From assembly GCA_951812925.1 (NCBI GenBank), contig OX638370.1:1-64000 (forward strand): a stretch of DNA of 64,000 bases, written 5' to 3'. A program made the translations under genes and the position numbers. Under the pieces are notes generated by a model, which saw nothing but the letters and a program-made list of their open reading frames with translations, was not told where the DNA came from and ran no database searches. This document shows, piece by piece, positions 1 through 64,000 of this stretch (positions within the stretch are counted from its first letter, which is position 1; the number at the start of each line of letters is the position of its first letter). Source of the stretch: Calliopum simillimum (lineage: Eukaryota; Arthropoda; Insecta; Diptera; Lauxaniidae).

Positions 1-58
1 AGAACACGCCCTGATAACTAGGCAACAAAACTGGCAAAAGTCGGCTTCGCAGCCGCTC

Positions 59-131
59 AAAAGGCTAGTTGATTGGTTAACGACTTGTGCTACCAACCGG
101 GAGGTCGTTGGTTCAACTCCCGCCCAGGCCA
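59..131 (+). promoter_or_regulatory. tRNA-derived block with Pol III A and B boxes (first copy)
   Basis: TAGTTGATTGG (66-76) matches the A-box pattern TRGYNNAGYGG at 10 of 11 positions. GGTTCAACTCC (110-120) matches the B box GGTTCRANYCC. Their starts are 44 nt apart, the canonical tRNA spacing. The D arm pairs (68-71 with 81-84, one G-U) and a CTACCAA 7-nt anticodon-like loop sits at 90-96. The T stem (107-111 with 119-123) is imperfect and the acceptor stem does not pair. It is therefore a tRNA-derived, SINE-like head rather than a working tRNA. It lies on the ribozyme strand and recurs in every 398-bp unit up to about 17173-17245. Confidence 0.7.
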
Positions 132-150
132 ACACACACACACACAAAAG

Positions 151-176
151 TTTTTCAACTTGCAATTTGTTTTTTT
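151..176 (+). terminator. Pol III terminator-like T-runs
   Basis: A T5 run (151-155) and a T7 run (170-176) follow the B box by 30-60 nt and precede the hammerhead at 238. If Pol III starts at the tRNA-like block, most transcripts should stop here at roughly 100-120 nt and never reach the ribozyme. Ribozyme-bearing RNA would then need read-through or another promoter. The runs repeat in every unit. Confidence 0.5.
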
Positions 177-237
177 AATTACATATAATTAATTTAGGTA
201 AAATAAATATACATATGTAATTATAATTACAACAAAA

Positions 238-288
238 ATAGTCTGATGAGTCTTTGTGGCGAACGAAAGACGAAACATATGTCACTAT
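238..288 (+). ncRNA. Type I hammerhead ribozyme, first copy of 44
   Basis: All conserved core bases are present: CUGAUGA (243-249), GAAA (272-275) and a GUC cleavage triplet (281-283). Stem I is AUAGU (238-242) with ACUAU (284-288), 5 bp. Stem II is GUCUUU (250-255) with AAAGAC (266-271), 6 bp, closed by a 10-nt loop. Stem III is very short: A275-U282 and C276-G281 around an AUAU loop, as in known satellite hammerheads of newts, schistosomes and cave crickets. Cleavage is predicted between C283 and A284, leaving a 2',3'-cyclic phosphate and a 5'-OH. Copies recur every 398 nt to 17352-17402. GCC (290-292) could kiss GGC (258-260) in loop II, as expected for the stem I/II tertiary contact. Activity is inferred, not shown. 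Confidence 0.93.
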
Positions 289-3200
289 AGCCGTGTTTTT
301 ATTTTAATCCGTTCCTTAATTTGTCATAATTATGTGTTAGAAAAATGCATTGATAGATTTATTTATATGTAAATCGATCTTTGCAAATACAATTTGGGAG
401 AACACGCCCTGATAACTAGGCAACAAAACTGGCAAAAGTCGGCTTCGCAGCCGCTCAAAAGGCTAGTTGATTGGTTAACGACTTGTGCTACCAACCGGGA
501 GGTCGTTGGTTCAACTCCCGCCCAGGCCAACACACACACACACAAAAGTTTTTCAACTTGCAATTTGTTTTTTTAATTACATATAATTAATTTAGGTAAA
601 ATAAATATACATATGTAATTATAATTACAACAAAAATAGTCTGATGAGTCTTTGTGGCGAACGAAAGACGAAACATATGTCACTATAGCCGTGTTTTTAT
701 TTTAATCCGTTCCTTAATTTGTCATAATTATGTGTTAGAAAAATGCATTGATAGATTTATTTATATGTAAATCGATCTTTGCAAATACAATTTGGGAGAA
801 CACGCCCTGATAACTAGGCAACAAAACTGGCAAAAGTCGGCTTCGCAGCCGCTCAAAAGGCTAGTTGATTGGTTAACGACTTGTGCTACCAACCGGGAGG
901 TCGTTGGTTCAACTCCCGCCCAGGCCAACACACACACACACAAAAGTTTTTCAACTTGCAATTTGTTTTTTTAATTACATATAATTAATTTAGGTAAAAT
1001 AAATATACATATGTAATTATAATTACAACAAAAATAGTCTGATGAGTCTTTGTGGCGAACGAAAGACGAAACATATGTCACTATAGCCGTGTTTTTATTT
1101 TAATCCGTTCCTTAATTTGTCATAATTATGTGTTAGAAAAATGCATTGATAGATTTATTTATATGTAAATCGATCTTTGCAAATACAATTTGGGAGAACA
1201 CGCCCTGATAACTAGGCAACAAAACTGGCAAAAGTCGGCTTCGCAGCCGCTCAAAAGGCTAGTTGATTGGTTAACGACTTGTGCTACCAACCGGGAGGTC
1301 GTTGGTTCAACTCCCGCCCAGGCCAACACACACACACACAAAAGTTTTTCAACTTGCAATTTGTTTTTTTAATTACATATAATTAATTTAGGTAAAATAA
1401 ATATACATATGTAATTATAATTACAACAAAAATAGTCTGATGAGTCTTTGTGGCGAACGAAAGACGAAACATATGTCACTATAGCCGTGTTTTTATTTTA
1501 ATCCGTTCCTTAATTTGTCATAATTATGTGTTAGAAAAATGCATTGATAGATTTATTTATATGTAAATCGATCTTTGCAAATACAATTTGGGAGAACACG
1601 CCCTGATAACTAGGCAACAAAACTGGCAAAAGTCGGCTTCGCAGCCGCTCAAAAGGCTAGTTGATTGGTTAACGACTTGTGCTACCAACCGGGAGGTCGT
1701 TGGTTCAACTCCCGCCCAGGCCAACACACACACACACAAAAGTTTTTCAACTTGCAATTTGTTTTTTTAATTACATATAATTAATTTAGGTAAAATAAAT
1801 ATACATATGTAATTATAATTACAACAAAAATAGTCTGATGAGTCTTTGTGGCGAACGAAAGACGAAACATATGTCACTATAGCCGTGTTTTTATTTTAAT
1901 CCGTTCCTTAATTTGTCATAATTATGTGTTAGAAAAATGCATTGATAGATTTATTTATATGTAAATCGATCTTTGCAAATACAATTTGGGAGAACACGCC
2001 CTGATAACTAGGCAACAAAACTGGCAAAAGTCGGCTTCGCAGCCGCTCAAAAGGCTAGTTGATTGGTTAACGACTTGTGCTACCAACCGGGAGGTCGTTG
2101 GTTCAACTCCCGCCCAGGCCAACACACACACACACAAAAGTTTTTCAACTTGCAATTTGTTTTTTTAATTACATATAATTAATTTAGGTAAAATAAATAT
2201 ACATATGTAATTATAATTACAACAAAAATAGTCTGATGAGTCTTTGTGGCGAACGAAAGACGAAACATATGTCACTATAGCCGTGTTTTTATTTTAATCC
2301 GTTCCTTAATTTGTCATAATTATGTGTTAGAAAAATGCATTGATAGATTTATTTATATGTAAATCGATCTTTGCAAATACAATTTGGGAGAACACGCCCT
2401 GATAACTAGGCAACAAAACTGGCAAAAGTCGGCTTCGCAGCCGCTCAAAAGGCTAGTTGATTGGTTAACGACTTGTGCTACCAACCGGGAGGTCGTTGGT
2501 TCAACTCCCGCCCAGGCCAACACACACACACACAAAAGTTTTTCAACTTGCAATTTGTTTTTTTAATTACATATAATTAATTTAGGTAAAATAAATATAC
2601 ATATGTAATTATAATTACAACAAAAATAGTCTGATGAGTCTTTGTGGCGAACGAAAGACGAAACATATGTCACTATAGCCGTGTTTTTATTTTAATCCGT
2701 TCCTTAATTTGTCATAATTATGTGTTAGAAAAATGCATTGATAGATTTATTTATATGTAAATCGATCTTTGCAAATACAATTTGGGAGAACACGCCCTGA
2801 TAACTAGGCAACAAAACTGGCAAAAGTCGGCTTCGCAGCCGCTCAAAAGGCTAGTTGATTGGTTAACGACTTGTGCTACCAACCGGGAGGTCGTTGGTTC
2901 AACTCCCGCCCAGGCCAACACACACACACACAAAAGTTTTTCAACTTGCAATTTGTTTTTTTAATTACATATAATTAATTTAGGTAAAATAAATATACAT
3001 ATGTAATTATAATTACAACAAAAATAGTCTGATGAGTCTTTGTGGCGAACGAAAGACGAAACATATGTCACTATAGCCGTGTTTTTATTTTAATCCGTTC
3101 CTTAATTTGTCATAATTATGTGTTAGAAAAATGCATTGATAGATTTATTTATATGTAAATCGATCTTTGCAAATACAATTTGGGAGAACACGCCCTGATA

Positions 3201-6200
3201 ACTAGGCAACAAAACTGGCAAAAGTCGGCTTCGCAGCCGCTCAAAAGGCTAGTTGATTGGTTAACGACTTGTGCTACCAACCGGGAGGTCGTTGGTTCAA
3301 CTCCCGCCCAGGCCAACACACACACACACAAAAGTTTTTCAACTTGCAATTTGTTTTTTTAATTACATATAATTAATTTAGGTAAAATAAATATACATAT
3401 GTAATTATAATTACAACAAAAATAGTCTGATGAGTCTTTGTGGCGAACGAAAGACGAAACATATGTCACTATAGCCGTGTTTTTATTTTAATCCGTTCCT
3501 TAATTTGTCATAATTATGTGTTAGAAAAATGCATTGATAGATTTATTTATATGTAAATCGATCTTTGCAAATACAATTTGGGAGAACACGCCCTGATAAC
3601 TAGGCAACAAAACTGGCAAAAGTCGGCTTCGCAGCCGCTCAAAAGGCTAGTTGATTGGTTAACGACTTGTGCTACCAACCGGGAGGTCGTTGGTTCAACT
3701 CCCGCCCAGGCCAACACACACACACACAAAAGTTTTTCAACTTGCAATTTGTTTTTTTAATTACATATAATTAATTTAGGTAAAATAAATATACATATGT
3801 AATTATAATTACAACAAAAATAGTCTGATGAGTCTTTGTGGCGAACGAAAGACGAAACATATGTCACTATAGCCGTGTTTTTATTTTAATCCGTTCCTTA
3901 ATTTGTCATAATTATGTGTTAGAAAAATGCATTGATAGATTTATTTATATGTAAATCGATCTTTGCAAATACAATTTGGGAGAACACGCCCTGATAACTA
4001 GGCAACAAAACTGGCAAAAGTCGGCTTCGCAGCCGCTCAAAAGGCTAGTTGATTGGTTAACGACTTGTGCTACCAACCGGGAGGTCGTTGGTTCAACTCC
4101 CGCCCAGGCCAACACACACACACACAAAAGTTTTTCAACTTGCAATTTGTTTTTTTAATTACATATAATTAATTTAGGTAAAATAAATATACATATGTAA
4201 TTATAATTACAACAAAAATAGTCTGATGAGTCTTTGTGGCGAACGAAAGACGAAACATATGTCACTATAGCCGTGTTTTTATTTTAATCCGTTCCTTAAT
4301 TTGTCATAATTATGTGTTAGAAAAATGCATTGATAGATTTATTTATATGTAAATCGATCTTTGCAAATACAATTTGGGAGAACACGCCCTGATAACTAGG
4401 CAACAAAACTGGCAAAAGTCGGCTTCGCAGCCGCTCAAAAGGCTAGTTGATTGGTTAACGACTTGTGCTACCAACCGGGAGGTCGTTGGTTCAACTCCCG
4501 CCCAGGCCAACACACACACACACAAAAGTTTTTCAACTTGCAATTTGTTTTTTTAATTACATATAATTAATTTAGGTAAAATAAATATACATATGTAATT
4601 ATAATTACAACAAAAATAGTCTGATGAGTCTTTGTGGCGAACGAAAGACGAAACATATGTCACTATAGCCGTGTTTTTATTTTAATCCGTTCCTTAATTT
4701 GTCATAATTATGTGTTAGAAAAATGCATTGATAGATTTATTTATATGTAAATCGATCTTTGCAAATACAATTTGGGAGAACACGCCCTGATAACTAGGCA
4801 ACAAAACTGGCAAAAGTCGGCTTCGCAGCCGCTCAAAAGGCTAGTTGATTGGTTAACGACTTGTGCTACCAACCGGGAGGTCGTTGGTTCAACTCCCGCC
4901 CAGGCCAACACACACACACACAAAAGTTTTTCAACTTGCAATTTGTTTTTTTAATTACATATAATTAATTTAGGTAAAATAAATATACATATGTAATTAT
5001 AATTACAACAAAAATAGTCTGATGAGTCTTTGTGGCGAACGAAAGACGAAACATATGTCACTATAGCCGTGTTTTTATTTTAATCCGTTCCTTAATTTGT
5101 CATAATTATGTGTTAGAAAAATGCATTGATAGATTTATTTATATGTAAATCGATCTTTGCAAATACAATTTGGGAGAACACGCCCTGATAACTAGGCAAC
5201 AAAACTGGCAAAAGTCGGCTTCGCAGCCGCTCAAAAGGCTAGTTGATTGGTTAACGACTTGTGCTACCAACCGGGAGGTCGTTGGTTCAACTCCCGCCCA
5301 GGCCAACACACACACACACAAAAGTTTTTCAACTTGCAATTTGTTTTTTTAATTACATATAATTAATTTAGGTAAAATAAATATACATATGTAATTATAA
5401 TTACAACAAAAATAGTCTGATGAGTCTTTGTGGCGAACGAAAGACGAAACATATGTCACTATAGCCGTGTTTTTATTTTAATCCGTTCCTTAATTTGTCA
5501 TAATTATGTGTTAGAAAAATGCATTGATAGATTTATTTATATGTAAATCGATCTTTGCAAATACAATTTGGGAGAACACGCCCTGATAACTAGGCAACAA
5601 AACTGGCAAAAGTCGGCTTCGCAGCCGCTCAAAAGGCTAGTTGATTGGTTAACGACTTGTGCTACCAACCGGGAGGTCGTTGGTTCAACTCCCGCCCAGG
5701 CCAACACACACACACACAAAAGTTTTTCAACTTGCAATTTGTTTTTTTAATTACATATAATTAATTTAGGTAAAATAAATATACATATGTAATTATAATT
5801 ACAACAAAAATAGTCTGATGAGTCTTTGTGGCGAACGAAAGACGAAACATATGTCACTATAGCCGTGTTTTTATTTTAATCCGTTCCTTAATTTGTCATA
5901 ATTATGTGTTAGAAAAATGCATTGATAGATTTATTTATATGTAAATCGATCTTTGCAAATACAATTTGGGAGAACACGCCCTGATAACTAGGCAACAAAA
6001 CTGGCAAAAGTCGGCTTCGCAGCCGCTCAAAAGGCTAGTTGATTGGTTAACGACTTGTGCTACCAACCGGGAGGTCGTTGGTTCAACTCCCGCCCAGGCC
6101 AACACACACACACACAAAAGTTTTTCAACTTGCAATTTGTTTTTTTAATTACATATAATTAATTTAGGTAAAATAAATATACATATGTAATTATAATTAC

Positions 6201-9200
6201 AACAAAAATAGTCTGATGAGTCTTTGTGGCGAACGAAAGACGAAACATATGTCACTATAGCCGTGTTTTTATTTTAATCCGTTCCTTAATTTGTCATAAT
6301 TATGTGTTAGAAAAATGCATTGATAGATTTATTTATATGTAAATCGATCTTTGCAAATACAATTTGGGAGAACACGCCCTGATAACTAGGCAACAAAACT
6401 GGCAAAAGTCGGCTTCGCAGCCGCTCAAAAGGCTAGTTGATTGGTTAACGACTTGTGCTACCAACCGGGAGGTCGTTGGTTCAACTCCCGCCCAGGCCAA
6501 CACACACACACACAAAAGTTTTTCAACTTGCAATTTGTTTTTTTAATTACATATAATTAATTTAGGTAAAATAAATATACATATGTAATTATAATTACAA
6601 CAAAAATAGTCTGATGAGTCTTTGTGGCGAACGAAAGACGAAACATATGTCACTATAGCCGTGTTTTTATTTTAATCCGTTCCTTAATTTGTCATAATTA
6701 TGTGTTAGAAAAATGCATTGATAGATTTATTTATATGTAAATCGATCTTTGCAAATACAATTTGGGAGAACACGCCCTGATAACTAGGCAACAAAACTGG
6801 CAAAAGTCGGCTTCGCAGCCGCTCAAAAGGCTAGTTGATTGGTTAACGACTTGTGCTACCAACCGGGAGGTCGTTGGTTCAACTCCCGCCCAGGCCAACA
6901 CACACACACACAAAAGTTTTTCAACTTGCAATTTGTTTTTTTAATTACATATAATTAATTTAGGTAAAATAAATATACATATGTAATTATAATTACAACA
7001 AAAATAGTCTGATGAGTCTTTGTGGCGAACGAAAGACGAAACATATGTCACTATAGCCGTGTTTTTATTTTAATCCGTTCCTTAATTTGTCATAATTATG
7101 TGTTAGAAAAATGCATTGATAGATTTATTTATATGTAAATCGATCTTTGCAAATACAATTTGGGAGAACACGCCCTGATAACTAGGCAACAAAACTGGCA
7201 AAAGTCGGCTTCGCAGCCGCTCAAAAGGCTAGTTGATTGGTTAACGACTTGTGCTACCAACCGGGAGGTCGTTGGTTCAACTCCCGCCCAGGCCAACACA
7301 CACACACACAAAAGTTTTTCAACTTGCAATTTGTTTTTTTAATTACATATAATTAATTTAGGTAAAATAAATATACATATGTAATTATAATTACAACAAA
7401 AATAGTCTGATGAGTCTTTGTGGCGAACGAAAGACGAAACATATGTCACTATAGCCGTGTTTTTATTTTAATCCGTTCCTTAATTTGTCATAATTATGTG
7501 TTAGAAAAATGCATTGATAGATTTATTTATATGTAAATCGATCTTTGCAAATACAATTTGGGAGAACACGCCCTGATAACTAGGCAACAAAACTGGCAAA
7601 AGTCGGCTTCGCAGCCGCTCAAAAGGCTAGTTGATTGGTTAACGACTTGTGCTACCAACCGGGAGGTCGTTGGTTCAACTCCCGCCCAGGCCAACACACA
7701 CACACACAAAAGTTTTTCAACTTGCAATTTGTTTTTTTAATTACATATAATTAATTTAGGTAAAATAAATATACATATGTAATTATAATTACAACAAAAA
7801 TAGTCTGATGAGTCTTTGTGGCGAACGAAAGACGAAACATATGTCACTATAGCCGTGTTTTTATTTTAATCCGTTCCTTAATTTGTCATAATTATGTGTT
7901 AGAAAAATGCATTGATAGATTTATTTATATGTAAATCGATCTTTGCAAATACAATTTGGGAGAACACGCCCTGATAACTAGGCAACAAAACTGGCAAAAG
8001 TCGGCTTCGCAGCCGCTCAAAAGGCTAGTTGATTGGTTAACGACTTGTGCTACCAACCGGGAGGTCGTTGGTTCAACTCCCGCCCAGGCCAACACACACA
8101 CACACAAAAGTTTTTCAACTTGCAATTTGTTTTTTTAATTACATATAATTAATTTAGGTAAAATAAATATACATATGTAATTATAATTACAACAAAAATA
8201 GTCTGATGAGTCTTTGTGGCGAACGAAAGACGAAACATATGTCACTATAGCCGTGTTTTTATTTTAATCCGTTCCTTAATTTGTCATAATTATGTGTTAG
8301 AAAAATGCATTGATAGATTTATTTATATGTAAATCGATCTTTGCAAATACAATTTGGGAGAACACGCCCTGATAACTAGGCAACAAAACTGGCAAAAGTC
8401 GGCTTCGCAGCCGCTCAAAAGGCTAGTTGATTGGTTAACGACTTGTGCTACCAACCGGGAGGTCGTTGGTTCAACTCCCGCCCAGGCCAACACACACACA
8501 CACAAAAGTTTTTCAACTTGCAATTTGTTTTTTTAATTACATATAATTAATTTAGGTAAAATAAATATACATATGTAATTATAATTACAACAAAAATAGT
8601 CTGATGAGTCTTTGTGGCGAACGAAAGACGAAACATATGTCACTATAGCCGTGTTTTTATTTTAATCCGTTCCTTAATTTGTCATAATTATGTGTTAGAA
8701 AAATGCATTGATAGATTTATTTATATGTAAATCGATCTTTGCAAATACAATTTGGGAGAACACGCCCTGATAACTAGGCAACAAAACTGGCAAAAGTCGG
8801 CTTCGCAGCCGCTCAAAAGGCTAGTTGATTGGTTAACGACTTGTGCTACCAACCGGGAGGTCGTTGGTTCAACTCCCGCCCAGGCCAACACACACACACA
8901 CAAAAGTTTTTCAACTTGCAATTTGTTTTTTTAATTACATATAATTAATTTAGGTAAAATAAATATACATATGTAATTATAATTACAACAAAAATAGTCT
9001 GATGAGTCTTTGTGGCGAACGAAAGACGAAACATATGTCACTATAGCCGTGTTTTTATTTTAATCCGTTCCTTAATTTGTCATAATTATGTGTTAGAAAA
9101 ATGCATTGATAGATTTATTTATATGTAAATCGATCTTTGCAAATACAATTTGGGAGAACACGCCCTGATAACTAGGCAACAAAACTGGCAAAAGTCGGCT

Positions 9201-12200
9201 TCGCAGCCGCTCAAAAGGCTAGTTGATTGGTTAACGACTTGTGCTACCAACCGGGAGGTCGTTGGTTCAACTCCCGCCCAGGCCAACACACACACACACA
9301 AAAGTTTTTCAACTTGCAATTTGTTTTTTTAATTACATATAATTAATTTAGGTAAAATAAATATACATATGTAATTATAATTACAACAAAAATAGTCTGA
9401 TGAGTCTTTGTGGCGAACGAAAGACGAAACATATGTCACTATAGCCGTGTTTTTATTTTAATCCGTTCCTTAATTTGTCATAATTATGTGTTAGAAAAAT
9501 GCATTGATAGATTTATTTATATGTAAATCGATCTTTGCAAATACAATTTGGGAGAACACGCCCTGATAACTAGGCAACAAAACTGGCAAAAGTCGGCTTC
9601 GCAGCCGCTCAAAAGGCTAGTTGATTGGTTAACGACTTGTGCTACCAACCGGGAGGTCGTTGGTTCAACTCCCGCCCAGGCCAACACACACACACACAAA
9701 AGTTTTTCAACTTGCAATTTGTTTTTTTAATTACATATAATTAATTTAGGTAAAATAAATATACATATGTAATTATAATTACAACAAAAATAGTCTGATG
9801 AGTCTTTGTGGCGAACGAAAGACGAAACATATGTCACTATAGCCGTGTTTTTATTTTAATCCGTTCCTTAATTTGTCATAATTATGTGTTAGAAAAATGC
9901 ATTGATAGATTTATTTATATGTAAATCGATCTTTGCAAATACAATTTGGGAGAACACGCCCTGATAACTAGGCAACAAAACTGGCAAAAGTCGGCTTCGC
10001 AGCCGCTCAAAAGGCTAGTTGATTGGTTAACGACTTGTGCTACCAACCGGGAGGTCGTTGGTTCAACTCCCGCCCAGGCCAACACACACACACACAAAAG
10101 TTTTTCAACTTGCAATTTGTTTTTTTAATTACATATAATTAATTTAGGTAAAATAAATATACATATGTAATTATAATTACAACAAAAATAGTCTGATGAG
10201 TCTTTGTGGCGAACGAAAGACGAAACATATGTCACTATAGCCGTGTTTTTATTTTAATCCGTTCCTTAATTTGTCATAATTATGTGTTAGAAAAATGCAT
10301 TGATAGATTTATTTATATGTAAATCGATCTTTGCAAATACAATTTGGGAGAACACGCCCTGATAACTAGGCAACAAAACTGGCAAAAGTCGGCTTCGCAG
10401 CCGCTCAAAAGGCTAGTTGATTGGTTAACGACTTGTGCTACCAACCGGGAGGTCGTTGGTTCAACTCCCGCCCAGGCCAACACACACACACACAAAAGTT
10501 TTTCAACTTGCAATTTGTTTTTTTAATTACATATAATTAATTTAGGTAAAATAAATATACATATGTAATTATAATTACAACAAAAATAGTCTGATGAGTC
10601 TTTGTGGCGAACGAAAGACGAAACATATGTCACTATAGCCGTGTTTTTATTTTAATCCGTTCCTTAATTTGTCATAATTATGTGTTAGAAAAATGCATTG
10701 ATAGATTTATTTATATGTAAATCGATCTTTGCAAATACAATTTGGGAGAACACGCCCTGATAACTAGGCAACAAAACTGGCAAAAGTCGGCTTCGCAGCC
10801 GCTCAAAAGGCTAGTTGATTGGTTAACGACTTGTGCTACCAACCGGGAGGTCGTTGGTTCAACTCCCGCCCAGGCCAACACACACACACACAAAAGTTTT
10901 TCAACTTGCAATTTGTTTTTTTAATTACATATAATTAATTTAGGTAAAATAAATATACATATGTAATTATAATTACAACAAAAATAGTCTGATGAGTCTT
11001 TGTGGCGAACGAAAGACGAAACATATGTCACTATAGCCGTGTTTTTATTTTAATCCGTTCCTTAATTTGTCATAATTATGTGTTAGAAAAATGCATTGAT
11101 AGATTTATTTATATGTAAATCGATCTTTGCAAATACAATTTGGGAGAACACGCCCTGATAACTAGGCAACAAAACTGGCAAAAGTCGGCTTCGCAGCCGC
11201 TCAAAAGGCTAGTTGATTGGTTAACGACTTGTGCTACCAACCGGGAGGTCGTTGGTTCAACTCCCGCCCAGGCCAACACACACACACACAAAAGTTTTTC
11301 AACTTGCAATTTGTTTTTTTAATTACATATAATTAATTTAGGTAAAATAAATATACATATGTAATTATAATTACAACAAAAATAGTCTGATGAGTCTTTG
11401 TGGCGAACGAAAGACGAAACATATGTCACTATAGCCGTGTTTTTATTTTAATCCGTTCCTTAATTTGTCATAATTATGTGTTAGAAAAATGCATTGATAG
11501 ATTTATTTATATGTAAATCGATCTTTGCAAATACAATTTGGGAGAACACGCCCTGATAACTAGGCAACAAAACTGGCAAAAGTCGGCTTCGCAGCCGCTC
11601 AAAAGGCTAGTTGATTGGTTAACGACTTGTGCTACCAACCGGGAGGTCGTTGGTTCAACTCCCGCCCAGGCCAACACACACACACACAAAAGTTTTTCAA
11701 CTTGCAATTTGTTTTTTTAATTACATATAATTAATTTAGGTAAAATAAATATACATATGTAATTATAATTACAACAAAAATAGTCTGATGAGTCTTTGTG
11801 GCGAACGAAAGACGAAACATATGTCACTATAGCCGTGTTTTTATTTTAATCCGTTCCTTAATTTGTCATAATTATGTGTTAGAAAAATGCATTGATAGAT
11901 TTATTTATATGTAAATCGATCTTTGCAAATACAATTTGGGAGAACACGCCCTGATAACTAGGCAACAAAACTGGCAAAAGTCGGCTTCGCAGCCGCTCAA
12001 AAGGCTAGTTGATTGGTTAACGACTTGTGCTACCAACCGGGAGGTCGTTGGTTCAACTCCCGCCCAGGCCAACACACACACACACAAAAGTTTTTCAACT
12101 TGCAATTTGTTTTTTTAATTACATATAATTAATTTAGGTAAAATAAATATACATATGTAATTATAATTACAACAAAAATAGTCTGATGAGTCTTTGTGGC

Positions 12201-15200
12201 GAACGAAAGACGAAACATATGTCACTATAGCCGTGTTTTTATTTTAATCCGTTCCTTAATTTGTCATAATTATGTGTTAGAAAAATGCATTGATAGATTT
12301 ATTTATATGTAAATCGATCTTTGCAAATACAATTTGGGAGAACACGCCCTGATAACTAGGCAACAAAACTGGCAAAAGTCGGCTTCGCAGCCGCTCAAAA
12401 GGCTAGTTGATTGGTTAACGACTTGTGCTACCAACCGGGAGGTCGTTGGTTCAACTCCCGCCCAGGCCAACACACACACACACAAAAGTTTTTCAACTTG
12501 CAATTTGTTTTTTTAATTACATATAATTAATTTAGGTAAAATAAATATACATATGTAATTATAATTACAACAAAAATAGTCTGATGAGTCTTTGTGGCGA
12601 ACGAAAGACGAAACATATGTCACTATAGCCGTGTTTTTATTTTAATCCGTTCCTTAATTTGTCATAATTATGTGTTAGAAAAATGCATTGATAGATTTAT
12701 TTATATGTAAATCGATCTTTGCAAATACAATTTGGGAGAACACGCCCTGATAACTAGGCAACAAAACTGGCAAAAGTCGGCTTCGCAGCCGCTCAAAAGG
12801 CTAGTTGATTGGTTAACGACTTGTGCTACCAACCGGGAGGTCGTTGGTTCAACTCCCGCCCAGGCCAACACACACACACACAAAAGTTTTTCAACTTGCA
12901 ATTTGTTTTTTTAATTACATATAATTAATTTAGGTAAAATAAATATACATATGTAATTATAATTACAACAAAAATAGTCTGATGAGTCTTTGTGGCGAAC
13001 GAAAGACGAAACATATGTCACTATAGCCGTGTTTTTATTTTAATCCGTTCCTTAATTTGTCATAATTATGTGTTAGAAAAATGCATTGATAGATTTATTT
13101 ATATGTAAATCGATCTTTGCAAATACAATTTGGGAGAACACGCCCTGATAACTAGGCAACAAAACTGGCAAAAGTCGGCTTCGCAGCCGCTCAAAAGGCT
13201 AGTTGATTGGTTAACGACTTGTGCTACCAACCGGGAGGTCGTTGGTTCAACTCCCGCCCAGGCCAACACACACACACACAAAAGTTTTTCAACTTGCAAT
13301 TTGTTTTTTTAATTACATATAATTAATTTAGGTAAAATAAATATACATATGTAATTATAATTACAACAAAAATAGTCTGATGAGTCTTTGTGGCGAACGA
13401 AAGACGAAACATATGTCACTATAGCCGTGTTTTTATTTTAATCCGTTCCTTAATTTGTCATAATTATGTGTTAGAAAAATGCATTGATAGATTTATTTAT
13501 ATGTAAATCGATCTTTGCAAATACAATTTGGGAGAACACGCCCTGATAACTAGGCAACAAAACTGGCAAAAGTCGGCTTCGCAGCCGCTCAAAAGGCTAG
13601 TTGATTGGTTAACGACTTGTGCTACCAACCGGGAGGTCGTTGGTTCAACTCCCGCCCAGGCCAACACACACACACACAAAAGTTTTTCAACTTGCAATTT
13701 GTTTTTTTAATTACATATAATTAATTTAGGTAAAATAAATATACATATGTAATTATAATTACAACAAAAATAGTCTGATGAGTCTTTGTGGCGAACGAAA
13801 GACGAAACATATGTCACTATAGCCGTGTTTTTATTTTAATCCGTTCCTTAATTTGTCATAATTATGTGTTAGAAAAATGCATTGATAGATTTATTTATAT
13901 GTAAATCGATCTTTGCAAATACAATTTGGGAGAACACGCCCTGATAACTAGGCAACAAAACTGGCAAAAGTCGGCTTCGCAGCCGCTCAAAAGGCTAGTT
14001 GATTGGTTAACGACTTGTGCTACCAACCGGGAGGTCGTTGGTTCAACTCCCGCCCAGGCCAACACACACACACACAAAAGTTTTTCAACTTGCAATTTGT
14101 TTTTTTAATTACATATAATTAATTTAGGTAAAATAAATATACATATGTAATTATAATTACAACAAAAATAGTCTGATGAGTCTTTGTGGCGAACGAAAGA
14201 CGAAACATATGTCACTATAGCCGTGTTTTTATTTTAATCCGTTCCTTAATTTGTCATAATTATGTGTTAGAAAAATGCATTGATAGATTTATTTATATGT
14301 AAATCGATCTTTGCAAATACAATTTGGGAGAACACGCCCTGATAACTAGGCAACAAAACTGGCAAAAGTCGGCTTCGCAGCCGCTCAAAAGGCTAGTTGA
14401 TTGGTTAACGACTTGTGCTACCAACCGGGAGGTCGTTGGTTCAACTCCCGCCCAGGCCAACACACACACACACAAAAGTTTTTCAACTTGCAATTTGTTT
14501 TTTTAATTACATATAATTAATTTAGGTAAAATAAATATACATATGTAATTATAATTACAACAAAAATAGTCTGATGAGTCTTTGTGGCGAACGAAAGACG
14601 AAACATATGTCACTATAGCCGTGTTTTTATTTTAATCCGTTCCTTAATTTGTCATAATTATGTGTTAGAAAAATGCATTGATAGATTTATTTATATGTAA
14701 ATCGATCTTTGCAAATACAATTTGGGAGAACACGCCCTGATAACTAGGCAACAAAACTGGCAAAAGTCGGCTTCGCAGCCGCTCAAAAGGCTAGTTGATT
14801 GGTTAACGACTTGTGCTACCAACCGGGAGGTCGTTGGTTCAACTCCCGCCCAGGCCAACACACACACACACAAAAGTTTTTCAACTTGCAATTTGTTTTT
14901 TTAATTACATATAATTAATTTAGGTAAAATAAATATACATATGTAATTATAATTACAACAAAAATAGTCTGATGAGTCTTTGTGGCGAACGAAAGACGAA
15001 ACATATGTCACTATAGCCGTGTTTTTATTTTAATCCGTTCCTTAATTTGTCATAATTATGTGTTAGAAAAATGCATTGATAGATTTATTTATATGTAAAT
15101 CGATCTTTGCAAATACAATTTGGGAGAACACGCCCTGATAACTAGGCAACAAAACTGGCAAAAGTCGGCTTCGCAGCCGCTCAAAAGGCTAGTTGATTGG

Positions 15201-17351
15201 TTAACGACTTGTGCTACCAACCGGGAGGTCGTTGGTTCAACTCCCGCCCAGGCCAACACACACACACACAAAAGTTTTTCAACTTGCAATTTGTTTTTTT
15301 AATTACATATAATTAATTTAGGTAAAATAAATATACATATGTAATTATAATTACAACAAAAATAGTCTGATGAGTCTTTGTGGCGAACGAAAGACGAAAC
15401 ATATGTCACTATAGCCGTGTTTTTATTTTAATCCGTTCCTTAATTTGTCATAATTATGTGTTAGAAAAATGCATTGATAGATTTATTTATATGTAAATCG
15501 ATCTTTGCAAATACAATTTGGGAGAACACGCCCTGATAACTAGGCAACAAAACTGGCAAAAGTCGGCTTCGCAGCCGCTCAAAAGGCTAGTTGATTGGTT
15601 AACGACTTGTGCTACCAACCGGGAGGTCGTTGGTTCAACTCCCGCCCAGGCCAACACACACACACACAAAAGTTTTTCAACTTGCAATTTGTTTTTTTAA
15701 TTACATATAATTAATTTAGGTAAAATAAATATACATATGTAATTATAATTACAACAAAAATAGTCTGATGAGTCTTTGTGGCGAACGAAAGACGAAACAT
15801 ATGTCACTATAGCCGTGTTTTTATTTTAATCCGTTCCTTAATTTGTCATAATTATGTGTTAGAAAAATGCATTGATAGATTTATTTATATGTAAATCGAT
15901 CTTTGCAAATACAATTTGGGAGAACACGCCCTGATAACTAGGCAACAAAACTGGCAAAAGTCGGCTTCGCAGCCGCTCAAAAGGCTAGTTGATTGGTTAA
16001 CGACTTGTGCTACCAACCGGGAGGTCGTTGGTTCAACTCCCGCCCAGGCCAACACACACACACACAAAAGTTTTTCAACTTGCAATTTGTTTTTTTAATT
16101 ACATATAATTAATTTAGGTAAAATAAATATACATATGTAATTATAATTACAACAAAAATAGTCTGATGAGTCTTTGTGGCGAACGAAAGACGAAACATAT
16201 GTCACTATAGCCGTGTTTTTATTTTAATCCGTTCCTTAATTTGTCATAATTATGTGTTAGAAAAATGCATTGATAGATTTATTTATATGTAAATCGATCT
16301 TTGCAAATACAATTTGGGAGAACACGCCCTGATAACTAGGCAACAAAACTGGCAAAAGTCGGCTTCGCAGCCGCTCAAAAGGCTAGTTGATTGGTTAACG
16401 ACTTGTGCTACCAACCGGGAGGTCGTTGGTTCAACTCCCGCCCAGGCCAACACACACACACACAAAAGTTTTTCAACTTGCAATTTGTTTTTTTAATTAC
16501 ATATAATTAATTTAGGTAAAATAAATATACATATGTAATTATAATTACAACAAAAATAGTCTGATGAGTCTTTGTGGCGAACGAAAGACGAAACATATGT
16601 CACTATAGCCGTGTTTTTATTTTAATCCGTTCCTTAATTTGTCATAATTATGTGTTAGAAAAATGCATTGATAGATTTATTTATATGTAAATCGATCTTT
16701 GCAAATACAATTTGGGAGAACACGCCCTGATAACTAGGCAACAAAACTGGCAAAAGTCGGCTTCGCAGCCGCTCAAAAGGCTAGTTGATTGGTTAACGAC
16801 TTGTGCTACCAACCGGGAGGTCGTTGGTTCAACTCCCGCCCAGGCCAACACACACACACACAAAAGTTTTTCAACTTGCAATTTGTTTTTTTAATTACAT
16901 ATAATTAATTTAGGTAAAATAAATATACATATGTAATTATAATTACAACAAAAATAGTCTGATGAGTCTTTGTGGCGAACGAAAGACGAAACATATGTCA
17001 CTATAGCCGTGTTTTTATTTTAATCCGTTCCTTAATTTGTCATAATTATGTGTTAGAAAAATGCATTGATAGATTTATTTATATGTAAATCGATCTTTGC
17101 AAATACAATTTGGGAGAACACGCCCTGATAACTAGGCAACAAAACTGGCAAAAGTCGGCTTCGCAGCCGCTCAAAAGGCTAGTTGATTGGTTAACGACTT
17201 GTGCTACCAACCGGGAGGTCGTTGGTTCAACTCCCGCCCAGGCCAACACACACACACACAAAAGTTTTTCAACTTGCAATTTGTTTTTTTAATTACATAT
17301 AATTAATTTAGGTAAAATAAATATACATATGTAATTATAATTACAACAAAA

Positions 17352-17402
17352 ATAGTCTGATGAGTCTTTGTGGCGAACGAAAGACGAAACATATGTCACT
17401 AT
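17352..17402 (+). ncRNA. Type I hammerhead ribozyme, last copy of the array
   Basis: This is the same 51-nt core as at 238-288, shifted by 43 x 398 nt, with no visible change. It is followed by about 100 nt of normal unit sequence before the array ends at 17502, so the last cleavage product would run into unique flanking DNA. Confidence 0.92.
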
Positions 17403-17502
17403 AGCCGTGTTTTTATTTTAATCCGTTCCTTAATTTGTCATAATTATGTGTTAGAAAAATGCATTGATAGATTTATTTATATGTAAATCGATCTTTGCAA
17501 AT

Positions 17503-18225
17503 TATGACTAAAAAAGTGCAATTAAAAATCTATTTTTAGAATTTTTATTTCAGTAGTATTTTCACGTTGCTGTGATTCTCATCTAGTTTATGCTAAAAGA
17601 TATATAAAGCAGGCTTGTTAATCTATGCGTTAATATGAGCAAAATCTGTCTGCTATAACATGGCAGTGAGCACAGTATGAATTTGTATGTACAGTGGTTC
17701 TGAATTGATATTTAATTTGGAATGCTGTGTAAGTAGGATATTTTGTATTCTAATAAAATATGTATAAACAAAATTTGCGTTGAAATTGTATCCAGCATTT
17801 ATGTTGCTCGGCATTGGCTAAAAATATTGGTGTTTTTTATCAGAAAAACGAAAATTCGATTTGATTGAAATTTACAAATGTGCTAGGGGGTATTTGATTC
17901 TTTTTAGCGTCTTGTAAAACAATCACTAAACGAAGCAGAATGAATTAACCAGAAAATTCCCAAAAAAAAATAAATTTTTTGGACGGCTTGTGAGCATTGC
18001 GAAACCAACCTGGCGATCGTAGAAGATCCAACCACGTTAGAGAAGCATTATATACGTTAACTTTTATAGGCTTCACCATAGGTTTAACCAGAGCAAACGT
18101 ATTAGCCGATATTATGAATAACATATCAAGCGCCCTTTATTTATCATTTAGCATAGACTAGATGAGAATCACAAAAGCAACAAAAATATTGGTCAAGTAA
18201 AAATTGAAAACAAACAAAAGCGAAT
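17503..18225. other. Array flank with a ~32-bp inverted-repeat pair
   Basis: This is unique AT-rich DNA without a credible gene. The segment 17566-17597 is repeated in reverse at 18148-18183 with one mismatch and a three-base insertion, about 550 bp apart. This suggests the ends of a small non-autonomous inverted-repeat element or foldback. I see no target duplication. Confidence 0.5.
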
Positions 18226-19454
18226 GGTCCATTCAGTACGTCGAATACGTCACGTCGTTTTTTTTCAACTGACCAGCGTTGCCATCAACTCAAAAGGGAG
18301 AGTGTCACAGCGATTCAAAAAAGGTGTCATATAACACCCTCTGATTGTACAAATTGGTGTCATATAACACCCTTCATTTTTATACCCTACACCCAGGGTA
18401 TATTCACTTTGTCCTTCCGTTTGTAACGCAGAGAAGGAGGCGTGGCAGACATGGAAAAGTATATATATTCTTGATCAGCGTCATCTTCTGAGTCGATATA
18501 GCTATGTCCGTCCGTCTGGCTGGCTGGCTGGGTTGCTGGCTGGCTGTGTGTGGAAATACATTTTTTGGGAAAACTAAGCAAGATAATTCAATGAAATTCG
18601 GTGCACAGCTTCCGTCGTCAAAGTTAGCTCGGGGGATTGAAAATGAGCGCAATCGGCCAACGGACACGCCTACCTCCCATACAAAAAATATATTCAAAAT
18701 GCAACTTTTGGAGTATTTTTCTCGATAATGCAACCAAAATACCCATAAATTCTACGAATTGTAAGCGCAAGCTCTGAGCAAGAACTGTGCGAATTCGGAC
18801 AAGAGTGGCACCTCTCATATAAGCAAAAGCTTCAAAACGCTATACTGAAACCGTTTTTTGAGATAATCGAACTAAATATTACTCAGACGCTAAGAATTAT
18901 AAATGCAAGCTTTAAGCAAAAACTGGATAAAATCGGACAAAAGGGCGTGGCACCTCCGTGACACCTTGTGGAAAATCGCGGTGTCACAAAAATCTGATAT
19001 TTTTTCGGTGTCACAGACAAAAACTAAGTGTCACATGTGACACCGAAAGTGTCACAATGGCAACGCTGCAACTGACTGCGACGCATTCGACGGAGGCACC
19101 TGGCCCAATGAATACTTTCAAAACGGATTAAAACATCACAATTTTTTTTATAATATTAATTTCAAATTTTTATTTTTGCACTTGCACAGCTCCAATATTT
19201 TTTTATTCCAATATTATTTAAAATATAAAACAAAAACGATAAAGAAAAAAAAAAACAACAAATGAAATTGAAAATAAATTTATTTTACGGTTGTCAAATC
19301 ACACGACGTACGTCGAAAGTTGGGAGTTGGGCAACTTTTGTACGTTGCGTTGACGGTGACGTACTGATTGGGTCGCACTTGATATAAACTCATATTTTGA
19401 ACTTAGCTGTCAGTCGTAAAAAACAACGTGACGTACTCGACGTACTGAATGGAC
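18226..19454. mobile_element. Inverted-repeat (MITE-like) element with ~48-bp termini
   Basis: The left end (18226-18274, starting ggtccattcagtacgtcg) and right end (19408-19454, ending actgaatggacc) are near-perfect reverse complements over nearly 50 bp. A second inverted pair, agcgttgccat near 18274 and atggcaacgct near 19057, lies just inside. There is no transposase reading frame, so the element is non-autonomous. The interior is occupied by a different dispersed repeat (18374-18957) framed by GTGTCAC motifs, so at least two insertions are nested. No clear target duplication is visible. Confidence 0.7.
18374..18957 (-). repeat. Dispersed 'agggtata'-ended repeat, inverted copy
   Basis: Read on the minus strand, this matches 60640-61157. 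Both contain the terminal ataccctacacccagggta block, the constant segment about aacgcagagaaggaggcg, the cgatatagctatgtccgtc segment with its tggctggctgg tract, and 'gaggtgccac' modules. It resembles a dispersed repeat common in fly intergenic DNA whose class I cannot name. Its short reading frames are not genes. Confidence 0.75.
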
Positions 19455-20510
19455 CGTTTCCTAAATAGCTCAAGGCTTTAAGCCTTAAACACATAGCTTA
19501 AACACAATTGGAGCGTACGACGAATTTCGCCCGACGAATATTCGCTGTCAAAATTAAAACACACAAGAGTATATGAAGCATAGCGGCAGCGAAGCAAACA
19601 TTTTGAAATTATCGACTTCAACTGTAGCAGCAAGCGATCGGATTTCGTAAAAGAGCTTCGGCTCTGCTACTGCTTATGAATTGAAAAAACAGCACAGCAC
19701 AGCAGACAGTTCAATTTTAAATTTGTGCTTCGACTGTAGTGCAGTGCTGCGTAATTTTTCTATAGTCGCAGCACAGCAAATCAATAGGCTAAAAAATAGC
19801 TCAGCAAAATCAAACCCTGTGTATAATAAGTTATTTTCCAAACGTTTTTGTTTGTTGGGTTGTTTTCAAAATATTTGTGAGCTGATGTTTGTTCGTTTGA
19901 AATTTGGTGGAGTTATCTTGAATAACGTTCTCAGCATAGCGCTTCGCAAATTTTCCTTATATCGGAGGTGCTACACCCTTTCGTTCGAATTGACCTTGCT
20001 CTTAAACAGAGCTTGCACCAACTACCTTTATTATGAAATTTGAAGTGCCACGCCCCCTGGCCCGAGTTTCAACTAACTTTGCCTAATGTCTATGCGAAAT
20101 TTCGTTGCATATCGCAAAAGAAAATTTTTTCGTTAGTTTTTTTGGCAGCATTGCGTTACAAACAGAACAATCCATAGAGGCTGGCCGCCCATTAATTACG
20201 TAAGATGTTTTTAGCATATTTTTGACCACCCTCTCCCTTACGTAAAAAATCGTAAGATTTTTCACTACCCGCTCCCCTATCCTATCTTACGCAAGAATTC
20301 CATGTTCTGAATGATCCCTGCAAACAGTGTACTAGGTACAAACGGCGTATGTATCGGGGACACAAACACGTATTTTTTTTTGTTTGTTTTTGAAAATCAC
20401 ATAGAAATTGCCGTACTCTTTCAATAACGTTTACATTGCTGTCGGGAAAAATACAGGCATTGGTTTTGTCGTACCAATACTTGTATTGTATCGGTTACTC
20501 GTCCCTGCAT
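19455..20510. other. Repeat-derived non-coding DNA
   Basis: I see no convincing gene; the 120-codon frame at 19681-20043 has no recognisable features. Around 19960-20080 there is a decayed piece of the dispersed repeat seen at 60300-60840 (shared gaggtgctacacc and agagcttgca words). Around 20190-20290, ttacgtaag words alternate with C-rich cccctccc tracts. A similar block lies at 24530-24690. Confidence 0.45.
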
Positions 20511-20520
20511 AAATACTTAG

Positions 20521-20664
20521 ATACGCATACTGGGACTGTATCTGTTATACGTATCTGAAATAGTACGAGTACGTTTCTAAATAAGCGTACAGGTACTATA
20601 CTCGTTACACGTATCTACAATAATCCGGGTACGTTTTTAAGCACGCGTACTGGTACTGTATCTT
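20521..20664. repeat. 60-bp tandem repeat, ~2.4 copies
   Basis: The segments 20521-20580, 20581-20640 and 20641-20664 align in exact 60-bp register with point differences (gcgtactggtactgtatct core, then gtacgtttctaa). A more diverged copy precedes them at about 20468-20520. The unit is rich in GTAC/TACG steps. No function is evident. Confidence 0.75.
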
Positions 20665-21187
20665 GTAGGTATGCTGATTAAAATCCCATTTAAAATCCAA
20701 AAAAAAAAACGAAAACTTGAAGAATTCCATGCGAAATTTTATTTCACAATAATGGTGATCACATTTCATCGGCCTTAAAGGCCTAAAAATTACAAATTGG
20801 AATGAATTAAATTAAAGTTACAAAATAGTAAACGCTAGTCTTACTAAATAACCGTAGAGATATTAGCCAATCCAATGATCTTCCGGAGTGCTTTTCTTGT
20901 ATTAAAATACTCACTTCTACATGGCTTCTGTGGCTACCACTGTATCTGTAAATTATATTAGAAAGTAATTTACAATAAAATTTTAAATTTGTAATAAATT
21001 TAATATTTAGTTAAAAAACTATGTCCATTAGACTGCCTGAGACAAACATATGAAATGTGCAAAGTTGTAATTTTTTTACTCCCCGTAAAATAGAGATCAA
21101 AGAAAGTTAGAAAAAAACAATTGGAATTAGTGGGAAAACTCAGTTGGTTTTCGATTAGAGTTTCAAAAATGGACTGTCACCCCTTGC

Positions 21188-21517
21188 TTGGATTCGGCAA
21201 TATTAAGTTGTTATTTTAATATTCAGAGAAAAATCCAGCAATCAAAATGGAACACGTCGAACACCTTTTTAAGCACACATAATCCTTCCTTAGTAAGACT
21301 CAACTATAACTCAAAATTATCCATAAAAGAATGCATTTCTATAGCCAGAGTCAGACTTGGAAAAACATTGTTCACCACAAAACATTTATTTGATAGAACC
21401 ACTCCAATAGAATGTGAATATTGTACCACTTTACTCATTGTTCAGCACATTTTAGCTGACTGTCCAGTTTCAAGAAAAAACCAACCAATTCAAAAATTAT
21501 TAGACTGCAGCATATGA
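21188..21517 (+). pseudogene. Non-LTR retrotransposon ORF2 C-terminus, copy 1
   Basis: The frame is open from 21131 to the stop just after 21514. It encodes the tail of a LINE ORF2 protein: an RVRLGKTLFT stretch followed by a CX2CX7HX4C knuckle (CEYC...H...C near residues 76-92). This pattern is typical of I/Jockey/R1-like elements after the reverse transcriptase and RNase H regions. Those upstream domains are absent, so it is a 5'-truncated insertion. An AT-rich 3' UTR follows. The TTG at 21188 is not a genuine start. Confidence 0.75.
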
Positions 21518-22074
21518 GATTCCTACAAAATTATTAAAGAATGTTTAGCGAAACACAGTTTATCTATGACTGATATTTAATATATGTAAATACTTCTATT
21601 ACTAGTACTTATGACCCTGTTGCCCCGTACCTTTATACTTTATAAATTTATTTATAAAGTAAAATACTTAAATAGATAAATAATTTTTGCGTATTGTTAG
21701 GTAAGGTAAGCAGCGCGGGAGATGGCAATTGTCATCATAACTTAGGCGATATATAACTTTGTTGTCAACCTATATGATCCATTTAGAAATGTTTATAAGC
21801 TCCAAAATAGATTTGGGATTCTATTGAGCAATATCTTTTAAAGAGTCGAAGAAGTGACTAAATGTGCTGAAGGCATCTTTTGTAAAGAATAATCAGAAAA
21901 AAAAATGTTAACTTTGCACATAAGGGAACTCTTATGGACAAGAGCTAGAAGGATACATTTTGTATGCGACACTCACCATTAGATCAAAGAAAGTTAGAAA
22001 AAAACAATTGGAATTAGTGGGAAAACTCAGTTGGTTTTCGATTAGAGTTTCAAAAATGGACTGTCACCCCTTGC

Positions 22075-22404
22075 TTGGATTCGGCAATATTAAGTTGTTA
22101 TTTTAATATTCAGAGAAAAATCCAGCAATCAAAATGGAACACGTCGAACACCTTTTTAAGCACACATAATCCTTCCTTAGTAAGACTCAACTATAACTCA
22201 AAATTATCCATAAAAGAATGCATTTCTATAGCCAGAGTCAGACTTGGAAAAACATTGTTCACCACAAAACATTTATTTGATAGAACCACTCCAATAGAAT
22301 GTGAATATTGTACCACTTTACTCATTGTTCAGCACATTTTAGCTGACTGTCCAGTTTCAAGAAAAAACCAACCAATTCAAAAATTATTAGACTGCAGCAT
22401 ATGA
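22075..22404 (+). pseudogene. Non-LTR retrotransposon ORF2 C-terminus, copy 2
   Basis: This is the second copy of the truncated ORF2 tail, 887 bp downstream and identical at the protein level, with the same CX2CX7HX4C knuckle and the same 3' sequence. It exists only because of the tandem duplication. Confidence 0.75.
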
Positions 22405-23484
22405 GATTCCTACAAAATTATTAAAGAATGTTTAGCGAAACACAGTTTATCTATGACTGATATTTAATATATGTAAATACTTCTATTACTAGTACTTATG
22501 ACCCTGTTGCCCCGTACCTTTATACTTTATAAATTTATTTATAAAGTAAAATACTTAAATAGATAAATAATTTTTGCGTATTGTTAGGTAAGGTAAGCAG
22601 CGCGGGAGATGGCAATTGTCATCATAACTTAGGCGATATATAACTTTGTTGTCAACCTATATGATCCATTTAGAAATGTTTATAAGCTCCAAAATAGATT
22701 TGGGATTCTATTGAGCAATATCTTTTAAAGAGTCGAAGAAGTGACTAAATGTGCTGAAGGCATCTTTTGTAAAGAATAATCAGAAAAAAAAATGTTAACT
22801 TTGCACATAAGGGAACTCTTATGGACAAGAGCTAGAAGGATACATTTTGTATGCGACACTCACCATTAGCTAACTTTTTAAGAAAACTTCTTGAGAGGTA
22901 TCTTCGCAGAGCAGACACTTCAATGTGCAAGGGATTGCAAGCAACTCTTAAAGAAAATAAATAAAGAGCAATTGAATTTTTTTTTAAATTCAAAGATTTC
23001 CATCACCAACTACTACTCACCCTGGACTGAGATAATCGCTCACCAGTTCATTATGTTGTGATTTCATATTGTCTTGAAATTTAAATTTTGTTTTTTAAAT
23101 TTGAATACTCAAAATTGACAGAAAACTATATGTCGAAAAAATAGCGGTACGAATACCTAGAAAATACAGGAAATGTTCCAGATACTCGTACGTGAAACAA
23201 AAATGGAAATAAAAAAATAAAGAAATGTAAAAAATTCAAATACAACCGGTACTCATTTTTTGCAGGGATATTATTAAATATTTTTGGTGTTTTACAACAA
23301 AGTAGTAATATTCATTTAAATTTATGTAGAACTAAATAAGTCAAAAATTTAAAAAACTTTTTTTATCAAAAGAAAGATTGAGCGTTACAATTTTCTTTTT
23401 ATGACAATAAATCTGTGGCCACAATAAATAACTGAGCAATTCGATTTTTATCAAATGCCACAGAATCATACATCGTTTTGTGGG

Positions 23485-24330
23485 GCACAGTGGGCTCCTA
23501 TGTGTTTTCAGTTTGACTTTATTGACGACAAAATCGTGGTATTGGGATGTGTTTGTACTCATTTCAGGATTATAAAACTGCTTCAAGTAAAATCGGAGCT
23601 GATCGGTTTCGAAAGTTACAGCCAATTACATGGTTTTTTATTTTCTACTGTACAGTAACAAAAAAGTTTAAATCAAAATGTCATGGATTCAACACGAAAT
23701 CACGTAAAATTATTCGTAAGGAATAATGGAATCTAAAAAACAGGGTTCTGAAATCAAACCCATTGGTTTCCTTTAAAATTCAATTTGAATTACATCAATA
23801 TCTTTTGTTTTTTCCAAAATATCTGAATCTTAAAAATTGAAAAGGCGCTAAAAATCCGTTTTTGGCTATATTTGGGGTTAAATATAGGACGAACGAAATA
23901 GTTATGCTATTTTATATTAATTGCATTATTTAGTACTATCCTTAGTCTTCACAATGAGTTACAAAATGAGCTCGTATTATTTTCCATTACAAAGCTATGA
24001 TCATTTTAAAAAGACATTAAATTTACATTTTCGGTAAATTTAAATGAGAGCCCCCCTAGGAGGTTGAGAAAAGGGACGAACATTTTAGAAACAAATGTTG
24101 AGGAGAGGAAAATGTAAGGAGTTGCTTATCAGTTTTTCCATCATAGGAAACTAATTTATTATTTACTGCACAGTATAAAAGAAAAAAAAAACATGTAATT
24201 GGTTGTAACTTACGAAACCGATCAGCTCCGATTTTACTTGAAGCAGTTCTATAATCCTGAAATGTGTGCGAACACATCCCCACACCCCGATTTTTTCGTC
24301 AACAAAGTCAAACTCAAAACACGTAAGAGC
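23485..24330. repeat. Foldback with ~165-bp imperfect arms
   Basis: The segment 23485-23660 reappears inverted at about 24165-24330, including the shared words aaaatcggagctgatcggtt and ttcaggattataaaactgc. The roughly 500-bp spacer contains text related to the palindrome at 49525-51069 (near-identical 'tatgatcattttaaaa' strings at about 23995 and 50200). The apparent ORFs on either strand are the same inverted repeat read twice. Confidence 0.7.
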
Positions 24331-24547
24331 CCACTGTGATGGGATTATGAGTTTTAAAAACTTTGAAATGCTCTCTTGAAAAGTAGTGATAAATAAACCA
24401 GGACCAAGACGACAACAGTCTTAGTCTTGGTTTTTACATTGAGTCCATACCATGACCAAGACTCAAGTTTTGAATTTTTGACCTATGATAAACCTGACGA
24501 TATGTGCGTTTCATTTGATGATAATATTGTGAATCTTACGTAAGATG

Positions 24548-24612
24548 AAATTACAAATAAATGAATACCTTATGTGTGAACTTAACATAAGGTGTTCATT
24601 CATTTGTAATTT
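24548..24612. repeat. 28-bp-arm perfect-type hairpin
   Basis: The arms 24551-24575 and 24585-24609 pair with two mismatches in 25, with a 9-nt loop (gtgaactta) and three extra AT pairs outside. The size is compatible with a microRNA precursor or a tiny foldback element. Nothing in the sequence decides between them. Confidence 0.5.
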
Positions 24613-25529
24613 AATTGCACAGAGTTCACGGTAGTGTTTTTCACCACCACCTCTCCTCCCCTAAAAATCATAATATACGTTACATACGTAAAAAAAAAAA
24701 CATTTTCTAATGTTGGGCTGGACAAAAAGTAGTAATTCAGTTGTAAAATTAATTATTTTAGAGATAATGGTGATAAACTGTTGCCAATAAAACGGCTAAC
24801 CCAGGAAGGATTACTTTTTAAGTGCGAACTTAAATTACTTGTAATTTGCTGGTTATCGTTTATTAATACGGCTATAATTATTAAAAAAAAGTTTTTACGT
24901 TACTGTCTACAATAACTAGCGTATAAAATCTTAAATTATAAAATACACAGGGTTTTTACAATAATTGTATACGTTGTACGAGTATAAAATTAACAATCAT
25001 ACGAATAAATGCTGTAAAGTCAATTTCGTTTTTGTGCGATAATCAAGACATTTTAAATTTTCTTGTTTTATTGCTCCAGTGAGTAATGTTTTGATTTTTT
25101 CCAAAATTGTTTGAAAAATCCCTTTTTTTTGTGAGATTTCTGGTAACAGGATCGGGAAGATGATTCCTGGAGTGTTAGTTCTGAAGAAAAAATTTAGACT
25201 TAATAATTAGTTGGTAGAGATAATTGGCAAATGTAAAATACATCACAATTGATAAAAAGGTATTCAAGCAACATCGTATCTGAACGACAAAAACAGTTAA
25301 GTAGTTTCAAAAAATCACATTTTTAAGGATATTTTCGAAACGATGATCGTACTGGCATGTTAAATTCTTATATTAGATTTTTTTTTAAATTAATATTTTT
25401 TATATCGTCGGCTTAGTTCTAATACAACGTAGGTCAAAATTATTTACTGTTCAGGAAACGATGAAAAACGAAATTTAATAGAAAGAACAAATTAATGCTC
25501 TAACAAAAATTACCTTTTATTCTTAATAA

Positions 25530-27552
25530 CTCATATATGAATGGGTTTATTTGAAAGTGGAATAAGTCCAATTTCAGAAAAATTAAGTTTATAGTTGTTA
25601 TAGTTAGCTATATAAAAATTGAGTTTATAGTTGCTATTTTTTCAGTGTTTTTAGATGATTTCTGACTTTTACCGATTTTTTCGATTGATTTCGATACGTT
25701 GTGATCAATTCAGATTCCTATAGGCTTTTTTGATAGTTTTCTAATAATTCCGATTCTTGTGGACTTTTTTGATGTTTTTTCGATAATTAACTAAAATTGT
25801 GAAAAAACATTAAAAAAAAGTCAATAAGAAATTATTGGAAAAACATCCAATAAAAGTGTTAAACCAGAAAATTATCGAAAAACATTTGAAATTTTTAAGA
25901 AAGTCGGAAATTATCAAAAATACGGAAAAAGTACACAGTAATCGAAATTCATTGAAAATTATCGAAAGAAATTGCAGAAACAAGAAGTAATCGAAAAAAC
26001 ATCGAAATAAACAAGTAAAATATGAAGTTATTGAGAAATATCGAAAAAGTCGGAATTAATCGAGAACCATCCAAAAACATCAAAAAAAGTCTATAGGAAT
26101 CTGAATTTATTATTAAGTATCGAAATCAATCGATAAAGTTGAGTTAGAAACCATCGAAAAACACTGAAATAATCGGTAAGGCCCTGAAATTATCAAAAAG
26201 TATCGAAAAATTCCTTAAGAATCATAAATTATTAAACAGTATCCGAAAACTTTGAAAAAATCGACGAGGGTGATACTATCGAAAAACAACGAAAAAGTAT
26301 TCAGAATTCGAAAGAAATTTAGCAACATACAAAAGTTTTAATTTTCCTTTGCAGTGCGCAATTTTTTTTGCTTAATGTTTTTGGAACCACGATAGAGGCC
26401 TAACGCCAAAAAGCTGACCTCCTCACCCTTGCGCCTTAGCCGCCATATTGAAATATGTTTGATTCAATTTATCTCATTTCCTGTTGGTCGGGCAGAAAAA
26501 GGGCAATCAAATTCTACGTATTTTCGATAACGGACGCGATATCCATAAGTTGATATTTTGAGCGGTAGAGGCCACCAAAGTTACAAAAAATCAGTTTTTT
26601 TCCATTTGCACCCACTGGGTGTTGATTTTTCACAATGTTGGGACCATCAAATTTTTAGCGCTTGTAAAAACAAGCAAAATAGTTTTTAAATAAAATGATT
26701 ATCTCAATTGGTTCTCGAGTTATGACAAGTTAAAAATATGACAAGTTAAAAAAAAAGTTAAAAATAAATAAATTTATTGTTTTTTATCTGAACATTGATC
26801 ACATAATACTTAATTACTCGAGACCCAATTGATATAATCTTTTCATTTAAACACTATTTTTCTTGTTTTTGCAAGCGCTACAAATTATGTTGTCAGAACT
26901 TTTTGAAAAATAACACCCATTGGGTGCAAATGGAAAAAACTGATTTTTTGTAACTTATGCGGCCTCTGCCGCTCGAAATATCAACTTATGGATACCGTGT
27001 CCGAGATCCAAAATATGTAGAATTTTATTGGCCGTAATTTTTGTTCAAAATATTTTCTGTCCGACTAATAGAAAACGAGATATATCGAATGAAACATATT
27101 TCAAGATAGCGACTCTTTAGCAGGGGTGGGGAGGTCACCTTTTTGGCTTTAGGCCTCTACAGTGGTCCTAAAAACATTACGCAAAAAAATTGCAGTGTGC
27201 AATTTTTTCTAGGTCATTGTACATTTTAACTGTACTATTGCCTTTATTTACAAAATAATTTGTGACTGAAAATGGAATAAGTCATACAAAAGTACAACAA
27301 ATTTTTTTATTTATTATAAATGAAAGTGGACTAAGTCCATTCAGACTAAAAAACCCCGTCTATTTTCTATGACACTTGTTAAAAGTTTTACAGCGTAACA
27401 AAATTTGATAAATTTATACTGGTAAACACTTTACACCAGTTAAATAACGCTTGCCAATATTTTTCAATTGAGTATTACGCAAACCATTTAATATCTCAGT
27501 TTATGAAAAATTGGACTTATTCCACTTTCAAAAAAACCCATTCATATATGAG
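25530..27552. mobile_element. Composite foldback element, ~2 kb
   Basis: The outer inverted ends are 25530-25573 and 27508-27552; both carry ctcatatatgaatgggttt and gaaagtggaataagtcca. Inside, arms of about 380 bp (26350-26727 and 26811-27207) fold around a loop near 26770. A second nested foldback (about 25636-25745 with 26083-26180) sits in a stretch rich in 'atcgaaaaa' words. No transposase is present. The word gaaagtggaataagtcc also recurs at about 27266, 27324 and 36735. Confidence 0.75.
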
Positions 27553-27787
27553 GCTATGAGCACAACGGGCCTTTACTTCGTTGATAATGTAAAAGCACAT
27601 AAACTGATTCGATAAAAGCACAAGTTATTTAATTTTGATTTTTTAACAAAGTGAGGGTTAGGTACTATTGCTTAGGCTGCATAGCCTCATATTACGAAAG
27701 CATCTTGAATTCTGAAAAGTTTAAAACTTATCACTTAGTAAAAAGTAGATGGATCGGTTTTCGAAATATGGCAAAAATTTTAAATAT

Positions 27788-27949
27788 TGAGGGGATTCCT
27801 GAAAACGTGTAGAAGCCTCGAAAACCTCGTAAACTCGTAAAAACTGTCAAATTTCGTATTGATTTTGACAGCTCCCGGAAATAACGCCCTAACAAATAAC
27901 TAGTTTGCGAGGTTTTCGAGGCTTTTAAACGTTTTCAGGGATACCCTCA
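27788..27949. mobile_element. 162-bp MITE with ~50-bp inverted ends
   Basis: The left tgaggggattcctgaaaacg and right cgttttcagggataccctca are imperfect reverse complements. Pairing continues inward through gcctcgaaaacctcg and cgaggttttcgaggc. It is short, has no ORF and is a typical non-autonomous inverted-repeat element. Confidence 0.7.
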
Positions 27950-28260
27950 TTATGCATTATTTCAAACGTTATATGTACCTCCCTTTTTTCACACACTAAA
28001 AACGGGCAAAGATGTAGTTTTGATCAATCTAACTAAACCGTTAATAACATTCCATTTGCCGAATTTTGACTTACGACGTATAAGAATCAGGTCGATGATA
28101 ATACATGTTTTTTAAAAATATTTAATGAACAAAAAAAAAAAACAATGAACTATCAAGCTATATGATGCTGTAAATATAGGATTTAAAGGATAACGAAGGG
28201 AATTATATAGGATACTTTACATGGATACGACCGAGAAAAGTGCAATTTTGTTTTACTTAC

Positions 28261-28660
28261 TACATGCGGAACTTATCCCACCACTTGTATTCGCTGTAGC
28301 ATGAGACATATTTTCTTTGCTAATTTTACTATCACGTTCTTTGGTGCCACCTGAATGATCAAAATTTTGCAAATTCAAATAATTGTATATTAGCCAATCT
28401 CATATTAGTTGATACCTTTTTTGTTTATCAGTAAACTTGTTACACGATGCAAAGCTTCGCGTGGCGATTTGTTCAAGAAAGACGGTGTTGAATTTGGCGG
28501 TAATGTCAATGGTTTCCGGATTTGTCCAGTGCCGGTCATTCCAAGAACATTTTACTTGCGCGTAAAATTGAGCTTCATTGAAAACTTCCAAAGCTTTGGC
28601 TGAATCATTTGAATCTTCGTCATTTTTAGCCGGATCCAAATAGTTTTTATCAGTTTTGAC
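28261..28660 (-). CDS. Two candidate exons of an unrecognised gene
   Basis: Exon 1 is 28660-28444. Its acceptor ends ataattttcag at 28661-28662, it has an open frame of 72 codons, and it is acidic at the start with the motif KCSWNDRHWTNPETID. The donor GTAACA follows 28444. The acceptor tttgatcattcag gives exon 2 (28350-28261), which joins in frame and reads on as GTKERDSKISKENMSH. It then meets either a strong GTAAGT donor at 28260 or, if unspliced, a stop at 28253-28255. The intron would be 93 nt, normal for a fly. A lysine-rich open stretch at about 28861-28960 ends in AAG|GTAAAG and could be an upstream exon, but its frame does not obviously join. I do not recognise the protein. Confidence 0.4.
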
Positions 28661-29069
28661 CTGAAAATTATGAGACATTATGAGTATTTAATTTCAAAAA
28701 ACTCACGGAACGGATAAAAATTTTATGAAAGGAAAATTTTTCATGGAATGCTTGCGCTATAAAACAATCCATTGAAGAAATATTCAGCTTTCGGAAAACT
28801 TTTTTTTATTAAAATAACAATTCAATTTAAATTGCAACTTTTTAGGCTTTTCATCTTTACCTTTATTGAAATCCTTGATTTTATGCTTTTTGTCTTTCTT
28901 TTTCTTCTTTTTTGTGTCCTCCACCAACTGTTGTTCAGCGATTTTTGCGATGCAAATCAAGAAAATATATAAGTTATTTAGTTCATAAAGTATTGTCATT
29001 TAGTTCATAAAGTATTGTCATTTTGCTGGAAAATTGGTTAGGTCTTTTTACAATTAACAAAATGGTGAG

Positions 29070-30326
29070 GTCTTTTTACATATTAACAATCTAGCCATCA
29101 ATATGCCAATGATGCCAAGTTCACTTTTTTTCATCAATCTGAGAATGAATGTTCAGTGAAACTGTGAAGTGTAAAAAAATTTATCACTTTCATTTTCACC
29201 GAATCTTATCACTTCACTTCATCGATTGAAGCGATTCTGGTTTACAAAGTGAAAAAAGCGAGTTGAATAAAATTTTCAATGTGGTGTGTGAAAAATAACT
29301 GACATACTCTAGCTGACAAATAGTTTGATTTAAAATACAAATTTTATACACATACGTAATGAGATTCTGTAGCTGATGTGATAGAGAGTTTGCTATTTTA
29401 ATATTTCGGAGCATTGTGTTAGGAGTTCAATCCCAATGGGGGACCGTCATTTTTTTTAAAATTTTTTATTTTTTTTTTATAATTAACGCTTACCCCTTTT
29501 TAGTTAAGCAGAGGTAAGCGCTTACTCCCTAGGACATACAATGAAACGATGCTTCTTATGGAACGTAAGTGCTTGGTGCTGACAAATACATGAATGCTAA
29601 TGAAAAGCTTTTAAATCACTCTTTTCCCCTTGGTCGAAATTGATACAAATAAACCACGAGTACGACCACACGGTTCTAGCTAAGAGAATAAAACTTTGTA
29701 CAGATAATACTTGGGGTCGAAGTGTGATTGAGATTCAAATTCAGGCGGATAGTTTCAGAGTCTACAAAGGACAGACTGTCTGATTTGCGATCCGATCTAA
29801 ATCACGCTGTCCACTTGCTTTAGGTGGTCAAAACGAACTCTAGTTTTTTAATTGAACCAACTAAAACTGGACTGCGATGGAATAAACGGCGTTAAATTGA
29901 AGTGAAACGAATATAGAATCAGTCGGGGTCGTGAAAATTCCTTATATTTTGCAATTTTAACTTTATCCACCTGATTGAGCACCTTCAATTTCCGGCCATT
30001 TACATCAATGTTAATGTTTTATAGGAAACCGCATTTGAAACATTTTGGTTGATTTGTTTATGTTTGTTTATCATGAAATTATACTTTTATCATTGTCGAA
30101 TTTGTCAGTGAAAACTTTTGCTTGAGGTGTAAAAAAAAACTTTTCACATTTTTCAAAATATTAAACAAGAATCGCTTTTACGGTGAAGTGATAAAAAATC
30201 TTTTCACTTCGACTTTTCACTGAACCAGAATCTACCACCTGTATTGACAATCTGATTGCCGAAGAACAAAATTTTTTGACTTTCTGCTGTATTGATGACT
30301 TTATTGGACCTACATTCACGCAAGCA
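29070..30326. mobile_element. Inverted-repeat element with nested insertions (partial relative of 58207-59000)
   Basis: 29077-29145 and 30231-30310 closely match contiguous sequence at 58212-58400 (cattaacaatctagccatca; tgacaatctgattgccgaa). The matching element is split here by about 1.08 kb. That insertion has its own inverted ends (ttcagtgaaac...gtgaagtg near 29150 and cacttcgacttttcactgaa near 30205). A tRNA-like head lies inside it. The right half of the outer element is truncated after about 30326. Confidence 0.6.
29363..29440 (+). promoter_or_regulatory. tRNA-like (SINE head) sequence
   Basis: TAGCTGATGTG (29370-29380) resembles an A box and GTTCAATCC (29425-29433) the core of a B box, about 54 nt apart. 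A gcttgc-like anticodon region lies between and a T-rich tract follows at 29452. This reads like a decayed tRNA-derived SINE head. The match is weaker than in the 398-bp satellite. Confidence 0.35.
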
Positions 30327-30551
30327 CCACATTTGGAAAGATGTAGATTGCTTTTAGTTTTCCGATTGTATAATGTACAATAATAACTATTACATCTTTC
30401 CCATAGATTGAAAAGAAACCCGGACTACCCAGTTACCGTGAATATTTGATTTTCGAAAACTTGTGTTGATTGGTTATTTTAATTCTGAAGTAATCATCAA
30501 AATAATAAATCATCTAGAAGTTGAATATCTATTGATTACTAATTTTTATAG

Positions 30552-30844
30552 ATGTTTGCCGATATATGTGAGTTTCTAAAGAAATGGAATTTAAGAACCA
30601 CGGGACATTTTGTCGATGAATATAATGCCGCATGGAAAAGAAACAATTGTGAGCAGGAGCTAGTAGATGAATGTTAATAGTTTATGAATTTGTTTTTAAC
30701 TAAATTTTTAAGTAACTAGATGTCATTCCTCCAGCACTATCCCAAACTCTCATAGAACCAGAATGTGATTGGGGCAATCGATCAATATTTTCTGTTGATG
30801 CTGGACGCATTGATCAATGTTTTGGATACCAACCTCAACAATAA
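30552..30844 (+). CDS. Candidate last two exons of an unrecognised gene
   Basis: The acceptor atttttatag opens a 121-nt frame (30552-30672; MFADICEFLKKWNLRTTGHF at its start, which need not be the initiator). A donor GT at 30673 and acceptor ctag at 30719 would remove 47 nt and join in frame to 30720-30844. The second exon encodes VIPPALSQTLIEPECDWG, then GRIDQCFGYQPQQ and a TAA. The composition looks coding and the join keeps frame, but the intron is very short. Upstream exons are not visible and the transposon cluster at 29.1-30.3 kb lies immediately 5'. I do not recognise the family. It could be a gene fragment. Confidence 0.4.
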
Positions 30845-32458
30845 TCTAAGTTAATGTAATTAATCTTAACTTGAAACTTTATTGCAATTGGCAAAGAACG
30901 GCCATTTTCATTTTATTTCGTAATTTCTTGTGGACCTTTCGAAAAGTATTGTGACGAAAATGACGAAAAGCACAAATAAATAGAAACTTCACGAAAGTAC
31001 TTGACAGCTCGAAATTTCAATAAAAACAGTGATGCCAAGTTTTGTCAAGAAATTATTAGCCGAGGGAATCAACGTGATGTTGCCAGATGTTTCGGTAATG
31101 CAATTCTAGAACGTTCATACAGGTAAGTCCATATGAGCTGTTCGTGAGAGTTGGAAGACAGTTGATTTTAAGCTATAAAGCGAAAAGGTTGTACACACAG
31201 TGCCAGTGAAAGTAAATAAAGTGCTAATTGTAATATTGAGTTTGAATGTAAATAAATAGTAAAATAAACAATAGTACCGTGTAAAACTGAACGTTTGTAA
31301 TTTAAATAAACCATTTTATAATTAAATAAAGTGTGTGCTTTTGCTTGCTACACAATCTAGTGAGCGATCTCTGAAAACTGTAAGAGAACGAAATTATCGT
31401 AATAGAGACAATATATTTCGTAACAGTATAGACGTGTTTTCTGCTTTTTTGGCATGGATTAAGAAAAAAAAAATTGAGGTAATTATAATTTAAGAAATTT
31501 GAAGTACATTTTTAAATAGCCTATTTAATCCTTCAAGTTTAATAAAAAACCAAACTTGAAATTTTCCGTTTTTTTTGAAAATAAATAAAAAGTTACAGAA
31601 ATCAAGCATATTCAGTACCAAAGCCAAAGTCGTACACCTTAACAAAATTATAAATTTTTCATAATTTTTTTTCTTAATTTTTAAAATGATCCTATTAGAC
31701 GGAGAGCCAGCCTTGACTGTCATTCCTCATAGTGAGAGCTGCCTTTGTGAGATATCGGACGCACAAGGTCGAGAAAAAAGTTGTTTCCAAATATCTCGGT
31801 AAGAACTCGTTCACACGACAGACAAAACAGTCGGGCGATAGTTCCATTCTTTATTTTGGCATATGAGAGCGAACACTCGAGCGTTTTGCTATCGAGCGAC
31901 TAAAAAATCTCATTCTCATAGCAGACTTACGTAGGTTGGTTGAATTACCCTGGTTGCAGCAATATCAAATGCTTCTTTTTCTTAAACTACGGAAATGTCA
32001 AAATTTTCTAGTCTTTTGACAGATAGCAAGGCAAGATCAGGGTTCCATTTTTGTTTATTTTGACAACTTGCCATAACCATTATTATTGAATTCATGCGTA
32101 CGATCGCAACCTGACTAAAAAATCGTGTACATTGTTGACTTCGTACAATTTGACGACTTTTCTTTCCTTTTCGAAACGTTTCCTTTTTTTGGGCATTGGC
32201 TGTTAGGGGGCATCGCCGGCTCTTTAGGCATTATTCGCGTACACGGAGGCACTGTTGGCACTGTTGGCAGCCATTTCGATTTACTGGATACTCGATTGTG
32301 CGTGGAGTGAAAGAAAATTTCACCGGGTTTAATTTTTGCGTGGTAACGTGGTAACGCTTAATATTTAGTTATATTTAATTCTGAAAAAGACTATTTAGCA
32401 GTTACGTTACGCGCAACATAAAGATTCTGCCAGATTTTCGATCAGCATCAAAATCAGA
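30845..32458. other. Intergenic region and 5' flank of the CNBP-like gene
   Basis: There is no convincing coding region; AT-rich patches alternate with more balanced sequence near 31.7-32.4 kb. The last few hundred bases hold the promoter and 5' UTR of the downstream gene. I find no TATA box at a convincing distance and cannot place the transcription start. Confidence 0.4.
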
Positions 32459-32962
32459 ATGTCATCATCATCTTCTTGCTACAAGTGTAATCGTCCGGGT
32501 CACTATGCCCGTGACTGTAATTCGGGAATGCGTGATGGTGGTGGTCGGGATGGTGGTGGCCGTGATGGAGGCGGTGGTGGTGGTGGTGGCGGTGGCGGCG
32601 GTCGCGATATGCGGCGCGGCAACAATCGCGAAAAATGTTACAAATGTAATCAATTTGGACACTTTGCACGCGCGTGCCCCGAAGAGTCTGAGCGGTGCTA
32701 CCGCTGCAACGGGATCGGCCACATTTCTAAAGACTGCACCCAAACGGACAACCCGACTTGTTATAAATGCAACAAACTGGGCCACTGGGCACGCAACTGC
32801 CCCGAACAAGTGACTGATCGCTCTTCCAACATCTCTTGCTACAAGTGTAACCGGACCGGCCACATCTCCAAGCACTGCCCGGATACGGCCAAAACGTGCT
32901 ACGGCTGTGGCAAAAGTGGTCACCTCAAGCGTGAGTGTGACGAGAAAGTGGGCAGAGACTAA
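32459..32962 (+). CDS. CNBP: CNBP-like CCHC zinc-knuckle nucleic-acid-binding protein
   Basis: This is a complete 167-residue intronless frame with six CX2CX4HX4C zinc knuckles at residues 7-20, 60-73, 80-93, 101-114, 127-140 and 147-160. A Gly-rich RDGGG/RGG-type linker (about 25-54) separates the first knuckle from the rest. This is the architecture of the CNBP (ZNF9) family, cytosolic single-stranded RNA/DNA-binding proteins that aid translation and unwind G-rich structures. Insect members also have six or seven knuckles, so the length is normal. The ATG at 32459 has A at -3 and the first knuckle begins six residues later. The Gly-rich tract is a GGN repeat and may vary in length. The 3' UTR runs to a probable AATAAA at 33298. 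Long frames on the other strand here are shadows. Confidence 0.95.
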
Positions 32963-33297
32963 GAAAAGCAGAGATTTACACTCACTCACCAACACTAACA
33001 ACCAACAACTAAGAAAAAAATCCCAAACAAAGAAGAAGCAACCATTTACCAACAGCGACACCAACACTTTCCTACTAAATTGTAATTCCAAGCTGAAACT
33101 GCAGCTGAAACTTTAGAAAAAACAAAAACCAACTACAAAAAACTGACAAAATAATGTTGAGCGAGCACGAAGTGGAACTTCGCCTTTAAAATGCACCCTC
33201 CCTCTATCCGCATTAGCGGAAAAACAAATTAAGTGGAAGAAGAAAATCGTTAAGAAATTATTAATTAATTAAAACAAAAAAAAAAAAAAATATATAA

Positions 33298-33303
33298 AAT
33301 AAA
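33298..33303 (+). promoter_or_regulatory. Polyadenylation signal of the CNBP-like gene
   Basis: AATAAA lies 336 nt after the CNBP-like stop codon, following an A-rich 3' UTR (poly-A tract at 33276-33290). It is the first canonical signal downstream. Confidence 0.5.
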
Positions 33304-33969
33304 CTAAAGGACAGAATCAAGAAAACAAAAGAACCGAACAGAAATGGAAGTATCAACCTTAAAAAAATTTCAAATATCACTGTGATTGTTTTTTAATTGT
33401 AAATTAAAAATACTGGAGCTGCTGATTTGAGAAAGAAAAAAAAAAATGCTTTTTATTTATTGGGTTTGCAACGAATTTTATTTTCAGATGCAGCGAAAGA
33501 GAAATCGTTCAAAGATGCCCACATTACTCAGTGAATTGGTTCTTTATGTAAATAAGGGTTGCCAGGTTAAAAGTTGAGACAAGAATTGAAATTTATGTTT
33601 ACGAACTTTATTATTTGAGCTAAAATGAAGGCAGTCGAAACAAGTTCTTCATGAAAAGATTCAATCGGCGATATTCAACTCCATGCAAAGGCTATAAGAA
33701 AAATATTGTTGATTTGTAGTCAGACCCAAGACCTGTGTGATTGAAAAAGTAGTCTTTAAACTTATTTTTTATTAGAATCTAATTCAATGGATAAATCTTG
33801 TTCCTCTGGTGTATTTCCGCACAAAGTTAAACAAAATGGATTTCTTATGTTTAAAAAATTTGATGTAAAAGGGAAGAATTCATACTAAAGTCCAAGACAA
33901 AAGCATGGCTAGCACACAACAAATTTTTCGATGTTTTAAAGGATTCACAACAGTTATTTATTAAGAGTC

Positions 33970-34307
33970 TGTCTATACGGGGGGACTCGCGTACGCGAAA
34001 ACTCAATTAGCGTACGCGAAAACTCAATTAGCGTACGCGAAAACTCAATTAGCATACGCGAAATCCAGTGAAGTTTTTTCCCCCGGGACGCAGCTTCGTT
34101 ACAACAGTAATTTTACATAAAAGTAGGGGTAAGTAGGCGGCCGCAGCTCAGGATTTAAACCCGTCAGACATCCAACACCGGCTTCGCGGCGGCCTTCGGC
34201 CGCGGATCAGTACATACATTAATCAAGTTCCCCGGGGGAAAAAACTTCACTGGATTTCGCGTACGCTAAATTGAGTTTTCGCGTACGCGAGTCCCCCCGT
34301 ATAGACA
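33970..34307. mobile_element. 338-bp MITE with ~80-bp inverted ends and internal 21-bp repeats
   Basis: tgtctatacggggggactcg at the left is mirrored at the right end (ccccccgtatagaca at 34307), and pairing extends through the gtgaagttttttcccccggg block. The left end has amplified a 21-bp unit (33989, 34010, 34031, then a partial copy) containing the palindrome GCGTACGC. A perfect GC hairpin, GCGGCC-TTC-GGCCGC, sits at 34189-34203. It is much more GC-rich than its surroundings and is inserted in the left arm of the giant palindrome. Confidence 0.8.
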
Positions 34308-34732
34308 TTTCCATTTATTAATAATGCATTTTCATGGTATATATTCTTAAAGTAAGGAAATAAATTGAAAATTTTTTATTTTTGAATTAATGCATCTTTA
34401 AAATAATCAAAAAACCTTCATTTTAAGGTGCGACAAAACGATAGCACAAAATTTGTATCCGTTCCAGGTGTTATGAAAAAAATTTGAAGTAAAACATTAC
34501 TTTCCCTTATTTCGAAATTAGAATTAGTCTATTGATTAAGTCATTTTAAGGAAGTAATTCGGGTAAGTTCACAGGTTTTATTACAGAAATCTGTCCATTG
34601 GTCACTACAGATGAAAAAATTGCGCAGTGCTCTTAAATTAGAGGATGGAAATCGGGGGGGGGGGGGGGGGTAATGCGCCCTTTACAGTTTTTTTCAAAAT
34701 ATCTAGCAAACGATGCAAGATTTCGATTGCCA

Positions 34733-35062
34733 TGTTCACGATCCGGTGCAAAAGTTCTTGCATCATAGCATTTGTAAATTAGTGTTGAAAAATTTTGCTA
34801 TACAACAACAAAATATATAGGATTGAATTTTCATTTACATTTACATTTTCTATACTAAAAACCTATAGCATAAGAATATCATGTCATTTTTCAAATAAAA
34901 ATTTTTTGTTTATGCTCTCGTTCTCTTTGCTCATACGATTTTCTCAGAGAAATAAATTTTATCGTAGCTTGCAATGTTTATACTTTTAATATTGCTCACA
35001 ATCCAGTGGAAATTATTGCTATTTTGCTACTTTGCAAGTCTAAATGCTCCGGATCGTGAACA
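34733..35062. mobile_element. 330-bp MITE with tgttcacgatccgg ends
   Basis: tgttcacgatccgg (34733-34746) is the exact reverse complement of the right end (35049-35062). It interrupts the left arm of the giant palindrome, whose homology resumes at about 35075. The interior is AT-rich with no credible gene. Confidence 0.75.
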
Positions 35063-36229
35063 CGGCTGATATTTTTTTTTTGGAAAACTAGAGAATTAAA
35101 TTTGCCATCAAAATATCTTTTACAGGGTAGAGGTTCGATAAGACTGCTTTTATTGGTATTTGTAATTTGATAATCGACCTCAAATCAGTTGTAAAATGTT
35201 CAGTAGTGAAAACCGGTAAAATTGACCCTACAGCTATAACTGCTAAATTTTGTGATGGAAGGTCACATAGAAAAAGTAGGTACAATTTTCTTTAAAATGG
35301 ATTATTTAAAAAATTTATTTTGTCAAAAATTTACTGAAATATGGCCGCTCAAACATAAATTTTGCTTATGCAGTCGGAGAAACGGTTTTTATTCAAAACC
35401 AAGGAGTCTTACGAAAAAAAAGGAACAACGCAAAATGCTTAGAATCGTTCAAGGAATACATACTTTTTGGGGACATTTTATAATTGTTCAAAACTTGGTT
35501 TCAAAAAAAAAAAAATTAAAAAAGTACCAAAAAATTCTAACGCATTTCTTGGATAATTCTAAGCATTTTTTGCCGTATATCCTTTTTTCGTAAGATAACT
35601 TGGTTTTGAGTAAAAATCCGTCTTTCCGACTGCATAAACAAAATTTCCATGTTCCATTCGCCGTACTTCGGTCAATTTTGAACCTAAGAAATTTTTAAAT
35701 ATTTCAATTTTTAGGAAATTTCATTTACTTTTTTTATATTGCGCAACGTCTTAACCTATATCTAACCCTAAAAAAGTTATAGGCAAAAGAGTAAAAAAAA
35801 AACGCAAGAATTTGTTTTTTTTTGCTTTTTTTTCTTTTTTGTTTCAAAATTTTTGGTGCAAGAAATTTTTTTAGTTTTTTGAATAAGCAATTTTGATGGC
35901 AAATTTAACTCTACAAAAAGTTTTCCAAAAAAAAAAACACGAAATTTTGCTTCGTTCGCTAGATATTTTGAAAAAACTGTAAACGGCGCATTTCCCACCT
36001 CCCCCGGATTTTCACCCTCTAATTTAATAGCACTCCGCTGTTTTTTCATCTTCAATAACCAATCGACCGATTTCTAAATAATAAAAACCCGTGAACGTCT
36101 TACTTCCTTTAAGAATGTTTTTTACAACCTAATCAATAGATTTTCTACCAGATATATTTCGTTTGAAAGAAAATTTAATTATGTTTCTAGCAATGTATTG
36201 TTTGTTGGAATCGATCAAAAAGTTATGTA

Positions 36230-36541
36230 TGTATGCATGTATTCTCCTTTAACTCCTTGGAGGAGCATAGGGCCAATATGAATCCTTGCGATGACTTTGA
36301 TCTCTTGCCACGATTTTCCCGATTCTTGGATTTCCTTTTCCAACGACCTTTTCCAGTTGGTTTTGGGTCTACCACGTCCTCTACTGCCTTGCGGATTCCA
36401 CTCAAGGGCCTGGCGACAAACTTCGCTGTGTGGTTTCCGGAGAGTGTGACCAATCCATCCCCATTTGCGCAGCTTGATCTCGTTTGCTATAGCCTTCTGT
36501 TTGTATTTTTGATGTAGCTCGGCATTTGATATAGTGCGAGG
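36230..36541 (-). pseudogene. Non-LTR retrotransposon C-terminal fragment
   Basis: The minus strand is open across about 100 codons without a starting Met. It encodes SNAELHQKYKQK, EIKLRKWGWIGHTLRKP, ALEWNPQGSRGRGRPK and NWKRSLEKEI in order, the well-known C-terminal signature after the reverse transcriptase in a widespread group of animal LINEs. The RT itself is absent, so this is a truncated relic. It lies within an insertion in the right arm of the giant palindrome. Confidence 0.8.
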
Positions 36542-37010
36542 CCAAAAAGTTATAGTGGTCGAAAATTAAAGTTTAAATGATTTGTATCACTCTCGTCAAG
36601 TTTTTCTGAAATAACCATTTGAAAAAGTTCAAGTTTTATAACTGTATCGAAAGCCTATTTTATTACGAATATTTTGAATCTACGAACCAAGATTGGATAA
36701 AAATTGAATGATTTTTGGGCTTGAATTATTTTTTTGAAAGTGGAATAGGTCCTTTCAAGGTGCAAAAGTAAAGTCATACACATTATGTGTCATACACATT
36801 ATGTGACCTATATAATTTTTTTTACCTAAATGCCACCAATTCTACATCATCAGGTTTTTACTCTAATTCAAAAATGCATTAAATTTTGAATAAGTTATTT
36901 ATTTGCTTAAGTTAAGAATATTTACCACGAAAAAAAATTTTAAATATGTAATTGTAAATCCTTTAAAACAACGAAAAATTAGCTGTGTGCTATCCTTTTG
37001 TTGTGGACTG

Positions 37011-37838
37011 TATCTATATTCGTTATCCATAGTAGGTACTTAAGACTTCCACTTATAATTCAAAGATTGAAAGCAAGATAAATTCTTGACCAAGTCTCTT
37101 CGAAAAGTTTTACAACGAAACAAATTTCTTTAGAAATATCTTAAGAGGGAGTTTCTCAAATTTTATTTTAATGAAGTTTATTAATGCTTTAAACTAAACT
37201 GAAATGTATCGTCCTTGGATGTGAGTGGTTATGCAAAAAGAAACTTTAAAAAAGATACAATGAACTTTATAAAATTGAAAATTATTCCTAAGCTCGAGTA
37301 TGTAGGTACATATATTTCAGTTTTTCCCAAGGCATTCGAAATAGCAAAAATTTACTTTATCATAATAAAGCACCCTTATAAAATGTACCCTTTCGCTTGA
37401 TCACTCACAATTCGATAGTTTTTCAAATTGAATGGGTTGGCTTTGTACATACAGTCACACATATAAAAAATCGAGAATCCTAGTAAAACTTATCTCAACC
37501 CTGGCAACCCTGCATATATACTTAACTGTGCCATGTGCTTCTTGTGCAGCTGAGATTGAAGCCATGCTACCATGCAAATCCATCTGTTTGTGATCAATTT
37601 GGAAATACCAAACGAACTGTCTCGTCTAAGTTGCTCGACCAGCTGCAAAAGGCTGTTGCTCATTTTTATCTCGTCTTTTTTCAATGCCCATGTGTGTATC
37701 CACTTTCTATTTCGTCTTCTCTTATTTCTATTTTGTGCACACAAGTACAGTCGTTCACTGTAGTCAAAAGAAAAAGGTTTTTTTATTATCTGCTGTTTTA
37801 TGGGACTTTGGAGAACTAAATATCCATGTACAAAAGTA
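37011..37838. other. Unique sequence between two palindromes
   Basis: A few 60-90-codon frames exist on both strands (about 37215-37400 and 37490-37819), but they overlap one another, lack recognisable domains and have no matching splice partners. I see no supported gene. Confidence 0.35.
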
Positions 37839-39189
37839 GCCCAGGAAAATAAGACATTTTCTGCGAAAAAATTCCCAGTGGAAATTTTTCACCGGAATTG
37901 TCTTTACTTATGCATGATACACAAACTGTGAAAAGTCCACTGCAAAGTCGTGTGCGCATAAAAAATTATTAAGGCTCAAAGGTCGCTAAAATCAGTTTTT
38001 TGCAAATATCTCGCTAATGCTAACTTTTACAGAAAAATGATGGTCTACAATTTTGTAGCCCAGGAAATTTCCTACAAAAGTACGTTAAAAGTATTTGCGT
38101 ACGACTTCTAGTTTAGGAGATCACCCCATTTAAAAAGTTGTTAACAGTTATGATATGAAATACTACCTATGAGTTCATATTAAAATATCTTTCTTTTTAA
38201 ATTGCAATAACTCTTCAATGAGAAGTTGTACAAACAAAATTAAAATGCTGTTTGAAAGATAATTTAGTTTTCTATATACCGTACAAAATTTTTTTTTTTC
38301 AAACGGCTCATGACCTTAAAAATATTCTTGAGTAACCGTTGAGGCTTCGAAATTACTGGTTTTTTAAGGATATCTGCGAATTGGTAAGTACTACGATGAT
38401 AAGTAATGGGACCAAATTTGTAGAGAATTACAAGATCTACAAAAAATAAGCAATATGTGTACACATAGAGTAACCGTTTAGAAGATATTGCAAAAAAACC
38501 CTTAAAATGCCAAAAAACCGGTTTCTATTGAATATCTTCTATACGGTTACTTCTATGTGTACACATATCACTTATTTTTTGTAGATCTTGTAATTCTCTA
38601 CAAATTTGGTCCCATTACTTTTTATCGTAGTACTTACCAATTCGCAGATATCCTTAAAAAACCAATAATTTCGAAGCCTTAACGGTTATTCAAGAAAATT
38701 TTTAAGGTCATGAGCCGTTCGAAAAAAAATTTTGTACGGTATATAGAAAATTAAATTATCTTTCAAACGGCATTTTAATTTTGTTTGTACAACTTCTCAT
38801 TGAAAAGTTATTGCAATTTAAAAAGTAAGATATTTTAATATGAACTCATAGGTAGTATTTCATATCAAAACTGTTAACAACTTTTTAAATGGGGTGATCT
38901 CCTAAACTAGAAGTCGTACGCAAATACTTTTAACGTACTTTTGTAGGAAATTTCCTGTGCTACAAAATTGTAGACCATCATTTTTCTGTAAAAGTTAGCA
39001 ATAGCGAGATATTTGCAAAAAACTGATTTTAGCGACCTTTGAGCCTTAATAACTTTTTATGCGCACACGACTTTGCAATGGACTTTTCACGGTTTGTGTA
39101 TCATGCATAAATAAAGACAATTCCGGTGAAAAATTTCCACTGGGAATTTTTTCGCACAGAAGCTCTTTTTTCGTCTTATTTTCCTGGGC
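37839..39189. mobile_element. TA-flanked 1.35-kb near-perfect palindrome (family P1, copy 1)
   Basis: gcccaggaaaataagac (37839) is mirrored by tcttattttcctgggc (ending 39189), and nearly every line of the left arm reappears inverted in the right. The arms are about 650 bp with a loop of about 40 nt near 38505 (ccttaaaatgcc). TA flanks both ends (37837-37838, 39190-39191). There is no ORF of its own. The second copy, at 46564, has the loop in the opposite orientation. Confidence 0.88.
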
Positions 39190-39191
39190 TA

Positions 39192-40540
39192 AAGGGAGTA
39201 TCACGAGAAGAAAGGTTTTTTTTTTTTTTTTTTTTTGAAATTTAATAGGGAAAGTGGATAAAAAGTTGCCCTAAATTCATATATTTAACAAAAAAATTTT
39301 GGTTTAATTAAAAAATGTTTAGGTCTCCTGGAATGAGCGTAAAAGTTTGAATAACATTTTTTTTTTATTTTGAACATTGATACAAATCAAATTTATTATT
39401 TGCAAGTACAAAAATCATAACGTAAGACCAAATAAGTCAAACTTTGGCCCATTCCGGGAGACCTATACATTTTCTAATTCATAAAAATTTTTTTTGGTAA
39501 TTATGTTGCCTTTATTGTGGCAAGTTTTAATCCACTTGTCCTATTGAATATCAAAAAACCTTTTTCGTGTTACACCCTAATGTATAATGATCCTGCGATA
39601 ATCTTATCATATTTTAAGTCGTATTTTACCGTAAACTTGAGGTTAAAGATAAATCCATTAAATTCTATATTTAGTTTAAATGATATGCAGCTGAATAGGA
39701 GTAGACTTTCACAACAAAGCAGCAGAAAATGTGCTTTAAGTGAACGTGGGTACGAAGGCCAAGGATCCGGTAAAGTCGTGAAAAATCCAAGTCATCGCCA
39801 AGCATCGTATACGGTGGACTTATCATTTTGGGTTACAGGAATTTATCATCCCAGTTGGAAGCTAGTGTGAAACTGGTTCCGGTTAATTTTAGGTCGTACG
39901 GAAGTTAATGAGATATAGCTTTGTTTTTAATGAAAATTTATTTTTTGTGGTTGTTTCCATTTTTAAAATCCACTTAAAGATTAAAAAATCCGTCTTTTAA
40001 TTAAAAAATTTAACAAATTGCTTCACTTGGTTCATTTTTTTTAACCTTAGTTGCTTAGCTTTCAAAATCCAATGAAGAAAAAAAAAAAAAAAAAAAAATA
40101 GAAAATACCAGGGCTGCAAAGTGGTTTTTGTGGAAAATGGAAAAAAATTTAAACGATATTGAAAAAAAAGTATCCCTGTCGGTAAAGGAATCTCCATTCA
40201 TAAAATATCATCAAGTATGACTCCTTAGCTGTCAAAATCCAATAAAAAAAAAAAAAAACGGTTGCAAGTGGTTTTTTGTGGAAAATGGAAAAAAATATCA
40301 AAGATATTGAAAAATTGTCAATAAAGGAATTTCCATTTATAAAATATCATCAATTATGACTCAAAATGACGACATTGAGCGACATCAGCTTATTGCCTTT
40401 CAAAATTTCATATTTAACTACAATAAAAAATGAATTTCATTGAAAGGATGCAACATTAACCAATATCAAATCAATACCATCATAGTTTTCTGTTAATTTA
40501 ATATCATTTGGTGTACGCATATGCAATTATTATCTCACAG
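39192..40540. repeat. T-tract, small inverted repeat and ~177-bp tandem repeat
   Basis: A T20-class run lies at about 39217. aggtctcctggaatg (39322) is mirrored by cattccgggagacct (39464), a short foldback. Two diverged direct copies begin at ttagctttcaaaatccaat (40051) and ttagctgtcaaaatccaat (40228), both with poly-A tracts and the shared gtggaaaatggaaaaaa and aaatatcatcaa words. The 117-codon frame at 39517-39870 is not recognisable. Confidence 0.55.
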
Positions 40541-41177
40541 CCTTCGTTGCGCAATTCAGCGGCCAATTTATTTCCCGCTTCAACATAATCAATATAGGTT
40601 CAGTGGCATTTCCCTGTCACTACCACGCAACATTCACCTGATGTCCTTTGAACCATGGCACGACAACGAAATTCTTATACGTTTTGAGCACATACTCGAA
40701 AAAGATGAAGATCCAGAATTTTCGAAGACAGTATAATTTAATTTACAGGATGTTTTGCGCGGTTTTACCATCGAAGACATACGTGAGACTACGTTGGATG
40801 GTAATGCCTGGCTACTTGATAATCGTCGCATGGAATTTGTGCCCGATCCAGAAACTGCTGACTATGAGTCTTATGGAATTTTTGCAAAATCTTTTGAACA
40901 AGTCCAATTGCAAAGTGCTGCTAAGCCACTGTTGGAAACGCATTATTTTGATCAATGGTTGCCAGCAAATGGTTTGGGCGCAGAAAGTAATCGCTTGAAA
41001 CGTAATTCAAAAGAGCACAAGGAATTGAATCGCTTGCGTTCCGAGAAATTGAATAAAATTAAGCAAAATATTGCAGAATTGCCACTAGAAGAAGATGATG
41101 ATGGTACAAAGTTTATAATTGAGTTGGCGCCAATGCAGTTGCGCACTTATGTGCTATTCCTTAAGAATAGCATTTAA
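40541..41177 (+). pseudogene. Lysosomal alpha-mannosidase C-terminal exon with an in-frame stop
   Basis: After an acceptor-like ttattatctcacag, the frame encodes the C-terminal beta domain of lysosomal (class II, GH38) alpha-mannosidase. It contains LPRNIHLMSFEPW, LIRFEHILEKDED, GFTIEDIRETTLDGN and, before the final stop, IELAPMQLRTYVLFLK. These parallel the order in the human enzyme (LRLEHQFAVGED, FTI, QETTL, LEPMEIRTF). The catalytic GH38 domain and middle domain are absent upstream. The frame is continuous except for TAA at 40734-40736, sitting where the family has a V-x-x-N-L strand. Reading resumes in the same frame as FNLQDVL. An 18-nt GT-AG removal (40731-40748) would skip the stop but is too short for a normal intron. 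The intact 3' end has AATAAA at 41267. It could be a recently inactivated duplicate, a stranded last exon or a sequence error. Confidence 0.75.
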
Positions 41178-41354
41178 TCTGATAATGGAAAATATACAGG
41201 GTTTTATATACAAACAAACAATATATAAGTATACGTATAACATTTAAATAGCTTAGACTAAAATTTAATAAAAATTTATTTTTATTGGTAATTCATTGTA
41301 TTACTCTGTCTACCCCCCCTCTGTTTGTACATTAGTGTAGATCAAACTTTACCG

Positions 41355-41695
41355 CGACAAATCATCTAGCGGGAACGTAATATATATGGACAATTCTAAG
41401 AAAATTTGTGCAATAAACCATGGGTTTAAAATCAATATCGAGCCCATGTTTTTAACATGAAAATTTCCCTAGACATTTTTATGCAATATGTATTAAAAAA
41501 TAACTTCTTTGAAAACAATATTATATCATATAAAACAAATCAAATATCACATTGGCTTTTTCAGCTTTCTAAATCTCTTTTTATCATGAAAAAATTTTGA
41601 TATTGAGGTCGAATTTTTAACAGGTTTTATTGGTCAAATTTTCTTACAATTGTCCATAGATTACTTTCCCGCTAGACGACTTGTCATTTTGTCCC
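41355..41695. mobile_element. 341-bp inverted-repeat element
   Basis: cgacaaatcatctagcggga (41355) pairs with the right end (cccgctagacgacttgtc, ending 41695). Pairing continues inward through the tggacaattctaagaaaattt stretch, about 50-55 bp in total. It is AT-rich with no ORF and lies just downstream of the mannosidase fragment. Confidence 0.65.
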
Positions 41696-42222
41696 GAACA
41701 ATTTGGCCCAAACAAATGTACATATTTTCATATTATTTTAATCATAGTGTAAATCAGAAACAATTTTTTTTTAGTTTAGCTTAATTTTTTATTTTTTAAT
41801 TAACTCTTAAATTTGTTTATGATACAATTTATTTATTTCAATAAAACTACGACTTCACGACACATGTTTAAAGTTTCTTTTAAAGAATCAGATACGTAAT
41901 AGTATTGGATTTTTGATATATAAGATAAAAAGATGTAGACAACAATTAAACTCAAGAAAAAAAGAAAAAACAGGACGACCTTGAGCACTGGTTAAATTAT
42001 TACATTAATCACAATATCATTTTTAACTAGCTTAAATTTAACGAAATATTAAAAATTACAATGAGTATTTGGCATTGTTAAAATAGTGACAGAATATTTA
42101 ATAAACTATTATTTTTAAGCCAAGTAGTATAATCCCCTCTTTGGTATCAAATAATACTTAATCACAAGAAACATGAAGTTGCACACTTTTCGCATCGATG
42201 TAAAGAATGCATACTTTTTCGT

Positions 42223-42321
42223 TCATTTTTCTGACTTGTTTCTTGATTTGACTCCACCGACGTTTTTTTCAGGCTTCTTACTACGCGGCAATGTAGTGCA
42301 ACTGGTTGACATGGATTTGTC
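42223..42321 (-). CDS. ReepA: ReepA-like short alternative terminal exon (candidate)
   Basis: The acceptor gagttatttttatag is followed by 32 codons and [23 protein letters not shown] then [12 protein letters not shown]. Phase 0 matches the donor of exon 6 (also of exons 3 and 4). The tail is short, basic and Ser-rich, in keeping with REEP C-termini. It lies 7 kb beyond exon 6, so the assignment to this gene rests on strand, phase and composition only. Confidence 0.5.
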   Translation of the reverse strand, partial: DKSMSTSCTTLPRSKKPEKNVGGVKSRNKSEK

Positions 42322-45300
42322 CTATAAAAATAACTCAATTAAGCATTCAAAATTCGATGAACATATTTTTAAGACATGCATTTATAAATAAGTTTCTCAG
42401 CAAATCGGAAAAAAAACAACGAACATAATTAAACGAGAGTGTGTTTAACCCTTTCAGACCCAGACTACACGATTGTGTTATCTGAATTTTCCAGAGTTAA
42501 ACCATTTTTATTTATTACAATAAAATCGGTCAAGTACATACATTTTTCGCTATACCAGAAATAGTAGTACTTTTACAAAAATTTTCATTTTTTTTGATAC
42601 CGGCAATAATACATTGGAGTGTGTTTAAAAAAAAATCCATTTATCCTAAATTTCTTCCCTTTGAGGCAGAAGCAAAGTACGAAATAAGATCGTTTAAATG
42701 GTGGCCTCCAGCCATCCATTACTTTTCTCAATGTTTAAATAAGTGTGACTCACGGGACATTCTTTTACATTTAAATACTTAATGTAGAATTTTATCTAAA
42801 CTACTGCTGCTTTATGCATTTTTCTTTTTATGTTACAATTGAAGCACGATTGCGAATAACGTTGTAAGCGACAAAGTTTAAATTGTTTACAATACGTAAA
42901 AAACGCTTTAAAATTAGCAGACAATTTCGAGATAATTTTTTTTTTTATTTATTATGGAAGTACTTAGTTTAACAAACTATTTTTGTTAAAAAAAATTGTT
43001 TAATAATAATACTTGTTTATTTAATTGCTTATTATAATTTTTAAAATGGAAAAACGTTTCATATTCAAAATTCATTGGTAGTTAAAAAGGTATTTCACGT
43101 TGCACAAGAGTATGATGGCACTTACAACATTATTCGTTTTTTCATTATTTCAGTTTCAACTACCATATCAAGTTTAATGTAAAGAAACTACATTGTTTTG
43201 TTATATAACCTCAAATATTACAAAAAACATTGTTCTCTTGACTTTTAGGTCAAAATATCTCAAAAATCGTACGAGATATAGCATTTCTGATGCCAGATTC
43301 AAACTCAGCATCACAAAATGGGTTTGTCCAAATATAAATGGTTAAAACATTACTTTTAAGCTTTTCTTAAAAAGTGTCATGTATTCAGGTATGAGACACA
43401 TCATGTATCCGGGTATGACACTTTTTTTTCGAACCCAAATCGTGTGCAATTGTCAAATATCGACATGTATGTAAGGATAGATGTGTTTACGTACAGTTAC
43501 GGTGTTTTATTATTTAAATTGCATTTTCAAAGGTGTCTCATACCCGGATACAAAATTTGTAACGATATGGACATTTTTTCTTTCGAACCAAAATCTAGTG
43601 CAACTATAATAATATATTAATGTAAAAGTTTGTGCTAATACAGTCATGGGGTTCTTATTTCATATTTTCTGATTTTTATTGCATTTTTCTAGGTGTCTCC
43701 TACCCGGATACAAAATTTAAATTGCTAAAAAAAAGTACTTAGAAAATTGGCCGTAACTTTTGAATATGATGAAATAACTTTCTACGTCCTTTAAAAGAAA
43801 GTTGTGTGCATTTCTTACCTTTTGAACGATATATAAAACACCTGAAACGGTTTGACCAGTAAAAAGTTATGGCTCAAAAACAAAACCCGTCTCATACCCG
43901 GATACATTCCCTTAAATATTTCTAAATTTTTGCTGATTTTCTCAAAGTTGCTTGTTTTGTGTTTTTTGAAATTTCTGCTCTGCCCTACTCTACTCTACCT
44001 AGCCTGCTCTAAAAGTCATATGACAGTTTTCAACAGCTGCTCTACTCTACTCTGCTCTACTCTGATCTAAGTTCGTCAAACAAAGCTATTATATAAAAAC
44101 GAAGTATTTAAATGTTTTTTTTTTTTTTTTATATCACTACACAAAGTTTAAGTATATTTTCGTTGTTTTTCGGAATGAATTTGTTAGTAGAGCTGCCAAT
44201 AGATACCATTGTTAGTATAGTTTGTATATGTTTGTAGAACTAAACGCTATATACAGGGCTATATCAAGGCAAAATATTTTATGTAACACAAGGCCAAGAG
44301 CAGGCTGAATGAAGTGAAAGGCAGGGCAGAAAACTAAACATCAGTCTATACTTTACGTTTTAGAAAATTGAAAACTATATTTCCGTTTCCTTATGCGTTG
44401 AAGCAACGCTGTTTTTCCTTTCATCTGTGGTAGGCTTGGCTTCTGTGCGAAAAATATTTGATTTTAGATTTTTGAAGATTCCTGCCTTTTTTCTATCACC
44501 CGGTGAAGAAGAGCGCGAACTTGAATTAGTGGACGAGTGTACACTGAGGTTGTCATACATTTTTGGGTTTTCCACTCTAGAGGGACGAGGAGGAATTATT
44601 GGCGGTGCAGGTGCTTGGCCTTTATTGTGAAAACGTTTTGGTTTATTTTGCGCATTGTCTTCGTTAAAGCGATGATCTCTAAAGCCTATGGATCCTTGCT
44701 CACGGGTATTATGTTGTTGTGCACTTGAAATATAAGTTGATTCTGAAAAGTTTCCTTCTGAAATTGGGATTGCGTCTGTGACTAAACATTTTGATTGTTT
44801 ATTATCATCAAATTCGTGAGCTTGTGAAGGACTTAATCCAACTTCACTGCTAGTAATGGAAATAGTATCCATAAACTCTTCATTTTCACTATCATCGTAT
44901 TCTATTTTATCGGACGCTATACTTTTCGTACTCAGACGATCATTCAAGCTATATCCATCTGCTGTTACATTATTGTTCCCGTTATCTTGATCGCTTGTCG
45001 CAATTAGTAATTTACTATTGTTAAGTTTATCTGTTGGCGTATAATTGTTTTCCAAGATTTCATCATTTCGTACGATTTCTTTTTTTGATTCAAACATTTC
45101 GTTTTCGTCTGCCAACTCGTATGTATTTTTTTCTTTTTCATTATCTTTAACGGATGAGTGCTTTTCTAATGCAGATTCAGTATCAGAACTTTGGAAATAT
45201 TTTTCATTGTGTACGAAAACTTCATCCTTGAAATCATTTAGTACAGATAAAGGCATGACTCTATTTGGGAAATAATACAATCGTTCATCTTCACATGGAA

Positions 45301-48300
45301 CAAAGTATTGAAAATTGTTGCCATATAGATTGTGCAATTCCTCCTTTTCAAAGTTATCCATTTATAAAGGTGTATAAAATCAGATATCCGGATATTTTAT
45401 TGAATTAAATTTAAAAGAATAAAATAATAAGCGATATATTTGGGACTATAATAAAAAAAATATAATTAAATCTGTTTCACGGGATTTGTTTTGTGTTTGA
45501 CCTTACTTTATAGTTACAGAGTATGAAATTAAAAAAATGTTCAAAAATTGTTGAAAAATAGTATATTAAATTGACAAATATGTAAATTAAATTAAAATTA
45601 ATTAAAAGACTATTTGGTTCCCTCGAAAGCTATTTCGATATGCTGAAATATTCCTCTTTCTTTCGAGAGTTAGATTTTTTGTGTTTAAACTTTTGTTTTT
45701 TGTAACGCCAGCAACGGCTCTTTATGTATAATTTGTTGTAACAGGAAATATTTTAACAATTTTTTTTTTTAGCCCATATTTACTTTGTAATTCCTCATAC
45801 TTCATTGTACTAATGAGAGAATTTGTCTTGATTCGAATTTTTTTAGTTTATCTGCTTGAATAAAGTACCCCTAATTTTTTCCGATGTAAATCTTTTAGAC
45901 AATGAAAACTTTGACAGTTTAGGGTAAGTTTCTTCAGACATAATTTTTCATTTCACAATGAAACATTGTGCATCCGAAAACGATAGGAGTACTATATTCC
46001 CGAAACTTATAAGACGTTCTACGTATTTAAAACTTTTATAAGAGGGGTATAGACGCAAAGGCGACAATCTCCATTTTTTTCGTGAATGCCATCTGGTTGC
46101 ATTTGATGTAAGCTTGTAATCAGTGAAATTTGCAATACCAAATACGTCTCTATACATTATATATCTAAGGTTGAAAACTGCGAATCAAAGCATTGGAGAT
46201 TGCTGCCTTTGCTTTGATTACTAAACTTCTCAAGCAAAACTTCTTAGAGCTACGCAAAAAAATAATATTATTTTTTCACCATTTTTATTGGTTTTAGCAA
46301 CTTATGAAGTCATGTACCTAATTTCGGAGGTACTCAAAAGCGGCCAAAAAAATAGCGGCCAAAAAATAGCGGCCAACAAAAAGGGGCCAAAAAATAGCGG
46401 CCAAATAAAAAAGGGGCCAAATACAAAAAGGGGCCAAAAAATAGCGGCCAAATAAAATAGGGGCCAAAAATGGTTAAAGTGTTAAATTATCATTATTTTG
46501 TTAAAAATCAAAGACATTAGGTAAAATAGTAAAGTAAATTGACAAATTGTGTAAATAATAATAGCCCAGGAAAATAAGACGAAAAAAGAGCTTCTGTGCG
46601 AAAAAATTCCCAGTGGAAATTTTTCACCGGAATTGTCTTTATTTATGCATGATACACAAACTGTGAAAAGTCCATTGCAAAGTCGTGTGCGCATAAAAAG
46701 TTATTAAGGCTCAAAGGTCGCTAAAATCAGTTTTTTGCAAATATCTCGCTAATGCTAACTTTTACAGAAAAATGTTGGTCTCCAATTTTGTAGCACAGGA
46801 AATTTCCTACAAAAGAACGTTAAAAGTATTTGCGTACAACTTCTAGTTTAGGAGATCACCCAATTTAAAAAGTTGTTAACAGTTATGATATGAAATACTA
46901 CCTATGAGTTCATATTAAAATATCTTACTTTTTAAATTGCAATAACTCTTCAATGAGAAGCTGTACAAACAAAATTAAAATGCCGTTTGAAAGATAATTT
47001 AATTTTCTATATACTGTACAAAATTTTTTTTTCGAACGACTCATGACCTTAAAAATATTCTTGAATAACCGTTAAGGCTTCGAAATTACTGGTTTTTTAA
47101 GGATATCTGCGAATTGGTAAGTACTACGATAAAAAGTAATGGGACCAAATTTGTAGAAATTTACAAGATCTACAAAAAATAAGCGATATGTGTACACATA
47201 GAAGTAACCGTATAGAAGATATTCAATAGAAACCGGTTTTTTGGCATTTTAAGGGTTTTTTTGGAATATCTTCTAAACGGTTACTTCTATGTGTACACAT
47301 ATCGCTTATTTTTTGTAGATCATGTAATTCTCTACAAATTTGGTCCCATTACTTTTTATCGTAGTACTTACCAATTCACAGATATCCTTAAAAAACCAGT
47401 AATTTCGAAGCCTTAACGGTTATTCAAGAATATTTTTAAGGTCATGAGCCGTTCGAAAAAAAAATTTTGTACGGTATATAGAAAATTAAATTATCTTTCA
47501 AACGGCATTTTAATTTTGTTTGTGCAACTTCTCATTGAAGAGTTATTGCAATTTAAAAAGTAAGATATTTAAATATGAACTCATAGGTAGTATTTCATAT
47601 CATAACTATTAACAACTTTTTAAATTGGGTGATCTCCTATACTAGAAGTTGTACGCAAATACTTTTAACTTACTTTTGTAGGAAATTTCCTGTGCTACAA
47701 AATTGGAGACCATCATTTTTCTGTAAAAGTTTGCATTAGCGAGATATTTGCAAAAAACTGATTTTAGCGACCTTTGAGCCTTAATAACTTTATATGCGCA
47801 CACGACTTTGCAATGGACTTTTCACAGTTTGTGTATCATGTATAAATAAAGACAATTCTGGTGAAAAATTTCCCAGCCAAAGGCAAATATCCATGGTGCC
47901 AAGGTAATGCTCACAGGTGACCTCTATCGAACACAATTAATACGTTTGAAGCGTGCCATCATCGAAAAACGCCCGGAAAATGCGACCAGACACGAAGCAA
48001 TAATTTTTCATCATGACAACGCTCGGCCACATATTGCTGCCCCAGTCAAAAATTACCTGGAAAACAACGGAAAACAACGGATGGGAAATTTTACCTCACC
48101 CGCTTTATAGCCCAGACCTTGCACCATCAGACTACCATTTGTTCCGATCGATGCAGAATGCCCTATCAGGAATACGCTTCACTTAAGTTCAAGATATCGA
48201 AAATTGGATAGATTCATTTTTGGCCGCCAAGCCGGCGCAATTTTTTTGGGATGGAATTCATAAATTGCCTGAAAGATGGGGAAATGTTGTAGCTTCCAAT

Positions 48301-51300
48301 GGACAATACTTTGAATAAAATATATTGTAACATTTTTCCACAATAAAGCATCAAATTTCACTAAAAAATTCCGGTTTTTAAGTTGTACACCCAATACAAT
48401 GAAGTTAATTATAGTGAATGTGATTGCTGACATTAGTTAAGTATTCGTAAATTTCAGCATGAGTGAGATCTTCAGTTACCCATTTGGGTTCAAATCCAGA
48501 AACTACAGTCTTGAGGCGAATGTTAGCTTCTCGATATCGCTTGCGAGACTGTTCTGGTTCTGCACCAGCAGCATCTTGAGTAGTAGCAAGACTTACCAAA
48601 GAATTTTGATTTTTAACAAAATAATGATAATTTAACACTTTAACCATTTTTGGCCCCTTTTTTATTTGGCCGCTATTTTTTGGCCCCTTTTTGTATTTGG
48701 CCCCTTTTTTTCTTTAGCCGCTTTTTTTTGGCCGCTATTTTTTGGCCCCTTTTTTTTGGCCGCTATTTTTTGGCCGTTTTTGAGTGGAACCCCTAATTTC
48801 AGCGAAATCGATTGTTACAAGCCTAGCAATTTCCCACTTGATTGAAACAAACACGACAATCTCCAAATTTCTTATCGAATTTGTTCATAAACCGCTTTGA
48901 GGATTTGATTCAAACTTGGTTTACATCCTCATCTAACTCTATTCTACAGAATTGCAAAACATATAGGGGGTTATCGTGAATCAAGATTCCCGGGGAATTT
49001 TCTTAAACTGCAATAGAGAATGCACGGCAGCCTGCGAAAATTCCCCGGGAATCTTGATTCACGATAACCCCCATAGTATACTAAATTCGTGTATATTCAG
49101 AGATACACGTTTTTGTTAGTTTTCACAAAATTGAAAAAAGTGGAGATTGTCGCCTTTGCTTCTATACCCCTCATAAGTAGTGTTTTGACGTTCAAACAAA
49201 ATCAGCATCACCAAACAGCTTACAAATAGGTAAACCGCTGGACTATTTTTAAATAAATTTTTTTTAAAGGTTTTGTTTGCTATACGCACAACTTTGCTTT
49301 TGTTAATTAAGTGGCTTATTCATTAACGTAGTTTACTTACCTCAGACCGCTTCGCTTTCAACCTTGCTTTAGAAGCATTTGTCATAGACGATGTACGGCT
49401 TAATCCGCCAGATATTGGTTCAGCACTTGAATAGCCAGAACTAATATCTTCAGAAGAACGTATACTGTAGCTAATGGGATTATATTTTCACTCACGAAAG
49501 AATAGTATATGTATGTACTTATTAGAGCGCCCACAAGATATATGAAATGTGCAAAGTTGTGAATTTGTTTGCTCCCCGTCCATTTCCTGAAATAAGAGGT
49601 CAAAAAACTAAGATCTCAATAAAAAATTTGGAATCGGTAGTGAAAAAAACCCAGCCGGTTTTCGATCAAAGGTCGAAAAATTGACTAAAAAAAGGCAAGT
49701 CGCTTTGACTGCCCGTTACTTGGAAACTGTTAATTTTTTCGTGATGTTTCCAAGACAACTTTTATAGAGAATGACTCGGTCAACATTACCTTCTTAGAAA
49801 GTTTTAGTCCGTAAATTAAAGTTGTTGCTATTTCAATACAAAAATTAAAATTTTTTAAGAAAATTTTCATGACTTTTTTTCTATAAATTGGTTTTTTGTA
49901 ATTTTTTAAAGGAGGAATATTTGTTCGGGAATTCTAATATTGCAGGAAATTAAATGTTGATTAATTTAACAAAAAAAAAAAAATTATTTAAAAATATTTA
50001 GTTTTAAGGTATGGAGCCGGTCTCAACGTTGGAAAAAAATAAGTATTTTAATTTTTTTCTTTTAGTCGCAACTTTATTGGATGCAAGAAAATGTATTGCT
50101 AGTTGTTATTGATTGCATCATTTAGAACTGCTTTTTGCCTTCAAAATGAGCTATGAAATAGGTTTGTGCGGTTTTCTTTCAAAAAGTTATGATCATTTTA
50201 AAATGACATCATGAAAGTTAAAAATCATGAGTGAATTCTCTATAGCAATTGCCATATTACTACATCTTTTATAATGTTATTTTAAAATGGTCATAACTTT
50301 TTAAAGAAAAATCATACAAGACCATTCTGTAACTCATTTTGAAGAAGAAGAACAGTACTGAATGACGCTTTTAATAGAAAACACCAAAACAATTTTGTGC
50401 GTGTTGTACACAACCTCAAAAATCGAGTTTTTTGAACATTAGGGGTGAGATATCTCACAAACCATAAGTGATACAGCAATTTCGCGTTCTATTCCGAAAT
50501 CAACATTAATAAATACATCTAAAATTACTATTTTGGTTTTGGTTTGTAGTCGTTTTTTTAAAATACCGTTTTTCGACCTCATTTTAAAAACCATGCCATG
50601 AACCGATTTTTAAAACTTTTTTTTCTTATTCAGTAAGTTTTAAGTTAGTTAACATTTAATTCTCTACAGCATAATATTTCCAGGACAAATATTCCGCTCT
50701 CTGAAATTTACAAAAAACCAATTTATAGAAAAAAAGTCATGAAAATTTTCTTAAAAAATTGAAATTTTTGTACCGAAACAGCAATAAATTTAATTTTTGG
50801 ACCAAAACTTTTTAAGAACATAATGTTGACATAGTTATGCTCTACAAAAGTTGTCTTGAAAATATGAAAAAATTAATAGTTTTGAAGTAACATACAGTCA
50901 AAGCGACTTGCCTTTTTTTATTAAATTTTTCGACCTTTGATCGAAAACCGGCTGGGTTTTTTCCACTACCGATTCCAAATTTTTTATTGAGATCTTAGTT
51001 TTCTGACCTCTAATTTCAGAAAATGGACGGGGAGCAAGCAAAATCAGAATTTTGCACATATGGGCGCTCTAATGTATATGAAGAAATAACACTTACCTTA
51101 AATCTCCAGAAGCTTTTGAACTCACATCCACTTCTGTAAAGTACATGCCTGTGGAATGACGAGTGCCTGAAGCTGAGCGCCCAAGTGCTGTCTGCATGCG
51201 TGGCCGTAAAATACGCTGTGGTGGATTCCTCTTGCAAACGTCATCGACCTTTAGATACGTTAAAAAAAGATTAAAAATTTGAGGCCTATACACATATTTC

Positions 51301-54300
51301 AATTGAAAAATACTTCGTCTTGTGTACGGTGTATATCAGGTTCAGATAAGTCGCTTAAACTGTAGCTGCGTCTAATAGTTTGAACTAAATTACCACCGCC
51401 CTGGAAAAATAAAATATCAGGAAACATACATAAATAAATATGTTTGCCAAATATACAAAAATTGCTTCGAAAGTAAAAAGATTTTAGTGTTTTGTCCTTA
51501 AATTTTAGCTGTTTATTAATATTGTTAAGGAGGCAAATTATAAAAAAGAACACATTTTATTATTACATACATACATAAATTATATTGAAAAAACTCACTT
51601 AGGCTGTTTATACGAGTAGGTACATTAATATCATATTGTGTATGAAAGATAAAACTATTCTGTTTGCATAATTGTGATAAAATTGATCCAAAATAGTTTT
51701 AGCAAAGCATGAATTAAGGAACCAAAAAATTTTATATCATAACTTAATTTTAAATGCAAGTCCTTTTCAACTTCTAACTAGAAAATTCGAGAGATCGATA
51801 GCTATGAGAATGTTAAACTCATTCGATATCCACTTCTACGTCCGGAGTGGGATCGCGTAGTTTTCGACGGCTTCGAACTCCACTAGTAACTGGGGGATCC
51901 CTATTAGTAATAGTGGAAATATTCTTTAATCTTTTCTTCTCAGAGGTAAGTTTGCTTGTTCGTGATTTAGTTTTTCGTTTTGGAGCACCACGGGAGCGAG
52001 CAGCGCCTATTTCACTGGGGCCTGGATTCGTAAATTCGTATGCAATTTCTTCTTCATTATTATCAGTTTCAATTAGCATTTGATCATCTTCCGAAAACTC
52101 AATATCATAAGATAAGCTACTAGCGACGGCATTAAGCGAACTAGAACGAGGCACATACATGGTTTCTTCGGCAGCAATGGCATCTAGCTCGTCTCTCCTT
52201 GCGATACGCGCATAAATTGCGTTGTCAGACTGAGATGTCGGCAGCGCTCGTTGATTGTTATTTGCATTTGAACTATACTGGATTGTCTGTTAGTGGCACA
52301 ACGTGAGTTATTTATTATGAAATTGCGATGATTGTGCATAAAAAAGAAAGAAAAACAAATAAAAGTGGAAATAAAATGTGTAGCTTAAAAAAAAACGTTA
52401 TGAAATATCAAATAAATCTACTTTAAGTTAAATCAATAAATAAAGTGTTAAGGTCTAAGAATTTTACATGACCATCAAGTATATGTACATATATCATAGA
52501 CATTCAGTTGTAGTTCCGCGAAATGGAAATGAAACTTAACTGTAAGCTATTAGTCAATCTAGAGAATTCAAAAAATAAAACACTTGTGTACTTCTCACGA
52601 TCCTAGCTATTACGTGTTGACTTAATTTTATCTTATTTAACGAAAATTTCCGAACTTTAAACTAAATTATCTTTTTGAACTACAGAATTCAAACTGTCAT
52701 AACTTCAATTCATAAAACTTTTTCGCGATTTTTTTTGCGTGGATTTTTTCCTTTATCCTATAGTTTCATAAAACTCAAATTTGAGCCCGGGCAAGATAAG
52801 AGCTCTTTTGTCACGACGCGTCACAAATGTAAAAACTAATGCAAGTTTTGTACCAAAAACCGATCTAAACTTATCAAAGCTTAAATAAAGAATAAACAAC
52901 ACTCAGTGCCTTTCGAATGTTTTACGAAAGCAATAATGTGAATGTATACGACGTAAGTACCGAAGGGACTGGAGGAGAAATTTTTAATTTTATTGAATGA
53001 ATATGATTCTAATATATGTACATTCTAAAATAGCATAAGGTAAAATAAGGCAGAATTTATAATAAAAATTAATTTTTATTACTCCACTACAACAAAGCGA
53101 TTCAATAATATAACAACATTTAAATTAAATAGCTTATAACATAAAACGGCGACAGTGTTTACCAAATTACAAAAAAAAACTTGATGAACTTTTTAAAAGA
53201 GATGATTTAGTTTATCTGACTAAAGCGTTTTCAAGCTGCAATAGTTTTTCTGCCTTAAAGTCTTATAATGTAATTTATTGATGAATATAAACTGATAAAA
53301 GCATTTATGAAGCTGCAAAATTCCTCTGACTCGAAATTTTGTTGTCTTTTTTTTCAATATGTTGACAAAAATATTAGTGTGTTATCAATAAAAGAATAGA
53401 CACCAATTTAATGAATACATAATTTGAGAAATTATGAAAATTAAATAATAACCTTTAAAGCGGTCTGCATAATAACATTGGTAGCATAGTTGACACCTTT
53501 TGAGCCAAGCTGCAGCACAGCAGAGTAACCACGCTCTTTTGCTTGATTAAGGTAGTCGTCGATTTCCTGGATTTTATAGCGTTAAATTTTACTTAATTTT
53601 TTAAAAATTTCAAAAACTATGCATACCTGTTCCCTTCGTGTGAGCATTGGATGTACGAATTTCCTATAAAGTGTAGAGCTTCCTTTTGTTGCTGGACTAA
53701 GCAACCATAAAACAATTATTACCTTTACTTCATAATAAAATGGAAACCAAGATAGGAATATATCAGTAAATGTTTCGGTGCATGTAAAAAATGCGTAAAC
53801 AATCCAGTACATCATCCATTTTACCTACAAAATAAGGACAAAACCATAGTATTTCGCGGTCGTAATCATCTATTTATAGCTTGAAGACAATCTTAATGCC
53901 GCCATTAGATTTTAATACAAATTTGGAAACACTTACATATTCTTTTACATTTTTGGTGCGGACAGCCTTGTATGAGGCATATGCTGGATATAAAGTGCCG
54001 AATGACAATCTGAAAGCAGGAAAAAGAAGAGTTTGTACACAAGTACGGGGTGAAATAAAAATTGCCAAAAGAAACATAATGCAGGCGGTGGTAAAGGAGA
54101 GACGTGGCAACGGCCAGTTTTGCACAGTTTCAAGAAATCTTCTTAGAGTTGTTAGTTTATGTACGACTTGGTGTATATCTTCTGTTTTTTCTGGGTCTCC
54201 AATATTTGTTTGTTCTGCAATACAAAAAGGCTCTTGTTTTTCATTCCAAAATTCTATTACTCCTTCGTTTTCAGCACTTGAAATACTTGTGTTTACAAAT

Positions 54301-54521
54301 GCTCGCCTGGGGTAGGCAATGTTTGAAAAAACGGCATAACTTTGAAGTGGAGAATCTTGTGAGAGTCGTCTGTGTGCTAAATTCATCTCTAAATTTCGTT
54401 GTCTTCGCTGTCGCTGCCACTCCATCGCCAATTGCACATTCTTATTCAATATTTCATCTTGGCCTGCACATTTTTCTGGGTGCTGTTGAAATCTAGTGTT
54501 TGTGACATAACTTCGCTGCAT
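42223..54521 (-). CDS. ReepA: ReepA-like gene (REEP1-4 ER-shaping protein), multi-exon
   Basis: Exons shared or core on the minus strand are 54521-53937, 53824-53627, 53566-53453, 51400-51314, 51248-51097 and 49470-49341, all with GT/AG borders and matching phases. The product contains the TB2/DP1/HVA22 hairpin domain: [57 protein letters not shown] and [23 protein letters not shown]1-4 proteins wedge the ER membrane, promote curvature and bind microtubules through the basic, disordered tail. Three alternative ends are visible: exon 52286-51819 (454 aa), exon 45343-44375 (744 aa) and exon 42321-42223 (454 aa). The N-terminal 171 residues precede an embedded acceptor at 54010, suggesting another promoter and first exon elsewhere. 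Introns contain large foldback elements. Confidence 0.9.
42322..44374. other. ReepA-like intron or 3' flank with repeats
   Basis: This stretch is AT-rich. At 43390-43916 four copies of tacccggataca (one inverted, at about 43399) punctuate two diverged direct repeats of about 157 bp (43428-43556 and 43583-43712) sharing tttcgaacc and tttattgcatttt words. I see no other gene; the 60-70-codon frames at 42594 and 43852 carry no recognisable features. Confidence 0.5.
43976..44068 (+). repeat. Interrupted CTCTA/CTCTG pentamer microsatellite
   Basis: Two runs of ctcta, ctctg and related pentamers (43976-44015 and 44035-44068) flank a short unique stretch containing catatgacag. It is simple-sequence DNA. 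Confidence 0.75.
44375..45343 (-). CDS. ReepA: ReepA-like long terminal exon (acidic/Ser-rich tail)
   Basis: An open frame of about 328 codons runs from 45361 to the stop at 44375. The AG at 45344-45345 (actttgaaaag) would start the exon at GAG in phase 0, matching exon 6, though its pyrimidine tract is poor and the acceptor is uncertain. The tail is disordered, with a proline cluster ([13 protein letters not shown]), an [17 protein letters not shown] basic patch and a FKNLKSNIF motif. It has no known domain. If spliced to exon 6 the protein is 744 residues. It could instead be a separate small gene starting at ATG 45361. Confidence 0.6.
   Translation of the reverse strand, partial: EELHNLYGNNFQYFVPCEDERLYYFPNRVMPLSVLNDFKDEVFVHNEKYFQSSDTESALEKHSSVKDNEKEKNTYELADENEMFESKKEIVRNDEILENNYTPTDKLNNSKLLIATSDQDNGNNNVTADGYSLNDRLSTKSIASDKIEYDDSENEEFMDTISITSSEVGLSPSQAHEFDDNKQSKCLVTDAIPISEGNFSESTYISSAQQHNTREQGSIGFRDHRFNEDNAQNKPKRFHNKGQAPAPPIIPPRPSRVENPKMYDNLSVHSSTNSSSRSSSPGDRKKAGIFKNLKSNIFRTEAKPTTDERKNSVASTHKETEI
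46564..47875. mobile_element. P1 palindrome, copy 2 (right end truncated)
   Basis: It is a near-identical relative of 37839-39189, starting gcccaggaaaataagac after TA (46562-46563). The arms meet at a loop near 47240 that is inverted relative to copy 1. The right arm stops at about 47875, some 30 nt short of the expected end, where mariner sequence begins. Confidence 0.85.
47880..48394 (+). pseudogene. Decayed mariner transposase (C-terminal half)
   Basis: It encodes [30 protein letters not shown] and, in the next frame, [18 protein letters not shown]: the last two catalytic aspartates of a D,D34D mariner transposase with exactly 34 residues between them. A 10-bp tandem duplication (aaaacaacgg near 48060) shifts the frame, and a TAA follows IRFT near 48184. 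The helix-turn-helix and first Asp are missing. The right terminal repeat probably ends near 48394 (aagttgtacaccc). It is inactive. Confidence 0.88.
48416..48647 (-). CDS. Unrecognised open frame inside the GGCC element
   Basis: This is an open minus-strand frame of about 75 codons; the informative part reads [20 protein letters not shown] and [20 protein letters not shown]. Its composition is protein-like and unlike the AT-rich DNA around it, so it may be a captured host exon or a relic of the element's own protein. A GTAAGT sits near its 5' side. No family is recognised and it does not join the ReepA exons in any clear way. Confidence 0.3.
48966..49072. repeat. Perfect 37-bp-arm hairpin
   Basis: The arms 48966-49002 and 49036-49072 are exact reverse complements (ggggg ttatcgtgaatcaagattcccggggaa...), with a 33-nt loop. 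Pairing decays beyond the Gs. It is a very young foldback or MITE, or a small hairpin-RNA source. It lies on the ReepA intron. Confidence 0.8.
49341..49470 (-). CDS. ReepA: ReepA-like exon 6
   Basis: This exon is 130 nt; together with exon 5 the pair restores phase 0. The acceptor aatcccattag is followed by a Ser-rich frame ([20 protein letters not shown], then [19 protein letters not shown]) and the donor GTAAGT at 49340. From here two terminal exons are available, at 45343 and 42321. Confidence 0.8.
49525..51069. mobile_element. TA-flanked 1.5-kb palindrome filling a ReepA intron
   Basis: gagcgcccac (49525) and its mirror gggcgctc (51069) are bordered by TA (49523-49524, 51070-51071). The arms of about 750 bp pair throughout (ttttcgatcaaaggtcgaaaaa with its reverse near 50936; gcaagtcgctttgactg with its reverse near 50900). 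The centre is near 50300. It occupies almost the whole intron between exon 5 (donor 51096) and exon 6 (acceptor 49471); without it the intron would be about 79 nt. A fragment of the same family lies at about 21040-21180. Confidence 0.85.
51097..51248 (-). CDS. ReepA: ReepA-like exon 5
   Basis: This exon is 152 nt (50 codons plus 2 nt). The acceptor ends tatctaaag and the donor is AAG|GTAAGT at 51096. The tail segment starts [20 protein letters not shown] and is basic. The giant palindrome begins only 25 nt beyond its donor. Confidence 0.8.
51314..51400 (-). CDS. ReepA: ReepA-like exon 4
   Basis: This exon has 29 codons in phase 0, between tatttttccag and GTATTT. It encodes [20 protein letters not shown] and PDIHRTQDE, a conserved [13 protein letters not shown] motif in insect REEP proteins that looks like a basophilic kinase site. 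Confidence 0.85.
51819..52286 (-). CDS. ReepA: ReepA-like alternative terminal exon (after exon 3)
   Basis: The acceptor ccactaacag is followed by 155 codons and a stop, in the phase left by exon 3. The encoded tail is disordered: an acidic stretch ([18 protein letters not shown]) followed by a basic one ([19 protein letters not shown]). This would give a 454-residue isoform lacking the downstream exons. Its position between exons 3 and 4 fits an alternative 3' end. Confidence 0.65.
   Translation of the reverse strand, partial: TIQYSSNANNNQRALPTSQSDNAIYARIARRDELDAIAAEETMYVPRSSSLNAVASSLSYDIEFSEDDQMLIETDNNEEEIAYEFTNPGPSEIGAARSRGAPKRKTKSRTSKLTSEKKRLKNISTITNRDPPVTSGVRSRRKLRDPTPDVEVDIE
52287..53452. 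other. ReepA-like intron 3 (or first part of it)
   Basis: AT-rich intronic sequence on the minus strand between exon 3 and the alternative terminal exon. No repeats or reading frames of note. Confidence 0.5.
53453..53566 (-). CDS. ReepA: ReepA-like exon 3
   Basis: This exon has 38 codons in phase 0, between aaaatccag and the donor GTTATT. It encodes [20 protein letters not shown] and [18 protein letters not shown], the amphipathic segment after the hairpin. From here splicing either enters the alternative terminal exon at 52286 or continues to 51400. Confidence 0.9.
53627..53824 (-). CDS. ReepA: ReepA-like exon 2 (REEP core)
   Basis: This exon has 66 codons in phase 0, between the acceptor ttattttgtag and the donor GTATGC. 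It encodes [20 protein letters not shown], the [12 protein letters not shown] segment and [17 protein letters not shown], the most conserved stretch of the family, with two hydrophobic hairpin segments. Confidence 0.92.
53937..54521 (-). CDS. ReepA: ReepA-like exon 1 (long N-terminus plus start of REEP domain)
   Basis: ATG at 54521 opens 195 codons and ends KNVKEY before the donor GTAAGT at 53936. Residues 1-140 are polar and unrecognised, 143-158 are hydrophobic ([14 protein letters not shown]), and 172-195 are the conserved start of the REEP hairpin. A strong acceptor (ctctttttcctgctttcag) lies inside the frame at 54010-54011, exactly where other REEP1-4 genes switch to a short MxSxxxSRLVV leader. 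Transcripts from a second first exon probably splice there. This long form reads straight through. Confidence 0.75.
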
Positions 54522-55863
54522 TTTTGCCTTGGTTGATGACAACAGTTCAACTGAATTGTTTTCAGAAGAAATTTACATATGTGGTAGCTATTAATTCTGA
54601 ATTTTTCAAGTTTTGAAATCCATATTGCTATAAAAACCAAATTCTTCTGTTGGCTAAAACGAACTGAAATACTAGAAACTTTTCTGCGCGTTGTTATTCG
54701 ATGTTCAAGAGGCATATGCTATTTTTAAAAATAATTTCAACATTTTCACAAGAGCTACATACTCTCTTGTATAATATCAATGAAATACACACTCTGAAAT
54801 TATTGTCCCATATGAGCAAGTTTTTGTGTTGACGTGAGAAAGCAGTTGTTCTATAAGAGCAAATAGCACTGATCACAAACATTTGCCACACTTGTGTAAA
54901 ATGTTGTAAATAAAACAAACAGCACTTTTTTCGCTGAAACTATATAAATAAATTTTAAGTCGATGAACTAACTAACCAGAAAAACACCCAAATAAATATT
55001 ATTGGCCAACTAGTTGCCCTATTTTTAATGCGTGCGTTCAAGTAAACGCATAAAAACAAAGTACATAAACATGTTCTTAATAACTTGCAAGCAAGTATTT
55101 TCCATTTAAAATGCTTTCAAAATGTTGGAGTTTAAAGGTTTGATATAAATATAATAGCATTTTATTTTTTACCAATGAAAAGAGCAGAAAGTCGTTTAAA
55201 AGTATAAAAATCAATCAATCAATGAAATTAACATTACTGTTTTTTTTCCTAATGTAGCAATTGTTGTTTTCCTAATATGGAAAAACACAAAACATACACA
55301 TAGTAGTGCATTAATTTTTTTGTGCAAACGAATATCGTAAATGTATACAAAAAACACAAAAAGTTACTTGAAGAACATGACTTATGTACGCTAGGTAATT
55401 GATAGAAAACATTCTAGTATGATATAAAATATGACTCATTTTTGGATATTTTGTTAAACATACGAGTCTTTTAAGATAAGTATATACAGTGACTTCCTCC
55501 TGCTTCGAGTTTTTTTATGAACGGTTTTGGAAGTCAATGTACATAAAAAAACAATTGTTGAAATTTCTTCCTAATAGTTAGTTTTTGTTTAGTGTTTTGC
55601 TTTAGCTTGGAATACTGTAACTATTAACGCATCATTTTAAACTAACGCTACATTTGCGACACACCTCAAATATATATAAGTCTTTTCTGCACCAGTAGTT
55701 TAAAAAACAAGTCCAACGCAAAAGCTTAGTGAAAATGTGCCATAAATTAGCTCACACACCAAATTCTTGGAAATGAAAAGAACAACCGAATATGGAAGTG
55801 CTTCCGGTGAAGAAATATTTTTTTTGGAAGGTCAGAAAAAGTATGTTAGTCAAAAGAATTATA
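54522..55863. other. 5' flank of the long ReepA-like transcript
   Basis: An in-frame stop at 54573-54575 closes the frame upstream of the chosen ATG. The region is AT-rich and probably holds the promoter and 5' UTR of the long isoform. The 73-codon frame at 55767 overlaps the foldback at 55864 and is not a gene. Confidence 0.4.
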
Positions 55864-56075
55864 ATATCGTCACCTCAAATGCAAAAAGGCGGAACATTAT
55901 TTTGAATTTTTTCAAAGGCGTTGCAAACAACGTCTTAAAACTCCAAATCTTTAAGATGTTAAAGCCAGTTTTGGCAAGTATTGCCTAAAATAAAATCGGT
56001 ATTAAGGATTTTTGCAACGTCTTTGAAAAAATTCAAAATAATGTTACGCCTTTTTGCATTTCAGGTGACGATATA
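55864..56075. mobile_element. 212-bp foldback with ~63-bp arms
   Basis: atatcgtcacctcaaatgc through ttttcaaaggcgttgcaaa (55864-55927) is the near-perfect inverse of 56011-56075. The loop is about 83 nt. AT-rich bases flank both ends. It is a small non-autonomous element. Confidence 0.8.
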
Positions 56076-56665
56076 TTATATATATTTTGTAGGTAGGTAC
56101 ATATTTGCAAAACTATTTTCTTTGGTAGGCCTTCAATTGTTATAAATTAATATGTTTACCACGAAATAGTGTTTTTAACTTAAAATTTATATAGTTGGAT
56201 ATCATTTTTTCGAATAAAGCGTAGCTATAACTTTTGCAAATATATTGTCAAGTTCACTTCTTAAAGAGATTCAAGATTTTTTGGTGAAACGGCACGTTGG
56301 AAAAGATTTTATTCGAATTCTGTTAAAAAAAAAAGGTGCAAGATATGGCTACATATTTAAATTAAGCTTATTTTTTAAGGGTTTATAAAAAATAGTTCGC
56401 TGAAAGAAAAATATTGAGCTGAAAGGAAGCATATATACATTTGTGTCGCCCAATTGCAGTACCAGTTAAAAAACAATACATTTTTTTGAGATATTGCCCC
56501 CTTTCGATTTCAATTCTGGATATCAAAATATATCATAGCGAAATCTCGATCCGATTAAGTTCAAATCAAAATCGAATGACATGATATGGGTGAATATCTC
56601 AAAATTTTTTGTTAACTGCTTCTTCAATTGGGTGACTCATATGTAGAAAAATTGGCTTAATGTTA

Positions 56666-57435
56666 CATGTCCGACTGTTGTTGTTTTTTTTGTTTTTTTT
56701 TTTGCCCAGATAGGGCTTTAAAAATTAGTCACATCAACAACAACAACAACAACCTCTGAGCGCATCTACTTTCGGAGATATAGCCATCGGAAGATCGGGA
56801 TATATCTTTTATAAAAATCGGTATATGTTGGGAACCCCTGGATGGATTTCAAAAATATTAATGTCATATGAAAGGTATTTTATCAGGCTATATAATCGCC
56901 CTACAAAGTTTTCCAATTTAAGTGATTGTTTTCGAGATATGACAATTTTTCAAAAAATGTGTTATTAAAGTTCCGAATTTGAAGAAAATTGATTTGGTCC
57001 ATTTTTGTTTTTTTCTATAAAAATTTATTAATGATGCAATTTCAGATACATAATGCATATCAAATGAAAGGAAATAAATTAGGCTTCCTAATTTAGTTAT
57101 TAAAATTATAGGTTAATAACACATTTTTTGGGAAAAATAACGGTTTTTTGCAAAAAAATGGGGTTAAATTTTGAAAAATTGTCATATCTCGAAAACTATC
57201 ACTCAAATTGAAAAGCTTTGCAGGGCAATTATATAGCCCAGTAAAATACCTTTCATATGACACCAATATCCAGGGGTTCCCAACTTATATCGATTTTTAT
57301 AAAAGATATATCCCGATCTTCCGATGGCTATATCTCCGAAAGTAGATGCGCTCAGAGGTTGTTGTTGTTGTAATTAATTCCCAGAGCCCTATTTGGGCAA
57401 AAAAAATAAAAAAAAAACAACAACAGTCGGACATG
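56666..57435. mobile_element. TA-flanked 770-bp palindrome
   Basis: catgtccgactgttgttg (56666) is mirrored by the right end (acaacagtcggacatg, ending 57435), with TA at 56664-56665 and 57436-57437. The arms share caacaacaac tracts, cctctgagcgcatctac, gatcgggatatatc and ggaacccctgg with their inverses. The centre is near 57050. No ORF. Confidence 0.85.
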
Positions 57436-57437
57436 TA

Positions 57438-58206
57438 AAATTGTTCCGAAAAATTAAATTAGTTTTAGTTTAATTAATTTTTCATTGATTTCCAAAAAAT
57501 TACAACAAATGGTGCTACAACAAAGATATTTATGCATTGCACAAAGAAAAATTAATACTCACATGATTAAACGAGAGAACAAAGCACTTATCATGATTTA
57601 ATTCAGATAATCAAAGTCTTTGTTTAGTTTCCGAAACTGCATCAATTAATGTTCGCGGTTTGATTAAAATATCGATTTGAGTTCCAGCAAAAAACAGCAC
57701 CAAGTTATGCGTAAAGTGTTTCCTCGTTTTAAGATGCAACAATCTTCTAAAACAAAGCAGACAATTGTAATGTAGGTATATGTAATTGAAAAAATATTGA
57801 GCTGTTAGCCAAATTTTGTACAAAGTTCATATTTTTTTTTAGGAAGGTCTGAAAGGGTTAGGAATGTTTGAATCTCCACCGAACCGTAAGCAAATTTATC
57901 ACAACAAAATTTCAGCTCACCTTTTTAACTATGAAATTATTGCATTTAACTATGGAATTATTGCATTTGAAGTAACTCTTAACATGAAGCAAAAACTGTT
58001 TTTATACATATATTTTATTGAATTTTTCTTTTATTTTTGGAAAAAAAAACTTGAAATACCAGTTAGTCGCATTATCACTTTTTCTATTCACATTTCGATT
58101 TTAATGTTGGATCCTGTAAAGTTTATTCTTAATTGATATTATTTGTTAATCTATCCGCAGCTGTTAATACACAATAAAAAAAAACAAGATGATAGATTAC
58201 GTTAAT
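57438..58206. other. Unique AT-rich interval
   Basis: I see no supported gene. The frames at 57611-57823 (minus) and 57864-58136 (plus) are short, hydrophobic by composition and have no splice context I can use. Confidence 0.35.
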
Positions 58207-59000
58207 AGGCCTTTTTACATTAACAATCTAGCCATCAATATGCCAATGATGCCAAGTTCACTTTTTTTCATCAATCTGAGAATGTATGCAGATTGATGAG
58301 AAACTGATAATGTAAACACTCATCAATCTGTATTGACAATCTGATTGCCGAAAAACAAAATTTTTTGACTTTCTGCTGTATTGATGACTTTATTGATGGA
58401 TAGGTTCACTGTGTAAACGCAATGAAAATTTTTCAATACACTTTTAGTCAGTTAAGAAAAGATTTCAATGGGTGCACATCGTGCGGAAATGAAAATGGCT
58501 TGTAAATTTGATTTGTTTTTACTCAAAAACGGATAGTTTAATGATTTTGGTTTTTGGTAAAGCTTAATGGGAGCTTGAAGAGAACCTTTTAATTTTATGA
58601 CTGGGATAAAATCAATTTACTGAAATCTGATTGTTATTATTTTTATCAAAGACTCTTATTTTTAATTTAAAAAAAAGATTTCAATAAAAAAATTTTAATA
58701 AATAGCCAAAGCTCATTTTTTTGGTGATAAAGTGGGTTTGGAAATGACAAATTGTTGCTGTGGACCCATTTAAATAAATTTATGGTGCATATTTTTATGT
58801 TTCCACTATTTTTAATTAATTTATTTCTGTTATTTCCATCTGCATTTCATATCATAAAAATTTCATCCGCTGTTGCTTTGTTTCCTCTTTGGCGTACAAA
58901 GCAACACTAAATATTGACAGTTTATTGAACATGTAAACACTAACTCGGTATGACATATTGATGACCAGATTGATGGCTACACTGTTAATGTAAAAGGGGC
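58207..59000. mobile_element. TA-flanked 794-bp inverted-repeat element
   Basis: ggcctttttacattaacaat...gccatcaat at the left and attgatggc...ctgttaatgtaaaaggggc at the right are inverted, about 38 bp, with TA outside each end (58205-58206, 59001-59002). The left 230 bp is the same family as the element split up at 29070-30326. Non-autonomous. Confidence 0.8.
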
Positions 59001-59095
59001 TAATGGTTAGGATTGTTCTTCTTTCGATGCCTATTCTTCAATAAGGGCTGCCGTTGAAATTAAAGTACAACTCCGAAATAAATTCATACGGTATA

Positions 59096-59307
59096 GACTG
59101 TTTCCATTGCAGATTTATGAAATGATTTAGCCGTAGCTCACCTCATTTGCCATGTAATAAATTTCAAATAAATCTGAAAGCACCAGTGAATCGAATCATA
59201 TTTCAAAAGTAATTTAATGCTGTTTTCAGATTTATTTGACGTTTAATGCATGATGGATGAGGTGAGTTACGGCTAAATCACTTTTTAAATCTCCGGTGGA
59301 AACAGGC
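59096..59307. mobile_element. 212-bp MITE with ~60-bp inverted ends, TA-flanked
   Basis: gactgtttccattgcagattt...tagccgtagctcacctca (59096-59150) is mirrored by tgaggtgagttacggcta...aaatctccggtggaaacagg (ending 59307), with TA on both sides. No ORF. Confidence 0.8.
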
Positions 59308-59324
59308 TATTAAGATGTTTTGTG

Positions 59325-59575
59325 AAGATACAAAGCAGTAAAAGTTTTTGTTGTTGCTGAATTTTTTAATCTATTTGAGGTAAGTTGTTTTCTCAAATGC
59401 GATTTGGAATAAAAGAGCGAAATAGCTTCATTTTCGATTCTATAACTCTGCAATTAAAAGGCATAGAGATATGACGATTTTACCAAAGTAAGCGTATTTT
59501 AAGTTTGTAGGTACTTATGACTAAAATCCTGGAAAATTGTCTTATTTCGTGTTAGGTTGTTTTGTTAAACAGATA
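59325..59575 (+). repeat. Dispersed repeat, copy 1 of a direct pair
   Basis: It matches 61935-62190 in the same orientation (gatgttttgtgaaga, gaattttttaa.ctatttgag, catagaaatatgacgatt, aatcctggaaaattgtctta, ttaggt.gttttgt). The pair flanks the 60-61.8 kb repeats, consistent with an older element interrupted by, or duplicated around, later insertions. Confidence 0.6.
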
Positions 59576-60239
59576 ACAAAGATGTCGGTCGCCGCTGCTA
59601 ATATATACTTAAAAAAAAAATAACTCGGCAGCCCATTTGCAATTTGTATCAAAACGTACAATTACTGCACCCGTGCTAACGTAACAAAAAAAAAAATATG
59701 AATAAGAAGAAGCATGTCGTAAACTTATCTTTGGGCCGTTCGGACTTTCAAATTTTGTGATTTTTTATTTGATGATTTGTTTGGCATCACTAATTTTGCA
59801 ACTTTTTGACGAAGGAGTTCGGCAAAAAAAAATATTAAATTTTTTTGAGTTCGGCAAAAACGAAGCCCAAAAGACCACCTCACATATCCCAACGAGAAAA
59901 TTGATTAATGGTGATTAAATCCTTCAGATAACCTTGTGAGAAAATTGGTCATTCGTCATATAAAAATATTCCTAGTAAAATTAATTAGAATTCATTGAAA
60001 ACATTTCTTTGGAATTAAATAGCTTTTAAAAGTATTAATTCGTTATCAAGTTAAATTTTGTAATGCGTTGACAAAAACTTTTTTTAAATATGCGAAATTG
60101 TTAGAACTGTAATCAAGTTGTGTAGGAGTTGGAACAAATGGAAAATTTTTTTATAATACTAAACGAATCTATCTATCTAAACGAATATTTTGCAGTAACT
60201 TTTTTTGCTCTAAGGTCAATCTATATAAGTATATAACTA

Positions 60240-61157
60240 ATAAGGGTGTAAAATTTGGTCTGGCCAAACATTAAATACCCTCCACTGCAGTATTTCTAAA
60301 ATTTTGCTCTTATGGGAGGTGCTACGCTCTCTTGCCCGAGTTCACCCAGTTTTTGTCCAGGGCTTGCATTTATAGTTTTTAGTGTCTGAGTGAAAAACGT
60401 TTTCAGCTTTTGCTTATATAGGAGGTGCCACGCCCTCTTGTCAATGTTCGTCTAGTTTTAGCTTAGAGCGTGCATTTATAGTCTTAAGTGTTTGAGTGAA
60501 GTTTGTTTGGATTATCTCAAAAAGCTCTTTCAGTATAGCCTTTTGAAACTTTTGCTTATATGGGAGGTACCACGCCTCATTGTCCGATTTCACCCAATTT
60601 TTGTTGAGAGCTTTTATTTATGATTCTTAGTGTCTGAGTCGAATTTGGTTCGAATATCTCAAAAAACGCTTTCAGTATAGCGTTTTAAAGCTTTTGATTA
60701 TATGGGAGGTGCCACGCCCTCTTGTCCGAGTTCGTTCAGTTTTTTCTCAGAGCTTGCGCTTACAATTCTTAGTATTTATGCGTATTTTGTTTGCATTGTC
60801 GTGAAAAATACTGCTAAAATTGCATTTTGAATATATTTTTTGTATGGGCGGTAGGCGTGTCCGTTGACCGATTTCGATTTCGATTTCATTTTCAATTCCC
60901 CAAGCTATCTTTGACGACGGAGGCAGTGTACCAAATTTCATTGAATTATCTTGCTCAGTTTTCCTAAAAAGTGTATTTCAACACACAGCCAGCCAGCCAG
61001 CCACCCAGCCAGCCAGACAGACGGACATAGCTATATCGACTCAGGAGGTGACGCTGATCAAGAATGTATATACTTTTCTATATCTGCCACGCCTCCTTCT
61101 CTGCGTTACAAACGGAAGGACAAAGTGAATATACCCTGGGTGTAGGGTATAAAAATG
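60240..61157 (+). repeat. Dispersed 'agggtata'-ended repeat with internal tandem modules
   Basis: The 3' half (60840-61157) matches the inverted copy at 18374-18600, ending ctgggtgtagggtataaaa. The 5' half has four modules starting near 60316, 60420, 60562 and 60703, each with gggaggtgccacgccctctt, gtccgagttc, agagcttgcattta and a ttcttagtgtctgagt-type block. A CCAGCCAGCC tract lies at 60989-61014. It is non-coding. Confidence 0.75.
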
Positions 61158-61789
61158 AAATGGTGTCCGTTTGTAGCTTATGGACGCGGAAACTTCATGG
61201 CCGATTTAAACAATTTTTTTTAAATGGTTTGTTACGGTCTGTAGAAAGTCCTTAAGGGGGTGAGATGCAGCTGCGGGGGACGGGGGTTGCATTCCCCACA
61301 CGAAAATAATACAAAAATTGTTGTATCTCTTCAGTTATACAAGCTATGATTATGAAAGTTAGTGAACTTATGCATAATGTATCAACCATAAACCATGCAA
61401 AATTTGAGGGGGATTGAACCAGGGGACGTTGAGCCCCCCATATGAAAAAAAACACACAAAATGCTATATCAGTGTTCTTATATCAGCTATCATTATGAAA
61501 CTTGGTACATGGATGTTTATTGCGTCTACTATTCAGCATGAAAAGCTTAAGAGGGATTGAACGAATGGGATTTGCACCCCCCGTACAGTAAAAATACTCA
61601 AAATGCTATATTTCTACGCCTATAGTAGCTATCATTATAAAAGTTGGCACATAAATATATATTCTATTCACCTTGAAAAACCTGAGGGGTTGGAAGAGAA
61701 GGACGACAGAGATAGATGGGTCTTGGAACATATGTAAAGGGCATCGGGAACGGGTGAACAAAGTCGCTACCGGGCCAGCTAGTAGTTTT
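61158..61789 (+). mobile_element. Helitron-like 3' end with ~140-bp internal repeats
   Basis: The stretch contains two or three diverged tandem modules (gaggg.gattgaac near 61408 and 61549, each followed by aaaatgctatat and agctatcattat). It ends gtgaacaaagtcgctaccgg gccagctag followed by T. A terminal CTAG before a T, with a G/C-rich segment upstream, is the hallmark of Helitron 3' ends in insects. The 5' TC end is not located and no Rep/helicase gene is present. The assignment rests on the terminus alone. Confidence 0.5.
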
Positions 61790-61934
61790 TAATAAATTTG
61801 AAATAAGATGTTTTTGTCATATATTTTTTATATAAAAAATTCTGCTTCTTTCCATAGAAAATGTAACTTATTTTGAAGAAGTGCTTTTGTCAAATTTTGT
61901 TTGCCATTTTACCTGTACATTTAACCTGTATCTT

Positions 61935-62190
61935 ATCTCGATGTTTTGTGAAGAAAAAACCATTTTCTTATGTCGATTTAAGTTGTTTGTTTTTTGTTGT
62001 TGCAAACGCTTGAATTTTTTAACCTATTTGAGATAAGATGTTTTGTCAAATGCAATTCGAAATAAACATTGATATAGGTTGATTTTGGATTCGATTTTCG
62101 AAAAGTCATAGAAATATGACGATTACAACAAAATGATTAAAATCCTGGAAAATTGTCTTATTTCGAGTTAGGTCGTTTTGTCAAAAGCCC
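61935..62190 (+). repeat. Dispersed repeat, copy 2 of a direct pair
   Basis: See the partner at 59325-59575: same orientation and same order of shared words, with scattered substitutions and small indels. Confidence 0.6.
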
Positions 62191-62268
62191 TCAAATTTGT
62201 ATTTTACTTAAAAATTAAACTAAATTATAATTCTGTTAAAGGAAAATTTATTAATTTTTGTATAGGTA

Positions 62269-62796
62269 GAGTAGAACGGGATAATGTCGTGCACTGGCTG
62301 TTTTAGCCCAAGGAATTGAATGATTAACCAACTGTTCGTAAGGTAGGGACCTGCTGACCTACTGAGCTTATGCATATAATACTAGCAATTTTCACCAGTT
62401 CGTCTCTACAGAATAACCTTTTTTTCAAAAAGTACGCTTTCGGGACGATAAAAGTGTATTTTCATCGGGTCAGAAAAATAATTTTCCTTGCGGGAAAATA
62501 TACCAGGTAAGTGATTTCTGAAACGAAATATCCTGCCAAAGAAAAGAAGTATTTGATTTCCAAAAAAATGTTGGGCTTCACCGAGTTATCGAAGTTGACC
62601 TTTAAAACGACCATTGGGGTAATGTCGTGCACATTCACTTATACAAACACAATTTCTCGCTACACAAATGTTGTTACACATCGATGTAACCAACAAAATT
62701 ATCTTTCGATCGGATGCTTACTCGTCGCATTCGCTTGAGATGTACGGCTTTACGAGCATGTCAAAGTTGAGTTCACGACATTGCCCCGTTCTACTC
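62269..62796. mobile_element. TA-flanked 528-bp inverted-repeat element
   Basis: gagtagaacgggataatgtcgtg (62269) is mirrored by cacgacattgccccgttctactc (ending 62796), with TA outside each end (62267-62268, 62797-62798). A third ggggtaatgtcgtgcac lies internally near 62616. The 75-codon frame at 62511 is inside the element and is not convincing. Confidence 0.8.
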
Positions 62797-63186
62797 TATA
62801 TTCCACTTATTTTGCAAATTTTGAAACTATAACAAAATTAATTTTATTTTTTTATTTTTTACCTATTTACTGTAGGTCGTATTAATGAAACTTTACTTTG
62901 CTAAATAAATTGAAAATTTTTTTAAAAATTCAAGTCTTAATAAATATTTCATATATGAGGAATTCTCAAAAATTGTGGAATTCTACAGTTTTTGAGGCAC
63001 ATTCACCAAACTTGGTGGAGAGGTCACTTTTTATATAAGAATCAAAAATTGGAAGGGTGCTTGTCAAAAAAAAAAAAGTAAAAAAAGTTACGCATATAAA
63101 TATGAAGCAAAACACGTCAAGTGTACCAGCTGAAAATTTTTTTGTCTCCGATTTCGCTCAAATTTGGCAATATAGTAGTCCTGATA

Positions 63187-64000
63187 TACAAAAACAATAT
63201 TCCGGGAGGATTTGGTCCTAGTACCATTAATTGTTAAAATACAGGGTGTTGAAGTTGGCGTTTTTAGTGATTTTCATGAAAAGGTGTTTTTTCAAAAATT
63301 TAGAGCTTACACCAAAGTTTGTAAAGTAACTTGTCCCATTCATTTTTCAATGTTCTTTTTATAAAAAAATATTATATGGTGAAAAAAATTTTTTTTCACC
63401 GAAATATTTTAAACTTAAAAATACTTTTGAATTTTTTTTAAAAAAAACCCCTCTTAAATTTTTTTTAAAAGTACTTCAAATTAAAGCATAATTTAAAAGC
63501 TTTAAAATGATGTGTGACTCAAGATGGTATTCGGTCGTTGGATGAGAGTTTTTGGCTTTTAAACGCCCACAGCAGGCAAAACTCTTTGTTTACTCAAGAG
63601 GAAGGCATCTTACGAAAAAAGCGTTTAAAAGCCAAAAACTCTCATCCAACGACCGAATACCATCTTGAGTCACACATCATTTTAAAGCTTTTAAATTATG
63701 CTTTAATTTGAAGTACTTTTAAAAAAAATTGAAGGGGGGTTTTTTTTAAAAAAAATTTAAAAGTATTTTTAAGTTTAAAATATTTCGGTGAAAAAAAATT
63801 TTTTTCACCATGTAATATTTTTTTATAAAAAGAACATTTAAAAATGAATGGGACAAGTTACTTTACAAACTTTGGTGTAAGCACTAAATTTTTGAAAAAA
63901 CGCCTTTTCATGAAAATCACTAAAAACGCCAACTTCAACACCCTGTATTTTAACAATTAATGGTACTAGGACCAAATCCTCCCGGAATATTGTTTTTGTA
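63187..64000. mobile_element. Palindrome with equal 380-bp arms, running off the window
   Basis: The left arm 63187-63566 and right arm 63621-64000 are near-perfect reverse complements in exact register around a 54-nt loop (centre 63593.5). The element continues past the right edge, so its ends are unknown; the left end lies at or before 63187. The 65-codon frame at 63514-63711 spans the loop and is a by-product. Confidence 0.88.

What the first reader, a model, noticed from the sequence alone, without database searches (positions are those of the whole stretch)
1..17502. Hammerhead-ribozyme satellite in an insect genome
All conserved hammerhead nucleotides, three correctly registered helices and a GUC cleavage triplet occur in every 398-nt unit, about 44 times in tandem on one strand. 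Transcripts across the array should cut themselves into 398-nt monomers, which a host RtcB-type ligase could circularise. Established parallels are animal retrozymes, schistosome, newt and cave-cricket satellites. I know of no such array described in this setting, so it may be a new family.
Basis: partly seen in the sequence, partly recalled or inferred. Interest (0 to 1): 0.95.

Follow-up and report, generated by a model that had tools for sequence, protein, structure and literature searches.

The report
Self-cutting RNA repeats at chromosome ends
The repeat array read in this window is the assembled tip of a chromosome: seven of this genome's twelve assembled chromosome tips carry a repeat that encodes an RNA predicted to cut itself, and the repeat descends from a mobile element scattered about two thousand times through the same genome.

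Summary
In detail: window 1-17502 is 43 identical 398-bp units plus a truncated 44th, each with a complete hammerhead core; 13/13 pairs are standard. The wider genome changes the meaning. The window is the left tip of a 124-Mb contig. Related arrays with their own unit lengths (385-410 bp) sit at C1L, C3L, C3R, C4R, C5L, C5R, and a degenerate one at C6L: 7 of 12 tips. The terminal ribozyme variant has 232 matches; the 155 listed by position are all terminal with 5' side toward the tip, and array lengths account for the rest. Six arrays abut one subtelomeric segment, found near full length only there. The parent is a dispersed ~544-bp retrozyme (2,127 hammerhead matches) with tandem copies, target-site duplications and inverted ends resembling Penelope insertions. 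Best reading: a retrozyme-derived telomeric satellite whose transcripts should self-cleave, probably kept by recombination, possibly by reverse transcription of circular RNA. Cleavage, circles, true termini, telomerase status and species were not shown. Ribozyme satellites and complex dipteran telomeres are known separately; my searches listed no report of the combination.

The parts
1..17502 (+). Terminal array of the 398-bp unit at the left tip of contig C3; 43 identical full units plus a 44th ending at unit position 388; the array begins at base 1 of the contig
238..288 (+). Hammerhead, type I register, first unit: stem I 238-242/284-288; CUGAUGA 243-249; stem II 250-255/266-271; GAAA 272-275; stem III 275-276/281-282; predicted cleavage 283|284; repeats every 398 bp
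275..282 (+). ACAUAUGU, self-complementary 8-mer; gives an 8-bp stem III if two tandem copies pair (dimeric hammerhead)
   Evidence: energy not better than shuffles
212..281 (+). Alternative type III register of the same core: closing helix 212-218/275-281, stem I hairpin 220-224/238-242, predicted cleavage 219|220; upstream strand also at C1L, C3R, C4R, C5L, changed by one base at C5R, absent at C6L and in dispersed copy L056
66..76 (+). Pol III A-box match TAGTTGATTGG in a tRNA-like stretch of the unit (consensus recalled)
   Evidence: position; direct reading
110..120 (+). Pol III B-box match GGTTCAACTCC (consensus recalled); T5 at 151 and T7 at 170 lie between it and the hammerhead
346..385 (+). 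3' stem-loop TGCA..GAT.GATTTA (loop) TAAATC.ATC..TGCA near the 3' end of the element
   Evidence: fold; sequence mostly kept in the alignment
17502..17538 (+). Inner junction: tail TATGACTAAAA..GTGCAATT..ATCTATTTTTA like the right-hand end of dispersed retrozyme insertions
17540..18219 (+). Shared subtelomeric segment with terminal inverted repeats, near full length only at the six tips C1L, C3L, C3R, C4R, C5L, C5R (78-82% identity of the other five to this copy)
   Evidence: search used 17540-18250

Best explanation
The array is a telomere-terminal satellite derived from the genome's own retrozyme. Shown in sequence: a dispersed ~544-nt hammerhead element with retrozyme structure; a shortened derivative (385-410 bp units, 4-nt insertion in hammerhead loop 2) found only at assembled chromosome ends, in one orientation, and at six of the seven ends next to a shared subtelomeric segment. 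[quoted passage not shown] Inferred: the ends were seeded by reverse transcription of retrozyme RNA, probably by a Penelope-type enzyme, and the arrays are now kept long and uniform mostly by recombination-type copying (unequal exchange, break-induced replication) within each end, serving as the chromosome-end sequence in a genome whose fetched tips carry no TTAGG.
For: Window = C3:1-64000 and arrays at tips of the six large contigs except C2. HHR units at 7 of 12 tips; six arrays each with its own unit length and near-uniform in what was fetched. Variant-specific pattern: 98 fwd + 134 rev = 232; all 100 places listed and all 55 exact places are terminal; 98 fwd = C1L 5 + C3L 44 + C5L 25 (counted in L025) + C6L 24; 134 rev is met by C3R 19 + about 60 (C4R) + about 55 (C5R) computed from array lengths. 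Shared segment near full length at six tips only. Parent family: 2,127 HHR matches; four tandem 544-bp units 100% identical; border repeats of 10 bp or more at 6 of 9 loci against 5 of 72 mismatched pairs, 12 or more at 3 of 9 against 0 of 72. HHR is the most conserved part in 11 dispersed copies, 10 of 11 with intact core pattern. No TTAGG x4 in the fetched sequence of the 12 tips; the 100 listed of 185 TTAGG array starts are interior. Interspersed variants in C5R (ABABAABAB) and C4R fit recombination.
Against: Five tips lack it: C1R, C2R and C4L end in other satellites, C2L and C6R in none. A contig end is not proof of a chromosome terminus. Telomerase search was uninformative (no hit, but the control rang nowhere). 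Rfam score is below gathering and only 24.2 bits, E 0.013, for a dispersed copy; C4R and C6L gave nothing at E 0.01. Minimum-energy folds of monomer, circle and a 520-nt transcript with two HHRs do not show the hammerhead. 2 of 9 outer C4R units have one stem I pair broken and a C6L unit has UUU for GUC. T-runs would stop pol III before the ribozyme.
Confidence: 0.65

Rival explanations
1. Telomerase-like version: circular ribozyme RNA is the template for chromosome-end growth. The 3' end of the chromosome (antisense strand) pairs with the sense circle and a Penelope-type or other reverse transcriptase copies it round and round, adding identical head-to-tail units with their 5' side outward.
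For: Orientation is that of end-primed reverse transcription at every array. Uniformity up to the innermost unit at C3L, C3R and C5L, with variants in C3R and C5L only at the outermost unit. One interior insertion holds four identical full 544-bp units plus partials between 14-bp repeats, as from a circular or multimeric template. Inner junction resembles the right-hand end of interior insertions. Copying of retrozyme circRNA into tandem cDNA is proposed for interior loci (PMC7229834 discussion); Penelope relatives attach to rotifer telomeres (PMC6431247 passages).
Against: No enzyme, circle or end intermediate shown. Interspersed variants at C5R and C4R are not expected from one circle. The shared subtelomeric segment shows that ends have exchanged sequence, which also conserves orientation. 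No interior copy of the terminal variant was listed, so its RNA is not seen to be used elsewhere.
Confidence: 0.27
2. Subtelomeric satellite: the arrays lie just inside true telomeres that were not assembled, and have no part in capping.
For: Contig tips are not proven termini; three tips end in other satellites; telomerase absence not established.
Against: Seven tips stop inside the same satellite; no TTAGG x4 in any fetched tip, and the 100 listed TTAGG array starts, of 185, are interior.
Confidence: 0.2
3. Ordinary satellite with a relic ribozyme: hammerhead inherited from the retrozyme, no longer cut or no longer useful.
For: Uniform arrays keep any sequence by homogenisation; folds predict that the ribozyme is paired up by flanking sequence; C6L has a unit with UUU instead of GUC and 2 of 9 outer C4R units a broken stem I pair.
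Against: Core nucleotides unchanged in the units aligned from six arrays although these differ elsewhere; the C4R 4-nt insertion lengthens stem III and keeps it pairing.
Confidence: 0.25
4. Assembly artefact: identical units invented by the assembler at a chromosome end.
For: 100% identity over 17.5 kb at a contig edge.
Against: Different unit lengths and variants per tip, and one shared inner junction and flank at six tips.
Confidence: 0.03

Closest known systems
Animal (non-LTR) retrozymes (PMC7229834; abstract, discussion and one results section read)
   Same: Type I hammerhead in short head-to-tail repeats of about 400 bp; the dispersed parent also has tandem copies and border repeats; insects are named there among carriers of such repeats
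   Different: Here a derivative is found only at chromosome ends; parent unit 544 bp; circles not shown
Complex telomeric satellites of Chironomus and Anopheles gambiae, and the 30-32 bp An. albimanus repeat (passages of PMC7694509 and PMC7534423)
   Same: Tandem repeats at chromosome tips instead of short telomerase repeats, of over 120 bp in Chironomus and 820 bp in An. gambiae; exchange suggested as upkeep in An. gambiae
   Different: I saw no ribozyme mentioned in those passages; here the unit encodes one and has an identifiable retroelement parent
Terminons and Penelope-like elements (passages of PMC6431247 and PMC11167929)
   Same: Hammerhead plus attachment to telomeres (Terminons); extension of both target strands and internal start of reverse transcription (a Penelope element in vitro), like the inverted ends of the dispersed copies
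   Different: Those are long coding elements; this unit is short and non-coding
HeT-A/TART telomeric retrotransposons of Drosophila (structure recalled; PMC11698117 seen in a listing only)
   Same: Head-to-tail, 3' side toward the centromere, at chromosome ends
   Different: No coding capacity, much shorter unit, ribozyme
Newt satellite 2, Dolichopoda pDo500, schistosome W elements (passages of PMC6155905, PMC2837043, PMC8490949); schistosome SINE-like alpha elements (title in a reference list only)
   Same: Satellite or SINE-like repeats with hammerheads; dimeric cleavage described for newt RNA
   Different: Not reported there, in what I read, as chromosome-end sequence

Membership tests
Hammerhead ribozyme | Conserved core and three helices | tested here: met
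   13/13 pairs, type I; 18/18, type III
Hammerhead ribozyme | Rfam gathering score | tested here: not met
   37.8 against 48.5 bits
Hammerhead ribozyme | Self-cleavage | not testable with these tools
   needs transcription assay
Animal retrozyme | Type I HHR in short tandem repeats without coding capacity | tested here: met
   no ORF of 110 aa or more in 1-17502
Animal retrozyme | Retrotransposed insertions with target-site repeats (parent family) | tested here: met
   10 bp or more at 6 of 9 loci (5 of 72 mismatched pairs), 12 or more at 3 of 9 (0 of 72); L057 and L036 show none
Animal retrozyme | Circular RNA in tissue | not testable with these tools
   no RNA data
Telomeric satellite of Diptera | At chromosome ends and absent from the interior | tested here: met
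   7 of 12 assembled tips; 155 of 232 matches listed, all terminal, the rest met by array lengths
Telomeric satellite of Diptera | Physical end shown (Bal31, FISH, read ends) | not testable with these tools
   assembly only
Telomeric satellite of Diptera | No telomerase | tested here: inconclusive
   PF12009 no hit, control silent
Telomeric satellite of Diptera | Host is a dipteran | tested here: inconclusive
   one protein search, no homologue found
HeT-A/TART-type telomeric retrotransposon | Gag or reverse transcriptase coding | tested here: not met
   no ORF of 110 aa or more in the array
HeT-A/TART-type telomeric retrotransposon | 3' side toward centromere at every end | tested here: met
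tRNA-derived SINE | A and B boxes | tested here: met
   unit 66-76 and 110-120 (consensus recalled)
tRNA-derived SINE | Pol III transcript of the whole element | tested here: inconclusive
   T5 at 151 and T7 at 170 precede the HHR; ARAGORN finds no tRNA
Penelope-mobilised element | Its reverse transcriptase in this genome | not tested
   no search made

The most novel reading that the evidence does not exclude
A telomerase substitute made of ribozymes: chromosome-end repeats encode an RNA that cuts itself to unit length, is closed into a circle, and is copied round and round by a Penelope-type reverse transcriptase onto the chromosome 3' end, so that a retrozyme has become the telomere and its circular RNA plays the part of telomerase RNA.
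Probability: 0.22. Interest if true: 0.97.

Novelty: new variant of a known kind. Interest (0 to 1): 0.85.

Why it matters
It joins two open questions. How animals without telomerase keep chromosome ends made of long satellite units is unresolved, and what the circular RNAs of retrozymes are for is unknown. Here one sequence may be both, with a parent family in the same genome for comparison, so that a role of ribozyme RNA at chromosome ends can be tested directly.

Tried and rejected
Rejected: chance motif (44 matches against 0.12 in shuffles; 2,127 genome matches against 0 for the reversed pattern). Rejected as sole account: ordinary dispersed retrozyme array, because the 4-nt loop insertion was listed only at tips. 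Weakened: pol III transcription of the whole unit (T-runs). Weakened: fold energy as support; the dimer fold shows two hammerheads but 176 of 300 shuffles were as low, so I do not use the energy. Rejected: TTAGG as telomere in the assembled part; 185 array starts (95 and 90 by strand; reversed control 6 and 6), of which the 100 listed, on C1-C3, are interior and 85 were not listed. Led nowhere: ribozymes in the other tips, viral contigs (0 hits), one protein search for species (nothing at E 0.001), Pfam for eight window ORFs (only zinc knuckles in one) and NCBIfam for three (one weak hit below its cut-off). Read without use: passages of PMC12780124. Asked but did not complete: whether the C4L satellite and the C1R satellite occur elsewhere.

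Searches for prior report. I saw titles and starts of abstracts of the papers listed; six lists were capped (30 of 34, 20 of 29, 25 of 35, 25 of 35, 15 of 24, 12 of 15). None of these describes a hammerhead satellite as chromosome-end sequence; the library holds open-licence papers only, and two wanted papers were not held.

Full report
What is there. Window 1-17502 is a perfect tandem array: period 398, 44.0 copies, 100% matches, 43 of 43 full units letter-identical and the last unit identical up to position 388. Each unit holds a hammerhead at 238-288 of the first unit (44 pattern matches, 0.12 expected in shuffles). All 13 pairs of the type I register are standard and the cut would fall after C283. 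Rfam sees it as Hammerhead_3 with 37.8 bits, E 1.8e-6 in an 800-base search, under the gathering score. That match uses another register: an upstream CATATGT (212-218) closes a type III hammerhead with 18 of 18 standard pairs and a GUA site after A219. The upstream strand is also whole at C1L, C3R, C4R and C5L; at C4R the 4-nt insertion in stem III should weaken the closing helix (inference); at C5R one base differs; C6L and dispersed copy L056 lack it. L056 accordingly scores 24.2 bits, E 0.013, and of four loci searched together only C5L matched at E 0.01.

Where it is. The window is base 1-64000 of a 124.3-Mb contig of a 690-Mb, 334-contig genome. Five contigs of 117-163 Mb and one of 19.8 Mb look like chromosomes. 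I had the outer 9.2-10 kb or more of seven tips (C1L, C2L, C3R, C4L, C5L, C6L, and the window for C3L) and the outer 4 kb of five (C1R, C2R, C4R, C5R, C6R). The unit is at 7 of 12 tips: C1L (406 bp), C3L (398), C3R (385), C4R (410), C5L (402), C5R (391), and as a broken-up composite array at C6L reaching about 55.9 kb. C1R ends in a 326-bp satellite, C2R and C4L in related 227- and 376-bp satellites (longest match 219 bp at 90%), C2L and C6R in no satellite. Rfam at E 5 shows no ribozyme at C1R, C2L, C2R, C4L or C6R.

Terminal variant. Terminal units carry a CGAA duplication in hammerhead loop 2 that none of the 11 dispersed copies aligned has; C6L also holds units without it. A pattern for it with at most one mismatch gives 98 forward and 134 reverse places. 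The 100 listed are at C1L 5, C3L 44, C3R 19, C4R 32. A second, longer pattern gives 98 forward and 111 reverse, with its 55 exact places at C5R 31 and C6L 24; the 111 were not all listed, and units with a second mismatch drop out. Forward 98 equals C1L 5 + C3L 44 + C5L 25 (counted in L025) + C6L 24. Reverse 134 is met by C3R 19, about 60 from C4R and about 55 from C5R, computed from array length over unit length. So I find no interior copy, by listing for 155 and by arithmetic for the rest. All listed copies run 5' at the tip to 3' toward the centromere.

Inner border. At C1L, C3L, C3R, C4R, C5L and C5R the array runs into the same sequence: a retrozyme-like tail TATGACTAAAAAAGTTCAATTAAAAATCAATTTTTA, with small differences, then about 700-800 bp shared at roughly 78-84% identity. 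C5R lacks 22 bases at the junction, C3L lacks one, and the last unit of C1L has an internal deletion. A search with window 17540-18250 finds this segment near full length at these six tips only, one interior partial copy at C5:98.92 Mb, and short matches to its inverted-repeat ends elsewhere (40 of 180 candidates scored). It was not found at C6L. The innermost units of C3L, C3R and C5L match their arrays exactly; the only odd units of C3R and C5L are the outermost; C5R reads ABABAABAB and C4R BAAAAAAAB in the outer 4 kb. The ends share an old junction while the arrays have been renewed.

The parent. A 47-base pattern for the short-loop hammerhead with up to 3 mismatches occurs 2,127 times (1,078 and 1,049 by strand; reversed control 0; the 100 places listed are all on C1, spread over 62 Mb, and further copies on C3, C4 and C5 are). 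At C1:54.42 Mb four full 544-bp units are identical in tandem, with partial units on both sides. The telomeric unit aligns to this element in two main blocks, unit 1-17 with 11-27 and 26-389 with 142-464 (83%), so it is a shortened derivative. In 9 interior loci tested, border repeats of 9-14 bp were found at 7; L057 and L036 have none. Against 72 mismatched pairs of borders, 10 bp or more is seen at 6 of 9 loci and 5 of 72 pairs, 12 or more at 3 of 9 and 0 of 72, so the longer ones look like real target-site duplications and a 9-bp one may be chance. Six of these loci (L041, L056-L060) carry an inverted fragment that reaches the element's position 544. A Penelope element studied in vitro cleaves and extends both target strands and starts reverse transcription inside its RNA at an AC-rich stem-loop on AT-rich targets (passages of PMC11167929); the inverted ends here fit that, but no enzyme was sought. 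Among 11 dispersed copies chosen by overall similarity the hammerhead is the most conserved stretch (0.986 mean majority frequency against 0.866-0.970) and 10 of 11 have an intact core pattern (L040 keeps the core but mispairs in stem II; L045 has GCC for GUC).

How it may work. Stem III reads ACAUAUGU, a palindrome. Two copies fold as a double hammerhead with 8-bp stem III, the dimeric mode reported for newt and viroid RNAs (PMC6155905 passages). Against over-reading: 176 of 300 shuffled homodimers are as stable, the 520-nt transcript with two copies does not show the hammerhead, and in the circle the ribozyme pairs with sequence just downstream. A 4-nt insertion at C4R turns stem III into ACAU(ACAU)AUGU, longer and still paired; but 2 of 9 outer C4R units break a stem I pair. 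A and B boxes are present, but T-runs at 151 and 170 should stop pol III before the ribozyme, so another promoter or read-through is needed. Steps shown: sequence, location in the assembly, orientation, parentage. Steps inferred: transcription, cleavage, circles, upkeep.

Are these telomeres? For: seven tips stop in the same satellite, none of the fetched tips has TTAGG x4, and TTAGG arrays here are scattered inside chromosomes (185 starts on both strands; the 100 listed lie on C1-C3, all interior). Against: contig ends are not termini, five tips differ, and the telomerase search cannot be read because its control was silent. Dipterans lack TTAGG telomeres (PMC8977481 passages) and complex repeats form tips in Chironomus and Anopheles (PMC7694509 and PMC7534423 passages), but I could not prove that the host is a fly.

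Novelty. Ribozyme satellites, retrozymes and complex telomeric satellites are each known; Terminons put hammerheads in telomere-attached coding retroelements (PMC6431247 passages). In ten library searches (six with capped lists) I saw no title or start of abstract that reports a hammerhead satellite as the chromosome-end repeat. I call it a new variant of a known kind, with a bolder telomerase-like reading that the evidence does not exclude.

Noticed in passing
C1:4599144 and scattered sites (L064): TTAGG arrays inside chromosomes: 18,957 + 17,555 overlapping matches to the 25-mer, 185 array starts (100 listed, all interior), none in fetched tips
   Followed up: partly
L024 (C4L), L032 (C2R), L031 (C1R): Other uniform satellites at tips: related 376- and 227-bp units and a 326-bp unit without match to them; possibly centromeric or another telomeric type
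   Followed up: partly
window 17540-18219: Inverted-repeat element whose near-full-length form was found only beside the six ribozyme arrays while its ends match many interior sites
   Followed up: partly
window 21094-22869: Perfect 889-bp tandem duplication
   Followed up: no
window 37845-39172, 46615-47873, 63187-64000: Long palindromes, self-complementary at about 94-95%, the first two related to each other
   Followed up: no
window 32399-32962: ORF with six zinc-knuckle (CCHC) stretches, like the cellular protein CNBP (name recalled)
   Followed up: no
L027-L030 (contigs C7-C10): Small contigs of 47-61% G+C in their first 10 kb against 29-39% in the window; look like bacterial contamination, not searched
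   Followed up: no
L026 (C6L): Composite array in which ribozyme units alternate with 142-bp and about 204-bp repeats; units reach about 56 kb
   Followed up: no
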